The notes beneath the pieces were generated by a model. That model saw only the letters and a program-made list of their open reading frames with translations. It was not told where the DNA came from and did not search any database. A stretch of 64,000 nucleotides of DNA, taken from Streptomyces formicae. Lineage in GTDB: Bacteria > Actinomycetota > Actinomycetes > Streptomycetales > Streptomycetaceae. Shown piece by piece: positions 1 to 64,000 of this stretch (position 1 is its first letter; every line of letters starts with the position of its first letter). The DNA is taken from positions 682,001 through 746,000 of the forward strand of contig NZ_CP022685.1 in assembly GCF_002556545.1 (NCBI RefSeq), written 5' to 3'. The translations under genes were made by a program, and so were the position numbers.

Positions 1-104
1 ATCGCTGGGCGCAGGGGCAGCTTCGAACGTGACCGCGCAGGAAAAGAACTCGTCCGCCACGTCGGTGCGGCCGTAAGTGGGTGTTTCATCCTGATGTCTC
101 ATCC

Positions 105-515
105 CTAGCTGCGGCTTTGATGTGTTGGTGTCGGGTCACGCCAGGAGATGGTGTTCTCGCCGGTGAGGCGGCGGGCCATGAGGTCGGTCATGGCGAGGTG
201 GATCATGGCTTCGGAGTGGGCCGGGAGGGTCTCGTAGTCGCCGGCCAGGCGGCGGTGCAGCATCAGCCAGCCGTAGGTCCGCTCGACGGTCCAGCGCTTC
301 GGGATCGGGGTGAAGCCCCGGCTTCCGGGGGGGGCGCGTTGGACGATTTCGAGGTCGATGCCGAGGGTGGCGGCGTGGTCGATGCAGTGCTTGCGGTAGC
401 CGCCGTCGACCCACACCTTGCGCAGGCTGGGCTGGTCCGCGGCGGCCTGCTCCAGGAGGGGGCGGCCGCGGTGACCAGGACCGCCAGCAGCAGGCCGAGG
501 GTTGCGGGAGGTAGG
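105..515 (-). pseudogene. IS5-family transposase, C-terminal remnant
   Basis: The reverse strand encodes the C-terminal half of an IS5-type DDE transposase, with VDGGYRKH, the KRWTVERTYGWLMLHRRLAGDYET block around the catalytic Glu region, and a terminal RLTGENTISWRDP. It closely resembles the complete transposase at 24746-25615. The 5' part is missing, and the reading frame shifts near 470: the TLGLLLAVLVTAA segment lies in a different frame from the rest. It is a dead relic joined to another insertion-sequence relic at about 515-525. Confidence 0.8.
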
Positions 516-524
516 CCCACTGAC

Positions 525-1260
525 AGTGTTCACAGAGGTGATGAACCGCATCCGTGTGCCCCGGCTCGGCGGCGGTCAGCCGCGCACCACACTCCTCCAT
601 GTCCCGGCCGATCAGGCGTGCTGCTCGCGCGAGATTTCGCGACTCCCTGCAACGCAGCGAGGTGTCGTAGCCGTCGTCGTGTGCCCGCCCGGGATTAACC
701 GAGACAGCCTTTATTCCGGACACTGGCATCGGTGTAGCAACGCGGGTGGCAGTCCACCCGGCTTCGATCGCCAGAAATACAAGGCCAGACACAACGTCGA
801 GAACCGGATCGGCTTGCTGAACAGGCCCGCAGCATCGCGACACGCTACGACAAACTCGCCGTCCGCTACGAAGCGACCATCCAACTCACCTTGAGTTACA
901 AAAAGCGCTATGACCACACCTCAAAAACGCTAGCGGCGTTTGCGGCAGTCAGATTCTTCACATAGAACCCATATGCGGCCCCCCTCGCTATCTTGCTGTG
1001 CAACGAGTGCAGCGAAAGTCCGATTCCACACAATGTCCGCATCCCATTTCCTCAGGCACGCACACAGGGCCATCCAAGCATGAAGGTGCATTGCGACTGA
1101 ACTCCATTCCTCGAAATGGCAAAACATGCTGCGCTTTCTTAGGATTAGTACGCTAGAGGGCAATGCCGGCACTGGCCTGACGAAAGCGTTAAATTTGACG
1201 AATTTACTAAATTCACGCCACGGCCTTCCTGGGGCTCGTGCATGCGGCGGCGGGCGTTCA
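525..1260 (+). repeat. Diverged repeat A, containing an IS5-type orfB relic
   Basis: The segment carries a decayed IS5 (IS427-like) orfB: fragments equivalent to VFTEV, PPGFDRQKYKARHNVENRIG and ATRYDKLAVRYEATIQLTL occur in shifting frames on the plus strand. The same ordered blocks recur at about 22780-23290, with many substitutions and a deletion, including non-coding blocks such as the one around 1190-1250. The two stretches are therefore diverged copies of one ancestral segment. No intact gene is present. Confidence 0.6.
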
Positions 1261-1283
1261 TCATCCAGGCCAGCGACCTCTGG

Positions 1284-1411
1284 GCTTCCTCTCCGCGTTC
1301 GCCGCGCTCTCCGCCCCGCCTCCCGCACCTACTACGACAAGAAGATCAAGGAAAGCAAGCACCACACCCAGGCCTTAATCCGTAGGTACGACAGTCCAGG
1401 ACGAGATCAGA
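1284..1411 (+). repeat. IS110-type transposase 3' fragment, repeated at 14816-14950
   Basis: This stretch is nearly identical to 14816-14950. It encodes an IS110 tail equivalent to RTYYDKKIKESKHHTQALI, followed in both copies by the same non-transposase extension ending near GATCAGAGTTCG. The shared extension shows that a fragment with a pre-existing junction was copied, and that IS110 did not simply insert twice. Confidence 0.7.
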
Positions 1412-1671
1412 GTTCGATCTATTCCAGTGACCGGATGGCAGAAATATCGAACTGCAGCCGAGCCTTCTCGCTCACTACGGTGCCGCCAGCCTTGAGGCGC
1501 TGGTTTGCAGACGAGTCCCCGGTGTGTGCGGTCGATGTTAGTGGCGCTGTCGAAACCGCAACGGGGTGACAAACCCACTCGGCACTTGGAGTGAACGGAG
1601 GGACATCCTCCCCCTCCCGGAGATGCCGTTGCCGCCCACTGATTCGCGGGGCGGCAACGGCATGCGCGCGA
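1412..1671. other. No gene recognised
   Basis: This stretch between an IS110 scrap and the stop codon of the M4 peptidase holds short open frames on both strands. None has a recognisable motif or a convincing ribosome binding site. Immediately after the peptidase stop, an inverted repeat near 1622-1665 (GATGCCGTTGCCGCC facing GGCGGCAACGGCATG) could act as its transcription terminator. Confidence 0.5.
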
Positions 1672-3441
1672 TCAGCTGCGGGAGGGGGCGTTCGCCGCAG
1701 TCACGTTGACGGCGGCCCACGCCTTGTCCACTGTCTTGTACTCGGTGCTGCTTGCGCCGCCGTAGAGGTCAGCGGCCGCCCTCAGCGTGGCGGTGCGGGC
1801 ATCATGAAAGTCAGTGGTGGAGACCATGTACCGGGTGAGTGCCCTGTAGAAGATCTGCGTCGCCTTGTCCCGACCGATACCGGTCACCGAAGAGCCGTCG
1901 CAGGTCGGCGAGTTGTAGGCCACTCCGTTGATGGTCTTCCTGCCGCTGCCCTCGGCCAGCAGGTAGTAGGCGTGCGAGGAGACGCCGGAACCTTTGTGGG
2001 CCTCGGCGCGGTTCAACCCCGGCGACCAGTTCTCCACCACTCCCTCGAGCTTGTCCAGGGAGGGGTGGTCCAGGCGGCGGAGGAACCCCTGCCGCAAGCC
2101 GAGCTTCTCGCCAATCAGGTAGTTGGGCGGGTTGTTCGGGTTGTTGGTAGCGAACTCGACATTGCTGCCGAAGATATCCGCGAGCGACTCGTTAAGCGAG
2201 GCGGACTCGCCGTGCAGATTGCCGTGCGCGTCGGCGTAGGTCCCCTGGAGGTTCGCCGTCGCGGCCACTACACCGTGGGTGAGCTCGTGACCGGTGATGT
2301 CGAGGGCGACTACGGGCTGACGCAAGGTCTTCCCGTCGCCGTCGCCGTACTCCATGCAACCGCAGTCCGGGGCCCAAAAGGCGTTGCCGACCCTACTGCC
2401 GAAGTGGACCAGAGCGTGTACGCCCGCTCCATCGTTCTTGATGCCGTTGCGGCCGAAGGTCTTCTTGTAGAAGTCCAAGGTTCTGGTGATCCCGTACTGC
2501 ACGTCGACGGCGGCGGTGGAACGGTCATTCGCTTCACCATTGCCCCAGTGGTTAGTAGTGCTGGTGAACGCCCTGCCACGCCGATACCGCGTCAGTTTCC
2601 TGTTGCCCGCGTCCCGGCTGTCGGTCTGGCCACGGCTCGGGTCCTCGAGCGTAAATGAGCTCTTCGCGGTTTGCGTGGTGATCAGCGGAACACTGCCGAC
2701 GAACAGGGACTTGCCAGTGCCCTTGGCCTGCGCGGGGAAGCCGGGCACCTTGGAAGAGCGGGGCGTGGCGGCAGCGAGGGAAGGAGTGAGTTTCTGGCCA
2801 CTCTTGCGGAGCTTCTCCCGGACGCGAGGTGACAGGAAGGAGTCGGCGGTCGGGGTGTTGCTGAGGATCGAACCGCTGGCCGCGTCGAGGACCACGGTGC
2901 GGGTGCCAGACTCTGTGGTGGAGCTGTCCGTCACATGGATCTGGTAGGCGAGGGCCAAGTGTCTGGCGCGGGCGTCCACCACCAGCTGGGCTGCACCCGC
3001 AGTGCCCTTGGCGGTGGCGGCGGCTTTGGCCTGCGCCTGTGTGGTCGTCAACTTGGCTCTAGTGGTGGCGACCTGAACCGGCTGGTGCACTGCACGGGTC
3101 ACGCCGGTGTAGGCGAATCTCTTGCTGAGGTGAATAACCAGATCGCCGCCGAGGACCGGCAACCCTTGGTGCGAGCGCATGAAGCGGACGTGCTGTTTGC
3201 CGTCCGGGTCGATCAGGACGTCGGTGGCCTGAAGTGTGTCGCCCTTACCGACGCCGGTGGCGGCGGCGTGGGCGTCGGCGGCGGTGCGGGCTGCGTTGAT
3301 CACCGGCTGGAAACCGGCGCTTGCGGCAGGAGCAGTGGCTTCCGAGGCGGCGAGGGCCGGGCCTCCACCGCCCACGGCGACAGCGAAGGGCGTAGTGACG
3401 GCCAGGACTATCGCCAGGCTTCGTATATGGGATGTAAGCAT
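1672..3441 (-). CDS. Secreted M4 (thermolysin-like) metallopeptidase
   Basis: A 589-residue preproenzyme of the thermolysin family, a zinc endopeptidase acting outside the cell. An N-terminal signal peptide (hydrophobic core about residues 8-31, ending ALAAS) is followed by an FTP/PepSY-type propeptide to roughly residue 200. The catalytic domain has the zinc motif GHELTHGV near residue 385, with two His ligands and the general-base Glu. The third ligand Glu lies in NESLADIFG, a variant of the family motif GAINEALSDIFG. The C-terminal domain contains SGVSSHAYYLLAEG, matching the N-x-x-x-H substrate region of the family. The ATG at 3441 is preceded only by a weak AAGG. No chaperone or regulator is adjacent and the flanks are insertion-sequence relics, so it looks like an isolated accessory exoenzyme. 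It appears intact. Confidence 0.93.
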   Translation of the reverse strand: MLTSHIRSLAIVLAVTTPFAVAVGGGGPALAASEATAPAASAGFQPVINAARTAADAHAAATGVGKGDTLQATDVLIDPDGKQHVRFMRSHQGLPVLGGDLVIHLSKRFAYTGVTRAVHQPVQVATTRAKLTTTQAQAKAAATAKGTAGAAQLVVDARARHLALAYQIHVTDSSTTESGTRTVVLDAASGSILSNTPTADSFLSPRVREKLRKSGQKLTPSLAAATPRSSKVPGFPAQAKGTGKSLFVGSVPLITTQTAKSSFTLEDPSRGQTDSRDAGNRKLTRYRRGRAFTSTTNHWGNGEANDRSTAAVDVQYGITRTLDFYKKTFGRNGIKNDGAGVHALVHFGSRVGNAFWAPDCGCMEYGDGDGKTLRQPVVALDITGHELTHGVVAATANLQGTYADAHGNLHGESASLNESLADIFGSNVEFATNNPNNPPNYLIGEKLGLRQGFLRRLDHPSLDKLEGVVENWSPGLNRAEAHKGSGVSSHAYYLLAEGSGRKTINGVAYNSPTCDGSSVTGIGRDKATQIFYRALTRYMVSTTDFHDARTATLRAAADLYGGASSTEYKTVDKAWAAVNVTAANAPSRS

Positions 3442-3573
3442 GGTCTATGAGCCTTACGGTCTGTTTGATATAGGGACAGGTTGGAAAATCGCCTCGTAGT
3501 GGGCTGTTACTGAGTTTGTAGGCGTGATGTCGGAGGGGCTGACAGGTGGTGTCAGCCGCGGTAGGCCGGAATC

Positions 3574-4480
3574 ATGAGGTATCCGCAGAGGGGTGGTCTG
3601 ACGGCCGAGCGGCGGCCCTTTCGTGAGGGTGTCCGCCTGCAGGCGGCCGAGATATTCTCCGCGGGTGACGACAGTGCGGTGGTGGCGAAACAGCTGCGGG
3701 TCAGTGTGCGTTCGGTGCAACGCTGGCGCCGCGCCTGGCAGGACGGCGGGGATGACGTCTTGCGGTCGAAGGGCTCGGCGGCCCGGCGCAAGCTGACGGC
3801 TGGAGCCATCAGGTCCCGGCGGAGCGAACCCTGGAGCGGGACGAGGAGACTGTGGCCGGCTGGGTGAAGGACACGTGGCCGCAGGTGGAAGCACCGCAGC
3901 GGCGCTCGGCGCCTTCATGGTCTTTGAAGACGAGGCCGGGTTCTCGATGACGCCGCCCACCTCGCGCACCTGGTCCAGGCGGGGGCACACGCCCGTAGTC
4001 CGGGTGCGTGGCGATTCCCAGCGCCGCTTATCCGTTGCCGCCCTGTCCTGCTACAAACCCGGCGAACGGACACGCCTGGTCTTCCGGCCCAAACAGAATG
4101 TCGATGACAAGCGCGGTGGCCGGCGCAGCTTCACCTTTGCCGGCTACCGCGACCTGCTGGCCGCCGCCCACCAGCAGCTCGGCGCCCCGCTGGTACTGTT
4201 CTGGGACAATTTGAATGTGCATCTAAACGCCCGTTTGCGGGCCTTCATCGATACCCGCGACTGGATCATCTCTTTCCAACTCCCTTCATATGCCCCCGAC
4301 TTGAATCCCGTGGAAGGTGTCTGGTCACTGGTCCGGCGCTCGGCGCAGTGCAACACCGCGTTCACCGACCCCGACCATCTGATCCGGACCCTCCGCCGCA
4401 GCCTCCGCGAGATTCAGTACCGCCCCGAACTCATCGACGCATGCCTCACCATCACGACATCACGCCCACAACCTCAGTAG
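3574..4480 (+). pseudogene. IS630-family transposase with internal deletion
   Basis: The N-terminal helix-turn-helix part (RLQAAEIFSAG, then VAKQLRVSVRSVQRWRRAW) reads in one frame to about 3800. The C-terminal DDE domain reads in another frame from 3875: FEDEAGF, then DNLNVH, then PDLNPVEGVWSLVRR supply Asp, Asp and Glu. The linker and winged-helix part that normally separates them is missing, and only ERDEETVAGWVKDTWPQVE remains between. The internal deletion plus frame change means no complete transposase can be made from it. The last 130 bases recur at 26818-26950. Confidence 0.8.
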
Positions 4481-4665
4481 TTCGCATGCGGACCTCCTCC
4501 GTGGCGGGGTATGGAGGTACGGCCCATCACCGTGTGGACAGCGGGGCATCGCCCCGCGTCCGGCGGCGTGTCAGCAGTTGGAAGGAACAGCTGACGGCGC
4601 ATTTCCCCTGACCCCGGCAGCGTGCTTGCGCACCCGGCAGATTGTGAAGTCGACCGAGACTCCCA

Positions 4666-5550
4666 TTAGCGCACCCGCCCGTACAGGTTCGGGGCGTACC
4701 AGCAGAAGGACGAAACTCGCACGTTCTTGCCGGGCCGCGGCGCCTCCAGGTACTGCCCGCCCCCGAGGTAGATCGCTACGTGGTGGACGCCGGACGAGCT
4801 GCTGTCGCTGCTCCAGAACACGAGGTCGCCACGGCGCAGCTGCCCCCGCGAGATCGGCTGCGTGGCGCGGTACTGGGCATCGGCGACGCGGGGCAGGGCG
4901 ATGCCCGCCTGCCGGTACGCCGCCATCACCAGGCCCGAGCAGTCCCACCCGTGCGGACCGTTGCCACCCCATACGTAGGGGTCGCCGAGGTGACGCATGG
5001 CGTACGAGATCGCGGCCTCGGTGCCATGGCGGCGGGGTGCCAGGACTGGTGGAGGGGCGGGTCTAGGTGCCGGGTGCGGTGGTGGTGCCCGTACGGCCCA
5101 CGTACCGCTCGTACTTGTAGTGGTGCCTGATCCAGTACCAGTGGCCGCCCTTCCAGTACCAGTAGACGCGGTCGGTGGCGTCCCCCATGCCTGGCGGCCG
5201 CAGAAGACGGGCTCTCGGGCGGACGCGGACCCGCGCTTAGCGGTGCCGACGGACGCGCCCTTCCCGGCGCGCGCTACGTACTTGTCGTAGTGCGACGTCC
5301 AGCGCCACCAGCCGGTCGCGTCCTTGTACCAGTACTTGGCGCCGTCCCAGCCCGCGTGGCTCGGGGCGGTTTCCGCCGACGCCGTCCCAAAGGCGGCGCC
5401 AACCAGGACCGCCGCGCCGACGGCGGCGGCCACGGCACCGCGCACGGTGCCCCAGCGCTGCTGCCCGGCACGGTCCGGGCCGGCCGCGGCCGAGCAGTGC
5501 CCGCAGGGGCAGTCGGCGGGGGCGGCTTCGATGAATCGGGGAGTCTGCAC
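4666..5550 (-). CDS. NlpC/P60 (C40) cysteine peptidase with internal double frameshift
   Basis: A 294-residue protein. The N-terminus has a hydrophobic segment (about residues 33-58, ending TASA), so it is probably secreted. A Tyr/Trp-rich repeat (YWYKDATGWWRWTSHYDKYV) follows. The C-terminal NlpC/P60 domain, predicted to cut peptidoglycan stem peptides, has catalytic Cys in GWDCSGLV and His in VHHVAIYLG. Between them, at about 5085-5190, the current frame gives low-complexity Thr/Gly sequence, while the frame shifted by two encodes a second Tyr/Trp repeat (VYWYWKGGHWYWIRHHYKYE). Two compensating frameshifts therefore seem to have scrambled the second repeat while leaving the enzyme domain readable. 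The GTG at 5550 follows a GAGAGGG. It lies 45 bases after an SPFH gene in the same direction. Confidence 0.75.
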   Translation of the reverse strand: MQTPRFIEAAPADCPCGHCSAAAGPDRAGQQRWGTVRGAVAAAVGAAVLVGAAFGTASAETAPSHAGWDGAKYWYKDATGWWRWTSHYDKYVARAGKGASVGTAKRGSASAREPVFCGRQAWGTPPTASTGTGRAATGTGSGTTTSTSGTWAVRAPPPHPAPRPAPPPVLAPRRHGTEAAISYAMRHLGDPYVWGGNGPHGWDCSGLVMAAYRQAGIALPRVADAQYRATQPISRGQLRRGDLVFWSSDSSSSGVHHVAIYLGGGQYLEAPRPGKNVRVSSFCWYAPNLYGRVR

Positions 5551-5594
5551 GTGAAAACCCTCTCGTTCCGTTCGGTTCCTGCCGTTCGTGCCGG

Positions 5595-6950
5595 TCAGTG
5601 GGTGTCGACGGCGCTCCCCCGCGCCGTGTAGAAGGCCACGGTCAAGTCCTTGACCAGGGCCTTCCGTTCGTAGTCGTCGAGTGCGACGAGCCCCCGTTCA
5701 GTGAGCCTGTGGACGGTGTCGTCCACGGCGTCCAGGACCGACGTCAGCACGCTGTCCCGGTGCTTGGCGTCGATCGCGGCGATCTGGCGGCGCTGCATGG
5801 CCGCGGCCACTTCCGGGGCGTACCCCACGCGCGTGGGCCGGACGGAGAACACCTCGACGCCGACGGCTCTGCACTCCGCGGCCAGCGCCCTGGTGAGCGC
5901 GTCACCGACGGCTCCGGCGTCCCGCAGGGTCGGTACGTCGCCGTCGCTGTCGGCCGGGTCGTGGAACGAGTCTGCGGGCAGCCGTGACGCCACGCGCGCG
6001 GTCACCGCCTCGACCTGTTCCGCCAGGTAAGCGGTGTGGTCGTCGACCATGAGGAGCGCCCGCGCCGTGTCCTTGACCTGCCACACCACCAAGACGACGA
6101 CCCGCAGCTCCACGCCCTGCGCGTCGACGGCGGGCATCGGATCGCTCCGCCAGTGCCGAAGCCGTACGTCGACGCGTCTGCGCAGCATCAGGGGGCTGAT
6201 CCAGACGAGTCCGGTCCGCCGCACGCTGCCCCGGTACCGTCCGAAGAGCGACAAGACCCACGCACTGCCGACCCTCCCCCGGGTGAGCCCGCCGAGCGCG
6301 AAGAGCGCGACGGTCCAGCAGCCGCAAACGGCCGCCGACCGCGCCACGTCGAACCCGTGCCGCAGCCGCGGGGGTTCGGGCACATGCAGCAACTCCGTGA
6401 CTCGCCCCGGCACGAACCCGCTGTCCCAGGCCAGCCACCCCGCCCCCGCGAGCGCGAGCAGGGCCACGGACACGGCCCACCAACCGGACCAGGCGGGCCC
6501 TGGCAGCTCAGCAAGCTCGCGGTCCCCTCGTGAGAGAAAGACCCCACGGACAGGGACACTGTGCGTCTGTCGACCCGTAGCTGACTGCGCTACTGCGGAA
6601 GCCACTCCGGTCATCGTCTCGGATGGTGCTCCACTCTTAGCCGATCCTGCCGCAGCCTTGGCTCCCTCACGGATCGGGGTGCGCCCCGGTTTGTTGCCCG
6701 TCCCCGAAACGTCAAGTGGTTTAGCAAGTTCGGTGTTGTCGGCATGGGAGAGCAGATCCATGGGAGTGTAATCGTAAGAATTCCTGATGACGATTTCGCC
6801 GGGCAGGGAGGAAGGCGGCCAGCGGCTTGGGTGGAGGCCTGCCCCGGTAAGGTACTCGGGGATGACCGGGGCTCGCGAGGTAGCAGGCTCTCTTTTCACT
6901 GCGGATTCCTTCGGCCATTCGACATAGTTAAAGGATGAGACATCTCGCAT
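5595..6950 (-). CDS. SPFH/band 7 domain membrane protein
   Basis: A 451-residue protein. The first 150 residues are hydrophilic, disordered-looking sequence. A pair of hydrophobic segments follows (WWAVSVALLALAGAGWLAWD and AAVCGCWTVALFALGGL). A band 7-type domain comes next: GLVWISPLMLRRRVDVRLRHW, then VDAQGVELRVVVLVVWQVKD, a run rich in Ala, Val and Glu, and VGYAPEVAAAMQRRQIAAIDAKHRD with the family's typical helix. SPFH proteins organise membrane microdomains, but the specific role here is unknown. It sits upstream of the C40 peptidase in the same direction, so the two may be cotranscribed. The ATG at 6950 is the longest option. An internal start closer to the first membrane segment is possible. 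Confidence 0.75.
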   Translation of the reverse strand: MRDVSSFNYVEWPKESAVKREPATSRAPVIPEYLTGAGLHPSRWPPSSLPGEIVIRNSYDYTPMDLLSHADNTELAKPLDVSGTGNKPGRTPIREGAKAAAGSAKSGAPSETMTGVASAVAQSATGRQTHSVPVRGVFLSRGDRELAELPGPAWSGWWAVSVALLALAGAGWLAWDSGFVPGRVTELLHVPEPPRLRHGFDVARSAAVCGCWTVALFALGGLTRGRVGSAWVLSLFGRYRGSVRRTGLVWISPLMLRRRVDVRLRHWRSDPMPAVDAQGVELRVVVLVVWQVKDTARALLMVDDHTAYLAEQVEAVTARVASRLPADSFHDPADSDGDVPTLRDAGAVGDALTRALAAECRAVGVEVFSVRPTRVGYAPEVAAAMQRRQIAAIDAKHRDSVLTSVLDAVDDTVHRLTERGLVALDDYERKALVKDLTVAFYTARGSAVDTH

Positions 6951-7084
6951 CGCCGGATAGGCGGCATTTAAGTACCAAGTAGGTGATCACGCCACTCAAG
7001 TTACCCGATCAGGAATAAACGTCATAGATCTAAATTTTATCTCACGTGGCATGATGTCTCCTGCGGCATGCCGCCAGTCGCGGG

Positions 7085-7500
7085 TGCCGATTCGTCGAAT
7101 CGTCTGGTTCCAGATAAATTCAAAGAAGGGCAAATTGCTGGCCGGGCCGAACCCGGACGATCACAGCAAGAGCAGCAAGCGAAACGTCCCATCCGACGCC
7201 CAGGGCTTCCCGCTCACCGTCGCCATTTCCGGCACGAACATGCACGACATCTTTTCCTTAAGTGACTCATCCGCAGCACACCCGCCGTCGTTTCACTATG
7301 GGCCGCGGCAAGGTCGCCCCGTCAGACTCCGCGCGGGCAAAGCGCACTTCTCCATTGAACGCCTCACCTGACTTCGTGGGCGCCGAATTGTTGCGCGCAT
7401 TGCGCAGGACCGGCATCGAGTCCGGAGAACGCCTCGGACGGCACTGCTGCACCTGCAGCCGAAAGTTCTGGAATGACTGCCCGATAGTTCCTCTTCTTAA
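7085..7500 (+). pseudogene. IS4/IS5-type transposase relic
   Basis: Fragments recognisable as a DDE transposase lie in changing frames: LLAGPNPDDHSKSS and DAQGFPLTVAISGTNMHD (normally GPNPVDRGKKGSK and DAQGIPLTVAVSGANMHD), then RRTGIESGERLGRH, which precedes the ER(T/S) catalytic block. The catalytic parts are missing. The rest of 6951-7777 holds no other recognisable gene. Confidence 0.5.
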
Positions 7501-7846
7501 TCATGACGCCTTTCAATGGACTTCCCATAGTCGGATTCGTGACCATGATGATTCACCGCTAAGCGGTGACACCTCTACGCTAAAGCTAGTCCACACTTCC
7601 CGAAAGAGGGCACTTTAATACCACTAAGGAACATTGACATAACGGGGCGATCCGAGCTTCCGCGGGAGACGGGCTATCCACTGAAGCAGAGGCTCACCAT
7701 CATCGGTGCGAAATGGAGTGCTCAGGGGCGAGGGGAACTTGACAGCGGTTCACTGAACTGGGCGTTTCCCGAACGGGCCTTGCCCCCTGATGTTGGACAC
7801 ACGAGACACTGGATCCTGAGGATCTGAGAACGGACATCTCGTGGTC

Positions 7847-8146
7847 ATGAAGAACTATCCGCCGGAGTTCAAGGCGGACACGGTCGCGCTCTACGAGTCG
7901 GGGCCGGAGACGACGATCGGGTCGGTCGCCGCTGATCTGGGCATCAACCCGGAGACCTTGCGGAACTGGGTGAGGGCTGCCGGAGCAAGCCGTCCGCGAG
8001 GACGCCGGACACCGGAGACGATCCAGCCGCCGGAACCGCTGGAGGCGGAGAACGCGGCCTTGCGGAAGAAGATCCGCGAGCTGGAGGAGGAACGGGAGAT
8101 CCTGCGGAAGGCGGCCAAATATTTCACCGGGGAGACGCGCTGGTGA
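7847..8146 (+). CDS. IS3-family OrfA (helix-turn-helix protein)
   Basis: A 99-residue OrfA starting MKNYPPEFKADTVALY. The N-terminal helix-turn-helix (IGSVAADLGINPETLRNWV) binds transposon ends, and the C-terminal leucine zipper (ENAALRKKIRELEEEREILRKA) mediates multimerisation. It ends in KYFTGETRW and overlaps the orfB start by four bases, the usual arrangement for programmed frameshifting to OrfAB. An alternative GTG lies at 7841. The partner orfB is broken, so this protein can no longer support transposition alone. Confidence 0.8.
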   Translation: MKNYPPEFKADTVALYESGPETTIGSVAADLGINPETLRNWVRAAGASRPRGRRTPETIQPPEPLEAENAALRKKIRELEEEREILRKAAKYFTGETRW

Positions 8147-9046
8147 ACCGCTTCCAGTGCGTCGCTGACCTGCAGCGCCGCTACGGCGTAAAGCGGCTCT
8201 GCCACGTCCTCGGCGTCAGCCGCTCGAGCTTCTACTACTGGTGCCGGGCAGCCGCCGACCGGGCCATCCGGCAGGCGGCCGACGCACGACTGGCTGCCCG
8301 GATACGAGCGGTGCACCAGGAATCGGACGGCACTCACGGAGTCCCGCGGATTACCGCCGAGCTCCGCGAGACCAGCGGTGAGGCGCTCAACCACAAGCGG
8401 GTCGCCCGGATCATGCGGGAGTCCGGGATCGAAGGAGTCCGGTTGCGCCGCTGATACCGCACCACCGTCCCCGCTCAGGCTGCAGCCAAGGCCCCGGACC
8501 TGATCCGCCGCGACTTCACCGGCCATCACGCCGAACACGAAGTACGTCGGTGACATCACCTATCTGCCCCTCGACGGTGGGAAGTTCTGCTACCTGGCCA
8601 CCGTCATCGGCCTCGCCTCACACCGCCTGGCCAGCTGGGCGTTCGCCGACCATATGCTCACGGACCTCGTGATTGACGTCCTGGCCGCGGCCGTCCGCAC
8701 CCGCGGCAGCCTCGCGGGATCGGTCATGCACACCGACCACGGAGCCCAGTACACCAGCAGGGCCTTCGCCGAAGCCTGCAGGTCAGCAGGGGTCCGACAG
8801 AGCATGAGCGCGGTCGGGTCCAGCGCGGACGACGCACTCGCCAAGTCATTCAGCGCGACCTTCAAACGCGAGAGCCTGCAAGCCCGAAAGAGCTGGCCAG
8901 GCGAGCGCGCGGCCAGACTCGACGCGTTCAGATGGCTCCACCGCTACAACACCCGGCGCCGACACTCCCACCTCGGACAACGATCACCCATCGCCTTCGA
9001 GAACACCTTCCACCTCACACCAACTACGCTCACATCAGCCGCATAA
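8143..9046 (+). pseudogene. IS3-family OrfB (DDE transposase), inactivated
   Basis: The N-terminal HTH_21 region (RRYGVKRLCHVLGVSRSSFYYW) is followed by an in-frame TGA after GVRLRR near 8452 and a frame change near 8530. The integrase core resumes with KYVGDITYLPL and VMHTDHGAQYTSRAF (first and second Asp). The third catalytic residue is lost: the usual NAAAESFNATFKRE reads DALAKSFSATFKRE, with Lys replacing Glu. Stop, frameshift and active-site loss all mark it as dead. Confidence 0.85.
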
Positions 9047-9073
9047 CCCGTGTTCAGGATTCGGGGACAAGGC

Positions 9074-9750
9074 CCGTGTTGAGGTGTTCCAGCACCTCGA
9101 TCAGAGAGATGGTGTTGTAGCTGCCGGGCTTGAGGTGGAAGCACAGCCGCTGGCCACGTGCGCGGTCGGTGGCGTGGTAGCCCAGCGCGGCGGCCATCGA
9201 GGCTCGTTTCCAGTTCAGCCGCTGCCGCAGGCCGCGCGGTGCGTAGGTACGGCGCACTTCGGGCAGCAGCGACACCCCCGATTCGTCGAAGAAGATGATC
9301 CAGGTACGTTCTTCACCGCCCCTTTTCGAAGCGTGGCCACCTTGGCGATCCACCGGGCGATCTCACTCTCATCCCGTTTGGCGGTGTGGCGGTGGGCCCG
9401 CTGTAGGGTCCAGCCCAGCCGTCCGGTCAGCAGGCGCCACACCGATGCCCGGGACAGCGTCACCCCGCTCACCCCCTCCATCACCACACCCGCTCGCTCC
9501 AGGGTCCACAGGTTGGCCTCGAACCCGTGCGCTTGGGCGCCCTGTTCCAGAGCGGCTCGCAGCGCCTCGACCTGGGAGTCATCGAGTTTGGGTGGCTGGA
9601 CGCCGCCGCAATGCCTGGGCCCCGTCCTGTTCCCGCATCCGTCTCCACCGGCGCACGCTCTCGGGAGGCATCTCCCGCCCGGGCAACCTCAGACGAAGGA
9701 CGTCTTTGCTCGAACAACTCGACCGCGCGCATACGCCGGGCCTCGGCCAA
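9074..9750 (-). pseudogene. IS630-family transposase remnant
   Basis: In at least three frames the reverse strand encodes an N-terminal region (MAEARRMRAVELFEQ), a middle region (GVTLSRASVWRLLTGRLGWTLQRA, then KRDESEIARW) and the first catalytic block (WIIFFDESGVSLLP). It then stops where the IS3 element begins. The second Asp and the Glu of the DDE triad are absent. Frameshifts lie near 9330 and 9490. Confidence 0.75.
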
Positions 9751-10165
9751 CTGCGGCCGTGTTAACGGCGGAACGGAGACATCAGCAGCAACGGCCTACG
9801 ACTCGCAAGACACATTCACATGCTGGCACCGCCATAGCTCCCGCACCCACAGAACTAACGAAAAACTCAGTAGGGTCATAGTTTCGGCTTCTGCTGTGTG
9901 TCGCGCGCGGTGCGGAAGCGAGGGGCCTAGGGTCGGGGCATGGACGATCCTTCTCCTTTCAGCGTAGTGGGCTTGTTGGGCCTGTACCCGGGGGCCGTAC
10001 TGCGCGTACCCGTTGAGGGGGACGCGTCGCCGGGGAACGCGGCCGGCTTTGTGGCGTGGAGTTCTGAGTGCTCGGGCGGCCGGGTTACGGAACTCACGAT
10101 GGGCCCGAGATGGCTGGGAACTGCTCCGCAAGGCGAACGCGGTGAGACTGCCGTGACGGTGCGGG
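9751..10165. other. No gene recognised
   Basis: The intergenic stretch between the IS630 relic and the 3' end of the regulator holds only short open frames without motifs. The longest plus-strand one (9940-10188) would run into the regulator's 3' end on the opposite strand, and I do not consider it a supported gene. Confidence 0.4.
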
Positions 10166-11521
10166 TCAGGGGCCGGGCGGCGCGGTGAAGCTGTGGGCAC
10201 GCTCTCGCAGTGCGGTGGCGTGGGGCTGCCGGGGGAAGCTGGCCAGGGTGCGCCGGAGGCCGGCGAGAACTTGGTCGGCCTGGGCGGAGCGCAAGTGAGG
10301 GTAGTGGTCGAGGAAGAGGTGCCAGTGGGTGCAGGCTTGCTCGAGGTGCCCAATACGTAGGAGGCTTTCGGCCAGGCGGGCCTGAGTCAGCGCGTAGAGC
10401 TTGTGCTCGGCGGGGGCGCGGTGCCGGGCGGCGTCCTGGTAGGCAGCCAGGGCTTCGACGGGCTGGTCCAGGGCGTGGAAGGTTTCCGCACGCTGGTAGT
10501 CGAGCCCGGCACGGGGGTAAACGCTGAAGGCCCCGGGTTCGATGGACGCGCGGCTGTGTGCGTGTTCGGCCGCGTCCAGGTCGGCCAGGGCAAGACGGCT
10601 CTGGCTCGTCGCGGCGCGGGTGAGGGCGCGTTGGCTGAGTAGGAAGGACCAGGCGGCCGGGGCGACGGTGGATCCGGCGATGTCAGTGGCGGCCTGGGCC
10701 AGCCGGGCGGCAGTGGGCAGATAGCCCAGGCGGAGAGCCAGGGTGCTCGTGGCGCGCAGAGTAATGGCGTAAGTGGGGCGGTGGCTGGCCTCGTGGGCCA
10801 GGGCGAGCGCGGTGCGGTAATAGTGCTGGGCCAGGCCGGGGTGTCCGGCGTCAGCAGTCATGGACGCGAGCAGGTGCGTCAGCTGTGCACAGCCGACGAG
10901 CAGTTGCCGGTGCAGTGTCTCAGTGGCCGGGGCAGACAGCAGGGAGCTGGCGTCGTCGGCAAGGTAAGCGGCCAGGGCCGAGCGGGCGTGGGCGCCACCG
11001 TGAGCGTTGCCGAGGGAAGCGAAGAGGCGGGCCGTGTCCTGCAGGGTCTGGGTGTCAGCCTCGGTCGCTCGGCGCTGCGATCTCGGTTGGTGCGGGCGGG
11101 ATTTCTGGGGCCAGTCGGGCAGTGCGACAGCGGCCGGGCTGTAGGCAGTGCGGGTAAGGAAGACCCGACGGGCGGGGTCGGTATCGTCGCGGCAGAGTGC
11201 GGTCATCCGGCGCACGGCGTCGGCCTCCTCCAACGGGTGGACGGCAGCGGCCTGCGCTGGTGCGGGGAGCTGGGCAAGACCGGTGTCCTCGACTATGACC
11301 CGACGACCGGTGCGTCGGGTCAGTGCCTGCGCGGCGAGAGCGGGAACCGGAGCGGAGGGGCGGGAGCCGGCGAGCCAGGAAGCGACCGAGGCGCGGCTGT
11401 AGCGTAGAACCATTCCCCGTGTGGTGCCCAGGGCGTTGATTGCCCGGGCCAGAGCACCCGCGCTCCAGCCGGCCTCCGCCAGGAGCGCGGCCAGCTGGGC
11501 ATTGGGATCACGACGGGCCAT
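10166..11521 (-). CDS. XRE-like transcriptional regulator with TPR-like C-terminus (copy 1)
   Basis: A 451-residue protein. The N-terminal 95 residues form a helix-turn-helix-like domain (AGWSAGALARAINALG, then YSRASVASWLAGSRPSAPVP and RRTGRRVIVEDTGL). The remainder is Ala/Leu-rich helical repeats of TPR type (for example GLAQHYYRTALALAHEASHRPTYA), expected to sense a ligand or partner. ATG at 11521 is preceded by GGAGGAAAGG at good spacing, so longer starts are not needed. It is divergent from the prenyl synthase across a 206-bp promoter region and is clearly paralogous to the regulator at 41092-42465. Its first 96 codons are duplicated in inverted orientation at 21670. Inference: it controls the divergent prenyl synthase and, through the duplicated promoter, the 578-residue gene. 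Confidence 0.8.
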   Translation of the reverse strand: MARRDPNAQLAALLAEAGWSAGALARAINALGTTRGMVLRYSRASVASWLAGSRPSAPVPALAAQALTRRTGRRVIVEDTGLAQLPAPAQAAAVHPLEEADAVRRMTALCRDDTDPARRVFLTRTAYSPAAVALPDWPQKSRPHQPRSQRRATEADTQTLQDTARLFASLGNAHGGAHARSALAAYLADDASSLLSAPATETLHRQLLVGCAQLTHLLASMTADAGHPGLAQHYYRTALALAHEASHRPTYAITLRATSTLALRLGYLPTAARLAQAATDIAGSTVAPAAWSFLLSQRALTRAATSQSRLALADLDAAEHAHSRASIEPGAFSVYPRAGLDYQRAETFHALDQPVEALAAYQDAARHRAPAEHKLYALTQARLAESLLRIGHLEQACTHWHLFLDHYPHLRSAQADQVLAGLRRTLASFPRQPHATALRERAHSFTAPPGP

Positions 11522-11727
11522 GACAGCCTTTCCTCCGCTCTCTCGAATTCGCAAGCGCACAAGCGTTTGACGCGTTTGACGCCCCGGCAGCCCAAAGCGG
11601 CTTCCCTTTCCAGCGGGCGCGGCGCTTGCTGGAGTTGTGCCCACTCTCGCGGGCTCGGAAGAAGGAAGCAGGCGGGATTTGGACACCCCCGCATCCGTAC
11701 CCTCATCCCATGAAAGGGGAGACCACC
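11522..11727. promoter_or_regulatory. Divergent promoter region between regulator and prenyl synthase
   Basis: The 206-bp intergenic region carries a tandem direct repeat at 11566-11584 (TTTGACGCGTTTGACGCCC), a plausible operator for the flanking regulator. The AGGGGA ribosome binding site of the prenyl synthase lies at 11716-11721. The whole region is copied at 21464-21669, upstream of the leftward 578-residue gene. Confidence 0.5.
11566..11584 (+). promoter_or_regulatory. Putative operator, tandem GTTTGACGC repeat
   Basis: Two direct copies of (C)GTTTGACGC lie about 160 bp upstream of the prenyl-synthase start and 45 bp upstream of the regulator start. A related 19-mer, identical at 14 of 19 positions without gaps, occurs at 40471-40489 between the second regulator and the mevalonate operon. 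Binding is inferred, not shown. Confidence 0.35.
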
Positions 11728-12768
11728 ATGGCCGCGCCTGTGGTCCGCACGCCCGCGTCGCAGGGTTTGGACCTGCTGGTGCAGGCCCGCCGGAGTGTGG
11801 AGCCGGGGCTGCGGGAGTGGGCCGGTCAGCTGCCCGCCGTCGCACGCCGCTGGGCGGGATACCACCTGGGGTGGCTAGACGCCGAGGGCCGGCCCTCGGT
11901 GGAGGCTGCGGGCAAGGCGGTCCGTCCGGCGCTGGCGTTCACCGCCGCGCGGGCGGTTGGTGGCACCGGCCAGGACGCGCTGGGTGCGGCGGTGGCCGTG
12001 GAACTGGTCCACGCCTTCTCCCTGGCGCACGATGACATCTTCGACGGCGACGCACTGCGCCGGCACCGCCCCACGGTATGGAAAGCCTTCGGGGTGCCGG
12101 CAGCGGTCCTGACCGGGGACGCACTCCTTTCGCTGGCGTGCAAGGTACTGGCCGACACACCCGGCCCGCAGTCGGCGCGCTCGGTGTCTTGGCTAGCTGA
12201 GGCCGTGGCGCAGCTTGTCGAGGGGGAAGCCGCTGACGTTGCCTTCGAGACACGCACCGATGTAACGGTGGCCGAGTACACGGCGATGGCGGCGGACAAG
12301 ACTGGTGCCCTGATGGGCTGTGCGTGTGCGCTGGGCGCCCTGGCCGGCGGGGGCGGGGACGTCCGCGCCGGGTATATGGCCGAATTTGGGCGGCATCTCG
12401 GGGTGGCGTTTCAGATCGTCGACGACCTTCTTGGCATCTTCGGTGACCCAGCAGCGACGGGAAAGCCGGTGGGAGCGGACCTCGCCGCACGGAAGAAGAC
12501 CTACCCCGTCCTCGCCGCCTTGGCCTCCGCCACCCCTGCCGGCCAGCAACTGGCCGCGATGTATGCCGCCGAGGGAGCGCTCGGCGAGGAGCAACGGGTG
12601 CGGGCCACCCAGTGGGTGGCCGACGCCGGCGGGCGCCAACAGGCGCAGCAGGCCGCCAACCTGGAGCTGGCGGCTGCGTTTACGGCGCTGGTCAAGGCCG
12701 ACCCTCAGCCGCAGGCTCTGGACGAACTGACCGCGTTGGCAGGTGTCCTGACTCACCGAAAGGCGTGA
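11728..12768 (+). CDS. Polyprenyl diphosphate synthase (GGPP synthase type)
   Basis: A 346-residue trans-isoprenyl diphosphate synthase. It condenses isopentenyl diphosphate with an allylic primer in the cytosol. The first Asp-rich motif is HDDIFDGD (Asp102, Asp103, Asp106) and the second is VDDLLGIFGD (Asp232, Asp233, Asp240). The Lys of GKAVRPAL and the KTG of ADKTGALM are also present. The chain length (GGPP is most likely) is inferred from the small residues before the first motif and from the family, and is not proven. The ATG at 11728 follows AGGGGA; a second in-frame ATG at 11710 is less well placed. It probably primes the pathway fed by the mevalonate operon at 32-40 kb and supplies the unrecognised 578-residue protein. 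Confidence 0.88.
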   Translation: MAAPVVRTPASQGLDLLVQARRSVEPGLREWAGQLPAVARRWAGYHLGWLDAEGRPSVEAAGKAVRPALAFTAARAVGGTGQDALGAAVAVELVHAFSLAHDDIFDGDALRRHRPTVWKAFGVPAAVLTGDALLSLACKVLADTPGPQSARSVSWLAEAVAQLVEGEAADVAFETRTDVTVAEYTAMAADKTGALMGCACALGALAGGGGDVRAGYMAEFGRHLGVAFQIVDDLLGIFGDPAATGKPVGADLAARKKTYPVLAALASATPAGQQLAAMYAAEGALGEEQRVRATQWVADAGGRQQAQQAANLELAAAFTALVKADPQPQALDELTALAGVLTHRKA

Positions 12769-13088
12769 TGACCAGTTCCGTACGCCACACCCCTGCGCAC
12801 CTGGCCTGCTCCTCCATGGTTCGCGCCGCAATCTGCTGCGTCACCCTTGCCGACTGTCTCATGCTGCCGGACGGCATTGAACTGCCCTGCCCGGCCGCCC
12901 CTTTGCTGGCCGGTACCGTACGCCGCAGCAGCCGCGCCGCAGTCCTGGCCCCGGTGCGCACTGCCAGACCGGGCGCCGGGGAGACACCGATGCCTGGTGG
13001 GCCGTCGGCCGCCGGTGTCCAAGGGGGCGCTCCGCATGGCACTTGCCGCCGCCACTACGGACCAACACCCAGCCCCGGCTCTTTATGA
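12768..13088 (+). CDS. Hypothetical small protein coupled to the prenyl synthase
   Basis: A 106-residue frame whose ATG overlaps the prenyl-synthase stop (TGATG), suggesting translational coupling. The product has several Cys residues and no motif I recognise, and its composition late in the frame looks random. It could be a degenerate downstream gene. A separate frame near 13136-13222 ending IDAVERLLDRGAGPV also looks like the tail of a lost protein. Confidence 0.25.
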   Translation: MTSSVRHTPAHLACSSMVRAAICCVTLADCLMLPDGIELPCPAAPLLAGTVRRSSRAAVLAPVRTARPGAGETPMPGGPSAAGVQGGAPHGTCRRHYGPTPSPGSL

Positions 13089-13395
13089 CGTAGTAGACCC
13101 TATGCTGCCGTGTCCGCTCCCCGCACGGTGCTTCTGCCGTCCCCACGCTCATTCTGCGCCGAGTGGAACGCGCTATCGACGCCGTGGAGCGGCTGCTGGA
13201 CCGGGGCGCGGGCCCCGTCTAAGGGGTCGAGTATCAACTCGACCTCAAACGTAGTTTTCTGTAAAGGAATTTTACAGGTGGTCTGATCTGCGGTGTTGTG
13301 AGGAGTAGCGAGTTGTGCCCTCAATGCGCTTGAGGGTTCGCCTGGATCCAGGCGGCTTAGTACTGCAACGGTTTTTCCCGTGACTGTTGGCTAGG

Positions 13396-13650
13396 TCAGG
13401 GGCTGTGTCCGCGTCGCTTGTAAGGGCTGATGCGGGCTTGGTGTTGGCGGCGTCGACGCCAGGTTGACCAGTGCAGGATGTGCTCGACGGCCACGGGTCT
13501 TGGGTTGGCCAGCCGCGTGATCAGACGTTTGATTTCGGCGAGGCTGAGGTGGATGAGCCGGGAGAATCCGTTTCTGCTTTGTTCGTTTCCAGCTGGCGGG
13601 CTCGCAGGACGGTGAGGCAGGCGTGGGCACCGTGGCCAGGGTCATGTGTG
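13396..13650 (-). pseudogene. IS701-family transposase C-terminal remnant
   Basis: The reverse strand, partly in two frames, encodes GHGAHACLTVLRA, LSLAEIKRLITRL and HILHWSTWRRRRQHQAR. This matches the C-terminal pattern of IS701-type transposases (AHAFL, then LSxxEIxRLL, then HxLxWSxWRRRHQAR). The catalytic part is gone. Confidence 0.55.
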
Positions 13651-13800
13651 TGGGGAGCCAGCTCCGGAGGCGCTGGCAGACCGCTGATTGGGGGCATGAC
13701 CACCGGCCTTTCCCCAGGTCGGGAGGCTCTTCGTAATGTGGATGTGGCGATCGGCGCCGTGGCTAGGCCGGGTGAACAGGACCACCGAAGGATGCTCGGC

Positions 13801-14955
13801 ATGATCGATATCAGCGGCATCGACGTTTTCCTCGGCCTGGATGTCGGCAAGGGCGAACACCACGCCACCGCCATCACCCCGGCCGGGAAGAAGGCCTTCG
13901 ACCGGAGGCTGCCCAACAGCGAGCCCAAGCTCCGTGAGGTGTTTACCAAGCTGAAGTCCAAGCATGGAACCGTGCTCGTCATCGTCGACCAGCCAGCCTC
14001 CATCGGGACCTTACCGCTGGCCGTCGCCCGTGCTCTGAACTGCGAAGTCGCCTATCTGCCGGGACTCACGATGCGTCGGATCGCCGATCTGCATCCCGGC
14101 GAAGCCAAGACCGACGCCCGCGACGCGTTCATCATCGCCGACGCGGCCCGCTCCATGCCTCACACCCTCCGCGCGATCGACGCCGACGACGAGACGGTCG
14201 CCGCGCTCGAGATGCTCGTCTGCTTCGACAACGACCTGGTCGCCGAGGCCAACCGGCTCTCCAACCGGCTCCGCGGCCTGTTCACACAGGTCCACCCGCA
14301 TCTGGAACGGGTCCTGGGTCCACGCATGCAGCACCCAGCCGTCCTGGCCCTGCTGGAACACTTCGGGTCTCCGGCCCAGCTCCGCCAGGCCGGACGCCGA
14401 CGGATTGCCACCGCGATACGTCCCAAAGCGCCCCGTACGGCAGACCGCCTGAGCAGCGCAATCTTCACTGCGCTCGACGAGCAGACCGTCGTTGTTCCCG
14501 GCACCGGGGCAGCCTCGTTGATCGTCCCTAGCCTCGCCCGGTCGCTGACCGGCTTCCTCGAACAGCGCCGCCTGCTGGAGAAACGACTCGAAGAACTGCT
14601 GGCGGCTCACCCTCTTTCCACAATCCTGACCTCGATGCCAGGAGTCGGGGTCAGGACCGCAGCTCGTCTCCTCATCGACGTCGGCGGCGGCACCAGGTTC
14701 CCCTCCGCTGCCCACCTCGCCGCGTATGCCTGACTCGTCCCGACAACCCGCAGCTCGGGCTCCTCAATCCGCGGCGAACAGCAGTCGAAACGGCAACAAG
14801 CAGCTCGAGAGGACCTTCTTCCTCTCCGCGTTCGCCGCGCTCTTCGACCCCGCCTCCCGCACCTACTACGACAAGAAGATCAAGGAAAGCAAGCACCACA
14901 CCCAGGCCCTAATCCGTAGGTACGACAGTCCAGGACGAGATCAGAGTTCGTTACG
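13801..14955 (+). pseudogene. IS110-family transposase, frameshifted and truncated
   Basis: DEDD-type transposase: FLGLDVGKGEHH (first Asp), VDQPASIG, then KTDARDAFIIADAAR (RuvC-like N-terminal domain), and the C-terminal transposase_20 region TSMPGVGVRTAARLL with the Ser-bearing segment shifted. The frame breaks at 14733 after AHLAAYA. The continuation (NGNKQLERTFFLSAFAAL, then RTYYDKKIKESKHHTQALI) is in another frame and ends in unrelated sequence. The last 135 bp are duplicated at 1284-1411. Confidence 0.85.
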
Positions 14956-15109
14956 GGCTGTTCGAGCATCAGGGCTGTGACGCTCACGACCACCCGGGCA
15001 GTTCACCCCTCACCGTAGATCGGTGCAGGGCCCTGGTGGTCGTAATGTGACGGTTGCGTGGGCGCCGGACAGATGCCTTACCCAAGCCGGGCCGCGATGC
15101 CAAAGAGGA

Positions 15110-15960
15110 GATTGCGCAGAGTTCGGCGTCCTTGCGACCGCCGATATTTACTTCCAGCCCCGCTTCGTCTTCGCAGCCATCGACGCGGGCTGCGCCGCCG
15201 TACGCTACCCCGGCAACATCACGAAACTCGATGACCGCGTCGCCGACATCGCCGAGGTCACCTCCTCCGTCGGAGTGCCCATCCGCATCGGCGTCAACAC
15301 CGGCTCCCCCGACCCGCGCCTGCTGAAGACGTACAGCCACGCCTCCCCAAGGCCCTCGCCGAATCCGCCCTGTGGGAATGCTCCCTCTTCGAGGAACACC
15401 GCGTCCGGACCTGAAGATCGCGGTCAAACACCACGTCCCCCTCACCATGATCAACTCGTACCGGGCGCTGGCCGAGCCCTGCGACTACCCCCTCCACCTC
15501 GGCGTCACCGAGACTGACCCTGCCTACCAGGGCTCCACCAAGTCCGCCGTCGCCTTCGGCGTCCTCCTGGCTGCGGGCATCAACGACACCATCCGCGTCT
15601 CCCTGTCCGCGCCCCCGGTCGAATAGGTCAAGGCAGGCCGACTGCCACAGCCTGCAGTCCCTCGGCCTACGCCCACGCAAACTGAAGATCGTCTCCTGCC
15701 CCGGCTACGGCCGCCGCCAAGTCGATATCCATCGCTTCACCGCCCAGGTCGAGGCCCCGTCGACGGCTTTCCCCACCCGCTGCGCGTTGCGGTCATGGGC
15801 TGCGTGGTCAACGGACCCGGCGAATCCCGTGAAGCCGACCTCAGTGTGTCCTGCAGCAACGGCAAGGCCAGCTCTTCGACAAGGGCAAGGTCGTGCGCAT
15901 CGTCACCGAATCCCAGGTCGTCGAAACCCTCCTGGACCGAAGCCCTGCGCCTGACTGACC
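15110..15960 (+). pseudogene. ispG: Decayed ispG (gcpE), 4-hydroxy-3-methylbut-2-enyl diphosphate synthase
   Basis: In three frames the plus strand preserves IspG sequence: [27 protein letters not shown], then [21 protein letters not shown], then [62 protein letters not shown], and finally [19 protein letters not shown]. IspG is the iron-sulphur enzyme of the MEP pathway that makes HMBPP. The first 80 or so residues are missing and at least three frameshifts or a stop (after APPVE) intervene. It was probably a dedicated precursor-supply copy in the terpenoid locus and is now dead. Confidence 0.85.
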
Positions 15961-16082
15961 AAGCTACCGTCCGCGTAGGCGGTGAAACCCCATGCCTGAG
16001 CTTCCCCGTGATCCTGGCCACTCGATCTTTGTACTGCAAGGTCGTATTGGTGTCGCTGTCGGGTCTCGGCTGGCGTGAGGTA

Positions 16083-16938
16083 GCTAAGACGTCGTTTCAC
16101 TTGGTGAGTCTGCGGTTACATATGAGGGTCGCGGTGAAGGCGAGGAAGTGTTCCGGCTTGCGCTCGTAGCGGCGGTGGAGGCGTCGGCACCCAGACAGCC
16201 AGGAGATGGTCCGCTCTACTACCCAGCGGTGTCGGCCCAGGTGTCGGGATGACTCGACGCCCCGACGGGCGAGACGGTGCCGGATGCCGCGGGAAGCGAG
16301 CCATCGCCGCAGGTAGCGGTAGTCGTAGCCCTTGTCACCATGCAGCTTGCCGGGCCGCGGGCCGCGGGCCGCGTCGAGAGCGAACGGGCAGGATGCCGCG
16401 GACCAGCGGGATGAGAGCCTGGCTGTCGTGGAGGTTGGCGGCGGAGATGCCGATCGACAGGGGCAGGCCCTGGCGATCCACGATGAGGTGGATTTTCGAT
16501 CCCTTCTTGCCGCGGTCGGTCGGATTCGGTCCGGTCAGCTGCCCCCTTTGAGAGCTCGGACGCTGACTGAATCGATCGCACACCGCGACCAGTCAAGCTC
16601 TCCCCGCGTGCCGAGTTCGTCCAGGACCAAGCGGTGGAGCTTGGCCCACACCCTGGCTTCGGTCCACTCGGTGAAGCGCCGGAAGGCGGTGACCCCTGAC
16701 AGGCCGGAGCCCGGCGGGAGTTGGGTCCATGTGCAGCCCGAGGTGGCCACGAAGACGATCGCGGCCAGCACCTCGCGGTCTCCGCGCCGACGGTGCCCCC
16801 GCCCTGCGCGCGAACCGGTGCCACCGGCACCACCCGCTGGAACAACATCCACAACTCTTCCGGCGCCATCCGCTCGACAAGCGCAGCACTCATCACCCCA
16901 GACTGCCGCAAGAACACGCCAACTGAAATGGCGTCTAA
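16083..16938 (-). mobile_element. IS5-family element with frameshifted transposase
   Basis: The ends carry imperfect inverted repeats (CTAAGACGTCGTTTCAC at 16084-16100 against 16922-16938). The transposase reads leftward from ATG 16893 to TGA 16097 but changes frame several times: VPVAPVRAQGGG, then AAIVFVATSGCTWTQLPPGSG, LDWSRCAIDSVSVRALKGG (first Asp), GPNPTDRGKKGSKIHLIVD, SAANLHDSQALIPLVRGI, then [11 protein letters not shown] near the end. It is a dead element. Confidence 0.8.
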
Positions 16939-16939
16939 A

Positions 16940-17160
16940 GACCTTGTGCTTGCGCAGCCGACGACCGTTGTAGAACACCTCGATGAAGTCGACGACCTGG
17001 GCTCGGGCAGTGACTCGGTTAAATCAGACGTGGGTTCCGATTTCCTCTTTGAGCAGGGCCCAGAAACTCTCGGCATTGCCCGAAGCAAGTTCCCGTCTAG
17101 CCGCAGCTTTGCCGGAGACGCAACTCGTTCATTAGGCAACGGATTTGACTGCTCGTGTAT
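16940..17160 (-). pseudogene. IS3-type OrfB remnant
   Basis: The reverse strand carries IAHSDRGTEYTSSQIR, MNELRLRQS, a NAESFWALLKEEIGTH block with the catalytic Glu, and VVDFIEVFYNGRRLRKHKVF. These are the last third of an IS3-family integrase domain, with small deletions and an internal stop. The upstream catalytic part is missing. Confidence 0.65.
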
Positions 17161-17225
17161 TCGGTGCCACGGTCCGAATGTGCTATGCGGCCAGGCCGGA
17201 GACGGCCACGGCCCGCAGCCATCCT

Positions 17226-17376
17226 CAGCCTCAGGTGGATCATGATGCACCGTCGGCTCGCCCGCGACTGCGAGACCAAACCCTCACCCTCAGAAAGCAT
17301 CATCCGCCTCGCGGTAATCTGCGCCCTCACCCAATGCACAACCGGCGAAACCACCCCAACCTGGCAAGACGAATAA
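17226..17376 (+). pseudogene. IS5-type transposase C-terminal scrap
   Basis: The plus strand encodes WIMMHRRLARDCETKPSPSESI and ends LTQCTTGETTPTWQDE. This corresponds to the WLMHHRRLARDYETHPHRSEAMIHL tail of the transposase at 23465-24304. Nothing upstream belongs to it. Confidence 0.55.
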
Positions 17377-17437
17377 AACGCAATCACCCATGAACTACAC
17401 GAACCAGAGGTCATCTGAGTGACAACCCTGCCCGCGG

Positions 17438-19276
17438 TTAGATCTCAAGTGTCACGTTGTAGCGACGCAGCCAGTCGTTCAGGCCCAGGACGAGCTCGGC
17501 GCCCGGCCGGGTCTCCAGGGTCGCGTCTGCCGTGGATGCCTGGGCTACGGCAGACGTATTCAGCAGGGGCAGCACGGGCGAATCGCTGTCACGAAGGACG
17601 GCCTGCAGCCCAGCGCGCAGGGCTTGTGCGTAGTGGGGATCCTGCGTGCTGGGGTAGGGGCTTTTGATTCGCTGTGAGATGACGGACGGCAAAAGGTCAC
17701 GGGTGGCGGCGCGGAGCAGTGACTTCTCCCGGCCGTCGAAGGTCTTCATGGCCCAGGGGGTGTTGAATACGTATTCGACCAATCGGTGGTCGCAGAAAGG
17801 GACGCGGACTTCCAGGCCCGTCGCCATACTGGCCCGGTCCTTGCGGTCCAGCAGGATCTGCACGAAGCGGGTCAGGTGGAGGTAGCTGATCTCCCGCATC
17901 CGGTGCTGGAGCCCCGTATCGGTGGGCAGGTAGGGGACTTCAGCTAGAGCCTCGTGGTAGCGCCGGTCCGTATAGCCGTCCAGGTCGAGTTCCGTACGCA
18001 GGCCTGTGTTCAGCAGGGCGTCGCGGGTGCCGGTGCTGCCAGAGAACCCACCGGCGATGCCGGCAGCGATCCACGGAAAGGTATCTGCGTGCACGCTACT
18101 GGGGTCGTGGAACCAGCGGTAGCCACCGAAGACTTCATCCGCAGACTCACCTGACAGGGCAACCGTAGAGTGTTTCCGAACCGCTTGAAACAATAGGTAC
18201 AGAGAGGTGTCGCCGTCGCCGAACCGGGTGGGAAGGTCATGGGCGGCCAGGACAGCCCTGCGGTGTCCAGGATCCATCAGGTCCGCCGTATTCAAGATGA
18301 TGTCGGTGTGGTCGGAGCGCACGTGCGCGGCCAAAGCGTGGGCGTAAGGGGTGTCAGGGGTGGAACGCAGGTCATCGGCGCTAAAGTTCTCGGCCTGGCC
18401 ACTGAAGTCGACGGCGAAGGTGCGGAGCGGTCCGCTGCTGCGCTGGGCGGCGAGGGCTGTGATGGCCGAGGAGTCCAGGCCACCAGAGAGCAGGGAGCAC
18501 AGCGGCACATCCGAGATGAGCTGGCGGGCCACGATGTCTTCCAAGAGATCGCGTACGCAGGCAATGGTAGCGTCGATGTCGTCGGTGTGCTCGCGGGCTT
18601 CCAGGGCCCAGTAGCGCCTGACCGACAGACCATGCCGGTCGACCCGTGCGGTGTGGCCGGGCCTTAGCTCGTACATCCCCTTGTAGATGGCGTGCCCGGG
18701 TGTCTTGGTGAACGCGATTAGTTCCGCCAGGCCGTCCGCGTCGACGCACGCGCGCGCTGCAGGATGGGCCAGGATCGCCTTCGGCTCCGAGGCGAACAAC
18801 ACTCCGTCACTGGTCGGGTAGTAATATAGGGGCTTGATGCCCATCCGATCGCGGACTAGGAGGAGTTCCTGGTCGCGTGGATCCCACAGGGCGAACGCGT
18901 ACATGCCGTTGAGGCGGCCCGGGAAAGCGTCGCCCCACTGCAGATAGGCGTGGAGCACCACCTCGGTGTCACTGCTTGTGCGGAAGATGTGCCCCAAACC
19001 TTCTAGCTCGGCACGCAGCTCCCGGTAGTTGTACACCTCGCCACTGTAGGTGACCACCAATACAGTGCGCCCGTCCCGCTCGACCTTCATGGGCTGCTTG
19101 CCGCCCTCAATGTCGATGACAGCCAGGCGGCGGTGGCCGAAAGCGGCGTGTCCGTTGAGCCACATCCCGGCGGCGTCGGGGCCACGGCAGGCTAGCGGCT
19201 CCGTCATCGCCGCAAGTGTGCTGGACTCCAAGGAAAGGTCCCGCTCGTAGGAGATCCATCCGCTGATTCCGCACAT
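17438..19276 (-). CDS. asnB: Asparagine synthetase (glutamine-hydrolysing) type amidotransferase
   Basis: A 612-residue class II amidotransferase of the AsnB family. The start MCGISGW exposes the N-terminal nucleophile Cys2 after Met removal. The glutaminase domain spans roughly residues 2-200. The synthetase domain carries the PP-loop SGGLDSS (about residue 265), which activates a carboxylate as an acyl-adenylate, and the conserved SGESADEVFGGY. Full-length architecture and intact active sites argue for a working enzyme. It lies 245 bp downstream of the 578-residue gene on the same strand. Placement in a terpenoid locus raises the possibility that it amidates a pathway carboxylate rather than aspartate, but that is inference. 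ATG 19276 has an AGAGGG at 8 nt. Primary-metabolism AsnB remains the default alternative. Confidence 0.85.
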   Translation of the reverse strand: MCGISGWISYERDLSLESSTLAAMTEPLACRGPDAAGMWLNGHAAFGHRRLAVIDIEGGKQPMKVERDGRTVLVVTYSGEVYNYRELRAELEGLGHIFRTSSDTEVVLHAYLQWGDAFPGRLNGMYAFALWDPRDQELLLVRDRMGIKPLYYYPTSDGVLFASEPKAILAHPAARACVDADGLAELIAFTKTPGHAIYKGMYELRPGHTARVDRHGLSVRRYWALEAREHTDDIDATIACVRDLLEDIVARQLISDVPLCSLLSGGLDSSAITALAAQRSSGPLRTFAVDFSGQAENFSADDLRSTPDTPYAHALAAHVRSDHTDIILNTADLMDPGHRRAVLAAHDLPTRFGDGDTSLYLLFQAVRKHSTVALSGESADEVFGGYRWFHDPSSVHADTFPWIAAGIAGGFSGSTGTRDALLNTGLRTELDLDGYTDRRYHEALAEVPYLPTDTGLQHRMREISYLHLTRFVQILLDRKDRASMATGLEVRVPFCDHRLVEYVFNTPWAMKTFDGREKSLLRAATRDLLPSVISQRIKSPYPSTQDPHYAQALRAGLQAVLRDSDSPVLPLLNTSAVAQASTADATLETRPGAELVLGLNDWLRRYNVTLEI

Positions 19277-19520
19277 ACACGTGCCCTCTCTATACCAGCT
19301 ACTGCGCAGGGCCAGTACCAGCCCCGCGGCTCACCAGCACCCTGCCATCGCTGGTCGTCAGTCAATCAGAGCAGCACATGCGTGTTGCCTGCAGAGGCAA
19401 AACGCGAGCAGCTTCACCCTCACGAGTGCTTTCTCCACCGCTACACTCGGCACTCCTTTTGAGGCGACTACGCGCGCCGCCACCTTTTGAATCAGTAAGT
19501 GCACCTCGGCGCTACCTCAA
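19277..19520. other. Intergenic region, no gene seen
   Basis: A 244-bp gap between the 578-residue gene and the amidotransferase gene, both transcribed leftward. I see no open frame with a recognisable product. A promoter for the amidotransferase could lie here. Confidence 0.4.
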
Positions 19521-21257
19521 CTAAGGTGACGCTGGAAAGATCCGGTCATGGTCACGGTCTGATGCGATAAGACCGGGCTGCGCCTCGACCAAGCTGCCAG
19601 CTCCGATGGCAAAATAGATTCCGTTCCACCACTGCTCCAGAACGAGTGCAAATACTGCCATCCCGTACTCTCGCGAGAAACCGCTCGCGTGGCCTGAATC
19701 AATCACCGTAGCGAAGTTTTCGCAATATTTGCCGTCCATATACGCGAGGAACGCATCAGCAGTAATACGCCGCTGCTGGAGAAGCATCGGAAGGACAAGC
19801 TGATAATCCACGAGACTCATGGGTATCATACCAGATTGAACAGCGTTGCACACGGCCTGATGAACCTGCAACGTCCCGCTGTGAGTATCCCCGCCGACGG
19901 AAACGGTGTACTGCATGGCACGGCGGGGCACAGACACTCTTTTCGATGTGTCAAGATCCTTGATGCCGAAGGTGGGTGTATAGCAGTCGGCGAGTTGACC
20001 GGACAGGTACATATCCCGATTGCGGGCATCGCTACATAGATCGCTGGCGAGCGTATAGTACCGCCACAAGTCATGGCGGTGGGCGCTCGACTGCCACAGG
20101 CAGGTTCCGTAGGCGAATACTGCACCTGTGTACCGCTCTTCCTTCACGTAACCACCTGGCGTGAGTTGTGCGTTAAGCATCCAGACGGTTCGCTCGTAAC
20201 AATCCAGCAGATCCGAGAGAGCCAAGGAGCCGCGTGTTAGAGCGAGTACGCTCTGAGCACACTCTTGTGCACGTAGGTCAGGCCCGAGGTCCGGCCAGTC
20301 ATTGACAAGCCCTGCGATCATCATGTCGTCGCGTCCCTCAGCACCTTCAGCAAACGACAGGTAATGGCCAAAAACACCGCTGTCAACGGCCTTGAAGTCA
20401 CGCCAAATGTCTCTATCAGCGAAGACCCACCCACTCCGCCCATCAGTTTCGCGACTCTTCATACCAGCCTCGTGACGGCGCTTAAGATCAAAGAAAGCCA
20501 TGTCACACGACATGTGCAGTCTGCGTGCCTGAACTTCAAGAGGGAGATCCGGCATATCCCACAGAGCAACAATTTCTCGCACCAAGGACTCACCTCCCCC
20601 TTCGATAATATCAACATTGTATTCAAGATAAAAAGAATACGCTAGCCAAATAAGGTAGTCTTGCCACCCGGGGCAGTCATCGGAAAGTAGCGACTCCCAC
20701 CACGAACCAACGGCAAAGTTAGGGTAGGACGCCACACCTGATAGGCCATGCCTCTCCATTACCGTGACCCATGAAGGAGAAGTGCAGGTATCAATTTTCG
20801 ATTTCGTTGACCGTCCGGCATTCTCACCCGCTCGAGCCCGAGCGTAGATCTCCCCGATCCGATCCTGGGCAACCGATACCGGGCGAAGGGCCACTTTATC
20901 ACCAACTACACCGCTGACGCGGGTGGCCTGAATGAGCTCTAGCAGTTCACGGCTTGTGAAGACCATCTCCGCACAAGCCCGCGTCCACCGAGCGAACTCT
21001 TCCCCGAGAGCAGCTGGATTATCCAAGGCCTGGTTAAGCTGGGTCTCAGGAGCGTAGCGCCAGCCAGATCCGCTACTCCAGTCCTGACCAGAATCCAGCG
21101 CTTGGCGCACACGCTGTACATGATGGTCCAAAGGAGTGCCAGCTACCGCCTTACGTGTCCACAGGACCGACATAGGCGGAGCGGTCGGAGTCACGTCGCG
21201 CTGGTACTGGTGCACTCGGAAATTCAGCGGCACCAAATCTACCGGATTGCCGGTCAT
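19521..21257 (-). CDS. Unrecognised 578-residue protein, possible non-canonical terpene synthase
   Basis: I do not recognise the family. The ATG at 21257 is chosen because GGAGG precedes it by 7 nt; a longer frame reaches 21308. The protein is rich in Trp, Tyr and acidic residues with long helical stretches and no signal peptide. At residues 317-327 it has LVNDWPDLGPD, resembling the NSE/DTE metal-binding motif of class I terpene synthases (N-D-x-x-S/T-x-x-x-E), but with Asp at the third and last positions. About 100 residues earlier is an acidic stretch (EYNVDIIEGGGE) that could play the role of the Asp-rich motif. Neither is diagnostic. Context (prenyl synthase, mevalonate operon, duplicated promoter upstream) supports a terpenoid role. 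The gene has visibly more A/T-ending codons (GAT, ATT, GTT, CTT) than its neighbours, suggesting transfer. Confidence 0.5.
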   Translation of the reverse strand: MTGNPVDLVPLNFRVHQYQRDVTPTAPPMSVLWTRKAVAGTPLDHHVQRVRQALDSGQDWSSGSGWRYAPETQLNQALDNPAALGEEFARWTRACAEMVFTSRELLELIQATRVSGVVGDKVALRPVSVAQDRIGEIYARARAGENAGRSTKSKIDTCTSPSWVTVMERHGLSGVASYPNFAVGSWWESLLSDDCPGWQDYLIWLAYSFYLEYNVDIIEGGGESLVREIVALWDMPDLPLEVQARRLHMSCDMAFFDLKRRHEAGMKSRETDGRSGWVFADRDIWRDFKAVDSGVFGHYLSFAEGAEGRDDMMIAGLVNDWPDLGPDLRAQECAQSVLALTRGSLALSDLLDCYERTVWMLNAQLTPGGYVKEERYTGAVFAYGTCLWQSSAHRHDLWRYYTLASDLCSDARNRDMYLSGQLADCYTPTFGIKDLDTSKRVSVPRRAMQYTVSVGGDTHSGTLQVHQAVCNAVQSGMIPMSLVDYQLVLPMLLQQRRITADAFLAYMDGKYCENFATVIDSGHASGFSREYGMAVFALVLEQWWNGIYFAIGAGSLVEAQPGLIASDRDHDRIFPASP

Positions 21258-21430
21258 ACCTAACCTCCAAGGTGACAACGGTGTGATTCCCATGCTTCTG
21301 CACTTCACACTTTTCTGGTGATCCTTTTACATTCGCGTAGGGGATCCATCCTCCAGTTCAGTAGCCTTGGCCCACACTCTGTAGCCGATGGGGCGTAGTG
21401 ATAGCTCTACGCTCTGAGTCAGGATCACAG

Positions 21431-21463
21431 TCACGCGGGCGTGCGGACCACAGGCGCGGCCAT
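21431..21463 (-). other. Ten-codon leader left by promoter duplication
   Basis: The right inverted-repeat copy carries the prenyl-synthase ribosome binding site and start, so the reverse strand encodes MAAPVVRTPA. It then hits a TGA exactly where the repeat ends. It sits 174 nt upstream of the 578-residue protein's start and would be translated as a mini-leader on that transcript. Confidence 0.6.
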
Positions 21464-21960
21464 GGTGGTCTCCCCTTTCATGGGATGAGGGTACGGATGC
21501 GGGGGTGTCCAAATCCCGCCTGCTTCCTTCTTCCGAGCCCGCGAGAGTGGGCACAACTCCAGCAAGCGCCGCGCCCGCTGGAAAGGGAAGCCGCTTTGGG
21601 CTGCCGGGGCGTCAAACGCGTCAAACGCTTGTGCGCTTGCGAATTCGAGAGAGCGGAGGAAAGGCTGTCATGGCCCGTCGTGATCCCAATGCCCAGCTGG
21701 CCGCGCTCCTGGCGGAGGCCGGCTGGAGCGCGGGTGCTCTGGCCCGGGCAATCAACGCCCTGGGCACCACACGGGGAATGGTTCTACGCTACAGCCGCGC
21801 CTCGGTCGCTTCCTGGCTCGCCGGCTCCCGCCCCTCCGCTCCGGTTCCCGCTCTCGCCGCGCAGGCACTGACCCGACGCACCGGTCGTCGGGTCATAGTC
21901 GAGGACACCGGTCTTGCCCAGCTCCCCGCACCAGCGCAGGCCGCTGCCGTCCACCCGTTG
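21433..21960. repeat. 528-bp inverted repeat, right copy
   Basis: Reverse-orientation copy of 11231-11758. It places a copy of the prenyl-synthase promoter so that it reads leftward into the 578-residue gene, and a truncated copy of the regulator gene reading rightward. The edges are sharp: homology begins at the A of 21433 and ends at 21960 (possibly 21965). The two copies bracket the 9.7-kb segment that holds the prenyl synthase, the amidotransferase and the 578-residue gene. Confidence 0.9.
21607..21625 (-). promoter_or_regulatory. Putative operator copy in duplicated promoter
   Basis: Reverse copy of the tandem GTTTGACGC element at 11566-11584, now about 350 bp upstream of the 578-residue protein's start. 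Confidence 0.35.
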
Positions 21961-22128
21961 AAGGATCGCGATTCGTGTGCTATCTGCAACGTAGCTCAGG
22001 GCCCGGTTCTGTTAATTTGCCGGTCCTCTTACGTTTCATTCCGGACCTATACATGTTTGCTCCATGGTTCACTGTCAGGCCTCAGCACCTCATACCCCCG
22101 TGTCGCCGAGCAGGCATCAATGAGGTAA
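21670..22128 (+). CDS. Truncated regulator copy, DNA-binding domain plus foreign tail
   Basis: A 152-residue frame. The first 96 residues are identical to the N-terminus of the regulator at 10166-11521, including the complete helix-turn-helix-like domain and its ribosome binding site. After VHPL the sequence leaves the repeat and adds an unrelated 55-residue tail before the stop. The TPR-like sensing domain is missing. If made, it could compete for the operator as a DNA-binding fragment; equally it may be an inert by-product of the duplication. Confidence 0.6.
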   Translation: MARRDPNAQLAALLAEAGWSAGALARAINALGTTRGMVLRYSRASVASWLAGSRPSAPVPALAAQALTRRTGRRVIVEDTGLAQLPAPAQAAAVHPLKDRDSCAICNVAQGPVLLICRSSYVSFRTYTCLLHGSLSGLSTSYPRVAEQASMR

Positions 22129-22779
22129 AATCCTCGACCCTGATTCAGGCGTACCGCCCGAAACAGGAGTCCTCTTTCTTGGCGGAAGGCGATGCCTGCA
22201 ATCCACCACTACAAGAGGCAAACGATTCCTAGCCGGTCCCACCACACTAGGAGCCCGCAGCCGCAAAGCTCTGCAGTCATAGTCTCCAGCCATGGTTTTC
22301 ACAGTCAACCCGGTTGCTATAGCCACTCCTCAGTTTGCACGGTAGGTCATAATTGAAACGATAACTGGGCTGCCTTTTTTGAACAGAAGGTAGCGATACT
22401 AAGTTACCGCATTCTTGATATCCCTACTTGTATTGCACGACGTGCCGGTTAGGTACGGGCCTCGGGGATTTTTATACTTGCATCTTCTGAGGCTAGCGGG
22501 TCAATGGCGCCTGGGCCGGAATTCCGGAGAGATTGCGTAAAGGCCGACGCCGCTGGGAATATCGAGTAAGAGGTCTCTGTCGACTTCACCATCTGCCGGG
22601 CCCCACCAGCACGCCGCCGAGCCCGGAAAAAGGGGACCAGCGCGGCGGGCAGGGCAGCCAGGTACTCGCGTCCGAGCCGGACGCCCCGACATCGGGCACT
22701 CGCGGCGGCCTGACCACGAGACTCGCCTCGCCGTAGAATCCTCGTTCCATGTCTTGGTCATGATCGTTACCGTCGACAG
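22129..22779. other. No gene recognised
   Basis: A mixed, comparatively A/T-rich stretch (22260-22500) with only short frames and no motif. It seems to be non-coding spacer or decayed DNA beyond the end of the truncated regulator. Confidence 0.4.
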
Positions 22780-23290
22780 GGGCGGCAATGCCCCGCTGTT
22801 CACCGAAGTGATAAACCACATCCGTGTGCCCCGGCTCAGCGGAGCAGCGAGACACCGTAGCTGTCGTCGTGTGCCCGCAGGATTAACCGGGACAGCCTTT
22901 AGGCAGGACACTGCCATCGGCGTGGCAGCACGGGTGGCAGACCACCAGGCTTCAGTCGCGAGAAATGCGTAGGCCAGAAAACCACAAGCTCGCCGTCCGC
23001 CACGAAGCCACCATCCAACTCACCTTGTGTTGCGACAGGCACTATAACCACATCTCATACGCCCTAGCGACGTTTACGACAGTTAAATTCTTCTAGATAG
23101 GGCACCGATGAGGCCCTCCTCGCTATTTGACTGTACAACGAGTCCAGCAAAAGTCCGCTTCCAAATGTGGCGCACTCTCTAGATCTAATACTTAGATCAT
23201 AATATCCGCACCTGCCTAGGGGAAGTTGTAAATGTGACGTATTTACTCAACTTTACGCCATGGCCTTCCCGGGCTCGTGCATGCAGCAAA
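22780..23290 (+). repeat. Diverged repeat B, IS5-type orfB relic
   Basis: Second, more decayed copy of the segment at 525-1260. Shared blocks include LFTEVINHIRVPRL, the HKLAVRHEATIQLTL block and the non-coding stretch around 23235-23285. It has lost part of the internal coding sequence relative to copy A. Confidence 0.55.
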
Positions 23291-23425
23291 GAGCTCACGC
23301 AGATGGCAAAATACTGCTGGATGTCCGACGCAGTGAGGCGAACGTGGAATCCCGTATGGGGCGGGGTACTTGGAGCTGGATCAATTCGGATTGGCTGTGG
23401 GAGATCGCGGAGCCGCTGGCCCCTC

Positions 23426-24512
23426 ACTGAGCGTGTGGTCCTGTGAGGTGTGTTTGGTCCCGCCTCAGGTTCCGCGCCAGTTGAGGGTGGCTTCGCCGGT
23501 GAGGCGGCGGGTCATGAGGTTGATCATCGCGAGGTGGATCATGGCTTCGGAGCGGTGTGGGTGGGTTTCGTAGTCGCGGGCGAGTCTGCGGTGGTGCATG
23601 AGCCAGCCGATGCTGCGTTCGATGGTCCAGCGGCGCGGAATGATCGTGAACCCCTTGACGCCTGGCGGGCGTTGGACGGGGTGGACGTCGATGCCCAGGC
23701 GGGCGCCGTGCTCGATGGCGGTGGTGCGGTAGCCGGCGTCCACCCAGGCCTTGCGTATCTGCGGATGGACCGCGGCGATGCGGGACAGCAGCGTCACTCC
23801 GGCCGCGGTGTCCGAGACGCTGGCGGCGGTGACCAGCACGGTCAGCAGCAGGCCCAGGGTGTCGCAGCCGAGGTGGCGCTTGCGGCCGATGATCCGTTTC
23901 CCGGCGTCGGTGCCCTGGTCGGCCAGGGGCACGTTGGCGGAGGTCTTGATGGTCTGGGAGTCCAGCACGCAGGCGGACGGCTCACCGTTGCGGCCCTCGC
24001 GCTCGCGGACCAGGCGCCGCAGCAGCCCGTTGAGCTGCTCGAACACGCCATCCTGCTGCCAGGCGGCGAAGTAGCCGTAGGAGGTGCGCCAGTGCGGGAA
24101 GTCGTGCGGCAGATAGCGCCAGGGGATGCCGGTGCGGTCCATGTAGATCACGGCGTTCATCAGGGCGCGCAGGTCGTGCTCGGGCGGGCGGCCGATGTCC
24201 AGGCCGCGGCCGCGGCGCTCGGCCCGCCAGGCGCTCAGTACTGGTTCGATCAGCGCCCAGCGGGCATCGGACAGATCGCTGGGGTAGCCGCGGTGCGGAG
24301 CCATGTTTCCGATGTACAGCGGCGCGTTCGGCTCGGCAAGCAGGCAAACACCCGCGGGCGGGGACGCCTTGGGATGACACAGGATGAGCCCGGACGAAAC
24401 GATCCTCTCGGACCGCTTCGCAGATGTGTCGGCTCGTCGGCCCCATCAGTCTCGGAATCCTGACCCCGAAAAACCGCAACACATTGCCACGAAACAGGAC
24501 CACACGCTCAGT
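23426..24512 (-). mobile_element. IS5-family element with 19-bp perfect terminal repeats
   Basis: The ends at 23426-23444 (ACTGAGCGTGTGGTCCTGT) and 24494-24512 are perfect inverted repeats. The element is 1087 bp and carries a single uninterrupted transposase gene. Its right end touches the left end of the next IS5 element at 24511, so one inserted at the tip of the other. Confidence 0.85.
23465..24304 (-). CDS. IS5-family transposase
   Basis: A 279-residue DDE transposase. The N-terminal DUF4096-type region (YPSDLSDARWALIEPVL) is followed by the catalytic core: VLDSQTIKTS (first Asp), VDAGYR (second Asp) and RRWTIERSIGWLMHHRRLARDYE (Glu). It ends LTGEATLNWRGT. The length is normal and no frame is broken, so the element may be able to move. 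It is related to, but distinct from, the neighbour at 24746-25615. Confidence 0.92.
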   Translation of the reverse strand: MAPHRGYPSDLSDARWALIEPVLSAWRAERRGRGLDIGRPPEHDLRALMNAVIYMDRTGIPWRYLPHDFPHWRTSYGYFAAWQQDGVFEQLNGLLRRLVREREGRNGEPSACVLDSQTIKTSANVPLADQGTDAGKRIIGRKRHLGCDTLGLLLTVLVTAASVSDTAAGVTLLSRIAAVHPQIRKAWVDAGYRTTAIEHGARLGIDVHPVQRPPGVKGFTIIPRRWTIERSIGWLMHHRRLARDYETHPHRSEAMIHLAMINLMTRRLTGEATLNWRGT

Positions 24513-25641
24513 CAGAGGTCGTTTTCATCTGAGTCATTGCGGTATAGCCATGTTTATGCCGTCCGATGATCTGGTGGTGGTGGGGCTGTCGGGCTGGTGG
24601 TGGATGCCGAGACGAATGGTGTGACAGCTGGGGTGGAGGACTGCTTGCGCCTGTCTCATTCCAGGACGCCCGGGTCCGTCCCGTGCTTCGATACGGCCGC
24701 ACGCACGCCTGGGCGCACGCCCCGATACGGCGGTATCTCCAGGTCATGGCCGACCGTCGCCCGTATCCGAGTGATCTGTCCGATGCGCGCTGGGAGTTGA
24801 TCGAGCCGGTCCTGGCCGCCTGGCGCTACGAGCGCCACGGCCGGGCACTGGGCTTCGGCCGACCCGCCGAGCTCGACCTGCGCGAGATCATGAACGCGAT
24901 CTTGTACGTGGACCGCACCGGAGTGCAGTGGCGCTACCTGCCGCACGACTTCCCCCACTGGAACTCCGTCTACGGCTACTTCGCCAAGTGGCAGGCGGAC
25001 GGCATCTTCGCCCAGCTCAACGGCCTGCTAAGGGAGTTAGTCCGCGAACAGGAGGGCCGAAGCACCGAGCCCTCGGCCTGCGTGATCGACGCGCAGAGCG
25101 TGAAGACCTCCACCAGCGTCCCCGCCGCGAGCCAGGGCACGGACAACGCCAAGAAGATCGTGGGCCGCAAGCGGAGCATCGTGACCGACACCCTTGGCCT
25201 GCTGCTCGCGGTCCTGGTCACCGCGGCCAGCGTTCAGGACTCCAACACCGGCACCCGCCTGCTCGACCAGGTCGCCGCCAACCACCCCACGATCCACAAG
25301 ACCTGGGTGGACGGCGGCTACCGCAAGCACTTCGTCGAGCACGCCGCCACCCTCGGCATTGACATGGAGATCAGCGCCCGCACCTCCGGGAACAGGGGAT
25401 TCATCCCCATCCCGAAACGCTGGGCCGTGGAGCGGACCTACGGCTGGCTCATGCTGCACCGCCGCCTGGCCCGCGACTACGAAACCCACCCGCACCGCTC
25501 CGAAGCCATGATCCATCTCGAGATGACCGACTTGATGTCCCGTCGCCTCACCGGCGAGACAACCATCTCCTGGCGCGACCCGACATCAGCGGATCAAAGG
25601 CTCATCTCGGGATGAAACAACAGGAGAAAACGACCTCTGAC
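24511..25641 (+). mobile_element. IS5-family element with 16-bp perfect terminal repeats
   Basis: Perfect inverted repeats GTCAGAGGTCGTTTTC at 24511-24526 and its complement at 25626-25641 delimit 1131 bp with one intact transposase. A C-terminal relic of a close relative lies at 105-515. Confidence 0.88.
24746..25615 (+). CDS. IS5-family transposase
   Basis: A 289-residue transposase beginning MADRRPYPSDLSDARWEL. The catalytic residues lie in VIDAQSVKTS, VDGGYRKH and KRWAVERTYGWLMLHRRLA. ATG 24746 matches the family N-terminus; an upstream extension of the frame to 24566 is not homologous. The frame is intact and it is probably functional. Confidence 0.92.
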   Translation: MADRRPYPSDLSDARWELIEPVLAAWRYERHGRALGFGRPAELDLREIMNAILYVDRTGVQWRYLPHDFPHWNSVYGYFAKWQADGIFAQLNGLLRELVREQEGRSTEPSACVIDAQSVKTSTSVPAASQGTDNAKKIVGRKRSIVTDTLGLLLAVLVTAASVQDSNTGTRLLDQVAANHPTIHKTWVDGGYRKHFVEHAATLGIDMEISARTSGNRGFIPIPKRWAVERTYGWLMLHRRLARDYETHPHRSEAMIHLEMTDLMSRRLTGETTISWRDPTSADQRLISG

Positions 25642-25820
25642 CTGGTCTGGGACTGACCTTCGTGTCCAGAGAGTTGATCTGTCGGCCGGGGTCGGACGGG
25701 ACGCCGGATACCGGCCCGCGGGCGTGTCCCGATAGGGGCTTTCGCAGTGGCACTCTCACAGTCTTGACCTCCTGTCCGGCCGGAACTGGGGCCTTGGCCC
25801 GCGCTGAACGGAGGTCCATC

Positions 25821-26817
25821 GTGCACCCTCCCCACGTCCGACCGCATGCCGATCTGATCCTGGGCATCGATACACACAAAGACCTGAATGTGGTCGCCGT
25901 TCTGACGCCCCTGGGTGCCCTGCTGGAGACGAAGGCCTTCCCGGCCACCACGCGGATATCGCGCACTGCTGCTCTGGAGCCGCTCATTCGGCGCTGTCCG
26001 CCAGGCGGGCGTGGAGGGCACCGGTTCCTACGGTGCCGCCATGGTCCGCTACTTGATCGCCGAGGGAGTGCGGGTCATCGAGGTCAACCGGCCGGACCGG
26101 GCAACACGGCGCCAGCGCTGCAAGACCGACACGGTGGACGCCGAAGCAGCAGCACGGGCCGTGCTGACAGGCCGGGCCTCCATCCGCCCCAAGCACACCG
26201 CCGGAGCCGTGGAAGAACTCCGCGTGGCCAAGATGGTCAAAGCTTCGGCCACCGCCACCCGCTCAAGGCAATCCTCGTCAGCGCCGACGCCCAACTGCGG
26301 GAAACCCTTGAGCCACTACGCAATCCCGCCTTGTTCGCTGCGTGCCCGCGTCTCGATCCACGGCACGGCTCCGTTCAGCACGCCCTGCAGCTGCTGGCCA
26401 TCCGCATCCAGCAACTCTCGAAGGAGATAGCCGCACTCAAGCAATGGATCACCAAAATTGTCCAGGGCCTCAGCCCCGCCCTCCTGAAGGTCTATGGAGT
26501 AGGGCCGGACAGTGCGGCGTCCCTGCTCATCGCGGCCGGGGGAAACCACGACCGCCTCACCGGCGAGGCATCCTTCGCCGCGCTTTGCAGTGTCAGCCCC
26601 GTGGAGCACTCGTCAGGCAAAGTCGGCACCGCCGCCTGAACCGGGGCGGCGACCGGCAGGCCAATGCAGCGCGCGCTCTACCGCATCGTCCTCACGCGGC
26701 TCCGACTCGAAGAGCGCACCCAGAACTACCTGGAGCGGCGCACCAAAGACGGCAAAACCAAACGCGAAACCATCAGATGCCTCAAACGCTTCGTCGCACG
26801 AGAGGTCTACTACCTTC
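25821..26817 (+). pseudogene. IS110-family transposase, frameshifted
   Basis: From GTG 25821: LILGIDTHKDLNVVAVL (first Asp) and LLETKAFPATT. After a frame change come VEGTGSYGAAMVRYL and KTDTVDAEAAARAVL. After another, LLAIRIQQLSKEIAALK, the YGVGPDSAASLLIAAGGN block and a stop after KVGTAA. In a third frame it continues QANAALYRIVLTRLRL and TIRCLKRFVAREVYYL. The tail runs directly into an IS630 fragment at 26818. Frameshifts lie near 25980 and 26270, with a stop near 26638. Confidence 0.82.
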
Positions 26818-26950
26818 ATATGCTCCCGACTTTAATCCCGTGGAAGGTGCCTGGTCGCTGGTTCGGCGCTTGGCGCAGTGCAACACCACGTTCAACGACT
26901 CGGACCATCTGATCCGGACCCTCCGCCGCAGCCTCCGCGAAATTCAGTGA
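26818..26950 (+). pseudogene. IS630 transposase C-terminal fragment
   Basis: Encodes PDFNPVEGAWSLVRRLAQCNTTF and SDHLIRTLRRSLREIQ. It is almost identical to the end of the IS630 relic at 4286-4420, including the catalytic Glu region, and is fused to the end of the IS110 relic at a short shared CTTCATATG sequence. Confidence 0.75.
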
Positions 26951-27730
26951 GCCTTTTCCAACCTCATGCTGGTGCGTGGTGAAGTACGAGGACGGCTTTC
27001 ATGACGTCGGTGATTTGGTTGGTGCTGCAGCGGAGCTTCCTCAAGAGGCCCTGGCATTTCAGGGTGGCATGGCCTGCTCGCCGACGCACCGGATATAGGC
27101 ATGGGTGGTGTTGTGGCTGCGCTTCCACCTCTTGAAGCGGCGGCCCCGGAACGGCACTTGGACAAGGCCGCCAGCGCCTCGATATGCCTTATCGGCACAA
27201 CATCCGGGCCCCCGTCGGCGAGGGTTTCGATGATGCGATGCTGCCTGGCAGCGGTCAGGTCGTGGGTTGAGCCGGGCAGCCCCGGCGAGGCCTGGAGCAG
27301 GCGTCCAAACGGGTCGGTGAGAACCTCCATGTTCATGCCATGGCGCTTGTGTTTTAGGAGTAGTACGGGGTGTCCGCAGCGATGCGGTCGATGGGCAGCA
27401 GGGTGCCGCCGAGGATGACGAACGCCTTCTCGCGAATCGTCTCCATCGCCGCGACCAGGAGCGGGGCGAGGGTGGCCAGGACGTCGACGGCCTCTCGTAT
27501 GTAGCGGAAGACGGTCGCAATCTCGATGCCGGACCCGGCCGCCAGCTGGGCGTAGGTGTCGCCGCATCGTAGATGGACCAGGGCGAGCAGAGCCTGTCGC
27601 GCGGCAGGAAGGCGCCGCCAGCGTGTCCCGATCTTTTGTGGCCTGGCTGTGCGTTGTTCGGCCAGGAACCGCAGAGTGCGGCAGGACAGATTAATCGACG
27701 ATGGGTAGACAAGCACGCGAAACTCCTGGC
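26944..27730 (-). pseudogene. IS5-type (DDE_4) transposase, frameshifted
   Basis: The reverse strand encodes an N-terminal helix-turn-helix region (ALVHLRCGDTYAQLAAGSGI, then ATVFRYIREAVDVLA) and ILGGTLLPIDRIA (first Asp). A stop follows at PYYS. The remainder is in two other frames: KRHGMNMEVLTDPFGRLL, PGSTHDLTAAR, CADKAYRGAGG and RSHNTTHAYIR. It is a dead transposase. Confidence 0.75.
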
Positions 27731-27907
27731 AGACACGATGGTCTTGGCCGAAAACCCGTCTACCAGAAGCTTCGTCGTCGCACAGGACGACCCAACCCGC
27801 GGTCAACGCCGCCAGCTTGGAAACAGCTGACTGGCGTCGTTACCAAGCCATCCACCATCAGGGAAAAGCCACCCTGACATGAAGATTGTGATCTACAGAC
27901 GGAGTTA

Positions 27908-28309
27908 TCAGTGGCCGTTGTCGTACGCACGCCGAGCAGCGACGATGGCATGCCTGTTGCGCTCGGCCCAGGTCGCGAGGGCGTGCAGCGGATCGCGGAT
28001 TTCGTCGAGGAGAGGGGTAGTAGAGTACTCTACCCGCAGTGGCACATCGAGATAGACAGCCCGAGTCACAAGGCCATGGCGTTCGAGATTGCGCAAGCAA
28101 TGAGTCAGCATACGTCGACTTATACCGTCGATGGCGCGCTCTATTTCGGTGAAACGACGCGGGCCGTTGCCGAGATCAATCAGAATTAGAGCGGTCCATT
28201 TGTCACCGATGAGCGTCAAAGCCTCCCTGAGTGGGCAGTCCCGGTTTTTCGGCAAGGGGGATTCTTCTCGTGCCACAGAGGGCTTTATCTCGCTATTCTT
28301 TTGGGGCAT
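27908..28309 (-). CDS. HxlR-family winged-helix regulator
   Basis: A 133-residue MarR-like regulator of the HxlR family. NRDCPLREALTLIGDKWTALILIDLG contains the conserved Cys and first helix, FTEIERAIDGISRRMLTHCLRNLERHGLV is the winged helix, and LRVEYSTTPLL ends the wing. ATG 28309 is preceded by AGAGGCG; an upstream extension of the frame is IS3 debris, not part of the gene. HxlR proteins usually control a divergent neighbour. Here the divergent side is a transposon relic, so the target has been lost or lies elsewhere. Confidence 0.85.
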   Translation of the reverse strand: MPQKNSEIKPSVAREESPLPKNRDCPLREALTLIGDKWTALILIDLGNGPRRFTEIERAIDGISRRMLTHCLRNLERHGLVTRAVYLDVPLRVEYSTTPLLDEIRDPLHALATWAERNRHAIVAARRAYDNGH

Positions 28310-28384
28310 AAAATCGCCTCTTTCTGGCAAGTGCTGAACGCGCCCCAGTATAGACAACCAGCATTTTTGCAATCTATTGATGTT

Positions 28385-28630
28385 AAATTTACCACTATTT
28401 TCACACCTCATGACCAACCCGGCGGTCTTTTCCGCGCCGATGAACGCGTACGTCTCGTTCACCGATCGCTCTCCTTCGCGAAGAAGACCCACGGGTTTTC
28501 GCAGGACCTCGATCGTCTTGGTCTGCTCGGAGTTCTTCCGAGGCAGCCACTTGAGCTCCTCGCGCTCAGTGCTCGTGAACTCCGCCGGGGCGCCGTCGCC
28601 ACGATCGGCCCTGGCCTGGCGATACCAGCC
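28385..28630 (-). pseudogene. IS3-type OrfA/OrfB junction relic
   Basis: The reverse strand encodes EFTSTEREELKWLPRKNSE (end of an OrfA leucine zipper) and then VNETYAFIGAEKTAG (start of an OrfB, normally MNERYAFIEAEKA). The rest of the element is absent. Confidence 0.6.
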
Positions 28631-28676
28631 GCCTAGGTCGTGTCCGCAAAGTCGTTGGCGCGTTGGTCTGTTCGTG

Positions 28677-29066
28677 GTGTGTCGTCATGAACTGACCGAT
28701 GAGTCCTGGGCGGTGATCGAACCGTTGCTGGCCCCGCCCCGGATGGGACGTCCGGTACGGGACCGGCGTCAGGTTGTCAATGGGATCTTGTGGAAACTGT
28801 CGACCGGAGCGGCCTGGCGGGACCTGCCCGAACGCTTTGGGCCGTGGAAGACGGTCTACGAACGCTTTCGCCGCTGGTCGGCCAATGGCACCTGGGACTG
28901 CCTGCTGGCCCACGTCCAGCAGCACAGTGATGCCGTCGGCTCCATCGACTGGTCCATCGTGTGCATCGATTCCACCACCGTGCGGGCCCATCAGCATGCA
29001 ACCGGAGCCCGAAAGAGGGGCAGCACTGGCCGGGCGAGGCGATCGGCCGCGCCCGCGGCGGACTGA
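28677..29066 (+). CDS. IS427-like transposase OrfA
   Basis: From GTG 28677, 129 residues: HELTDESWAVIEPLLAPPRMG (DUF4096), GILWKLSTGAAWRDLPERFGPW, and IDWSIVCIDSTTVRAHQHA with the first catalytic Asp. It overlaps OrfB by about 100 nt, and a minus-one shift near 29010 would give the full transposase. Confidence 0.85.
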   Translation: MCRHELTDESWAVIEPLLAPPRMGRPVRDRRQVVNGILWKLSTGAAWRDLPERFGPWKTVYERFRRWSANGTWDCLLAHVQQHSDAVGSIDWSIVCIDSTTVRAHQHATGARKRGSTGRARRSAAPAAD

Positions 29067-29509
29067 CCACCAAGATCCATCTCACCTGTGACGGGCACGG
29101 CCGCCCGCTGGCCTTCACCCTGACCGCCGGGAACGTGAACGACTACACCCAGTTCGAGGCGGTCATGGCCCGCATCCGGATCGCGCGATGCGGGCCGGGC
29201 CGTCCACGCACCCGACCGGAACGGGTGGCTGCGGACAAGGGCTACTCGTCCCTCAAGATCCGCGCCTACCTGCGCCGGCACGGCTTCAAGGACGCCATGC
29301 CGGAACGAATCGACCAGGTCAACGGCCGCATTCGGCGCGGCGAGCGACGCTGCCACCTCAACCGCGCCACCTACCGGCGCCGCAACCCCGTCGAACGCTG
29401 CTTCAACAAGCTCAAGCACCACAAGGCCCTGGCCACCCGCTACGACAAACGCGCCCGTCACTACCAAGCCATGGTCACCCTCGCCTGCCTACAACTCTGG
29501 CTCCCATGA
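28961..29509 (+). CDS. IS427-like transposase OrfB
   Basis: The minus-one frame carries AIGRARGGLTTKIHLTCDGHG, LTAGNVNDYTQF, RVAADKGYSSLKIR (second Asp) and RRNPVERCFNKLKHHKALATRYDK (Glu). It ends LQLWLP. It is not expected to be translated alone but as a fusion with OrfA by ribosomal frameshifting. Confidence 0.82.
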   Translation: MHRFHHRAGPSACNRSPKEGQHWPGEAIGRARGGLTTKIHLTCDGHGRPLAFTLTAGNVNDYTQFEAVMARIRIARCGPGRPRTRPERVAADKGYSSLKIRAYLRRHGFKDAMPERIDQVNGRIRRGERRCHLNRATYRRRNPVERCFNKLKHHKALATRYDKRARHYQAMVTLACLQLWLP

Positions 29510-29530
29510 CTTTGCGGACACGACCTAGGG

Positions 29531-29647
29531 ACTCGGAACTGATGCCGAGTTCCCGGGCGACGGCGGTGACCGTCTTGCCCATGGAATCGACAAGCGCAAT
29601 GGCGTCCCGCTTGAACTCTTCGGGGCCTTGACCCCGGATTTTGAACA
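29531..29647 (-). pseudogene. IS3-type OrfA N-terminal fragment
   Basis: The reverse strand encodes GPEEFKRDAIALVDS and TVTAVARELGISSESL, the helix-turn-helix start of an OrfA. It is cut by the IS427-like element on one side and merges with the IS3 end at 29626 on the other. Confidence 0.55.
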
Positions 29648-29683
29648 CGTTTATGCGGCTTGGGCCAGGGTAGTTGTTGCTGG

Positions 29684-30525
29684 CTAGAGGGCGTTCTCGT
29701 AGGTGATCGGGGCTCGCTGGCCGAGGCGGGAGTGCCGGCGGAAGGTGTTGTATCGGGTCAGCCAACGGAAGGCGTCGAGCCTGGCTTCACGATCGCTCGA
29801 CCAGGCTTTGTGGCCTTTGAGGGTCTCCCTCTTGAAGGCGGCGTTTAAGCTTTCCGCGGCGGCGTTGTCCGCGCTGGAGCCGACCGCGCCCATGCTCTGT
29901 CGGACTCCCGCTGACCTGCAGGTTTCCGCGAAAGCCCTGCTCGAGTATTGGGATCCGTGGTCCGTATGCACGATCGCTCCGGCAAGTGTCAGGGCTTCGA
30001 TGACGAGTTCTGTCCGCATGTGGTCGGCGATCGCCCATCCGGCCAGACGGCGTGAGGCGAGGTCGATGACGGTCGCGAGATAGAGCGGCTTCACACCGCT
30101 GACCGGTAGATACGTAATGTCGCCGACGTACTTCATGTTCACCTTGGATGCGGTGAAGTCATGTCCGATCAGATCCGGTGCCTTCGCCGCGGCCTGGTCC
30201 GCGATGGTGGTTCGGTGCCGGCGGCGCAGACGGACTCCCTCGAGCCCGATGGTCCGCATGATCCTGGCGACGCGTTTGTGGTTGACGCGTTCGCCCCCGT
30301 CGCGGAGCTCGGCGGTGATTCTGGGGGCGCCGTAGGTGCCGTCGGAGTCCTGGTGGACCTTTCGTATCCGGGCCGCGGGCCCGTCCTCGACGGCCTGCCG
30401 CGCCGCCCGTGCCGCGGCGGTGCGGGTCAGTAGTAGAAGCTCGAACGCGAGAGCCCGAGGATGTCGCAGAGCCGCCTCACGCCGTGACGACGCTGGTGAT
30501 CCTCAACGAACTGGCAGCGGTTCAC
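29684..30525 (-). pseudogene. IS3-family OrfB, frameshifted near its N-terminus
   Basis: Begins in the frame of NRCQFVEDHQRRHGVRRLCDILGLSRSSFYY, where a TGA follows because a few bases are missing near 30426. The remainder is open: GLEGVRLRRRHRTTIADQAA, NMKYVGDITYLPV (first Asp), IVHTDHGSQYSSRAF (second Asp) and SADNAAAESLNAAFKRETL (Glu). The full catalytic triad is preserved, but the N-terminal break should abolish the complete protein. Confidence 0.8.
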
Positions 30526-30827
30526 CATCGCGTCTCCGTCACGAAATACCGGGCCGCCTTGCGGAGGATGTCACGTTCCTCCTCCAACTCGTGGATCCTC
30601 TTGCGGGCCGCGGTCAGCTCCGCCTGAACGTCGTCTCCGTTGGCCTGCGAAGTGGCCGGCCGTGTCGAGTGGCAGCCGGAGCAGCGGCCGTCGGCGGCCC
30701 GGATCCAATTCCGCAGCGTCTCGGTGTTCACCCCGAGATCACCGGCGACCGACGTGATCGTCGCTGCTGGCCTCGACCGGTACAACGCGACCGCGTCTGC
30801 CTTGAACTCGGCGGGGTAAAGCTTCAT
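30522..30827 (-). CDS. IS3-family OrfA
   Basis: A 101-residue OrfA starting MKLYPAEFKADAVALYRS. The helix-turn-helix is TITSVAGDLGVNTETLRNWI and the C-terminal leucine zipper is ELTAARKRIHELEEERDIL, ending RYFVTETRW. It overlaps orfB by four bases. The frame extends upstream to 30884, but the family N-terminus fits 30827. Confidence 0.8.
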   Translation of the reverse strand: MKLYPAEFKADAVALYRSRPAATITSVAGDLGVNTETLRNWIRAADGRCSGCHSTRPATSQANGDDVQAELTAARKRIHELEEERDILRKAARYFVTETRW

Positions 30828-30972
30828 CCCCACGGGGACTCCGTTCTCCTGGACCATCAAGATCCAAGTCTCTCCGGTGTCCAAAACCCGGGGTCAAGGT
30901 CCCTCGGCACCATCACCCTCGCAGCCCTCACAATCTGGCTCCGCACATGATCCGAGAAACAGCGCCTAGCGG

Positions 30973-31590
30973 GTGTTGATCGTGGCCGTGTACTACCGCA
31001 CGAATCTGACCATGCGGCAGCTCGGGCCGCTCTTCCGTGTCTCGTCCTCGACGGTGTGTCGGGTGGTACAGAAGCTGGGCCCGCTTCTCGCGCTCGAACC
31101 GGTGGCCCGCCCTGCCGATGCGGCGGACCGGTTGTGGATCGTGGACGGCACCCTGGTCCCGGTGCGGGACCGGCGCGTCGGTTCCTCCAGCCGGAACTAC
31201 CGGCTCTCGGCGAATGTGCAGGTCATCGTGGACGCCGATACCCGTCTGGTGATCGCGGCGGCCCGGCCGGTGCCGGGTACCACCGCGGACGCGCATGCCT
31301 GGCGGGTGTCCGGCCTGGCCGCGTACTGCCGGGGTGTGACCGTCCTGGCCGATGGCACCTACCTCAACTGCGGCATGGTCACCCCGCACCGGAAACGTCC
31401 CCGACGTGCGCTGCTGCCGGGCGAGGAGGCCGACAACGCGGCCCACCGCACGGTGCGGGCCCGGGTGGAGCATGTGATCGGCCGCATGAAGAACTACAAG
31501 GTCCTCCGCGACTGTCGGCAGCACGGCGACGGCCTCCACCACGCAGTCCAGGCCGTCGCCCAGATGCACAACCTGGCGCTCGCATCATGA
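30973..31590 (+). pseudogene. IS5-type (DDE_4) transposase, N-terminally truncated
   Basis: About 205 residues: VAVYYRTNLTMRQLGPLFRVSSSTVCRVV (helix-turn-helix), LWIVDGTLVPVRDRR (first Asp), TVLADGTYL (second Asp), RVEHVIGRMKNYKVLRDCR (Glu). The N-terminal part usual for the family is absent and the upstream sequence belongs to the IS3 element. No stop interrupts the catalytic core. Confidence 0.75.
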
Positions 31591-31631
31591 CCAGAGAACT
31601 ATCTTTAGGTGCGTCGGGCGGGGTGTCATGA

Positions 31632-32021
31632 TCAGATGTCGGGTGTGAGGGCCGCGAATGCGGTGGGGTCGGTGTCGTACTCCCAGTGCTCGATCAGTCG
31701 CCCTTGGCCGTCGAACCGCCACACCCCGCAGAACGGCACCTGAACGGGGATGGATTCTTCCGCGTGCATCAGGCCGATGGCCACACCGTAGTAGTCATTG
31801 GCGGCGACATACTCCAGTTCCATCACCACGGTGTTGTTGGTCAGGTTGAACAGAGCTTGCTCGTGTGCGGTCGCGGCATCGAGCCCCAGGAGGGTTCCGG
31901 TGTCGCACCGGGTGTGATGTGCCGGGTGGACAACGATGGTCGGGGCACAGTAGCGGCCGATGGTGCGCAGATCGGCATAGACGGCGCGCAGAGTGGCAGC
32001 GTTGCGATTTTGTGATGCCAT
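31632..32021 (-). CDS. NTF2/SnoaL-like small protein
   Basis: A 129-residue protein of the NTF2-like (SnoaL/ketosteroid isomerase) fold. It has an N-terminal helix with RAVYADLRTIGRYCAPTIVVHPA, a mid-section VMELEYVAANDYYGVAIGLM, and a C-terminal GVWRFDGQGRLIEHWEYDTDP strand pair typical of the family. The final Glu-His-Trp is the usual pocket end. Members are cyclases, isomerases or binding proteins, and the role here is not assigned. The ATG at 32021 gives the typical length, though no strong ribosome binding site precedes it. It lies 235 bp downstream of HMG-CoA synthase on the same strand and could be a pathway enzyme of the terpenoid locus. Confidence 0.7.
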   Translation of the reverse strand: MASQNRNAATLRAVYADLRTIGRYCAPTIVVHPAHHTRCDTGTLLGLDAATAHEQALFNLTNNTVVMELEYVAANDYYGVAIGLMHAEESIPVQVPFCGVWRFDGQGRLIEHWEYDTDPTAFAALTPDI

Positions 32022-32255
32022 GACACTATTGGTCGCATTCCTTTTCGGCAGCTTGTTGGTTCCAGCCGTTGGGACTGCTTGGCTCGTGTGTATGCAGGCA
32101 CTCCTCGTTTGTGGGCGCAAGTCGGCCTGGTGAATTCGGGTTGTGCTGGTTCCGGTGGTTGTCTTTTGGCCAGTTTGCCGCTGTAGGCGCATAGGGTTCT
32201 TGTTGTGCTGTTCCGCACCAGCCTGGCTGGTGCTCGGGTGATCTGCGGGCTGTTG

Positions 32256-33491
32256 TCAGACGGTGGGTGTCAGGCGGCGGTGTGTGCCCTTGGAGCACGC
32301 GATGTCTGCGGAAACGTGAACCGCCTCGTAGATGCGTTGGTGATCCTCCATTCCGGAGAGACGGAATGATCCCTGAGTCTGGTGGGGCAGACGATGCTGG
32401 GAACCGTCGTCTGGCAGGGGCTGTGTGTGTACGCGGCGGTAGGCGTTGTAGTCGATGTCGCGGCGTCGCGATATCGCTTCGAGGTGTGCGGTGGTGCGGA
32501 GCTGGGCGCGGTAGCCGGGGACGACTCGTCCGGTAAAGAATTCGGCGACGCTTCCGGAGCCGTAGCTGAAGAAGCCGAGCGTTTCTGCGTCGAGTTCGTC
32601 TTCTGCGTCCAGCAGGGACGCGAGGGCGAGATAGAGGGATGCGGTGTAGCTGTTGCCGATGATTTCGTTGTAGTGGGTCGTGGGTGCGATGGCGTGATCG
32701 GTTGCTGTGGCGTCGGCTTCGACGCCTGCAGTGTCGAGGAGGTGTCGGTGGGCTTTGAACGCCATGCGCGTGAAGGGCTGGTGGTAGCAGACGGTGCGGA
32801 TCTTCTCGATCGAAAGGCCCTCGCGTGCCTGGTAGTCGTGCCATGCCCCTTCGACTGCTGCCAGGTAGGCGGCCATGGACTTCTTCCCGTTGACGAGAGC
32901 GGTGGCGCGGTAGTTGGGGCGCCAGAAGTCCATGACGTCGTGTGTGTACAGACCGGAGGGGGTGTTGATCTCGACGAGGGAGGGGTCGACTGAGACCAGC
33001 ATGGCTACCGCGGCAGCCCCTTGGGTGGCCTCTCCCGGGCTGTCGAGGTCGTAGCAGGCGATGTCACTGGCGAGAACCAGGACCTGCTGCTCGGGCTCGC
33101 GCTGGACCAACGCGGCCGCGAACTGGAGGGCCGCAGTCGCTCCGTAGCAAGCTTGCTTGAGCTCGACGACCCGGATGTTCGAGGGGAGGTTGAGCAGCGA
33201 GTGAACGTACACGCCCGCCGCTTTGGACTGGTCGATGGATGTCTCGGTGGCAAAGAGGAGCGTGCAGATCCGGTCGGTGCCGTGGCGTTCGATGATCGGT
33301 GCCGCTGCGTCGGCAGCCATAGTGACGATGTCTTCGTCGGCGGCGGGTAGGCTCATCGCCTGCTGGCCGAGGCCTTTGTGGTATTTCGCCACGCTGGCGC
33401 CGGTGTGCTTGCTGAGTTCGGCGTGGGTGAGGACGAGGCTGCCTGTGCGAAAGGAGAGGTCGTGGATGCCTACGGCGCGATCATTGGTCAT
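32256..33491 (-). CDS. mvaS: Hydroxymethylglutaryl-CoA synthase
   Basis: A 411-residue HMG-CoA synthase that condenses acetyl-CoA with acetoacetyl-CoA in the cytosol, the first committed mevalonate step. The triad is Glu83 in FATETSID, Cys115 in ELKQACYGATA (acetylated nucleophile) and His237 in YHQPFTRMAF. The C-terminal GFFSYGSGSVAEFF, which shapes the active site, is intact. Its ATG at 33491 overlaps the HMG-CoA reductase stop by 11 nt, implying translational coupling. This is the last mevalonate gene of the leftward operon. The length is normal for the actinobacterial family, and it looks functional. Confidence 0.95.
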   Translation of the reverse strand: MTNDRAVGIHDLSFRTGSLVLTHAELSKHTGASVAKYHKGLGQQAMSLPAADEDIVTMAADAAAPIIERHGTDRICTLLFATETSIDQSKAAGVYVHSLLNLPSNIRVVELKQACYGATAALQFAAALVQREPEQQVLVLASDIACYDLDSPGEATQGAAAVAMLVSVDPSLVEINTPSGLYTHDVMDFWRPNYRATALVNGKKSMAAYLAAVEGAWHDYQAREGLSIEKIRTVCYHQPFTRMAFKAHRHLLDTAGVEADATATDHAIAPTTHYNEIIGNSYTASLYLALASLLDAEDELDAETLGFFSYGSGSVAEFFTGRVVPGYRAQLRTTAHLEAISRRRDIDYNAYRRVHTQPLPDDGSQHRLPHQTQGSFRLSGMEDHQRIYEAVHVSADIACSKGTHRRLTPTV

Positions 33492-34572
33492 GGTGGCCTC
33501 CGTTGAGGCGTTCGAGACGGGTGTGGGCCTTCATGAGTTCGCCAGGATTGGTCTGGGCGGCGAGCAGCGACAGTTCGCCGCAGAGCACGGTGGCCGCGGC
33601 AAGGACGGCGAGACGGCGTGCGTTGTCACCGGCGGGGCGCTCCTCGCGGCAGCCGAGGGTGGTGAGTGTTTCCTCGATGAAGTCGAGGCCTTTACCGTTG
33701 CCGACGGTGCCAACGATCAGGTTGGGCAGGGTGCAGGAGAAGTAGAGTTCACCGCCGCGGTCTTCGGCGAGGGTGACGCCTTGGGAGCCTTCCACGATGT
33801 TGGCGGCGTCTTGGCCGGTGGCGAGGTAGAAGGCTAGAAGCATGTTCGCGTAGTGGGCGTTGGCGGAACGGATGCCGCCGGCCAGAAGCGTGCCCACCAG
33901 GTTCTTGTTGGTATTGAGTTTGGAAATTTGAGCAGCCGTGGTGTGCAGACGGCCTGTCACCACCTGCTCGGGGATGAGTATCTCCGTGGTCACCTTCTTG
34001 CCTCGGCCCAGGAGGCCGTTGATGGCGGTGGCTTTCTTGTCAGTGCAGTAGTTGGCGGAGATCGATCCGTAACGGATGCCGGGCACACACTCGAGAAGAT
34101 GGCTCAGCAGGGCGTCTGCAGCAAGGGTGGTCATGTTGTGACCGGAGGCGTCCCCCGTGCTGAACTCGAAGCGCAGAAACAGTAAGCAGCCGACAATCTC
34201 GTCCCGCATGCTCAGCAGTTCGGCGAACCGGCTGGTGGCGCGTGTGAGGGCACGCAGTTCATCGATGCGCCCGTGTACGGCACGGGCAGCGGTGTGAGCG
34301 ATTTCGGCGGTGTCCGCTTCGACGAGGACGGAGCGGGTCATGCGCTCGTCCATGAGGGTGGCAGTGATGCCGCTCTCGACCATCCTGGAAATCTGCGCGC
34401 CGCGACCGACGGCCGGCCATAGTGGCGACTCGTAGGTTGCCAGGGGCACCTCGGTCTCGGTGGTGGCCACGTTTCCCGACACGCGCAGCGGGCCGACCCA
34501 GCGCGTGGGAATATGCGCTTTGGTCCGCTTGTTCCGGTCGGAGGGCTTGGGCCGGGTGGGGTGTTCGTTCAT
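33481..34572 (-). CDS. mvaA: Hydroxymethylglutaryl-CoA reductase (class I type)
   Basis: A 363-residue HMG-CoA reductase that makes mevalonate using NAD(P)H. Recognisable blocks: RWVGPLRVSGNVATTE, then ATYESPLWPAVGRGAQIS, MTRSVLVEA, FEFSTGDASGHNM, NYCTDKKATAING (catalytic Lys), ATGQDAANIVEGSQG (catalytic Asp), CTLPNLIVGTVGNGKGL and LAAQTNPGELMKAHTRLER (His near the C-terminus). It matches the type in Streptomyces mevalonate clusters. The ATG at 34572 is preceded by GGAG; the open frame extends to 34800, but that part is decayed idi sequence. It overlaps mvaS downstream. Confidence 0.95.
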   Translation of the reverse strand: MNEHPTRPKPSDRNKRTKAHIPTRWVGPLRVSGNVATTETEVPLATYESPLWPAVGRGAQISRMVESGITATLMDERMTRSVLVEADTAEIAHTAARAVHGRIDELRALTRATSRFAELLSMRDEIVGCLLFLRFEFSTGDASGHNMTTLAADALLSHLLECVPGIRYGSISANYCTDKKATAINGLLGRGKKVTTEILIPEQVVTGRLHTTAAQISKLNTNKNLVGTLLAGGIRSANAHYANMLLAFYLATGQDAANIVEGSQGVTLAEDRGGELYFSCTLPNLIVGTVGNGKGLDFIEETLTTLGCREERPAGDNARRLAVLAAATVLCGELSLLAAQTNPGELMKAHTRLERLNGGHHDQ

Positions 34573-34579
34573 CAGTGGT

Positions 34580-35203
34580 CTCCGTGGTGGTTTGGGGCTG
34601 TCGATATGGGGTCGATCGCAGAACAGGCGAAGGGAGCCGGATACGAGTAGGTCCCGGTCGGTGAGAGCGGCTGTGCTGTGGGTTCCCAGGAGTGTCATGA
34701 GCGCCCGAGCTGTTCCAGACAGTTGGTGATCTGCTGGATGAGAGCAGTTACCCCACCGGTGAGGAGGGTGGTGAGGAGGTTCCGGGGGCGTCCACCGCAT
34801 GGGCTCCCAGGGCCAGTGCGCGGGCGGTATCCAGCGGGTGGCGGATGTCGCCCGATGCGAACAGGGGCAGGCCGTGGCCGCACGCGTCGAGCAGGGCGGC
34901 CGGAGCGGTCTCCTTCGGGCATGAAGGTCCCATCGGCGGCGATTGCCAAGTCGCCGTTGATCTCCCGGTTCTTATGCTGCCGCCGGCCATGGCGTTGATG
35001 TAAAGAGGGACTGGCCGGTCCAGTCCGCCGAACCGAGTGCGCAGTGAGATGCGGTCTCGGATGGTTCCAGCCAGAACGTGGTGGATGAAGTGCACTTCGT
35101 CGAACCGGCTGGGTGGGTGTGTTGGGTCGGCTAGGTCCTCATCGGCTATTTCGTGCTGCGCGACTGCCAGCCGCGCACAGTCGTCTTTGCGTGATCCGCT
35201 CAC
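34580..35203 (-). pseudogene. idi: Decayed type 2 isopentenyl-diphosphate isomerase
   Basis: The N-terminus is clear: SGSRKDDCARLAVAQHE, RFDEVHFIHHVLAG, then RPVPLYINAMAGGSIRTG. The next 180 or so residues, including most of the FMN-binding barrel, are deleted. Reading resumes with ALLDACGHGLPLFASGDIRHPLDTARALALGAHAV and then breaks. A different frame carries the tail, LMTLLGTHSTAALTDRDLLVSGSLRLFC. It sits where an intact idi is found in Streptomyces mevalonate operons. The enzyme that would make DMAPP from IPP is therefore not encoded here, and DMAPP must come from the MEP pathway or another isomerase. Confidence 0.92.
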
Positions 35204-35214
35204 GGAGACAGTCC

Positions 35215-36426
35215 TCAGTCGAAGATGACGGAAGGGCGCAGGACCAGCCCCTGCCTGACGTACGGGCCCCTCGCGAGCGACCCGACATCGGCATCGGCAT
35301 CGGCATCGGCATCGGCATCGGCATCGGCATCGGCCAGAGCGTCAGTGATCCGCAGCGGCAGCGCAGTGATCCCTGCTGCCGCCCATCGCGTTCGTAGAGC
35401 GAGGGCGTCGGTTGTTTCCGGCAGCAGTGCGATGCCGCAGTCTCCGCCGCCGGCACCGGAGGGCTTGCCTGCACCGCCGCAGGCCTCGGCGATGGTGCAC
35501 AGCTCAGTCAGTTTCGGTGTGAAGATGCCGAGGGCTGTCTCATGGTCCAGGCCGGCCAGGAGGCGCCGCGCGTTGCGGATGGCGGCGAGAAGTGTCGCTG
35601 GATCCTGCTGTTCGAGCGCGTGCAACGCTGCTGTCACACAGTGCGCGCTACGCGCCAGGAACCGGCTGCGGCTCGTGCTGTGCCACCACTGGGTGCGGGA
35701 CAGGTGGCTGACATGGGTGGAGGTGGAGGCCGGGCTGCCGCTCCAGCCAACGTGCAGGTGCGGTGTGTCCAGTGGTGACAGGGTGCGTGCTGTCAGCCCG
35801 GGCCACGTGGCCTGCAGCGTCTCTGCGACACCGGTCCGCCTCATGAGGTGCAGCAGACGGGCACGGTCCGGTGCGCGGTAGTGAATCCAGCCGCCCCATG
35901 TGCTGGCGGCCAAATCCGCACCGGAAGGGCCGGGGTCCACACGGATGCTCGCCAGCAGAGCCAGACGAAAGCGCAGTTCCGGCGACACTGGCATACCAAA
36001 GAAGTCCGTCAGGGCGTTGACAGCCGCGGCCGTCACCGCGCCGCTCGAGCCCAGTCCGATTTTGGTGCCCTGTTCGTGCAGCGTGCTGTGGACCGACAGT
36101 TGCACCGACACCGGCCGCAGCCCGAGCTGGGATCGCAGCTGGTCGACGACCTCGACTGTGGAGACCAGATGTGCGAGGGCCCCGCCGAGGTGACAGGCTT
36201 CCGCCGGGTCGGTGGGGCGCAATCCTGTCCGTGCACGGCACATTTCCACTTCGTGCGGTAGCAGATCAGTGGCAAGCACCACCTCGCCGCTGTCAGGCGG
36301 TGAGGCCTCCACGCTGATGAAACGGTCCACGGCCGCCACGATCGACGGCTGCCCCGGCTCCAGGACGGCGTACTCCCCAGCGATGAGGAGCTTGCCCGGC
36401 GCGCTGTGCGTGACCGTCGACGGCAT
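35215..36426 (-). CDS. Phosphomevalonate kinase
   Basis: A 403-residue GHMP-family kinase that phosphorylates 5-phosphomevalonate with ATP. Motif 1 is SAPGKLLIAGEYAVLEPG, motif 2 (phosphate loop) is GTKIGLGSSGAVTAAAVN, and motif 3 is KPSGAGGGDCGIALL near the C-terminus. The ATG at 36426 shares its A with the decarboxylase stop (TGATG), so translation is coupled. An unusual feature is eight tandem GCCGAT hexamers near the 3' end, encoding an Asp-Ala repeat of 16 residues between the last strand and the C-terminus. It should not affect the ATP site but may vary in length between strains. Confidence 0.93.
   Translation of the reverse strand: MPSTVTHSAPGKLLIAGEYAVLEPGQPSIVAAVDRFISVEASPPDSGEVVLATDLLPHEVEMCRARTGLRPTDPAEACHLGGALAHLVSTVEVVDQLRSQLGLRPVSVQLSVHSTLHEQGTKIGLGSSGAVTAAAVNALTDFFGMPVSPELRFRLALLASIRVDPGPSGADLAASTWGGWIHYRAPDRARLLHLMRRTGVAETLQATWPGLTARTLSPLDTPHLHVGWSGSPASTSTHVSHLSRTQWWHSTSRSRFLARSAHCVTAALHALEQQDPATLLAAIRNARRLLAGLDHETALGIFTPKLTELCTIAEACGGAGKPSGAGGGDCGIALLPETTDALALRTRWAAAGITALPLRITDALADADADADADADADADVGSLARGPYVRQGLVLRPSVIFD
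35286..35333. repeat. Hexanucleotide microsatellite (CATCGG)x8 in phosphomevalonate kinase
   Basis: Eight uninterrupted copies of a 6-bp unit, 48 bp in all, inside the coding sequence. The unit length is a multiple of three, so slippage would lengthen or shorten an Asp-Ala dipeptide run without shifting frame. Confidence 0.95.
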
Positions 36427-37427
36427 CAGCGCACCGTCTTGTCGAGTGTCGCGCCGGGCCCGCTGCGGGCCACCACCGCCACGCAGCCCGACAGCTGACG
36501 CAGTACGCAGGCCACACGCTCCGCGTCGTCGCTGGCGCACAGAACTTTGACGTTGGGCCCGGCATCCATCGTCGCCCATGCCTGTAAGCCATGGGCGCGC
36601 ATACGGTGCACCTCCTCAAGTACTCGGTGCGAAGCGGGGGTGCGGTAGTGCACGGGCGGCACCGCACTCTCCATGGTCTGATGCATGCCGAGGGCGTTAC
36701 GCTCGGCAATTGCGCCCACGGTGGCGATATCGCCCCGGGCCAACGCCTCGCGCATGACCGTGCAGTCGCCACGGGCCATGCCGAGCCAGTCGGAGAAGAG
36801 TGGCGAAGTTTTCACCGTGCGCCGCATGGCCTCGCGGCTGGAGACCGGCTTGGGTCCGGTCTCCAGCAGGGCCGCGACCAAGGCGAGGTCCAGTGTCGTT
36901 TTCGCGAGTGGCTCGGCATAGGAGGCAAGGTCGGGATCTGGGGCGTCAGGTGCGCCGGCATGCCAGATGGCAAAACCGCCGAAGATGGACCGGGCAGCGG
37001 ATCCGGACCCGCGGCGGGCCAGTCGTGACAACTCCACCGGTTCGACCGGCAGGCCGTAAGCGGAGGCTGCAGCGAGCGCGAGGGCGGCGAACCCGCTGGC
37101 CGATGAGGCCAGACCGGCGCCGACTGGAACGGTGTTGCGGGTTGCCACCACGGCAGCCTCGGACCTTCCGGCCCGCTCGCGGACGAGATCCAGAAAGCCG
37201 GTGATACGCCGGGCCGTCGCGCCCCGGTCCACGGCACCGTCCACGATCACCACATCTTGCGCCTGGCAGTCGACGAGTCGGATCTCTGTAGTAGTGGGAA
37301 AGACATCAAGTGTCATCGACAGGCTGTCGGCGCACGGCAGGACGAGGTCTTCATCGCGCTTTCCCCAGTACTTGACCAGCGCAATGTTGGGATGGGCCAC
37401 TGCGACACAGCCGTCAGATCCCGGCAT
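36426..37427 (-). CDS. mvaD: Diphosphomevalonate decarboxylase
   Basis: A 333-residue GHMP-fold enzyme that makes isopentenyl diphosphate from mevalonate diphosphate with ATP. Signatures: HPNIALVKYWGKRD at the N-terminus, ADSLSMTLD, the phosphate loop VPVGAGLASSASGFAALA, RRGSGSAARSIFGGFAIW, and the C-terminal TMDAGPNVKVL with the catalytic Asp. The start overlaps the end of mevalonate kinase by 14 nt and the stop overlaps the phosphomevalonate kinase start. All key residues are present. Confidence 0.94.
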   Translation of the reverse strand: MPGSDGCVAVAHPNIALVKYWGKRDEDLVLPCADSLSMTLDVFPTTTEIRLVDCQAQDVVIVDGAVDRGATARRITGFLDLVRERAGRSEAAVVATRNTVPVGAGLASSASGFAALALAAASAYGLPVEPVELSRLARRGSGSAARSIFGGFAIWHAGAPDAPDPDLASYAEPLAKTTLDLALVAALLETGPKPVSSREAMRRTVKTSPLFSDWLGMARGDCTVMREALARGDIATVGAIAERNALGMHQTMESAVPPVHYRTPASHRVLEEVHRMRAHGLQAWATMDAGPNVKVLCASDDAERVACVLRQLSGCVAVVARSGPGATLDKTVR

Positions 37428-38484
37428 GGCTCTCTCCCTTCGTCACCGGAGCCGTCCAGCAGCGCACGCCGGGCTCTCGCGCGAGCACGGCAGCCAGCGC
37501 GTCGGCCGTGCGCTCAGTGGCCGTCAGGGCGATCACACATCCGCCTAGTCCTCCTCCGCTCATCTTCGCGCCCAGTGCACCGGCGTTGAGTGCGGCTTCC
37601 ACCAGGTGATTGGTCCGGTCGGTGGTCAGCTCAAGCCCGTCGAGAAGTTGGTGACAGCTCGTCAGGCACTTGCCCAGCGCTACCAGATGGCCCCGTTTCA
37701 GGTCCCGCAGTCCGGCACGGGTCAATGCCACCGAGCGGCTGAGGAACGTCTCACGGCTGCCGGGGTGCTTGGTGAAGCTCTCCCGCAGCATCGTTACGGC
37801 CTCCTTCGTAGAGGCGCCGCTGCCGCTGTCCGCCACCACGATCCAACCGTCAGTACCCACCGTTGGGTTACTGATCCGCCCTCCGGCCAGCAATACCGGC
37901 CTGTGGCTGCCGGTGGCCAGGGCATCGATGCCGCTTGCCTTGCCATGTACCGTATTCTCGGACATCTGCACAAAGTGGAAGACAGCCTCGGCGTTCAAAC
38001 GCAGGCCAAGAAGGTTGTTCAGCGCCTGGGCCACAGCGCGGGCGCACGCCGCACTGGCGCCAAGGCCACGTGCAGACGGCACCCCGCTCTCCACCAGCAC
38101 GTCCACACCCGGTGCCCCCCGCAGGTCCGCCTGGCGCAGCATGGCCCCCGTAAGTTCCCACAATCCTTCCGGCACGCGACTCTTCGGAGCGTGGGACGAC
38201 ACTGACATGGGGCCGCACGGCACGCCTGGTGGCGTCTGAACCAACCGGAACGACAACATCCCGCCCCCAGCCCGGTCACTGCGCACCACGCGAGCGCGGC
38301 AGCCCACTCCGGGCACCGGCAGCGCCACGGTAGGGGCCCCGTAGACCGCGGCATGCTCACCCAGCAGGATGACCTTCCCGTGTGCTACCCCGGTGCCCGT
38401 GCGGGGCAGCTCGGCCTCCCAACCCACCTGGGACGGTGCTGGCGAGCCCCTCTTCTGCTCGGCGTCACTCACGTTCCGCGCCAT
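37414..38484 (-). CDS. mvk: Mevalonate kinase
   Basis: A 356-residue GHMP kinase that phosphorylates mevalonate. GVAHGKVILLGEHAAVYGAP is motif 1, SARGLGASAACARAVAQAL is the phosphate loop (usually GLGSSAA; one Ser is Ala here), NTVHGKASGIDALAT contains the catalytic Asp region, and LGAKMSGGGLGGCVIAL is motif 3. ATG 38484 is preceded by GGGAGGCGGTGAG. The start lies within the end of a small upstream frame (38465-38662), suggesting coupled translation. It appears functional. Confidence 0.94.
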   Translation of the reverse strand: MARNVSDAEQKRGSPAPSQVGWEAELPRTGTGVAHGKVILLGEHAAVYGAPTVALPVPGVGCRARVVRSDRAGGGMLSFRLVQTPPGVPCGPMSVSSHAPKSRVPEGLWELTGAMLRQADLRGAPGVDVLVESGVPSARGLGASAACARAVAQALNNLLGLRLNAEAVFHFVQMSENTVHGKASGIDALATGSHRPVLLAGGRISNPTVGTDGWIVVADSGSGASTKEAVTMLRESFTKHPGSRETFLSRSVALTRAGLRDLKRGHLVALGKCLTSCHQLLDGLELTTDRTNHLVEAALNAGALGAKMSGGGLGGCVIALTATERTADALAAVLAREPGVRCWTAPVTKGESHAGI

Positions 38485-38662
38485 GGCTGCTCACCGCCTC
38501 CCGCACGGGCGTCGGCACGCTGGGCAGCAACTGTTGTGTCAGTGCTGGAGCCCAACGGCAAACGGGCCTCGTGGTCAAGAGGATCTTCAGAGCGATCTCG
38601 GAGCAGGTAAGGATGTTGCCGATACCACTGACCTGTGCGCGGGCGATTGGTGCTGCGCTCAT
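38465..38662 (-). CDS. Small hypothetical protein upstream of mevalonate kinase
   Basis: A 65-residue frame starting MSAAPIARAQVSG, preceded by AAAGGA at 9 nt (an alternative ATG lies 6 nt upstream), with its stop 20 nt inside the mevalonate kinase start. The product has a hydrophobic stretch NILTCSEIALKILLTT and two Cys, then a Pro-rich tail. I recognise no family. The overlap with mvk is the best evidence that it is translated. It could be a coupling leader, a small pathway protein, or chance. Confidence 0.4.
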   Translation of the reverse strand: MSAAPIARAQVSGIGNILTCSEIALKILLTTRPVCRWAPALTQQLLPSVPTPVREAVSSHGAERE

Positions 38663-38846
38663 ACCCATCGTCCTTTCTGTTGTGCGCCCAGTGCTGTGCC
38701 CGGGCTATTTCTCGCCCCGGCAATGCTGGGCCGACTGCGGCACCTCGCCGCATGCAGGAACGAGCTCGAATCCAGTAGGAGTTGAACCGCTCGTTGCCTC
38801 GTCCGGCGGGGGCCGTGCGGAGCCAATACCTGCTCCTGCGTCGCCT
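38663..38846. other. Intergenic region, ACP to small ORF
   Basis: A 184-bp stretch within the operon. I see no recognisable frame; the reverse-strand frames here have no ribosome binding site. It may hold an internal promoter or RNA structure. Confidence 0.35.
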
Positions 38847-39089
38847 CTAAGCGCATTCGGCGATCTCGGCGCAGCGGGCGACGGTCGTGCCATCCGCGTT
38901 GAGCAAGTCGTCGTCGATGGGCTTGCCCAACGCGTTCTCGAGCTTCTGCGCCAGCTCCGTAATTTTGAGGGAGTCGAGATCAAGATCCTCCAGCAGCCTG
39001 TGGTCCGGCCTGACGTCATCGACCGGCCGCTCGCTGAGGAAGGCAACAATGTTCTGCACTTGCACCAGAATTTCTTGATCGACGGACAC
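38847..39089 (-). CDS. Acyl carrier protein
   Basis: An 80-residue stand-alone ACP. It has the phosphopantetheine attachment site EDLDLDSLKI, with Ser40 as the modified residue, in a typical acidic four-helix sequence. GTG 39089 is preceded by AAGGAG at 6 nt. It lies between the FabH-like ketosynthase (50 bp upstream) and the mevalonate genes. A dedicated ACP in a mevalonate operon is unusual. It may carry malonyl or acetoacetyl units made with the ketosynthase. Confidence 0.9.
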   Translation of the reverse strand: MSVDQEILVQVQNIVAFLSERPVDDVRPDHRLLEDLDLDSLKITELAQKLENALGKPIDDDLLNADGTTVARCAEIAECA

Positions 39090-39138
39090 GGTTTACTCCT
39101 TGATTGAGAAGATCGGATCGTTGCAATGAAATCGGACT

Positions 39139-40134
39139 TCACGGGCACAGAACGACTTGCGCCGCATAGCAGAGTCCCGCGCCGAACCCGAAGAGGAGGA
39201 CGGGATCGCCTCGACTGACATCGCCCCTCTGGCGCAGCGCGTGTAGCGCGAGCGGTACGGAAGCGGCCGAGGTGTTGCCCGCATTGGTCACGTCAGTGGC
39301 GGTCACCAGGTCAGGCGCCCCTAGGCCCTGACGCAACGCTTCGATGATGCGCAGATTCGCCTGATGCGGCACGAACGCTCGCAGGTCGGCGGGTTCCAGG
39401 CCCGCCCGCTCGCAGGCGACCTGCATGACAGCGGCCAGTTCGGATGTGGTCCAGCGAAAGACTTTGCGCCCCGCCATTTCCATCCGGCTCGTCTCGCTCG
39501 GGATCCTGATCAGGTCCGAGTGCGTCCCGTCGCTGCCCCACGCGACAGGGAAGATGGCGGGCTCAGCCGACGGCACAACAAGAGCTGCGGCAGCCCCATC
39601 CGCAAAAATCGGACCGGTATCGCGGTCCTCGGGAGCTACCCAGTCCGTCATCCGCTCCGAGCCGATCACCAGCACGCTACGCGCGGTTCCGGCGCGCACC
39701 AGAGCGTCGGCGACCGCCAACCCGTGGCAAAACCCGGAACACGCAGCATTGAGGTCGAAACCGGCTGCCGCCGTGCAGCCGATAGCGGCAGCGGTTGACG
39801 CAGCCCCATTGGGCATGGGAGACGGCATCGAACAGGTGGAAAGGAGCACGACATCGACGTCATCGGCGGTGGCATCGCAGTCGGCCAGCGCTTCCTTGCC
39901 CGCCGCGACGGCCATCGTCACCACCGTCTCGGCTTCCCTGGCGTGAGAGCGTTCCTCGACCCCGACCCGATTCGAGATCCATTCCGGGCTCACACCGGCT
40001 GCCGTGGCCGCCTCCTCATTGGTCACCACGGCCACAGGCCGGTACGCGCCGAGTCCATCGATGCGGGAACCGGCGCTCGGCGACAGACTCGAAGCGGCAA
40101 CCGCTGCTCCTTGAAGTTTTAGCTTTTCGTCCAC
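39139..40134 (-). CDS. FabH-like beta-ketoacyl synthase III
   Basis: A 331-residue KASIII fold enzyme with the triad Cys132 (NAACSGF), His257 (PHQANLRI) and Asn287 (NAGNTSAAS). The GFGAGLCYAAQVVL C-terminal glycine-rich strand is present. GTG 40134 is chosen because CGGAG precedes it by 7 nt and the length then matches the family; the open frame extends to 40425. The HQANLRI signature resembles FabH (decarboxylative condensation on ACP) more than the NphT7 acetoacetyl-CoA synthase found beside some mevalonate clusters. It is the first gene of the leftward operon. Inference: it makes an acetoacetyl thioester, on CoA or on the adjacent ACP, to feed HMG-CoA synthase. Confidence 0.9.
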   Translation of the reverse strand: MDEKLKLQGAAVAASSLSPSAGSRIDGLGAYRPVAVVTNEEAATAAGVSPEWISNRVGVEERSHAREAETVVTMAVAAGKEALADCDATADDVDVVLLSTCSMPSPMPNGAASTAAAIGCTAAAGFDLNAACSGFCHGLAVADALVRAGTARSVLVIGSERMTDWVAPEDRDTGPIFADGAAAALVVPSAEPAIFPVAWGSDGTHSDLIRIPSETSRMEMAGRKVFRWTTSELAAVMQVACERAGLEPADLRAFVPHQANLRIIEALRQGLGAPDLVTATDVTNAGNTSAASVPLALHALRQRGDVSRGDPVLLFGFGAGLCYAAQVVLCP

Positions 40135-41091
40135 TTGGCACTCCGATACGTTGCGGCAAGAGGCACCTGCGACATGCGACGCGGGTGGCGGCTGGTTGCC
40201 CTCGGCAGTCAACCGCGCCGCATGGAGCGGCATCTGGTGCGATCGGCGCCATATGGCCGCCCGGGCGCCTGCCCCTGTTGCAAACCAACCCGCCCAGAGG
40301 TGTCCGTCGTGAACAGCGCTGCCGATACCACGGAAACCACCAGCCGAAATCACAAGATGGGGTTGAGGACACGTCGATTCGCCACACCTGACCAGCCAAT
40401 CCGCCAAGAGGTACGTATCCGTCAAGTACCCCCAGGTTCTGTCTAACCCCGTCAGTACCGTGATCCAGACGTGAACGCGTTGAACGCCCAGACTCGTCGG
40501 CTCACTACGTCAGGGAAATAGCTGGTCAGGTGCCACACGCCACCGATGTGCCAGACAGGCACCGGTGCTGCGGGCTTCCTCGGCCCGCAGTGCGGCGCCC
40601 TCGCATCCCCGTCAGTAAGGAAACGCCCGCCAGGTGAGACCTGTTCGACGCCTCGGGGTGGGGCACCTGGGCTCCAAGGCTGTGCGGGCCGGATGCGGTA
40701 TTGGGGGCATGTAGGTTGTCAGACAGTCCAGTTGACGAGCTGACCGGCCTATACGCAGGTGATCTGGGCCGCATGACGGGCACTCGCCGGAGGAGCTCGT
40801 GGACCGCGTCGCCTTTCGCAGGCTGGAAACCAACGACTATGGTGTCGGGCCAGCGTTGCCTGGTCGGGTGGATCCGACGGGGGGCGCGCGTCAGCGTTCA
40901 GAGGGCGCACGGGTATCTGGCGCGTGCGACCACCCGCTCCCATAGCTGTCCGAGGTGCGGGTACTCGACTCCATACACACCGTTTCCGCGCAGAGACGTA
41001 AGCGACACAGCCGTTGATGTGCGCAGAGCAGAACCACCTGCGCCGCCACAGTCTCCGGAAGCGCGATCGAACGACTGATAGGAGTCACGCT
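40135..41091. promoter_or_regulatory. Divergent intergenic region, mevalonate operon and regulator 2
   Basis: A 957-bp non-coding stretch between the leftward KASIII gene and the rightward regulator. It must hold the promoters of both. It includes the operator-like element at 40471-40489. Short open frames on both strands show no motif. The length is unusually large for a divergent promoter and may include remnants of a lost gene. Confidence 0.45.
40471..40489 (+). promoter_or_regulatory. Putative operator related to 11566-11584
   Basis: GTGAACGCGTTGAACGCCC contains two direct GAACGC units and matches the element upstream of the prenyl synthase at 14 of 19 ungapped positions. It lies 337 bp upstream of the KASIII start. 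Confidence 0.3.
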
Positions 41092-42465
41092 GTGTCACGC
41101 CACGCGCCAAACCGTCAATTGTCCGACTTGCTCGCTGAGGCCAACTGGAGTGCCGGGGACCTGGCCAGAGCGATTAACATCTTAGGTCAGGCTGCGAGGT
41201 TGTCATTGAGCTACGACCGTACATCGGTGGCACATTGGCTCGCTGGGTCGCGCCCGCGGGCTCCCATACCGGACCTCGCCGCCAGAGCGCTGAGCCGCCG
41301 CAGCGGGCGCGTCATCACTCCCGAAGACACCGGGCTGTCCCAGTCACCGTCCAGCCGCGCGGCCCGCAACCCCAATCCACTGGAGGAGGGCGACCCACTA
41401 CGCCGGCTCACCGCGCTGTGCCGACAGGACGCAGACCCCGCCCGCCGGTCCCCACTGACCGCCAGCCCCTACACGTTGGCCGCTCTCACCCTGCCCGACT
41501 GGACTCCCCGGCCGACATCCACCTCACCGAACGCAAGTGAGCGGGCGGTCTCCTGCTCATCGGCGGATGTGCGCATCCTGCAGGAGATGGCAGAGGTGTT
41601 CGCCTCTCTGTGCTCGGCCCACGGCGGAGGGCATGCCCGTTCCGCGCTTGCCGCGTACATCACTGACGATGCCGAACGCATGCTGGTCGCTCCGGCCACC
41701 TCCGAGGTGCACCAGCACCTGTGCACAGCAGCCGCCCAGCTGACCCACCTGCTGGGAGTGATGACCGAAGATGCGGGATACGCGGGCCTCGCCCAGTGCT
41801 ATTACCGCACGGCCCTGGACTTGGCCCGCCAGGCTGATGACCGCGCCACCTACGCCATCACACTGCGGACCATGAGCCTGCAGGCCCTGAGCCTGGGGCA
41901 CCCATCCCAGGCACACACGCTGGCCCAGACCGCCCTGGACACGGCAGGCGCCGGCACTACTACCGCGGCAACCCGTTCCTTCCTGCTTGCTCAGCGTGCT
42001 CTCACCTACGCCGCAGTGCGCCAGCCACGCCGATCCCGTGCGGACCTGCGAGCCGCCGACCGACAGCACGAACGGGCCTCCAGTCCCCCCGGTCCCTTCA
42101 CCTCCTATCCCCGGGCCGGGCTCGAATATCACACCGCCCGCACTCTCAACGCACTCGGCGAGCCTGGCCCTGCCCTGGCCTCTCTGACCCACGCTGCACG
42201 CCATCGTGCCCCGGCCCAGGGCAAGGCATGGGCTCTCACCCATGCCCGCCTCGCCGAAGCCCGGGTGAACCTGGGTCAGCTGGAAGCTGCCTGCGACCAC
42301 TGGCACACTTTCCTCGACCACTACCCCTACCTGCACTCCGCCCAGGTCGACCAGGCCCTGACACGACTGCGCCAGAGGGCTGGCGCCTTCCCGCGGCAGA
42401 ACCGCGCGGTCTCCCTGCTCCACCGGGCCCGCGGCCTCGAGCGCCCGATCCGGCCCTGCGGCTAA
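41092..42465 (+). CDS. XRE-like regulator with TPR-like C-terminus (copy 2)
   Basis: A 457-residue paralogue of the regulator at 10166-11521 with the same organisation: helix-turn-helix-like N-terminus (ANWSAGDLARAINILG, YDRTSVAHWLAGSRPRAPIP, RRSGRVITPEDTGL), then LEEGDPLRRLTALCRQDADPARR, and helical repeats such as GLAQCYYRTALDLARQADDRATYA. GTG 41092 is preceded by AGGAG at 7 nt. It is divergent from the mevalonate operon, so a role in its control is likely. With copy 1 it brackets the terpenoid locus. Confidence 0.8.
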   Translation: MSRHAPNRQLSDLLAEANWSAGDLARAINILGQAARLSLSYDRTSVAHWLAGSRPRAPIPDLAARALSRRSGRVITPEDTGLSQSPSSRAARNPNPLEEGDPLRRLTALCRQDADPARRSPLTASPYTLAALTLPDWTPRPTSTSPNASERAVSCSSADVRILQEMAEVFASLCSAHGGGHARSALAAYITDDAERMLVAPATSEVHQHLCTAAAQLTHLLGVMTEDAGYAGLAQCYYRTALDLARQADDRATYAITLRTMSLQALSLGHPSQAHTLAQTALDTAGAGTTTAATRSFLLAQRALTYAAVRQPRRSRADLRAADRQHERASSPPGPFTSYPRAGLEYHTARTLNALGEPGPALASLTHAARHRAPAQGKAWALTHARLAEARVNLGQLEAACDHWHTFLDHYPYLHSAQVDQALTRLRQRAGAFPRQNRAVSLLHRARGLERPIRPCG

Positions 42466-43288
42466 ACCGAGACGCCACCGGCGGCTGCACACGGCTACCC
42501 CTGATCTGTTGCACCCTCACTCGCCTCAAGTTGCACCAGTCTGCGGCAAGGATCTGCCGTCGCATCCATGAGTTGGCTCACGGCAGCGGTTGTGCAGCAC
42601 AGCCTCTCCGCTGCTTCGCTCTCTTCGGTGACGTCTACGGCCAGCGGCTCAAGGGCAAAGGGATCGTCCATGGCCCCTACCTATGCCATGGGCCTTGCAG
42701 GACGCAGCATCCCCCCGGAACTTCCCGGCTGTCTTGCACCCGCAGAAAGGTTTCAGCTTCCGCCGTCTGGCCGCAGGCGCCCAGCAGCTCCGAGCCCGGA
42801 CTCCACAAGAGCACGGCCGTGCAAGGCCTTGCTGGGCTCCAGCTTCTGCATGGTCGCCTCAGACTCAGGATTGCACATGGGTGCTTGCGTCGCCCTCGGC
42901 GGGCAGCGCGATCGTGAACGCCGCAGCTACGCGGGCGTCCGGGCCTTGGGCTCAGCTGACGGAACCGGAAGCAGCCCCGCTTCGACGATCGGCACCTGCG
43001 CGCTGAACGGGCAAACGATCACACGTCTGTGATCAACCCCGCAGATGCTCCCATGTCACAGGAGGGTGTCTACCGCATGTGCCATGCAATACCGCGGAGC
43101 CCACTCGCCAGCACCACAGACCGGCCACCAAAATCCGGACCGGGTGCGGACCAACTCGGCTTCGCACCGGACGTTTCCGCCCTTTGCCGCTGGTCAGAAG
43201 CGACGTCGCGCATGTACCACCAGCAGACCAAGAACCTTCTGGTGTCGTACTCGGCGAAGAAGCTCGGCTTCTTCTAGAGGCACGAGAA
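42466..43288. other. No convincing gene
   Basis: About 800 bp after the regulator with overlapping short frames on the plus strand only. One frame ends MYHQQTKNLLVSYSAKKLGFF at 43277, just before a strong terminator hairpin. This could be the 3' end of a displaced gene, but I do not recognise it. Confidence 0.35.
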
Positions 43289-43326
43289 AAGGCGCCTGAC
43301 CTGGGCTTTTACCCGTCAGGCGCCTT
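43289..43326. terminator. Strong stem-loop terminator
   Basis: A 12-bp perfect stem AAGGCGCCTGAC / GTCAGGCGCCTT with a 14-nt loop. It lies between the frame ending at 43277 and the converging integrase fragment, so it could serve both directions. Confidence 0.7.
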
Positions 43327-43438
43327 CCGCTCGACCCGCTCAGCCCAGGGCCCGGTTTACGTTGTAACTCCCAGTTCCTCCCACCGCTACCCCCCTTCTG
43401 ACCAGCTGTTCCGGACCAGTGGCGGACCAAACCCCGAC

Positions 43439-43837
43439 TCACCCCGCAGGTACCCCGCCCTGGCTGACGCGGTCCCACTCCTTCATCGACTGCTCGATGA
43501 GGCGGTTGGCCTGCTCCCGGACGCCGTCCAGGAACTTGGCGTAGTGCCGGAAGAGGACCTCGATGCTCTGGCCCGCGCGGCGGGCACACTCGGCCGGGTC
43601 CACACCGGAGTACAGCCAGAACGAGATCCCGGCGTGCCGAAGGTCGTAGGGCCGCTTGGCCAGCCCGGAGGCGAGTTCCGTGCGCGTCAGGACGCACTTC
43701 CGCGCCCGCGCCCAGGTGGTGCCGTACGCGGCCGCGTCCACGTAGCTGCTGGCCTGGTTCCGGAACAGCCGCCCGTCCGGCGCCACGCCGAACCGTTCGA
43801 TGTGCGCACGGAGGATGCGTACGAACTGCGGCGGGAT
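43439..43837 (-). pseudogene. Tyrosine recombinase (phage-type integrase) C-terminal fragment
   Basis: The reverse strand encodes the last 133 residues of an actinobacterial tyrosine recombinase: IPPQFVRILRAHIERFG, TWARARKCVLT, the catalytic YDLRHAGISFWLYSGVDPAECARRAGQS (Arg-His box) and VLFRHYAKFLDG, containing the nucleophile Tyr. The N-terminal DNA-binding region and first catalytic Arg are missing. It is joined in frame at 43837 to an unrelated gene, so this is a recombination scar. Confidence 0.82.
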
Positions 43838-44303
43838 GCCGAAGTACCGGTAGCGGACCAGGTCGATCGAGTGCCGGTGCTCGCGTGCGTCGCGGGCGTC
43901 GTAGCGGGTGAAGTCGCAGGCCACGCAGATCAACCGGGGGTGTGCTCCACAGGATCTGGGACGCGGCCGTCGCCCCGAGCCGGTCGCGGACCAGGTTCTG
44001 GAAGGCGTGCTTGTGGGCCGTCAGCCAGGCCATGTAGTACAGCCCCTGGTTGATCACGCCCGCGTCGGTGCCACGCTTGTACTCGACGATCACGGGCGCC
44101 CCGTTCTCGTCGAGGCCCAGCGAGTCGATCCGCCCGCCATCGGTGCAGTCGATCACGCACTCACTCGCGAGGAACGTGACGCCCAGCATCGTCTCCATGT
44201 GCGCCTCGATGAGGTCCTGCACATCCGCCTCGACATCAGCAAACCGCGGCATGACTTCAGTAACGCCACGCTTGGTAGGGAACAGCTTCAGACTCGCCAC
44301 CAC
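43838..44303 (-). pseudogene. DUF5655/DUF91-like nuclease-fold protein, truncated
   Basis: The N-terminal part is a PD-(D/E)XK-like domain: VEADVQDLIEAHMETMLGVTFLASE, GGRIDSLGLDENGAPVIVEYKRG (Asp and Glu-x-Lys of the fold), NQGLYYMAWLTAHKHAFQNLV. A one-base expansion of a C-run near 43940 shifts the frame, and the continuation PRLICVACDFTRYDARDAREHRHSIDLVRYRYFG is in the next frame. There the integrase fragment takes over and the C-terminus is lost. GTG 44303 follows GGAGG closely. Confidence 0.78.
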
Positions 44304-44981
44304 CCCTCCTCAACTAGGAGATGGACAGCGTCGAGCAGGTGCGCTCTATTTCCCGATGCGGCTTCAGCACCGTGGAGATGATGTGAGGGCTGACCTCTCA
44401 ACCCGCTCCTGGCGGCTCGCGCCGGGCAGGCCTCCGCGTCAGCTCAGGTGAAAGGAGCAGAGAGGTCGGTCCCCCTGATTGGACACGCGTGACCAACGCG
44501 TGGCCAGCAGCGGCCACATTCTCGCTCCTTCCGGCCGAGGGTGGCGGCCCCGGCCGTTCCAGGGAGACACTCCATGGCACCCGAGTGCCGCGCTGACGTC
44601 CACTCATCGTGCTCTTCCACATCACTGCTCTTCTTGGGCACCCGGTTCGCGTCCCCGGCACCCTCCTGAATCCCGGCCCTGAATCGGCAAGTGGAGGGTG
44701 AAGACCACCTTCTTCGGAAAGCTGCGGCCGGCCTCTCCGTCACCGAACTCGTCGGCACGGTCCAGAAGTCCGACGCGACGGACGCCAACTCCATAGCGCG
44801 CGGCGGGGGCTCGGCAGCAAGAGGCCGACATGAAGAGCGCCCTGGAGGCGCCTCCCCCCCCCGCCGCAACCAGAAGCACGACGGGGATCATGACTGAATA
44901 GCAAGCATCCGCCTGTACCCAATCACCTGCCTAACCCAAATCGAGCAGCCCCGATCCACACACCGGTCACATACGTATGCC
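44304..44981. other. No gene recognised
   Basis: About 680 bp between the truncated DUF5655-like gene and the ABC ATPase stop. Frames on both strands are short, overlapping and without motifs or good ribosome binding sites. Confidence 0.4.
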
Positions 44982-45776
44982 TCAGAGCACGGTCGACGGG
45001 ACCGCGGCGAGCGGCTCGGCGGCGTAGGTGAGCCGGACCACGCCGTCGGCATCCCGTCGCGACGACGCGGCCACGCCGAAGACACCGGCCAGGATCTCCG
45101 GCGTAAGGACGTCCAGAACGGGACCGGCCGCGACGGCAACCCCTCGGTCGAGTACGACGAGGTGGTCGCAGAAACGGGCCGCGAGGTCGAGGTCGTGCAG
45201 GACCGCGAGCGTCGTGGTGCCGGTGGAGCGGATCAGGTGCAGCAGCTCGAACCGGGCGCGGATGTCGAGGTGGTTGGTCAGCTCGTCCAGGACGAGGAGG
45301 CGGGGGCGTTGGGCCAAGGCCCGTGCCAGGAGTACGCGTTGACGTTCCCCGCCGGACAGCGACCCGTGGTCACGGTGGGCCAGGTGCCGTATGCCGCACA
45401 GGTCGACGGCTTCCTCGACCGCACGTTGGTCCTTCGGTCCGTCGCGCCCCAGAAGTCCGTGGTGCGGTGCGCGTCCCAGGGAGACGGTCTCGATGACGGT
45501 GAAGCCGCCGGTACCGTCGCCGCCGTCCTGGAGGACCGCGGCGGTGCGCAGGGCGGCGGCGCGGGGGCCGAGTTCCCAGATGTCGTCGTCGCCGACCCGG
45601 ACCGTGCCGTCGGCGGGCCGCAGGGAGCGGTAGACGGCGCGCAGCAGGGTCGACTTGCCGCTGCCGTTCGGCCCGACCAGCCCGACGAATTCGCCGGAAC
45701 GGGCCTTGATGTCCACGCCGTTCAGGATCGCGTGGCGGTCGAGCGTGATGTGGAGCCGGTCCACGGAGAGTCGCAT
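44982..45776 (-). CDS. ABC transporter ATPase (FecE/BtuD type)
   Basis: A 264-residue ATPase of the iron-siderophore, haem or cobalamin import family. Walker A is GLVGPNGSGKSTLLRAVY, the Q-loop is VLQDGGDGTGGF, the signature is SLSGGERQRVLLARAL, Walker B is RLLVLDELTNHLD and the H-loop is AVLHDLDLAARF. ATG 45776 is 5 nt after the permease stop, consistent with one operon (binding protein, permease, ATPase). Walker B has Leu between Asp and Glu, as is usual. It energises uptake at the inner face of the membrane. Confidence 0.93.
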   Translation of the reverse strand: MRLSVDRLHITLDRHAILNGVDIKARSGEFVGLVGPNGSGKSTLLRAVYRSLRPADGTVRVGDDDIWELGPRAAALRTAAVLQDGGDGTGGFTVIETVSLGRAPHHGLLGRDGPKDQRAVEEAVDLCGIRHLAHRDHGSLSGGERQRVLLARALAQRPRLLVLDELTNHLDIRARFELLHLIRSTGTTTLAVLHDLDLAARFCDHLVVLDRGVAVAAGPVLDVLTPEILAGVFGVAASSRRDADGVVRLTYAAEPLAAVPSTVL

Positions 45777-45781
45777 CGTGT

Positions 45782-46930
45782 TCAGTCCAGACCCTTGTTG
45801 CGGCGCAGCAACCACAGGAAGAAAGGGGCGCCGAGGAGCGCGGTGAGGATGCCGAGCGGGAGTTCGCTCGGGCGGTTGAGCGTGCGGGAGAGCAGGTCGA
45901 CCAGGACGAGGTATACCGCTCCGAGCAGTGCCGACAGGGGCAGCAGTCTCCGGTGGTCGGCGCCGACCGTCAGCCGCACCAGATGCGGGATCATCAGGCC
46001 GACGAAGCCGATGCTGCCCGCCACGGCGATCACCGCGCCGGTGAGCAGGGCGCTGAGCAGGAGCAGGATCGTGCGCAGCCGGTTCACGTCGGTGCCCAGG
46101 GAGGTGGCGGTCTCGTCACCGGCGAGCAGCACGTTCAGCCTGCGGCCGAAGAGGGTCAGCAGGACCGTGCAGCCGACGACGACCGAGGCGACGGCGGGCA
46201 GTTGGTGCCACTGGGCACCGGCCACGCTGCCGAGCATCCAGAACATCACCGTACGCAGTTCGGTGGGGGTGGCCTGGAGCTGTACGTAGCTGGTGGCCGA
46301 CAGGAACACGTAACCGACCGCCACCCCGGCCAGGATGAGCCGCGTGGGCGCCATCCTGCCCCGCCTGCGCCCCAGCCAGAAGACCAGCGCGCCCGCGACC
46401 ACCGAGCCGACGAAGGCGGCGGCCGACACGCCGAGGCCGAGCAGGGCCGTGCCGCCGCCCAGGGTGATGACGAGGACGGCACCGAGCGTGGCGCCGTAGG
46501 AGAACCCGAGCACGATCGGGTCGGCCAGCGGGTTGGCGACCACCGTCTGCAACACCGCACCGGACAGGGCGAGCCCCGCTCCGGCGAGGGCGGCGAGGAC
46601 GACGCGCGGTGTCCGGAACTTCCATACGATCTGGTCGAGCGCGATGTCGTCGGGCGCCCGCCCGATCCCGGTCACGTGGTGCAGGACGATCCGCCACACG
46701 TCGCCAAGCGGCACGTTGACCGCGCCGATGCTGACGGCGACCAGCATCACGGCGACGAGGACGAACGGCAGGACACCGAGGGCGAGCGCCGCGCGCCGGT
46801 GGCCCGGTGGGGTCAGAACGCTTCCGGGTGCAGCTTCTTCGCGAGCCGCTCCACGGCCCGGTCGTTGTCGGGGCTCAGGTAGATCGAGTCGGACAGGGTC
46901 ACGTACGTGTGGTTCTTCGCGGCGGGCCAC
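45782..46930 (-). CDS. ABC transporter permease (FecCD/BtuC type)
   Basis: A multi-pass permease with the family pattern: LALGVLPFVLVAVMLVAVSIGAVNV (first segment), WKFRTPRVVLAALAGAGLALSGAVLQTVVANPLADPIVLGFSYGA (conserved loop), GRRRGRMAPTRLILAGVAVG, SIGFVGLMIPHLVRLTVG and ELPLGILTALLGAPFFLWLL. The start is uncertain. The open frame begins at 46930, inside the binding-protein gene, but homology begins near VLTPPGHRR. A CTG at 46816 overlapping the binding-protein TGA, with GGAAG upstream, would be the most economical start. The substrate cannot be told from the sequence. Confidence 0.9.
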   Translation of the reverse strand: MARREEPHVRDPVRLDLPEPRQRPGRGAAREEAAPGSVLTPPGHRRAALALGVLPFVLVAVMLVAVSIGAVNVPLGDVWRIVLHHVTGIGRAPDDIALDQIVWKFRTPRVVLAALAGAGLALSGAVLQTVVANPLADPIVLGFSYGATLGAVLVITLGGGTALLGLGVSAAAFVGSVVAGALVFWLGRRRGRMAPTRLILAGVAVGYVFLSATSYVQLQATPTELRTVMFWMLGSVAGAQWHQLPAVASVVVGCTVLLTLFGRRLNVLLAGDETATSLGTDVNRLRTILLLLSALLTGAVIAVAGSIGFVGLMIPHLVRLTVGADHRRLLPLSALLGAVYLVLVDLLSRTLNRPSELPLGILTALLGAPFFLWLLRRNKGLD

Positions 46931-47862
46931 TGGGGGAACTCCTTGAGCAGTTTCTCGGCGTAGGCCGCGGGGTTCGGGTCCTGGTAGGCGATGACCACGA
47001 GCGCGTCGACGTCCGTGGCCGCCACCTTCTCCTTGCTCAGATCGGCGAACGACGTCTTCGACGCGTCGGCGAAGGCGTTGACCGCACCGGCCTTTCCGAG
47101 AATGTCGTTGTAGATTCCCTTGGCGACCACGGAGCTGAAGTCGTTGCTGCCCATCGACATGTTGGTGAACAGCATCATGACTTTCGGCTTCTTCTTGCCC
47201 TTCACCTTCGACGCGATGGCGGCGATGCGCTTGCGCGAAGCGGCGATTATCTTCTCCGCGCGATCGGACACGTGGAAAATCCGGCCCATGTCGCGCAGCA
47301 GCCGGTAACTGTCCTCGATGGTGAGCTTCGAATTCTCGTCGTGGCAGCCCTGCGGCGATATGTAGGATCGCGCGCCGACGTCCCGCAACTCGTCGCGGTT
47401 CGCGAATCCGTTCTTGGGATCGAAACCGTACGAGGTGGTGGAGAGGACGAGGTCGGGGCGCAGCCCGATCATCGACTCCCGGGGGACGCCGAAGGCGTCG
47501 TTCCGCTTGACCCCGCCGGTGGGGAGCTCCTTGATCGCCTCCACCCGGCCGGGTACCTCCGACGCCCCGTACGACTGCTGGTTCGCGACGATCTTGTCTC
47601 CGAGCCCGAGCGCGAGCAGCGTGGAGACCTCGGCCACGGAGGCGCCGTCCGTGACGACGACCCTGCTCGGCGCCTCGTTGAAGACCTGGGTGGTACCGCA
47701 GTTCTCGATCTTCACGGGGTAGCCGGAGCGGGCGGCGGCATCCGTCCGGCCGCCGAGTCCGTCGCCGTCGGATCCGGCGCCGCCCGCCTCACCACCGCAC
47801 GCGGCGGTGAGGCTCAGGGCGATGACGGCCGCGACGGCGGCACTCGGTCTCTTGACGGGCAT
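46813..47862 (-). CDS. Periplasmic-type substrate-binding lipoprotein (FepB/BtuF type)
   Basis: A 349-residue lipoprotein. The signal peptide ends in the lipobox LTAAC, giving a lipid-anchored Cys. The binding domain carries FNEAPSRVVVTDGASVAEVSTLLALGLGDKIV, LRPDLVLSTTSYG and KVMMLFTNMS, and ends LSDSIYLSPDNDRAVERLAKKLHPEAF, typical of the helical-backbone class III binding proteins for siderophores, haem or cobalamin. ATG 47862 is preceded by GAGGAG at 5 nt. It is the first gene of the importer operon. No siderophore synthesis gene lies nearby. Confidence 0.9.
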   Translation of the reverse strand: MPVKRPSAAVAAVIALSLTAACGGEAGGAGSDGDGLGGRTDAAARSGYPVKIENCGTTQVFNEAPSRVVVTDGASVAEVSTLLALGLGDKIVANQQSYGASEVPGRVEAIKELPTGGVKRNDAFGVPRESMIGLRPDLVLSTTSYGFDPKNGFANRDELRDVGARSYISPQGCHDENSKLTIEDSYRLLRDMGRIFHVSDRAEKIIAASRKRIAAIASKVKGKKKPKVMMLFTNMSMGSNDFSSVVAKGIYNDILGKAGAVNAFADASKTSFADLSKEKVAATDVDALVVIAYQDPNPAAYAEKLLKEFPQWPAAKNHTYVTLSDSIYLSPDNDRAVERLAKKLHPEAF

Positions 47863-47967
47863 ACGCGCTCCTCGACACACGGGCGACGGGGGATCTTCGG
47901 TCACCCCGAAGCAGTAGTCGGACCGAGCCGCGGAAAGGTTCCCGATGCGTACCGAGGAAAGAAGAAA

Positions 47968-48023
47968 CCTGTCGGCTGCTCCCCGCACCGGGACGGGATG
48001 TGGCGATCAACGCAGCCGACAGG
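47968..48023 (-). promoter_or_regulatory. Large stem-loop in the importer leader region
   Basis: A perfect 12-bp inverted repeat (CCTGTCGGCTGC / GCAGCCGACAGG) separated by 32 nt lies 106-161 nt upstream of the binding-protein start. It could be a structured leader or an operator. I looked for cobalamin-riboswitch landmarks and did not find them. Confidence 0.4.
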
Positions 48024-48211
48024 AGTGCGGAGCGCGCTCGGGAAGGCGAATTCCATCGCGCTCCGCAGCGAAGATGCTGGCACAGAAAGGGCGGCTTCAG
48101 AGGGCACGCACGGCCACGTCCACCCGTGAGGATTCTCCTTTCCCGTCATGGGAACCGAAGGGCTCGTTTCGCCGACTAACTCGTGGGCGGCCTTCCGGCG
48201 GGGTGACCGGA

Positions 48212-48751
48212 TCAGCCGGGAGTTCCGGGCCGCACGACCTCCGCCCGTACCCGCACCGTGCCGCTGTGCTCGAAGTGCAGGTCGAACGGAATCCGGTCGC
48301 CCATACGCCAGTCGCGGTCGCTCGGCACGGTCACGTCGCTGGACATGGGCGTCATGTCCAGCGTGCCGTGGGCGGGCACCCGGAGCCGGTCCGCGGCGGC
48401 GCGGTAGGCCGCGCCGTCCGGAGTCATGCGGTGTCGGCTCAAGGCGATCCCGCTGAGTATCGAGGGCGAGGTCACCCTGGTCAACTCGTCCGCCGATCCA
48501 CCCCTGTTGGTGATGCGGAAGAAGGCCGCCGTGTTGGGGGTGCCGCCCGTCGGCTGGAACACCCGGGCCCGGGTGACGCTCACGTCGGGCGGTGTGCCCG
48601 CGTTCCCGAGGGCGGTCCACGCGGTCAGCCCGCCCAGCGCCACCAGGGACGCCACCAGGGACGCCACCACGGGGGCGACGGCAGCGAGCACGGACTGCTT
48701 GAGTCGCCGCGCCGACCGGGAGGGTCCGGCGTTCGGTCCGGATGTCGTCAC
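48212..48751 (-). CDS. PCuAC-type copper chaperone
   Basis: A 179-residue protein with an N-terminal membrane anchor or signal (SVLAAVAPVVASLVASLVALGGLTAW) and a PCuAC (DUF461) domain: TPNTAAFFRITNRGG, then SRHRM and MTPMSSDVTV, supplying His and Met copper ligands in the family order. These proteins deliver Cu(I) outside the membrane, for example to cytochrome oxidase. The GTG start at 48751 overlaps the CopA stop (GTGA), so it is translationally coupled. It is the last gene of the copper operon. Confidence 0.82.
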   Translation of the reverse strand: MTTSGPNAGPSRSARRLKQSVLAAVAPVVASLVASLVALGGLTAWTALGNAGTPPDVSVTRARVFQPTGGTPNTAAFFRITNRGGSADELTRVTSPSILSGIALSRHRMTPDGAAYRAAADRLRVPAHGTLDMTPMSSDVTVPSDRDWRMGDRIPFDLHFEHSGTVRVRAEVVRPGTPG

Positions 48752-51027
48752 CAGTTACTCCTCGCCCGTCGCCGGGATTCGTGCGTACGGACGGGGGCGG
48801 GCTGCCAGGTGCGCAGGCGAAGGCTGTTGACCACGACCAGAACCGAGCTGAGCGACATGGCCGCGGCGGCGAGCATCGGATTGAGCAGGCCGACCATGGC
48901 CAGCGGCACGGTCACGACGTTGTAGCCGAACGCCCACACCAAGTTGGTGCGGATGGTGGCGAGGGTGGTGCGGGACAGGAGTACGGCGTCGGCCAGTGCC
49001 TCGATGTCGCCGCGCACCAGCGTCACGTCGGCGGCGCCGATCGCCACGTCCGTGCCCGAGCCCATGGCGATCCCGAGGTCGGCCGAGGCGAGGGCCGCCG
49101 CGTCGTTGACGCCGTCGCCGACGACCGCGACCCGGCGCCCCTCGGCCCTGAGCGCGGCGACCAGCGCGGCCTTGTCCTCGGGCGAACAGGCGGCGTGCAC
49201 CGCGTCGATGGCAAGGCGCGAGGCGACGGCACGAGCCGGGGCCTCCCGGTCGCCGGTGGCCAGGATCGGACGTATGCCTAGGCGCCGCAGCCGGTCCACG
49301 GCCCGGTAACTGCCCGGCCGGAGCACGTCCCCCACCGCGATCAGCGCGACGACCGTCCTGTCGACGCTGACCTGCACGGCGGTGTGCGCGGCTTCCTCGG
49401 CGGCCCGCAACGCCTCACCGAGCGCTTCGGGAAGACCGTCGGTGACGGCGGACACCTCGACGAGCTCGTCCCCGACCCGGCCGCGTACCCCGAACCCGGG
49501 CAGAGCCACGAACTCGCCTACAGGAGGCAGGACTTCATCGGCGAGCAGGCGAACGGAGTGCGCGGTGATCGCCCGGCCCAGCGGATGCTCGGAGCCGTCC
49601 TCGACCGCCGCCGCCAGCCGCAGCACCTCCCTCTCGGCAAGACCGTCCGGCACGACGGTCACCCGGGCCACGCTCATGTGCCCCGAGGTCAACGTGCCCG
49701 TCTTGTCCAGCACCACGGTGTCGATGTGCCGCAGTCCCTCCAACGCCTGCGGCCCGGTCACCAATACGCCGAGCTGGGCGCCCCTCCCGGTCGCGGCCAT
49801 CAACGCCGTCGGCGTGGCTAGCCCCAGCGCACACGGGCAGGCCACCACCAGCACGGCCACGCACACGGTGATCGCGGCCTGCGCCTCGGCACCTGCACCG
49901 AGCCAGAAGCCCAGCGCCGTCACCGCGAGCGCGAGGATCACCGGCACGAACACCCCGGCAACCGCGTCCGCGAGCCGCTGCGCACGCGCCTTGCCCGCCT
50001 GCGCCTCGGTCACAAGGCGGGCGATACGGGCCAGTTGCGTGTCCGCGCCGACCGCCGCGGCCCGTACCACCAGCAGGCCACCGGCATTGACCGCGCCCAC
50101 GACGACCGTGTCCCCGGGGCCCGCCTCCACCGGCTCGCTCTCACCGGTCACCAGCGCCTGGTCGACGGCCGAGTTGCCCTCCACCACGACGCCGTCGGTC
50201 GCGACGCGCTCACCAGGACGTACGAGGAAGGTGTCTCCGACGGCGAGTTGCTCGATGGGGACCAGCCGCTCGACGCGGCCTTGGCGGATCGCGACGTCCT
50301 TCACCCCGAGCCGGGCGAGCGACCGCAGCGCGGCCCCCGTCCCCCGCCGCGCCCGCGCCTCCAGGAACCTGCCGACCAGCACGAACAGCGGCACGCCGAC
50401 CGCCGCCTCCAGATACAGATGCGCGACCCCGTCCGCGGCGGACGGCACCAGCGTGAACGGCATCCGCATCCCCGCCCGGCCCGCGCCGCCGAAGAACAGC
50501 GCGTACGCCGACCAGGAGAACGACGCCACCACGACGAGCGACACCAGCGAGTCCATCGTCGCCGCACCGTGCCGTATCCCGCGCAACGCCCGCTGGTGGA
50601 ACGGCCAGGCGCCCCACACCGCGACCGGCGCGGCCAGCATGAAGCACAGCCACTGCCAGTTGCGGAACTGCAGCGCGGGAACCATCGACAGCACGAGCAC
50701 CGGCAGCGACAACAGCGCCACCACGACGAGCCGCTGCCGCTCGGCGCGGTCCGCCGCCGACTCCTCGTCACCCTCGGTGCTCGCCTCCCGCTCCGGCCGC
50801 GGAAGCCGGGCCGTGTACCCCGCCTGTTCCACGGCGGCCACAAGTGCCAGGGGGCTGACATCAGAGGGGTGGCTCACCCGGGCGTTGCCCGTGGCGAGGT
50901 TAACGTTCGCCGCGACCCCGTCCAGCTTCGCGAGCTTCTTCTCCACCCTCCGCACGCAGGCGGCACAGGTCATACCGCCGACCTCGATGTCGGTGACGGT
51001 CAGGGACGGCACGGCTCCGGTCGTCAT
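48748..51027 (-). CDS. copA: Copper-transporting P1B-type ATPase
   Basis: A 759-residue P1B ATPase. The N-terminal heavy-metal-associated domain has GGMTCAACV (residues 17-25). Transmembrane helices follow, then the actuator TGES (VTGESEPV), the metal-binding CPC in VACPCALGLATPTAL (about residue 397), the phosphorylation site DKTGTLTSG (about 441), the ATP-binding SEHPLGRA and the hinge GDGVNDAAALASADLGIAMG. CPC plus the CxxC HMA indicates Cu(I) export. The ATG shares its A with the stop of the upstream His/Met-rich gene, and the stop overlaps the PCuAC start: a tightly coupled three-gene operon. Confidence 0.94.
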   Translation of the reverse strand: MTTGAVPSLTVTDIEVGGMTCAACVRRVEKKLAKLDGVAANVNLATGNARVSHPSDVSPLALVAAVEQAGYTARLPRPEREASTEGDEESAADRAERQRLVVVALLSLPVLVLSMVPALQFRNWQWLCFMLAAPVAVWGAWPFHQRALRGIRHGAATMDSLVSLVVVASFSWSAYALFFGGAGRAGMRMPFTLVPSAADGVAHLYLEAAVGVPLFVLVGRFLEARARRGTGAALRSLARLGVKDVAIRQGRVERLVPIEQLAVGDTFLVRPGERVATDGVVVEGNSAVDQALVTGESEPVEAGPGDTVVVGAVNAGGLLVVRAAAVGADTQLARIARLVTEAQAGKARAQRLADAVAGVFVPVILALAVTALGFWLGAGAEAQAAITVCVAVLVVACPCALGLATPTALMAATGRGAQLGVLVTGPQALEGLRHIDTVVLDKTGTLTSGHMSVARVTVVPDGLAEREVLRLAAAVEDGSEHPLGRAITAHSVRLLADEVLPPVGEFVALPGFGVRGRVGDELVEVSAVTDGLPEALGEALRAAEEAAHTAVQVSVDRTVVALIAVGDVLRPGSYRAVDRLRRLGIRPILATGDREAPARAVASRLAIDAVHAACSPEDKAALVAALRAEGRRVAVVGDGVNDAAALASADLGIAMGSGTDVAIGAADVTLVRGDIEALADAVLLSRTTLATIRTNLVWAFGYNVVTVPLAMVGLLNPMLAAAAMSLSSVLVVVNSLRLRTWQPAPVRTHESRRRARSNW

Positions 51028-51326
51028 CAGCCACCGCTCCCGTGTCCCATGTGCATGCCGTCCATGCCACCCGTGTTGCCGCCGTGCGACCCACCGTCGT
51101 GGCCACCGGCCCCGTCACCGCTGCTTGTTCCGTGCATGCCCGGGGCGACGGGGCCCGCCGCGTCACCGACGGCATAGGAGAGGCCGAACAGCACGGCGAG
51201 CAGCAGAACGAACCCGAAGAACGCGGGTGGCGGAACCCAACGCGGCTTCCGGCGTTCGAAGGGCGACGCGGAGGCTCGTCCGCCTCCGGAGGCTTCATCC
51301 ACTGCATCTCCCGCTCGTGCCGCCAC
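51027..51326 (-). CDS. Small membrane protein with His/Met-rich tail
   Basis: A 99-residue protein with one transmembrane helix (FFGFVLLLAVLFGLSYAVG) and a C-terminal tail rich in Gly, His and Met (GMDGMHMGHGSGG), a likely external or cytoplasmic copper-binding tail. Its TGA overlaps the CopA ATG by one base. I do not know a name for it. By position and composition it probably passes copper to, or buffers it for, CopA or PCuAC. Confidence 0.7.
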   Translation of the reverse strand: MAARAGDAVDEASGGGRASASPFERRKPRWVPPPAFFGFVLLLAVLFGLSYAVGDAAGPVAPGMHGTSSGDGAGGHDGGSHGGNTGGMDGMHMGHGSGG

Positions 51327-51442
51327 CGCTCCCCGGTGTCCCGGAAGGACCCACGGTGTCCTGCCAGTAGTCGGACCCGTACGCCAAGACGTTCCCGACT
51401 CGCCGCGTTACGCACGTCACACACCGGCGCCGACCGACGGAA

Positions 51443-51490
51443 ACAGGTCAGGGCCCTGATCCAATTCACTGGATCAGGCCCCTGACCTGT
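51443..51490. terminator. 21-bp stem-loop between copper operon and GrpB region
   Basis: ACAGGTCAGGGCCCTGATCCA at 51443-51463 pairs with 51470-51490 with one mismatch and a 6-nt loop. There is no U-tract, as is common in actinobacteria. It lies upstream of the copper operon and downstream of nothing obvious, so its role (bidirectional terminator, or a mobile-element end) is open. Confidence 0.55.
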
Positions 51491-51759
51491 TTGCGTAGAC
51501 CCTTGCCAAGGCCAACACCGGATCGAACACGTGGAAGGCCGGCGTCGACGGCTCATCCTTCGCCACAGCGGCGCGGAACAAGGTCATATCCGTAGGAGAC
51601 ACGATCGCGCTCCGCTGGGGCGCCTGACCTTCCGACGGCGACCCGCCTACCGGCTGGACGCTGACCGTCACCCGTCTGTAGCCCTCCGCCGATCCCAGAC
51701 AGAGGGCTACAGGTCACGATGCTCCCAGCGCTCCGACACACGACGACGACACTGCCGAC

Positions 51760-52293
51760 ATGACTGACAAGATCGTGATCAGTGACTACGACCCCCAATG
51801 GCCCGAGCGGTTCGAGGATCTGCGGCAGCGACCGGCACCCTGTGTCGCGCATCTGGCTGTGTCCATCGAGCACGTCGGCAGTACGGCCGTGCCCGGGTGT
51901 GCCGCCAAGCCGATCATCGACCTCGACATCGTGGTGTCCGAGGAGGCCGTGATGCCCGAGTTGATCTCCCTGCTCGCCGGGCAGGGATACCAGTACGAAG
52001 GCGATCTGGGAATCGACGGGCGGGCGGCCTTCCAGGCCCCTCCTGCGACTCCCGGTCATCATCTGTACGGCGTAGTGGCGGGCTCAAAGCCCCACCTTGA
52101 TCACGTCCTACTCCGTGATTGCCTGCGTCAGCGGCCCGATGAAGTCCGGTGCTACAGCGCCTTGAAGGTGGCCCTGGCACAGAGGTGCCCCGCTGGCAGG
52201 GAGGGCAGGGCGGCCTACTCTGCGGCGAAGAGCACTCTGGTGGAGGAACTGGTCGCGAAGTCCTACGCCGCTCAGGCCGCCGATGCATCGTGA
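51760..52293 (+). CDS. GrpB/UPF0157-family protein (nucleotidyltransferase fold)
   Basis: A 177-residue member of the GrpB family. YDPQWPERFEDLRQR at the N-terminus, then SIEHVGSTAVPGCAAKPIIDLDIVV, which has the family's G-S-T and D-x-D nucleotidyltransferase-like core. The mid-section HHLYGVVAGSKPHLDHVLLRDCLRQRPDEVRCYSALK and the C-terminal helix AKSTLVEEL are typical. The substrate is unknown; some family members act in CoA or nucleotide salvage or as antitoxin-like proteins. No strong ribosome binding site precedes ATG 51760. No operon partner. Confidence 0.85.
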   Translation: MTDKIVISDYDPQWPERFEDLRQRPAPCVAHLAVSIEHVGSTAVPGCAAKPIIDLDIVVSEEAVMPELISLLAGQGYQYEGDLGIDGRAAFQAPPATPGHHLYGVVAGSKPHLDHVLLRDCLRQRPDEVRCYSALKVALAQRCPAGREGRAAYSAAKSTLVEELVAKSYAAQAADAS

Positions 52294-52534
52294 GACGAAT
52301 CCACCGGTCGAGCAGGTGCCGCTCTGTGGACACTGGCGCGTATCCCACGAGGTCGCAGGCCGTTGCGCCGGGGCAGGGGCGAGCAGTCAGCAGGGCTCCG
52401 ACCTTGTGCTCGTGCGCTGCTCTGCGGGGATCGAACCGCTGTCCTCCGGGCAAGGCCCTCGGTTGCTGGGCCAGGACTCGGGGCGGACAAGGCACGTGAC
52501 GCTCGACGGCACGACGTGACGTCGGCCCCTCTGA
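52294..52534. other. Intergenic region, no gene seen
   Basis: A 241-bp gap between the GrpB-like gene and the stop of the SGNH hydrolase, with converging transcription. A GGATCGAACC string near 52431 recalls an antisense tRNA T-arm, but the T-stem does not pair and no cloverleaf can be built. Confidence 0.4.
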
Positions 52535-53986
52535 TCAGTCGAGTTTCGCCTTGGCTTCGGGGACGATCGGCGCGACATCCGGGTAGGGGCGGGGGTAGCG
52601 GGCACCGATTCCGAACCGCGAGGCCATGGCGTCGGCGAAGGCGGCGGCGATGCGGAGTTCACCGTTGGGGTTGGGGTGGGTGCCATCCCATGTGTGATCG
52701 CCGGCGAGGAACTCTGCCGCCGTCTCGGCGACGGTCACGGGTGAGGTGGTGCTGTCGAGGTCCTTGGCCACCGCGCGGATCCGTTCGTTGGTGGCGTCGA
52801 CCCGGGCCCCGAACTCCGGTTCGTCGACTGCTTTCTGGCACTGCAGGACGGTGCCGAGCACGATGCTGAGGCCCGTGCTGCCGTTACGGGCGCGGGCGAT
52901 GAACTCCCGCAGGTTCTCCTCGAACTGCGGAGGCTCGACTCCGTACCAGAAGAGGTCGTTGATCCCGAGCAGCACGAGCAGGTGGTCAGGCTGGTGCGCA
53001 CTGACCTTGGCCTCGATCTCTTCCTTCTCGGTGACATAGGGACGACCCCACTGCGCGTCGTGGTCCGGGTCGAACTCCGGGTCGGCGTAGGTGCTGTCGT
53101 CGTCTCCGGTCTCCTCGGTGCGGATGTTGTCGAGGGTGTTCTTCGGGCCGACCAGGTCGACACTGACGTCGTGCTCGCGCAGGTGTTTCCAGAACCGGTA
53201 GCGCCAGGTCCAGTCGCCGCTGCTGCCATGGCTGATCGAATCGCCGACGATCATGATGTTGATCATGTCGGGAGTCCTGGTGGGGTTGGCGATGGACACT
53301 GATGCCTCCTTGGCCGTGTGGCGGGACGCGGAACGGGACCAGCCCGTCCCAGGGGTGTAGCGGCGCAGGATCCGGGCGGGCACGCCGCCGATGAGGCAGT
53401 GGTCGGGGAAGTCGCCCCGGACGACGGATCCGGCGGCCACGGCGACATTGCGGCCCAGTTGCGCACCGGGGAGCACGACGGCCGCGGCGCCAATCCAGCA
53501 GCCGTCGCCGATCCGCACCGGACGGTTGTGCGGTGGCTGGCAGCCGATGGCGTGGTCGGGATCGGTGTAGGTGTGGTTCTGGTCGGTGATGTACGCGTGG
53601 GGGGCGATGAATACCTGATCGCCGATGGTCACGGACTCGTGGGCGACGATGTGGCTTCCACGGCCGACGAGGCAGCCCTTACCGATCCTCAGTACCGGAT
53701 CCGGGCCGAGGTCCGTGTTCGGCAGCATGCCCGCGGTGAGCGTCACCTGGCATCCGATCAAGGTGCCGTCGCCGATCTCCATCCACGGTTCTCCATAGAG
53801 GGAGCCCACCGGGAAACCGATGGACACCCCCTCACCCAGATGCCCGAAACGACGGTCCCCCGGGTCTTCGGACGTGATGCGCCCGTGCTGTTCGATCCAC
53901 GACCAGGCGCCTCGGGCCACCGCGGCGCTGAGCCTTCGGGCCCGCAGCGCGACACGACCCCTCAGTGGATCAGTCGTACGAGGCAT
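52535..53986 (-). CDS. Hexapeptide acyltransferase-SGNH hydrolase fusion
   Basis: A 483-residue two-domain protein. Residues 45-225 form a left-handed beta-helix of WcaF/maltose-acetyltransferase type, with hexapeptide repeats such as IGDGTLIGCQVTLTAG, IGKGCLVGRGSHIVA, then APHAYITDQNHTY with the catalytic His, and CWIGAAAVVLPGAQLGRNVAVAAGS. Residues 240-483 are an SGNH/GDSL esterase: IMIVGDSISHGSSG (Ser), LLGINDLFW (Asn) and TWDGTHPNPNGEL (Asp, His). An internal GTG at 53299, in frame and preceded by AAGGAGG at 5 nt, could start the esterase alone. The fusion therefore looks like two formerly separate coupled genes. The substrate is unknown; opposing O-acyl transfer and hydrolysis is possible. 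Confidence 0.82.
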   Translation of the reverse strand: MPRTTDPLRGRVALRARRLSAAVARGAWSWIEQHGRITSEDPGDRRFGHLGEGVSIGFPVGSLYGEPWMEIGDGTLIGCQVTLTAGMLPNTDLGPDPVLRIGKGCLVGRGSHIVAHESVTIGDQVFIAPHAYITDQNHTYTDPDHAIGCQPPHNRPVRIGDGCWIGAAAVVLPGAQLGRNVAVAAGSVVRGDFPDHCLIGGVPARILRRYTPGTGWSRSASRHTAKEASVSIANPTRTPDMINIMIVGDSISHGSSGDWTWRYRFWKHLREHDVSVDLVGPKNTLDNIRTEETGDDDSTYADPEFDPDHDAQWGRPYVTEKEEIEAKVSAHQPDHLLVLLGINDLFWYGVEPPQFEENLREFIARARNGSTGLSIVLGTVLQCQKAVDEPEFGARVDATNERIRAVAKDLDSTTSPVTVAETAAEFLAGDHTWDGTHPNPNGELRIAAAFADAMASRFGIGARYPRPYPDVAPIVPEAKAKLD

Positions 53987-54721
53987 AGGGCCACGCTACA
54001 AAGATCGTCGGCGCCCCACCCTCGGGCGGCGCCGATCGGGTGACCTCCCCGAGCCGGGCTCAGGCACCTGCTCGGGGTCGTCGTCGAGCATCGAGAATCA
54101 GTCGCTGACGGGCGCGGGGAGCTGGTAGGCGTCGAGGTCGACGGGGCCCGGGAGACGGTGCGCGGGGCGGGCGGGCGAGTTCGCCGATACGGGCATGTGG
54201 GGCTGCGAGGTCGGGGCAGGGACCTTCTTGAAGGAGATGCCCGGCGGCACCTCGACGGGACGGGTCCTGCCCGGTTCGGCCAAGGGCCTGTCTTGGCCCG
54301 GACAGGCCGATGCCGAGCGCGGGAGGGGTGCGGGACTGGTCAGCGGCATTCCGTTGGCCTCGAAGCAGTTGCCGCCGGTCCGACGTGCGTTGAGGACCAG
54401 GGCGCTTCATCCGGATCATGGTTCGGGCGGACTCGAACCTGCTGCCCGCACATATATGGGCGAGATGGACGAAGCCGAGGCGAGCGGTCAGGTGTGGAGG
54501 GACGAGGTCCGAGCGCGTCCGACAGCTGAGCAGGATCGGGATGCCCTGGCCCGGCTTGTCGAGGTGGACGCAGACTCCTTCGAGGTTGAGCTGTACGAGC
54601 ACGCTGCAGATCCCCAGGTGCTTTCGATTGATCGCACCCAGAGGTCTCATGCTGGGCAATACGCCAGGCATGTGAGGAGACTTCGAGACAGCCAGCAGCG
54701 CCAAGGAAGTTGAGCAGTAGC
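53987..54721. other. No gene recognised
   Basis: A 735-bp stretch before the IS5 element. Long open frames exist on both strands (for example 54195-54713 plus, 54060-55082 minus), but they overlap each other and lack motifs. It may be the remains of a gene whose 3' part was lost to the insertion. A GACTCGAACC string near 54430 is not part of a tRNA. Confidence 0.4.
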
Positions 54722-55602
54722 CTTCGGACCATCTGATCGTTTGCCTGGCGTGTCGTTGGCTGACGCCCAGTGGGCGAAGATCAAGCCGCTGCTGCCAGAT
54801 CGGACGCCTCGGCGGAGAGGGCGGTGGCGGGATCACCGGCATGTGATCGACGCGATCGCGTTCAAGTACCGCACTGGCACGCCGTGGATGGACCTGCCGG
54901 AGCACTTCGGTTCCTGGAAGGGCCCCCACAATCGCCTGCGGAAGTGGGCCGCCGACGGCACATGGGAGACGGTGTTCACCGCCCTGCTCGCCCAGGCGGA
55001 TGCCGACGGAGACCTGGACTGGGTGGTCGCGGTTGACTCCACCATCGTCCGCGCTCACCAGCACGCTGCCGGGGCCCCTCAAAAGGGGCCCCGGCCGGCG
55101 AGCCGAAGCATCATGCTCTCGGACGGTCCCGCGGCGGCCTGACCACGAAGGTCCACCTCGCCGCGGACAGTCGCCGCCGACCGCTTGCCTTCGTCCTCAC
55201 GCCGGGCCAGGCAGGTGACGCACCCGCATTTCCTGAGGTCATGGCCCGTTTGAGGGTGCCCCGACCGTGCGGCAGGCCCAGGACCACGCCGGAAGCGGTC
55301 CTGGCCGACAAGGCGTACTCGTCCCGCGCGATCCGGGCCCGCCTTCGCCGTCGCGGGATCCGGACGGTGATCCCACAGCCCTCCGACCAGATCGCCCAAC
55401 CGCAAGGATCGAGGCAGATCCGGCGGCCGCCCACCAGGCTTCGACCGAGACGTCTACAAGCAGCGCAACACCGTCGAGCGGTGCGTCAACAAGCTCAAGC
55501 AGTGGCGCGGCCTGGCCACCCGCTACGACAAGACCGCCACCATCTACCTCGCCGGACTACACATCGCCGCCATCTTCATCTGGTCGGACAGATGATCCGA
55601 AA
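54722..55602 (+). mobile_element. IS5 (IS427-like) element, transposase frameshifted
   Basis: The ends near 54722 (TTCGGACCATCTGATCGTT) and 55581-55602 are imperfect inverted repeats. OrfA (54741-55142) holds MDLPEHFGSWKGPHNRLRKW and WVVAVDSTIVRAHQHA (first Asp). The expected minus-one frame follows with RSRGGLTTKVHLAADSRRR and AVLADKAYSSRAIRAR (second Asp). A further frameshift near 55399 separates the last block, DVYKQRNTVERCVNKLKQW, with the Glu. That extra break should inactivate it. Confidence 0.8.
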
Positions 55603-55654
55603 GAAACGGCCTGGCGCTGCCCCCGCCAGGAAGGCGGGGGCAGGCGTGGAGGCG

Positions 55655-56083
55655 TCAGGCAGCGACCCACCCAGTCTTGAGCGAGGAGGAGTTGGGGAAG
55701 TCGAGGTAGAAGTAGACGCCGTCGTTGAAGTCCGTCCCAAGGACGGTCCACTTGGCGGCCCTTGCCGTGACCCAGCCCTTGCAGACCTTGTCGCGGGGGT
55801 TCCGGTTCTTCAGGTAGCAGAGCCTCATCTTCGTGTCCCGGTCCGGCTTGACCTGGATGTCATCGCACCGATTGGTGGTCACGTAGTAGCCGTCACCCTG
55901 GGGCGCCTAGTTGTATCCGTCGTACGACCAATCCCCGTCGAGGCAGGAGGAGGCCGACGCGGATCGCGCCGACGGGGAGGCCGGGGGCTCGGACGGCGCG
56001 GCGATCGCGGTGGCCCCGCCGAGTACTCCGGCGGTGAGGACGCTTGCCGCCAGCGCGGTGGTGAACTTCGTACGAGTAAGCAC
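55655..56083 (-). pseudogene. Secreted small protein interrupted by one TAG
   Basis: GTG 56083, preceded by AAGGAG, begins a clear signal peptide (TRTKFTTALAASVLTAGVLGG, ending IAAPS). The mature part SSCLDGDWSYDGYN is followed by an in-frame TAG at 55907-55909. The same frame then stays open to 55655 with ordered, Cys-containing sequence: GYYVTTNRCDDIQVKP, MRLCYLKNR, VCKGWVTA, TDFNDGVYFYLDF. Without the TAG it would be a 142-residue exported protein, function unknown. Either a fresh nonsense mutation or readthrough explains it. Confidence 0.7.
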
Positions 56084-56326
56084 GGTTCTCCTTCTGGTGC
56101 TCGATCACAGATGCCCGTCTAGACATCCGTGGACGACTTCACCGGCTCGCGGATTGTTCGTCAGCCCTGGTCCGAGCCACCGAACAATCCCGTGGATGGA
56201 GCGCCTGGGGTGGGTGGCTGCGGCAGTCGCCCGCAGGCCGGTTGGCCGGGGCCTGCCTTCTCGCCTTTGGCGGCATTCCGTAGGTTGATGCGGTAGATCA
56301 TGGGGGGCGTGAGGGGGGATGGACCG

Positions 56327-59300
56327 GTGGGGCGCAAGGAGAAGCCGGTGGATCCGGCGGCGGGGCCGGTCCAGCGCTTCGCGTTCGAGCTGCGCAAACT
56401 GCGGCAGGAGGCCGGAGGGCTGTCGTATCGGGCGATGTCCCAGCGCGCCGGGTAGTCGGTCACCGTGCTTTCCCAGGCGGCGGTCGGCGAGAAGCTGCCC
56501 TCGCTGCCGGTTCTTCTGGCATACGTGACCGCGTGCGGTGCCGACACGACGTCGTGGGAACGGCGCTGGGCGGAAGCCGCCCGCGCGGATGCCGAGCGGC
56601 TCCCGCCGGATTCGGATGAGGAGGGACAGGCTCCCTACCAGGGCCTGACGCGCTTCGAGACTGCCGACCACGAGCGCTTCTTCGGGCGGGATCGACTCGT
56701 GGAAGATCTGCGTGACGTGCTGCGCACGCGCCGGTGCGTCGCCCTCGTGGGCCCCTCCGGAAGTGGCAAGTCCTCCCTGTTGCGTGCGGGGTTGATCCCC
56801 CTCCTCCAGCGAACCGCGGACCCTCTCCTGCGCCCGGCCGCACTGCGTGTCCTCACTCCCGGGGAACAGCCCCTACGCACCCATGGCGATGTGCTCGCGC
56901 CCGCTCCGGGGAACGGCGACACGTGGTTGGTCGTCGACCAGTTCGAGGAAGTGTTCACCCTCTGCCGAGACAGCGGTGAGCGCGCCGCCTTTATCGACCT
57001 CCTGGTGAGCGCAGACACCGCGGACAGTCGCCTGCGCGTGGTCCTGGGCACCCGCGCCGACTTCTACGGCCGTTGCCTCCAGCATCCCGAACTCGTCCCG
57101 GTGCTGCGCAGGGCGAGCGTGCCGATCGGTCCGATGAGTCCGCAGGAGCTGCGGGAAACTGTCGTCAAGCCTGCCGCCGCGCGGGGACTGATCGTAGAAC
57201 GAGCGTTGACAGCCCGGCTCGTCGAGGAGGCGATCGACGAGCCCGGAGGCCTGCCGCTGCTTTCCCACGTCTTGGTGGAGACCTGGCGTCGACGCCGCGG
57301 CCGCACCCTGACGATGGGTGCCTACGAGGCCGCAGGAGGGCTGCACGGGGCGATCGCCCAGACCGCAGAGCAGCTGTATGCCACGCTCTCGTCGGACCAG
57401 CGCGTCGCTGCCCGCAGGATCTTGCTGCGGCTGATCACGCCCGGCCAGGGTGCACCGGACACCCGCTGCCCGGTGAACCGCTCCGCTCTGGAGGGGCCGA
57501 CCGCCAACGGGGACGAGATGAACACGGTCCTGGACCGGCTGGCGCGCGCCCGATTGATCACGCTCGATCAGGACACCGTCGATCTCGCCCACGAGGCATT
57601 GATCACTGCCTGGCCCCGGCTGCGCGGCTGGCTCGACGAGGACCGGGAGCGACTGCTCCTGCACGGTCGCCTCCGACAGGACGCGCAATTGTGGCAGGAA
57701 CTGGGCAACGACTCAGGATCCTTGTACCGAGGGGCCCGTCTGACAGAGGCAGAGGAGGCGTTCGGTTCCGAAACGGCGCGAGGCGAGCTCACATCTGTCG
57801 AAGCAGAGTTCATGGCGGCCGGGCGGGCCGCGCATGCGCGTGACCGCCGACGCCGACGGAGCTCGGCGGCCGTCGTGTCCGTGCTCGTGGTGCTGTCCTT
57901 GATGGTGGGAGTGGTGGCCTGGCAGCAGAACCGCGAGGGTGACCAGCGCCGCGCGGAGGCCGCCTCCCGCCGCCTTGCATCGCTCGCGGAGAACATGCGC
58001 GCCACCGATCCCAGGACGGCGATGCGGCTGAGTGCGGCGGCATGGCGGGTCAGACCCACGGACGAGGCAAGAGCAGCGTTGCTGGGGGCGACAGCGCAGC
58101 GCGAGCAGGACGCGTTCGCTGTTCCGGGCGGGCGGGATGACAACCAGGTTGAGCTCAGCCAAGACGGGCGGACGATGATCGCAGCCTCGGAGGCCGATCG
58201 CCGGGTGGAGAGCTGGGACGTGGCCAGCCACCGGCGCACCGGCGGGTTCCGCCTGTCCGAGGGGGAGATGCTGGGGGGTCTCACCCCAGACGGGCGTCGG
58301 CTGTTGATGCAGGGGGAGTACGGATTGCGGATGCGTGATCGCGTCTCCGGCGAGCTGATTGGTGCGGCCGTGAATCCGCGCTCCGTGGGAGGAGTCTTCT
58401 CCCTCACTCCCGGTGGGCACCTGGTGCTGGGAGAGAGCAGCACCTCGGCGGAGCAGTGGGACCTGCGGCGGGGGCGCATGGCGTTTCGGCACGAGAGTGA
58501 CGACATCCGGAGCGTGGCTGTCAGCGGGGACGACCACTACCTGGCCCTGTGCGACGGGCGTTCCCTGCAGGTGTGGGACGTCGGCCCGCGGCGCCGACTG
58601 CACACACTCCAGGCGGCGGCACTGTCACGTGCTGTCTGCAGAGCTGGCTCGCAACTCCGCTTCGTCCCGGGGAGCGACAGGCTGCTGCTGGTGGGAGAAG
58701 ACATACGCGGCTACGACGTCGTCACGGGGGACAAGGTGTTCGAAGTCGAGTACGAGGGAACGCTGAACGGTATCGAGTTCAGCTCCGACGGACGATTTGT
58801 CGTCGCTGCCGACAGCGAGGCCATCACCCTGTGGCGGGCCCAGGCCAACGGATACGAGATCGTGTATCGGTATCGTCTCTCGGGCGAGACTGTCGATGTT
58901 CTGCGAATAGACCTCGAACAGCGAGTAGTCCGGTACCTCGAGGGGGACCACGGCGCGAACGTAGCCGTGCGAACACTGTTCCTGGGCGATGCCGTCGCTT
59001 CTCAGAAGCGCGCCCCCGCCCTGGGGGCAGCCTTCAGCCCAGACGGCAGGCGACTCGTCACGGCTCGCGAGAACGGCGGGCGGGTGCGATTCGAGGTACG
59101 GCCCACAGCCGGTGGCGGTCGGAGGGTGACGCTGCCATCGGTCGACTGCAAGTCGGGCAAGACCTCCTCGTGTTGGGCCTCGTTGGCGTTCAGTGGCAAC
59201 GGCCGGAAGCTTGCTTACGGTGCCGCCGCGCTGGACACGGAGAATGAGCACCACCTTCTCTACCCACAGCGAATCAAGGTGTGGGATGTGCGGGAGAACC

Positions 59301-60094
59301 ACGAGAGCGCGGAATTCGAGCTCGGCGCGAAGGGACGCAGTGCTCCGTCGGTCGCTCTGAATCCCGACGGCACCTCCCTTCTCGCCCTGCACCAGGAACC
59401 CACGCCCGCCCTGGTGAGGTGGGACATCCGGAAGGGCACCAAGACGGTTCGGCCGGTGTGGGACACCGACACCCAGGTGTGGGGAGGTACCTTCACGAGG
59501 CCCGGGAGCGGGGCCATGGCGGTGCGGCCGGACGGACGACGCCTCGCGACCACTTTCGGGACAATCTTCACTCTGCCCTCCGGCCGCTTGGCCGAGGACG
59601 CCACCGCGTCGCTCACCAACGGCACAGCCCTCGCCTACTCGCCCGACGGAGAGCGGCTGACCGTGGGCGAGGACACTGGCCGGGTGGCTTTGTATGACGG
59701 CGACGCACGGCGCGTGGCCTCCCTCGCCGGGACGTTTTCAGGGCTGGACAGCGGGTCGGAATCCGCGGACGCCCTCACCTACTCCCACGACGGGAAGACC
59801 CTCGCCGTCGGAGGCGACGAGGGCACCGTGCGCCTCTGGGACACCGCATCCGGCCGTCCCCTAGGAGGGCCGCTGCCCACCGCCAACAACGCAGTCACAG
59901 CGGTCGCATTCAGCGAGGACGACCGGAACGTACTGGTGGCCGGTGAGCACGTGCCCCTGAGCTCGTACGCCATCGACCCTGACCGCGCCGCCGACACCGT
60001 CTGCGAGCGCGCCCGCGGCGGCTTGTCCCGCAGCCGCTGGGAGACATACATACCGGACCTGCCGTACCGCGACATCTGCCGAAACACTCAGTGA
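56327..60094 (+). pseudogene. nSTAND1 NTPase with WD40 repeats, HTH domain interrupted by TAG
   Basis: From GTG 56327 (in-frame starts also at 56300 and 56309) the frame encodes an XRE-type helix-turn-helix, RFAFELRKLRQEAGGLSYRAMSQRAG, then an amber TAG at 56453-56455, and continues SVTVLSQAAVGEKLPSLPVLLAY. From GTG 56465, 1209 residues are open: YQGLTRFETADHERFFGR, Walker A VGPSGSGKSSLLRAGL, Walker B TWLVVDQFEEVFTL, VLGTRADFYGRC, then EPGGLPLLSHVL. One transmembrane helix (AAVVSVLVVLSLMVGVVAW) and a C-terminal beta-propeller of WD40 type follow (for example GTVRLWDTASG). nSTAND proteins are signal-transducing NTPases, often tied to conflict systems. The NTPase may still be made from GTG 56465 without a full DNA-binding domain. 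Confidence 0.8.
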
Positions 60095-60119
60095 GCTTTT
60101 CAATTAACGACCGGGTGAA

Positions 60120-60533
60120 TCAGCACGAAGGCCACGGGCCGCCCGCGCCGACATGCTCCCCGGGGGTCCCCGATGTACTCCCGAGCGGGATGGTGGCAAG
60201 CCGTTCCCAGGTGATCACCTTAGCCGGGCTATTGGCCGTGCCGTCGACGAGCTGCACTTCGGTGACGTGCAGCGAGGCGTGACTGGGGCGGACCCGACGC
60301 AGGAGCCGCTGGGCATCGTCCGAGGACACAGCCCCGGACGCGTAGGCGACCGTGAGGTGCTGGACTCCCCACGGATAGCAGACCGCTTCATCGCCGCGGA
60401 CCGCTCGAATCGCCTCACGGACGGCGCAGTGAAGGGCTGTGATGCCGTCGTCCGGATGGAGGTCCGCGATCACACCGCTGTGGTAGCTGAGCAGCGAGCC
60501 GACCTGTACCTCGAAGGACGTCACCAGAATCAA
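60120..60533 (-). pseudogene. 2H phosphoesterase (2'-5' RNA ligase family) C-terminal fragment
   Basis: A 137-residue frame. LHCAVREAIRAVRG, then YPWGVQHLTVAYASG (second H-x-T motif), LRRVRPSHASLHVTEVQLVD and ITWERLATIPLG match the second half of actinobacterial 2H phosphoesterases. The first H-x-T half is missing; the upstream sequence belongs to an SDR remnant. A partial gene left by rearrangement. Confidence 0.65.
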
Positions 60534-60557
60534 GCTTCAACCGTTTGGCGCGGGCGA

Positions 60558-60660
60558 TCACAGGTTGGCGCCGCCCGTGACGTCGACCTTGGCGCCGGTG
60601 ATCCAGCGCGCGTCGTCCGACGCGAGGAAGGCGACCCTCACCCGGTTCATCGTGGAAGCT
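60558..60660 (-). pseudogene. Short-chain dehydrogenase C-terminal remnant
   Basis: The reverse strand ends VRVAFLASDDARWITGAKVDVTGGANL, the standard SDR ending (VAFLASD, ITGxxxxVDGG). Nothing before residue 30 of this frame resembles an SDR, so only the tail of the gene survives. Confidence 0.7.
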
Positions 60661-61156
60661 GCGGCCGGTGAGCGGATCCCGTTCCAGCGGGGTGGCCACC
60701 ACGGTTGGCTCCCCGCACAGCAGTGGCAGCAGCGCCTCGAGGCGAACGGGCCCGCCCTGGACGACAAGAAGCGCCAGCCATCCGTACGGCAGGGGGATCG
60801 GCGCGACAGGTGCACCGAGGGCCGTCCGGCTTCAGAGGTTCGGGCTGAACCGAAGCCGAGGCGTGGCAGCCGCGCGATCGTCCTTGAGTCCCGCCCCCGG
60901 GAGATCGAGGCCAGCAGGGTTCCGGTCGACGCGGCGGGTCAACCGATCCCGCTCTGCCGATTCGGCTGCGGTCAGCCCGCAAGCCTTCCAGGATCCGAGG
61001 GGCTGCCCGAGCACTACTCGTGCCGCAGGAAGCACGAAGCGTGATTGTCGGCCATCGCTGCCCCCGACCGACGCTCTGGGGCGGTCGCAACTACGTTGTC
61101 AGCACCGGATGGCAGGCTGATCGCTACCCGCCGCGAACCACTCTCAGGAGAACAGC
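60661..61156 (+). other. Probable decayed sequence with a Cys-rich C-terminal frame
   Basis: A plus-strand frame ends at 61044 with AAGQPIPLCRFGCGQPASLPGSEGLPEHYSCRRKHEA, whose Cys-x3-Cys and later Cys could bind zinc. The upstream part is antisense to the SDR remnant and I cannot place a start. It may be a gene fragment. Confidence 0.25.
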
Positions 61157-61792
61157 ATGAACACCGCTGGCCTTGGCCCGCTGGCCGTCACGCGTCACAG
61201 CGGCAATGAGCCTATCCGGGCCAGCGGGGAAACGGTGGGCAGACTCGGCGACTTCTGGAGCTGGGCGTGCTCCGACCTGGCCAACAACACCATGCGCGGC
61301 ATCTTGGCCGAGTACCTCGTTGCCACAGCGCTCGGCGCCGCCGACGGCACCCGAGCGGAATGGGACACCGTCGACATCCGCACGCCCGAGAAGTGGCGCG
61401 TGGAGGTGAAGTCGTCGGCGTACCTGCAGTCCTGGGCACAGAACCAGTTGTCGGAGATCTCGTTCACCATCGCGCCGGCCTCTGGCTGGGACGCCCAGAC
61501 CAACTCCACCTCGCCCGACATGCTGCGCCGCTCCGACATATACGTCTTCTGCCTGCTGCACCACCAGGACAAGCAGACCCTCGATCCTCTGGTTCTCGAC
61601 CAATGGACCTTCTACGTCCTGCCCACCGCAGTCCTCAACGATCGGTGCCCGAACCAGAAAACGATCAGACTGTCCAGCCTGGAGCGCCTCACCCCGCTGA
61701 AGACCGACTTCACCGGCCTGCCGAGGGCCGTCGCTGCGTGTGCCGAAGGCACGCGACAGCCGCCGGACGACAGGGATCAGCCCGCACGGTGA
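61157..61792 (+). CDS. PD-(D/E)XK nuclease-like protein of unknown function
   Basis: A 211-residue protein, ATG 61157 preceded by AGGAG at 6 nt. A restriction-endonuclease-like core is visible: MRGILAEYLVATALG (Glu52), TRAEWDTVDI (Asp70 or Asp73) and KWRVEVKSSAYLQSW (Glu83-x-Lys85), the E...D...ExK arrangement of the fold. The rest (RRSDIYVFCLLHHQDK, LDQWTFYVLPTAVLN) resembles stand-alone housekeeping or defence nucleases annotated only as hypothetical. No methylase or helicase partner adjoins it. A role in DNA processing is inferred from the fold only. Confidence 0.65.
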   Translation: MNTAGLGPLAVTRHSGNEPIRASGETVGRLGDFWSWACSDLANNTMRGILAEYLVATALGAADGTRAEWDTVDIRTPEKWRVEVKSSAYLQSWAQNQLSEISFTIAPASGWDAQTNSTSPDMLRRSDIYVFCLLHHQDKQTLDPLVLDQWTFYVLPTAVLNDRCPNQKTIRLSSLERLTPLKTDFTGLPRAVAACAEGTRQPPDDRDQPAR

Positions 61793-62131
61793 GCTTTGCC
61801 CCCTCCACCCATGTCCGCGGGGCCCTCGAATCAGCGCTCCACCACTCCCCCGCCGACCTTCGCTGGGGAGAATCTGGGGAGAACGAAGCCCCCCGCTGGG
61901 GAGCGCCTGGGGAGAATCGACCGCGCAAACGGACAGCGCGGCGGAAGAGCCGGAAACACCCATCGCCCCAGGCCAGAGCGGGGTTTCGGTCAATCTCCGC
62001 AGGTCAGCGGCCTGAGGGCGACGTCTTCAAGAAGATCTGTTCGCCTGGCAGGGGCGCGCCGTCTGCCCATACCTCCGTTGCGAGCGCAGTCGGGCTTCGG
62101 CCGCGCGGACGCATGAGGTAAGAAGACGTAC
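61793..62131. other. No gene recognised
   Basis: A 339-bp stretch between the nuclease-like gene and thpR. A GGGGAGAA-type string recurs three times at 61866-61917 (CTGGGGAGAATCTGGGGAGAA and later CTGGGGAGAATC), a short direct repeat. No convincing coding frame. Confidence 0.4.
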
Positions 62132-62821
62132 GTGACCGAACCGCCCCAGCCCGCCACACAGCACGCGTTCATCGCCCTCGCCCCGCCCGACCATGCGAAG
62201 AACGAGCTGGCGCACGCGCTGAGTCCGGCCTACGCCGCCTATCCCGATCTGCGCTGGAACCGCGTCGAGGACTGGCACATCACGCTGGCGTTCCTGGGCG
62301 AGCTGCCGGTGCGGGCCGTCCAGCGGCTTCGTTCGCCCCTGGCCGATCTGGCAGCTGCCCGCCCCTCTCTCGAACTGTCGCTGCTCGGTGGCGGGCACTT
62401 CGACGAGCGACTGCTGTGGAGCGGCGTCGGGGGCGATCTCGAAGGACTGCACGAGCTGGCCGAAGCGGTGCGGGCGCGGGTCAGAGACTGCGACGTCGCG
62501 TTCGCCGAACGTCCGCTGCGTCCCCACCTCACGCTGGCCCGCGCTCGCCTCTACGACAACGCGTCCGTAACCGCGGCGGCCGCCTGCCTCGATGGCTTCA
62601 CCGGAAGCCCTTGGCAGGCCCGACGCCTCCACCTGGTCGGCAGCACGGTACGAGGCCACTCAGGCCCGCGGCGCTATCGGGACATCGCCGCATGGACCCT
62701 GGTGACTGGGCAAAAGCATTCCGATCCAAAACCGCCTCCGAAACCGCCGCAGACTGCTGTGCATGAGCACCAGGGCTACTCGGGCCCCAAGTTGATGCCG
62801 ACTCGGCCCGACGCGCCCTGA
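62132..62821 (+). CDS. thpR: RNA 2',3'-cyclic phosphodiesterase (2H family)
   Basis: A 229-residue ThpR/LigT-family 2H phosphoesterase, which hydrolyses 2',3'-cyclic phosphate ends of RNA. The two H-x-T motifs are DWHITLAFLG (His49) and RPHLTLARAR. The core NELAHALSPAYAAYPDLRWNRVEDWH, then LLGGGHFDERLLWSGVGGD, and YRDIAAWTL fit the family. The last 30 residues (PKPPPKPPQTAV and on) are a low-complexity extension beyond the usual 190. GTG 62132. The gene stands alone. Confidence 0.88.
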   Translation: MTEPPQPATQHAFIALAPPDHAKNELAHALSPAYAAYPDLRWNRVEDWHITLAFLGELPVRAVQRLRSPLADLAAARPSLELSLLGGGHFDERLLWSGVGGDLEGLHELAEAVRARVRDCDVAFAERPLRPHLTLARARLYDNASVTAAAACLDGFTGSPWQARRLHLVGSTVRGHSGPRRYRDIAAWTLVTGQKHSDPKPPPKPPQTAVHEHQGYSGPKLMPTRPDAP

Positions 62822-62914
62822 GCCCGCTCAGACGGTCAGCCCGCCAGTCAAGGAGTCCGGCCATCGCATACTCCTCTGGGTGCAGATGAGGATGCCGCGA
62901 CCATACCGTCGCCG

Positions 62915-63200
62915 GACGACCACGACGGCGGCCCGGGTCCGTCCTGGGCGACGAGGCGTACGACTCGACGGCCAGCCGGCATGAGCTACGGCGCCGCCGG
63001 ACCTTGCCGGTGATCCCCGCAAGGGCGCCCCGAACATCAAGAACCTGGGCAGGCTCCGCTACGCCGTCGAGCAGACCTTCGCCCTGCTCCAACCGTTCAA
63101 ACGCCGGGCCGTGCGACGGGAACGACGCCTCGAACTCCACGACGCCATCGCCTCGTCGGCCCGCAGCCTGATCTGTCGGCGGCGGCTCCAGCGCCGCGCG
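62915..63200 (+). pseudogene. IS5-type transposase C-terminal relic
   Basis: VLGDEAYDSTASRHELRRR (second Asp region) in one frame, then GAPNIKNLGRLRYAVEQTFALLQPFKRRAVR and ELHDAIASSARSLICRRRL in another. This is the end of an IS5-family transposase with a frameshift near 63010. The 5' part is absent. Confidence 0.7.
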
Positions 63201-63369
63201 CAGCCGCGTCACCGAGCCAGCCCAGCGCCGAGCGGCATTGCCAGCAACATGGGGAGTTGCCTACAGGCGGATTCGGTACTCCCGGTAGCGTGTCCATCTG
63301 CCGCATGGGGTGTCCATGTGTCCGGCCGGCCCGGGCGGAGGGCATTCGGCGGAGAGCGATGAGGGTGCA

Positions 63370-63774
63370 ATGAGCGAACTGACGAAGCCCGAGGTCGACG
63401 TTCCGGAAGGTGACGCTCCTACCGAGTTGACCATCCGGGACTTGAGCGTCGGGGACGGAGTCGAGGTGAAGCCGGGCATGGTGGTCAGGGTCCACTACGT
63501 CGGGGTTACCTTCGAGTCCGGAAAGGAGTTCGACACCTCCTGGGACCGGGGCCAGCCGTTCAAGTTCGCCCTGGGCAGTGGCAGGGTCATCAAGGGCTGG
63601 GACCGGGGGGTGCGGGGGATGAAGGTCGGCGGCCGACGCGAGATCATCATTCCCCCGCGCCTCGGCTACGGCAATCAGTCGCCATCACCATTGATCCCGG
63701 CGGGCTCGACCCTCGTCTTCGTGGTGGACCTGCTTGACTCGTATTCCAGCACAGCCGGGTGGAGCAACGCCTAA
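63370..63774 (+). CDS. FKBP-type peptidyl-prolyl cis-trans isomerase
   Basis: A 134-residue single-domain cytosolic FKBP. VKPGMVVRVHYVGVTFESGKEFDTSWDRGQPFKFALGSGRVIKGWDRGVRGMKVGGRREIIIPPRLGYG contains the pocket residues (Tyr of HYVG, Asp-Thr-Ser, Phe, Val-Ile, Trp). AGSTLVFVVDLL is the closing strand. ATG 63370 with GAGGG upstream; a longer frame from 63310 is not needed. There is no signal peptide and it appears complete. Confidence 0.92.
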   Translation: MSELTKPEVDVPEGDAPTELTIRDLSVGDGVEVKPGMVVRVHYVGVTFESGKEFDTSWDRGQPFKFALGSGRVIKGWDRGVRGMKVGGRREIIIPPRLGYGNQSPSPLIPAGSTLVFVVDLLDSYSSTAGWSNA

Positions 63775-63809
63775 AGCCTGTTGCAGAAGGCTGCGTTCGG
63801 GCAGGTCGG

Positions 63810-63975
63810 GGCCTGGTCTTGGGGTGCTCTGAGGCGTTGCCTGCTTCCTCGCCCCGCAGAAGCGGTCGGCGCTGGCGCTTGCGGGGATCAGCGTGCCGTC
63901 CACCATCCACAAGCCCGAAGCCTGCCCCCCCCCAGCGCCACACGCGCCAAGATCCGGACCATCCCGGACCAGCAA
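63810..63975 (-). pseudogene. IS5-type transposase N-core scrap
   Basis: The reverse strand reads SGLWMVDGTLIPASASADRFCG, similar to the first catalytic Asp segment of DDE_4 IS5 transposases (VDGTLVP), followed by frame changes. The window ends within or just beyond it. Confidence 0.4.
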
Positions 63976-64000
63976 CCTCCCGAGTGCCGCAGCTACCGCC

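What the first reader, a model, noticed from the sequence alone, without database searches (positions are those of the whole stretch)
11231..21960. Inverted duplication has copied the prenyl-synthase promoter upstream of an unrecognised gene
The 528-bp segment at 11231-11758 recurs in reverse at 21433-21960. It carries the regulator's 5' end, the divergent promoter, the prenyl-synthase ribosome binding site and ten codons. In the second copy that promoter faces the 578-residue gene (start 21257), and the copied prenyl-synthase start is closed after ten codons by TGA. This would put the new gene, and probably the amidotransferase behind it, under the same control as the prenyl synthase: promoter capture by duplication.
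Basis: partly seen in the sequence, partly recalled or inferred. Interest (0 to 1): 0.85.

Follow-up and report, generated by a model that had tools for sequence, protein, structure and literature searches.

The report
Copied promoter upstream of foreign gene
A Streptomyces bacterium carries a second, letter-perfect and inverted copy of the control region of a terpenoid-pathway gene, pointed at an unnamed, foreign-looking gene that may belong to the same pathway, which looks like a recent rewiring whose effect on expression is untested.

Summary
11231-11758 and 21433-21960 are identical inverted copies (528/528), the only two in the 9.6-Mb genome. Copy A is the native one: a related genome (G284) has the same divergent pair, an NsdA-family regulator and a prenyl synthase, and its spacer shares a short block (AACGCGTnnAACGCTTGTGC). 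Copy B is derived: a 69% GC block between 52% and 57% GC sequence, upstream of a 56% GC gene and facing it. It carries the whole spacer, the prenyl synthase's first ten codons and then TGA, and on the other strand a regulator truncated after 97 residues.

The unrecognised 578-residue protein belongs to an uncharacterised family found in actinobacteria, myxobacteria and ascomycetes. Its confident model realigns best with class I terpene synthases, but Foldseek support is weak, and no sequence profile or canonical motif supports that, so it is not filed as one. The window also holds mevalonate-pathway genes.

Promoter capture is the best reading, shown as anatomy only: no expression data, a copy too alike to its donor to show selection, and no mapped promoter or operator. 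Co-transcription of the amidotransferase is unproven (244-bp gap).

The parts
11226..11758 (+). Copy A (native): regulator codons 1-97, divergent spacer, first ten codons of the prenyl synthase
   Evidence: synteny with G284
21433..21965 (-). Copy B (derived), inverted, 528/528 identical core; 69% GC block between 52% and 57% GC
10166..11521 (-). NsdA-family TPR-like regulator (451 aa)
   Evidence: NF053720, 310 bits against cut-off 75
11728..12768 (+). Polyprenyl diphosphate synthase (346 aa)
   Evidence: PF00348 E 1.4e-60; nearest NCBIfam model NF041169, 414 bits, below its cut-off of 450
11563..11582 (+). Tandem 9-bp element in copy A; in regulator sense it holds AACGCGTCAAACGC, followed by TTGTGC
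21609..21628 (-). The same element in copy B
21431..21463 (-). Copied prenyl-synthase start: ten codons (MAAPVVRTPA), then TGA
21670..22128 (+). Truncated regulator: residues 1-97 + 55 unrelated residues (152 aa)
19521..21257 (-). 578-residue gene, uncharacterised family; predicted fold may resemble class I terpene synthases; GC 56%, GC3 0.59
17438..19276 (-). Glutamine-hydrolysing asparagine-synthase-like amidotransferase (612 aa)
12840..13160 (+). Probable remnant of ispH (38% over 131 columns to the G284 operon gene, E 1.9e-7)
15140..15968 (+). Frameshifted ispG remnant
40470..40487 (+). CGTGAACGCGTTGAACGC element between the KASIII-like gene and the second NsdA-family regulator
32256..38484 (-). 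Mevalonate-pathway genes: HMGS, HMGR-like (below its model's cut-off), PMK, MVD, MVK
39139..40425 (-). Ketoacyl synthase III-like gene (matched part starts near 40074), acetoacetyl-CoA-synthase candidate
   Evidence: role by analogy with ppzT/nphT7
41014..42465 (+). Second NsdA-family regulator (57% identical to the first)

Best explanation
Shown: about 530 bp of the divergent regulator/prenyl-synthase control region has an identical, inverted copy about 10 kb away, ending (after the copied stop codon) 173 nt upstream of a low-GC gene and facing it; the first copy is the native one. Inferred: the copying was recent (or the copies are kept alike by gene conversion). Inferred: the copy supplies that gene with the prenyl-synthase promoter and with the regulator's site, so that both genes answer to the same NsdA-family regulator; transcription passes a 10-codon leader and reaches the gene's own RBS (GGAGG before ATG 21257). 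Inferred: the gene product acts on, or with, the prenyl diphosphate made by the prenyl synthase, so the copy ties a foreign enzyme to its substrate supply. Inferred: the junctions look like illegitimate recombination or template switching (TCCT shared on one side, no adjoining target duplication seen) rather than transposition.
For: Identity and uniqueness. Donor identity: G284 has the same divergent pair (regulator 52%, prenyl synthase 60%) at the head of a prenyl synthase-ispH-dxs-ispG operon beside a PF19086 terpene synthase and a P450; our window keeps ispH and ispG remnants behind copy A. A spacer block is conserved between own copy A and G284. Related elements lie 39-70 bp upstream of 7 of 22 related regulators, all seven in the same sense and above all 30 shuffles of their own sequence (the consensus was drawn from six of those seven). 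GC step: copy B 69%, flanks 52% and 57%, gene 56%. No terminator-like site between the copy and the gene on its strand.
Against: No expression data. Zero differences in 528 bases mean a very recent event or gene conversion, so selection cannot be shown. No sigma-70-like promoter is found in the copied spacer by consensus; the one site found near by (21304-21333) points away from the gene; copy A's spacer has none either. Streptomyces promoters often escape such scans (recalled). A random insertion would face some nearby gene perhaps one time in ten (rough inference from gene density), so position alone is weak. Own copy A scores only 12/18 against the element consensus, within shuffles, and 15 of 22 related regulators lack the element; only one of the 29 prenyl-synthase relatives examined, G284, has both regulator and element.
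Confidence: 0.6

Rival explanations
1. Copy B is a neutral by-product of rearrangement in an IS-rich, decaying arm region; the 578-residue gene uses its own promoter or is silent.
For: The flank beyond copy B holds short fragments that recur in many genomes (81 of 150 searched, own included), probably IS-derived (inference), and there are broken genes near by. The identity is perfect, so there has been no time to show constraint.
Against: The copy takes in a complete divergent control region and points at the gene; the 578-residue gene is open and keeps the residues that are invariant in its family.
Confidence: 0.3
2. The important product of copy B is the truncated regulator (21670-22128): DNA-binding part without the TPR part, made from an identical upstream region and RBS, competing with the full regulator at both copies of the site.
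For: An ORF of 152 aa keeps residues 1-97, start and upstream sequence; the NsdA-family profile matches its N-terminal part.
Against: That match (71.4 bits) is just under the family cut-off of 75; the 55-residue tail is unrelated sequence and may make the protein unstable; no binding site has been tested, and that residues 1-97 bind DNA is inferred.
Confidence: 0.15
3. Assembly artefact: a repeat end wrongly joined upstream of the 578-residue gene.
For: The identity is perfect.
Against: Single-contig genome; the sequences flanking the two copies differ at both ends; a block this short is easily spanned by long reads (not checked).
Confidence: 0.03

Closest known systems
Promoter capture in laboratory evolution (Pseudomonas wrinkly spreaders, PMC4395868; a second-step capture in PMC10621929; E. 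coli growth on citrate as cited in PMC4395868; passages read)
   Same: A gene gains expression by coming under another gene's promoter through rearrangement.
   Different: The captures in the PMC4395868 passages arise by deletions that fuse genes; this one is an inverted dispersed copy that leaves the donor intact, in a natural genome, and without expression proof.
Duplication-driven activation of horizontally acquired genes (PMC11111574, abstract read)
   Same: A duplication with short microhomology borders activates a foreign gene.
   Different: Tandem and selected for copy number there; here inverted, 10 kb apart, single-copy gene.
Terpenoid cluster of genome G284 (L104): terpene synthase, P450, NsdA-family regulator, prenyl synthase, ispH, dxs, ispG
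   Same: Orthologous divergent regulator/prenyl-synthase pair and conserved spacer block.
   Different: A PF19086 terpene synthase and an intact MEP operon are present; no 578-type match in that genome and no full-length second copy of the spacer.
Mevalonate clusters of prenylated Streptomyces products (endophenazine, PMC3326630, passages read)
   Same: Mevalonate genes with a KASIII-like acetoacetyl-CoA synthase (ppzT) beside a prenyl-using pathway.
   Different: Other regulators (TetR, LysR) and a prenyltransferase there.

Membership tests
Promoter capture by duplication | A copy of another gene's control region lies upstream of and faces the gene | tested here: met
Promoter capture by duplication | Donor copy identifiable and retained | tested here: met
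   synteny with G284
Promoter capture by duplication | The gene is transcribed from the captured promoter | not testable with these tools
   needs RNA
Class I terpene synthase (578-residue protein) | Class I terpene synthase alpha fold | tested here: inconclusive
Class I terpene synthase (578-residue protein) | DDxxD/E aspartate-rich motif (motif form recalled) | tested here: not met
   A DDxx[DE] string in 5 of 31 members; the invariant acidic stretch is ExxxD (E212, D216)
Class I terpene synthase (578-residue protein) | NSE/DTE triad (motif form recalled) | tested here: not met
   1 of 31 members has the relaxed form [ND]Dxx[ST]xxx[EDKR]; the family has invariant DxxDxxxD (D320, D323, D327) preceded by N in 20 of 31
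Class I terpene synthase (578-residue protein) | Profile similarity to a terpene synthase family | tested here: not met
   No Pfam/NCBIfam match at E 0.001; hhalign with 14 PF19086 proteins probability 0.2; no solved structure by profile at E 1
NsdA-family TPR-like regulator (10166-11521) | NF053720 above cut-off | tested here: met
   310 bits against 75
Transposition of the 528-bp segment | Target-site duplication adjoining the edges | tested here: not met
   Edges read by eye: no adjoining direct repeat; GATCCT occurs on both sides but 6 bases off the edge on one side; TCCT microhomology with the donor. Terminal inverted repeats were not searched for separately

The most novel reading that the evidence does not exclude
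The 578-residue family is a so far unrecognised class of terpene-cyclase-like enzymes, shared by actinobacteria, myxobacteria and ascomycetes and unrelated in sequence to known ones, and this genome shows it being enlisted into a terpenoid pathway by copying the control region of the prenyl synthase that makes its substrate, together with a truncated competitor of the regulator.
Probability: 0.3. Interest if true: 0.82.

Novelty: new variant of a known kind. Interest (0 to 1): 0.52.

Why it matters
If true, it is a natural snapshot of how a horizontally acquired biosynthetic gene is tied to a host regulator in one step, with donor and copy still identical, so the effect can be tested by deleting one copy. 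It also points to an uncharacterised protein family, present in bacteria and fungi and without a Pfam or NCBIfam match here, that may be terpene cyclases.

Tried and rejected
A regulon reading of the tandem element: TKRACGCSTTKRACGC occurs 4 times in the own genome (3 in the window, 1 before ispH) with 0 for the reversed pattern, which looked like an isoprenoid regulon. By eye, none of the 29 other genomes whose ispH upstream region was printed has the element (a TACGAT string is in 28 of the 29, but the printing was anchored on it, one mismatch allowed). 42 of 120 other genomes have at least one match to the pattern, and many have matches to the reversed control. So the ispH hit is taken as chance. 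The pattern was drawn up after seeing the window's own sites. The element before the second regulator is a perfect match (18/18) but 604 bp from that regulator's start, so its role is unclear.

The first relaxed search found 6 of 22 relatives, the scored one 7 of 22; 15 of 22 have no such element. The scored consensus was drawn from those six, the shuffles are simple (30 per sequence, blocks of two bases), and some of the seven are near relatives, so this is suggestive, not a test of function. Of the 29 prenyl-synthase relatives examined (the best-scoring loci, where 327 of 382 genomes, own included, had a match), only G284 has both the regulator beside it and the element; G073 and G337 have partial regulator matches without the element; the loci reach only about 1.5 kb out.

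Terpene-synthase membership: sequence tests were negative. Foldseek's first rows are unrelated membrane proteins. A second structure job on residues 26-430 with three sequences gave a poor model (pLDDT 45) and was not searched. Distances E212-N319 (107) and N319-R399 (80) resemble known terpene synthases, but those spacings are recalled and no residue superposition was available.

No empty site was found: for the flank 21966-23464, 81 of 150 genomes searched (own included) gave matches, apart from the own locus only short ones from about base 575 of the flank onward; a near-identity search of plasmids gave only partial matches, and nine of the ten rows listed (of 94 records) lie under transposase genes, the tenth record having no annotation. 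In the three family contexts checked (L036, L037, L038) there is no amidotransferase match within the roughly 8-12 kb held on each side; L038 has a P450-like ORF beside the gene (20.7 bits, below the cut-off of 22.8). The class-wide search with the family alignment found only the own genome in 394; the genus search 4 of 392 with the own one, two of them weak. The one genome-contig scan, made with a single sequence, gave one locus.

Papers: PMC4395868, PMC10621929, PMC6592883, PMC12243394 and PMC3326630 were read as passages; PMC11111574 as abstract and outline; others as search listings only. No listing of searches showed a paper on such a repeat or on this protein family (which has no name to search by); NsdA with 'terpene synthase' gave 0 papers, 'promoter duplication' with Streptomyces and gene clusters 1 unrelated paper. 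The library holds open-licence papers only.
Full report
The repeat. 11231-11758 and the reverse complement of 21433-21960 agree at 528 of 528 bases; with five more bases at one end, 532 of 533. The own genome, one contig of 9,611,874 bases with the window at 682001-746000, has these two places only. Among 392 genus genomes (own included) the next best match is 70% over 252 bases. No other repeat of 150 bases or more found in the window exceeds 83%. The genus is Streptomyces by inference: G284 is in the same genus, and its terpene synthase (P0065) is named Streptomyces sp. NBC_01304 on a contig of the same length.

What it contains. Copy A holds codons 1-97 of an NsdA-family TPR-like regulator (NF053720, 310 bits), the divergent spacer (11522-11727), the ribosome binding site, and the first ten codons (ATG 11728) of a prenyl diphosphate synthase (PF00348). 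In copy B the prenyl-synthase side points at the 578-residue gene: ATG 21463, ten codons, TGA, then 173 nt to ATG 21257, which has its own GGAGG. On the other strand copy B has a 152-residue ORF, 97 regulator residues and 55 unrelated ones.

Which copy is native. In genome G284 (L104) a regulator (52% identical) and a prenyl synthase (60%) form the same divergent pair, followed by ispH, dxs and ispG, with a PF19086 terpene synthase and a P450 beyond the regulator. In the window, behind copy A, there are remnants of ispH (12840-13160, weak) and ispG (15140-15968) with an IS110 transposase gene between them; dxs gave no match. Copy A therefore sits in its old place. Copy B (GC 69%) lies between 21258-21432 (52%) and 21966-23464 (57%), upstream of a gene of 56% GC with GC3 0.59, against 0.81 for the prenyl synthase and the regulator.

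A conserved element. The spacers of own copy A and of G284 share AACGCGTnnAACGCTTGTGC while most of the rest differs. Scored against CGTGAACGCGTTGAAMGC, 7 of 22 related regulators have 15-18 of 18 within 39-70 bp of their start, all in the regulator's sense, where 30 simple shuffles of each sequence reach at most 14; the consensus was drawn from six of these seven. The own site scores 12 of 18, inside the shuffle range, and is recognised only by its core and position (41 bp). The second regulator of the window has an 18/18 site, but 604 bp away. A genome-wide link with ispH was tested and dropped. The one paper on NsdA binding that I looked into (PMC12243394, passages) reports promoter binding by gel shift; the terms 'motif', 'consensus' and 'footprint' do not occur in its main text.

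Setting. The window also has HMG-CoA synthase, an HMG-CoA reductase-like gene (below its model's cut-off), phosphomevalonate kinase, diphosphomevalonate decarboxylase and mevalonate kinase (32256-38484), a KASIII-like gene and a second NsdA-family regulator. A KASIII-like acetoacetyl-CoA synthase accompanies the mevalonate genes of the endophenazine cluster (PMC3326630, passages). An isoprenoid pathway is thus likely, with the mevalonate route perhaps standing in for the decayed MEP genes of the cluster (inference).

How it most likely works. Shown: an intact control region has a second copy that faces a foreign-looking gene. Inferred: the copy drives that gene, and the regulator reads both copies. 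No terminator-like site lies between on that strand; the one promoter-like site near by (21304-21333) points away from the gene, and the spacer of copy A has no promoter-like site by the same scan. The amidotransferase starts 244 bp beyond the gene, so co-transcription is open. Because the arms are inverted, recombination between them would flip the 9.7 kb between, yet leave each gene with the same control region (inference).

Verdict. Observation confirmed; promoter capture is the best reading but not proven. The kind of event is known from laboratory evolution, while a dispersed inverted copy of a whole divergent control region in a natural cluster did not appear in the papers I saw.

Noticed in passing
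window 21670-22128 (+): Truncated NsdA-family regulator (97 native residues + 55 unrelated) with a start and upstream region identical to the full gene; possible competitor.
   Followed up: partly
window 32256-40425: Mevalonate genes with a KASIII-like gene; only 414 bp lie between HMGR and PMK, too little for an isopentenyl diphosphate isomerase gene there (elsewhere not searched).
   Followed up: no
window 12769-17437: Decayed MEP operon (ispH and ispG remnants, dxs not found) with an IS110 transposase gene (ORF 13471-14733) and an IS4/5-type transposase remnant (16338-17023).
   Followed up: partly
window 23465-25615: Two IS5-type transposase genes facing apart, with inverted repeats 75-79% alike.
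   Followed up: no
P0024-P0064: 17 of the 64 family members bear names of ascomycete fungi, at 43-55% identity to the bacterial protein, suggesting transfer between kingdoms.
   Followed up: no
L037 (Streptomyces clavuligerus plasmid), match at 12001-13671: A 578-family member on a 1.8-Mb plasmid near a BTAD-domain regulator and a methyltransferase; no annotated feature in that stretch of the record.
   Followed up: partly
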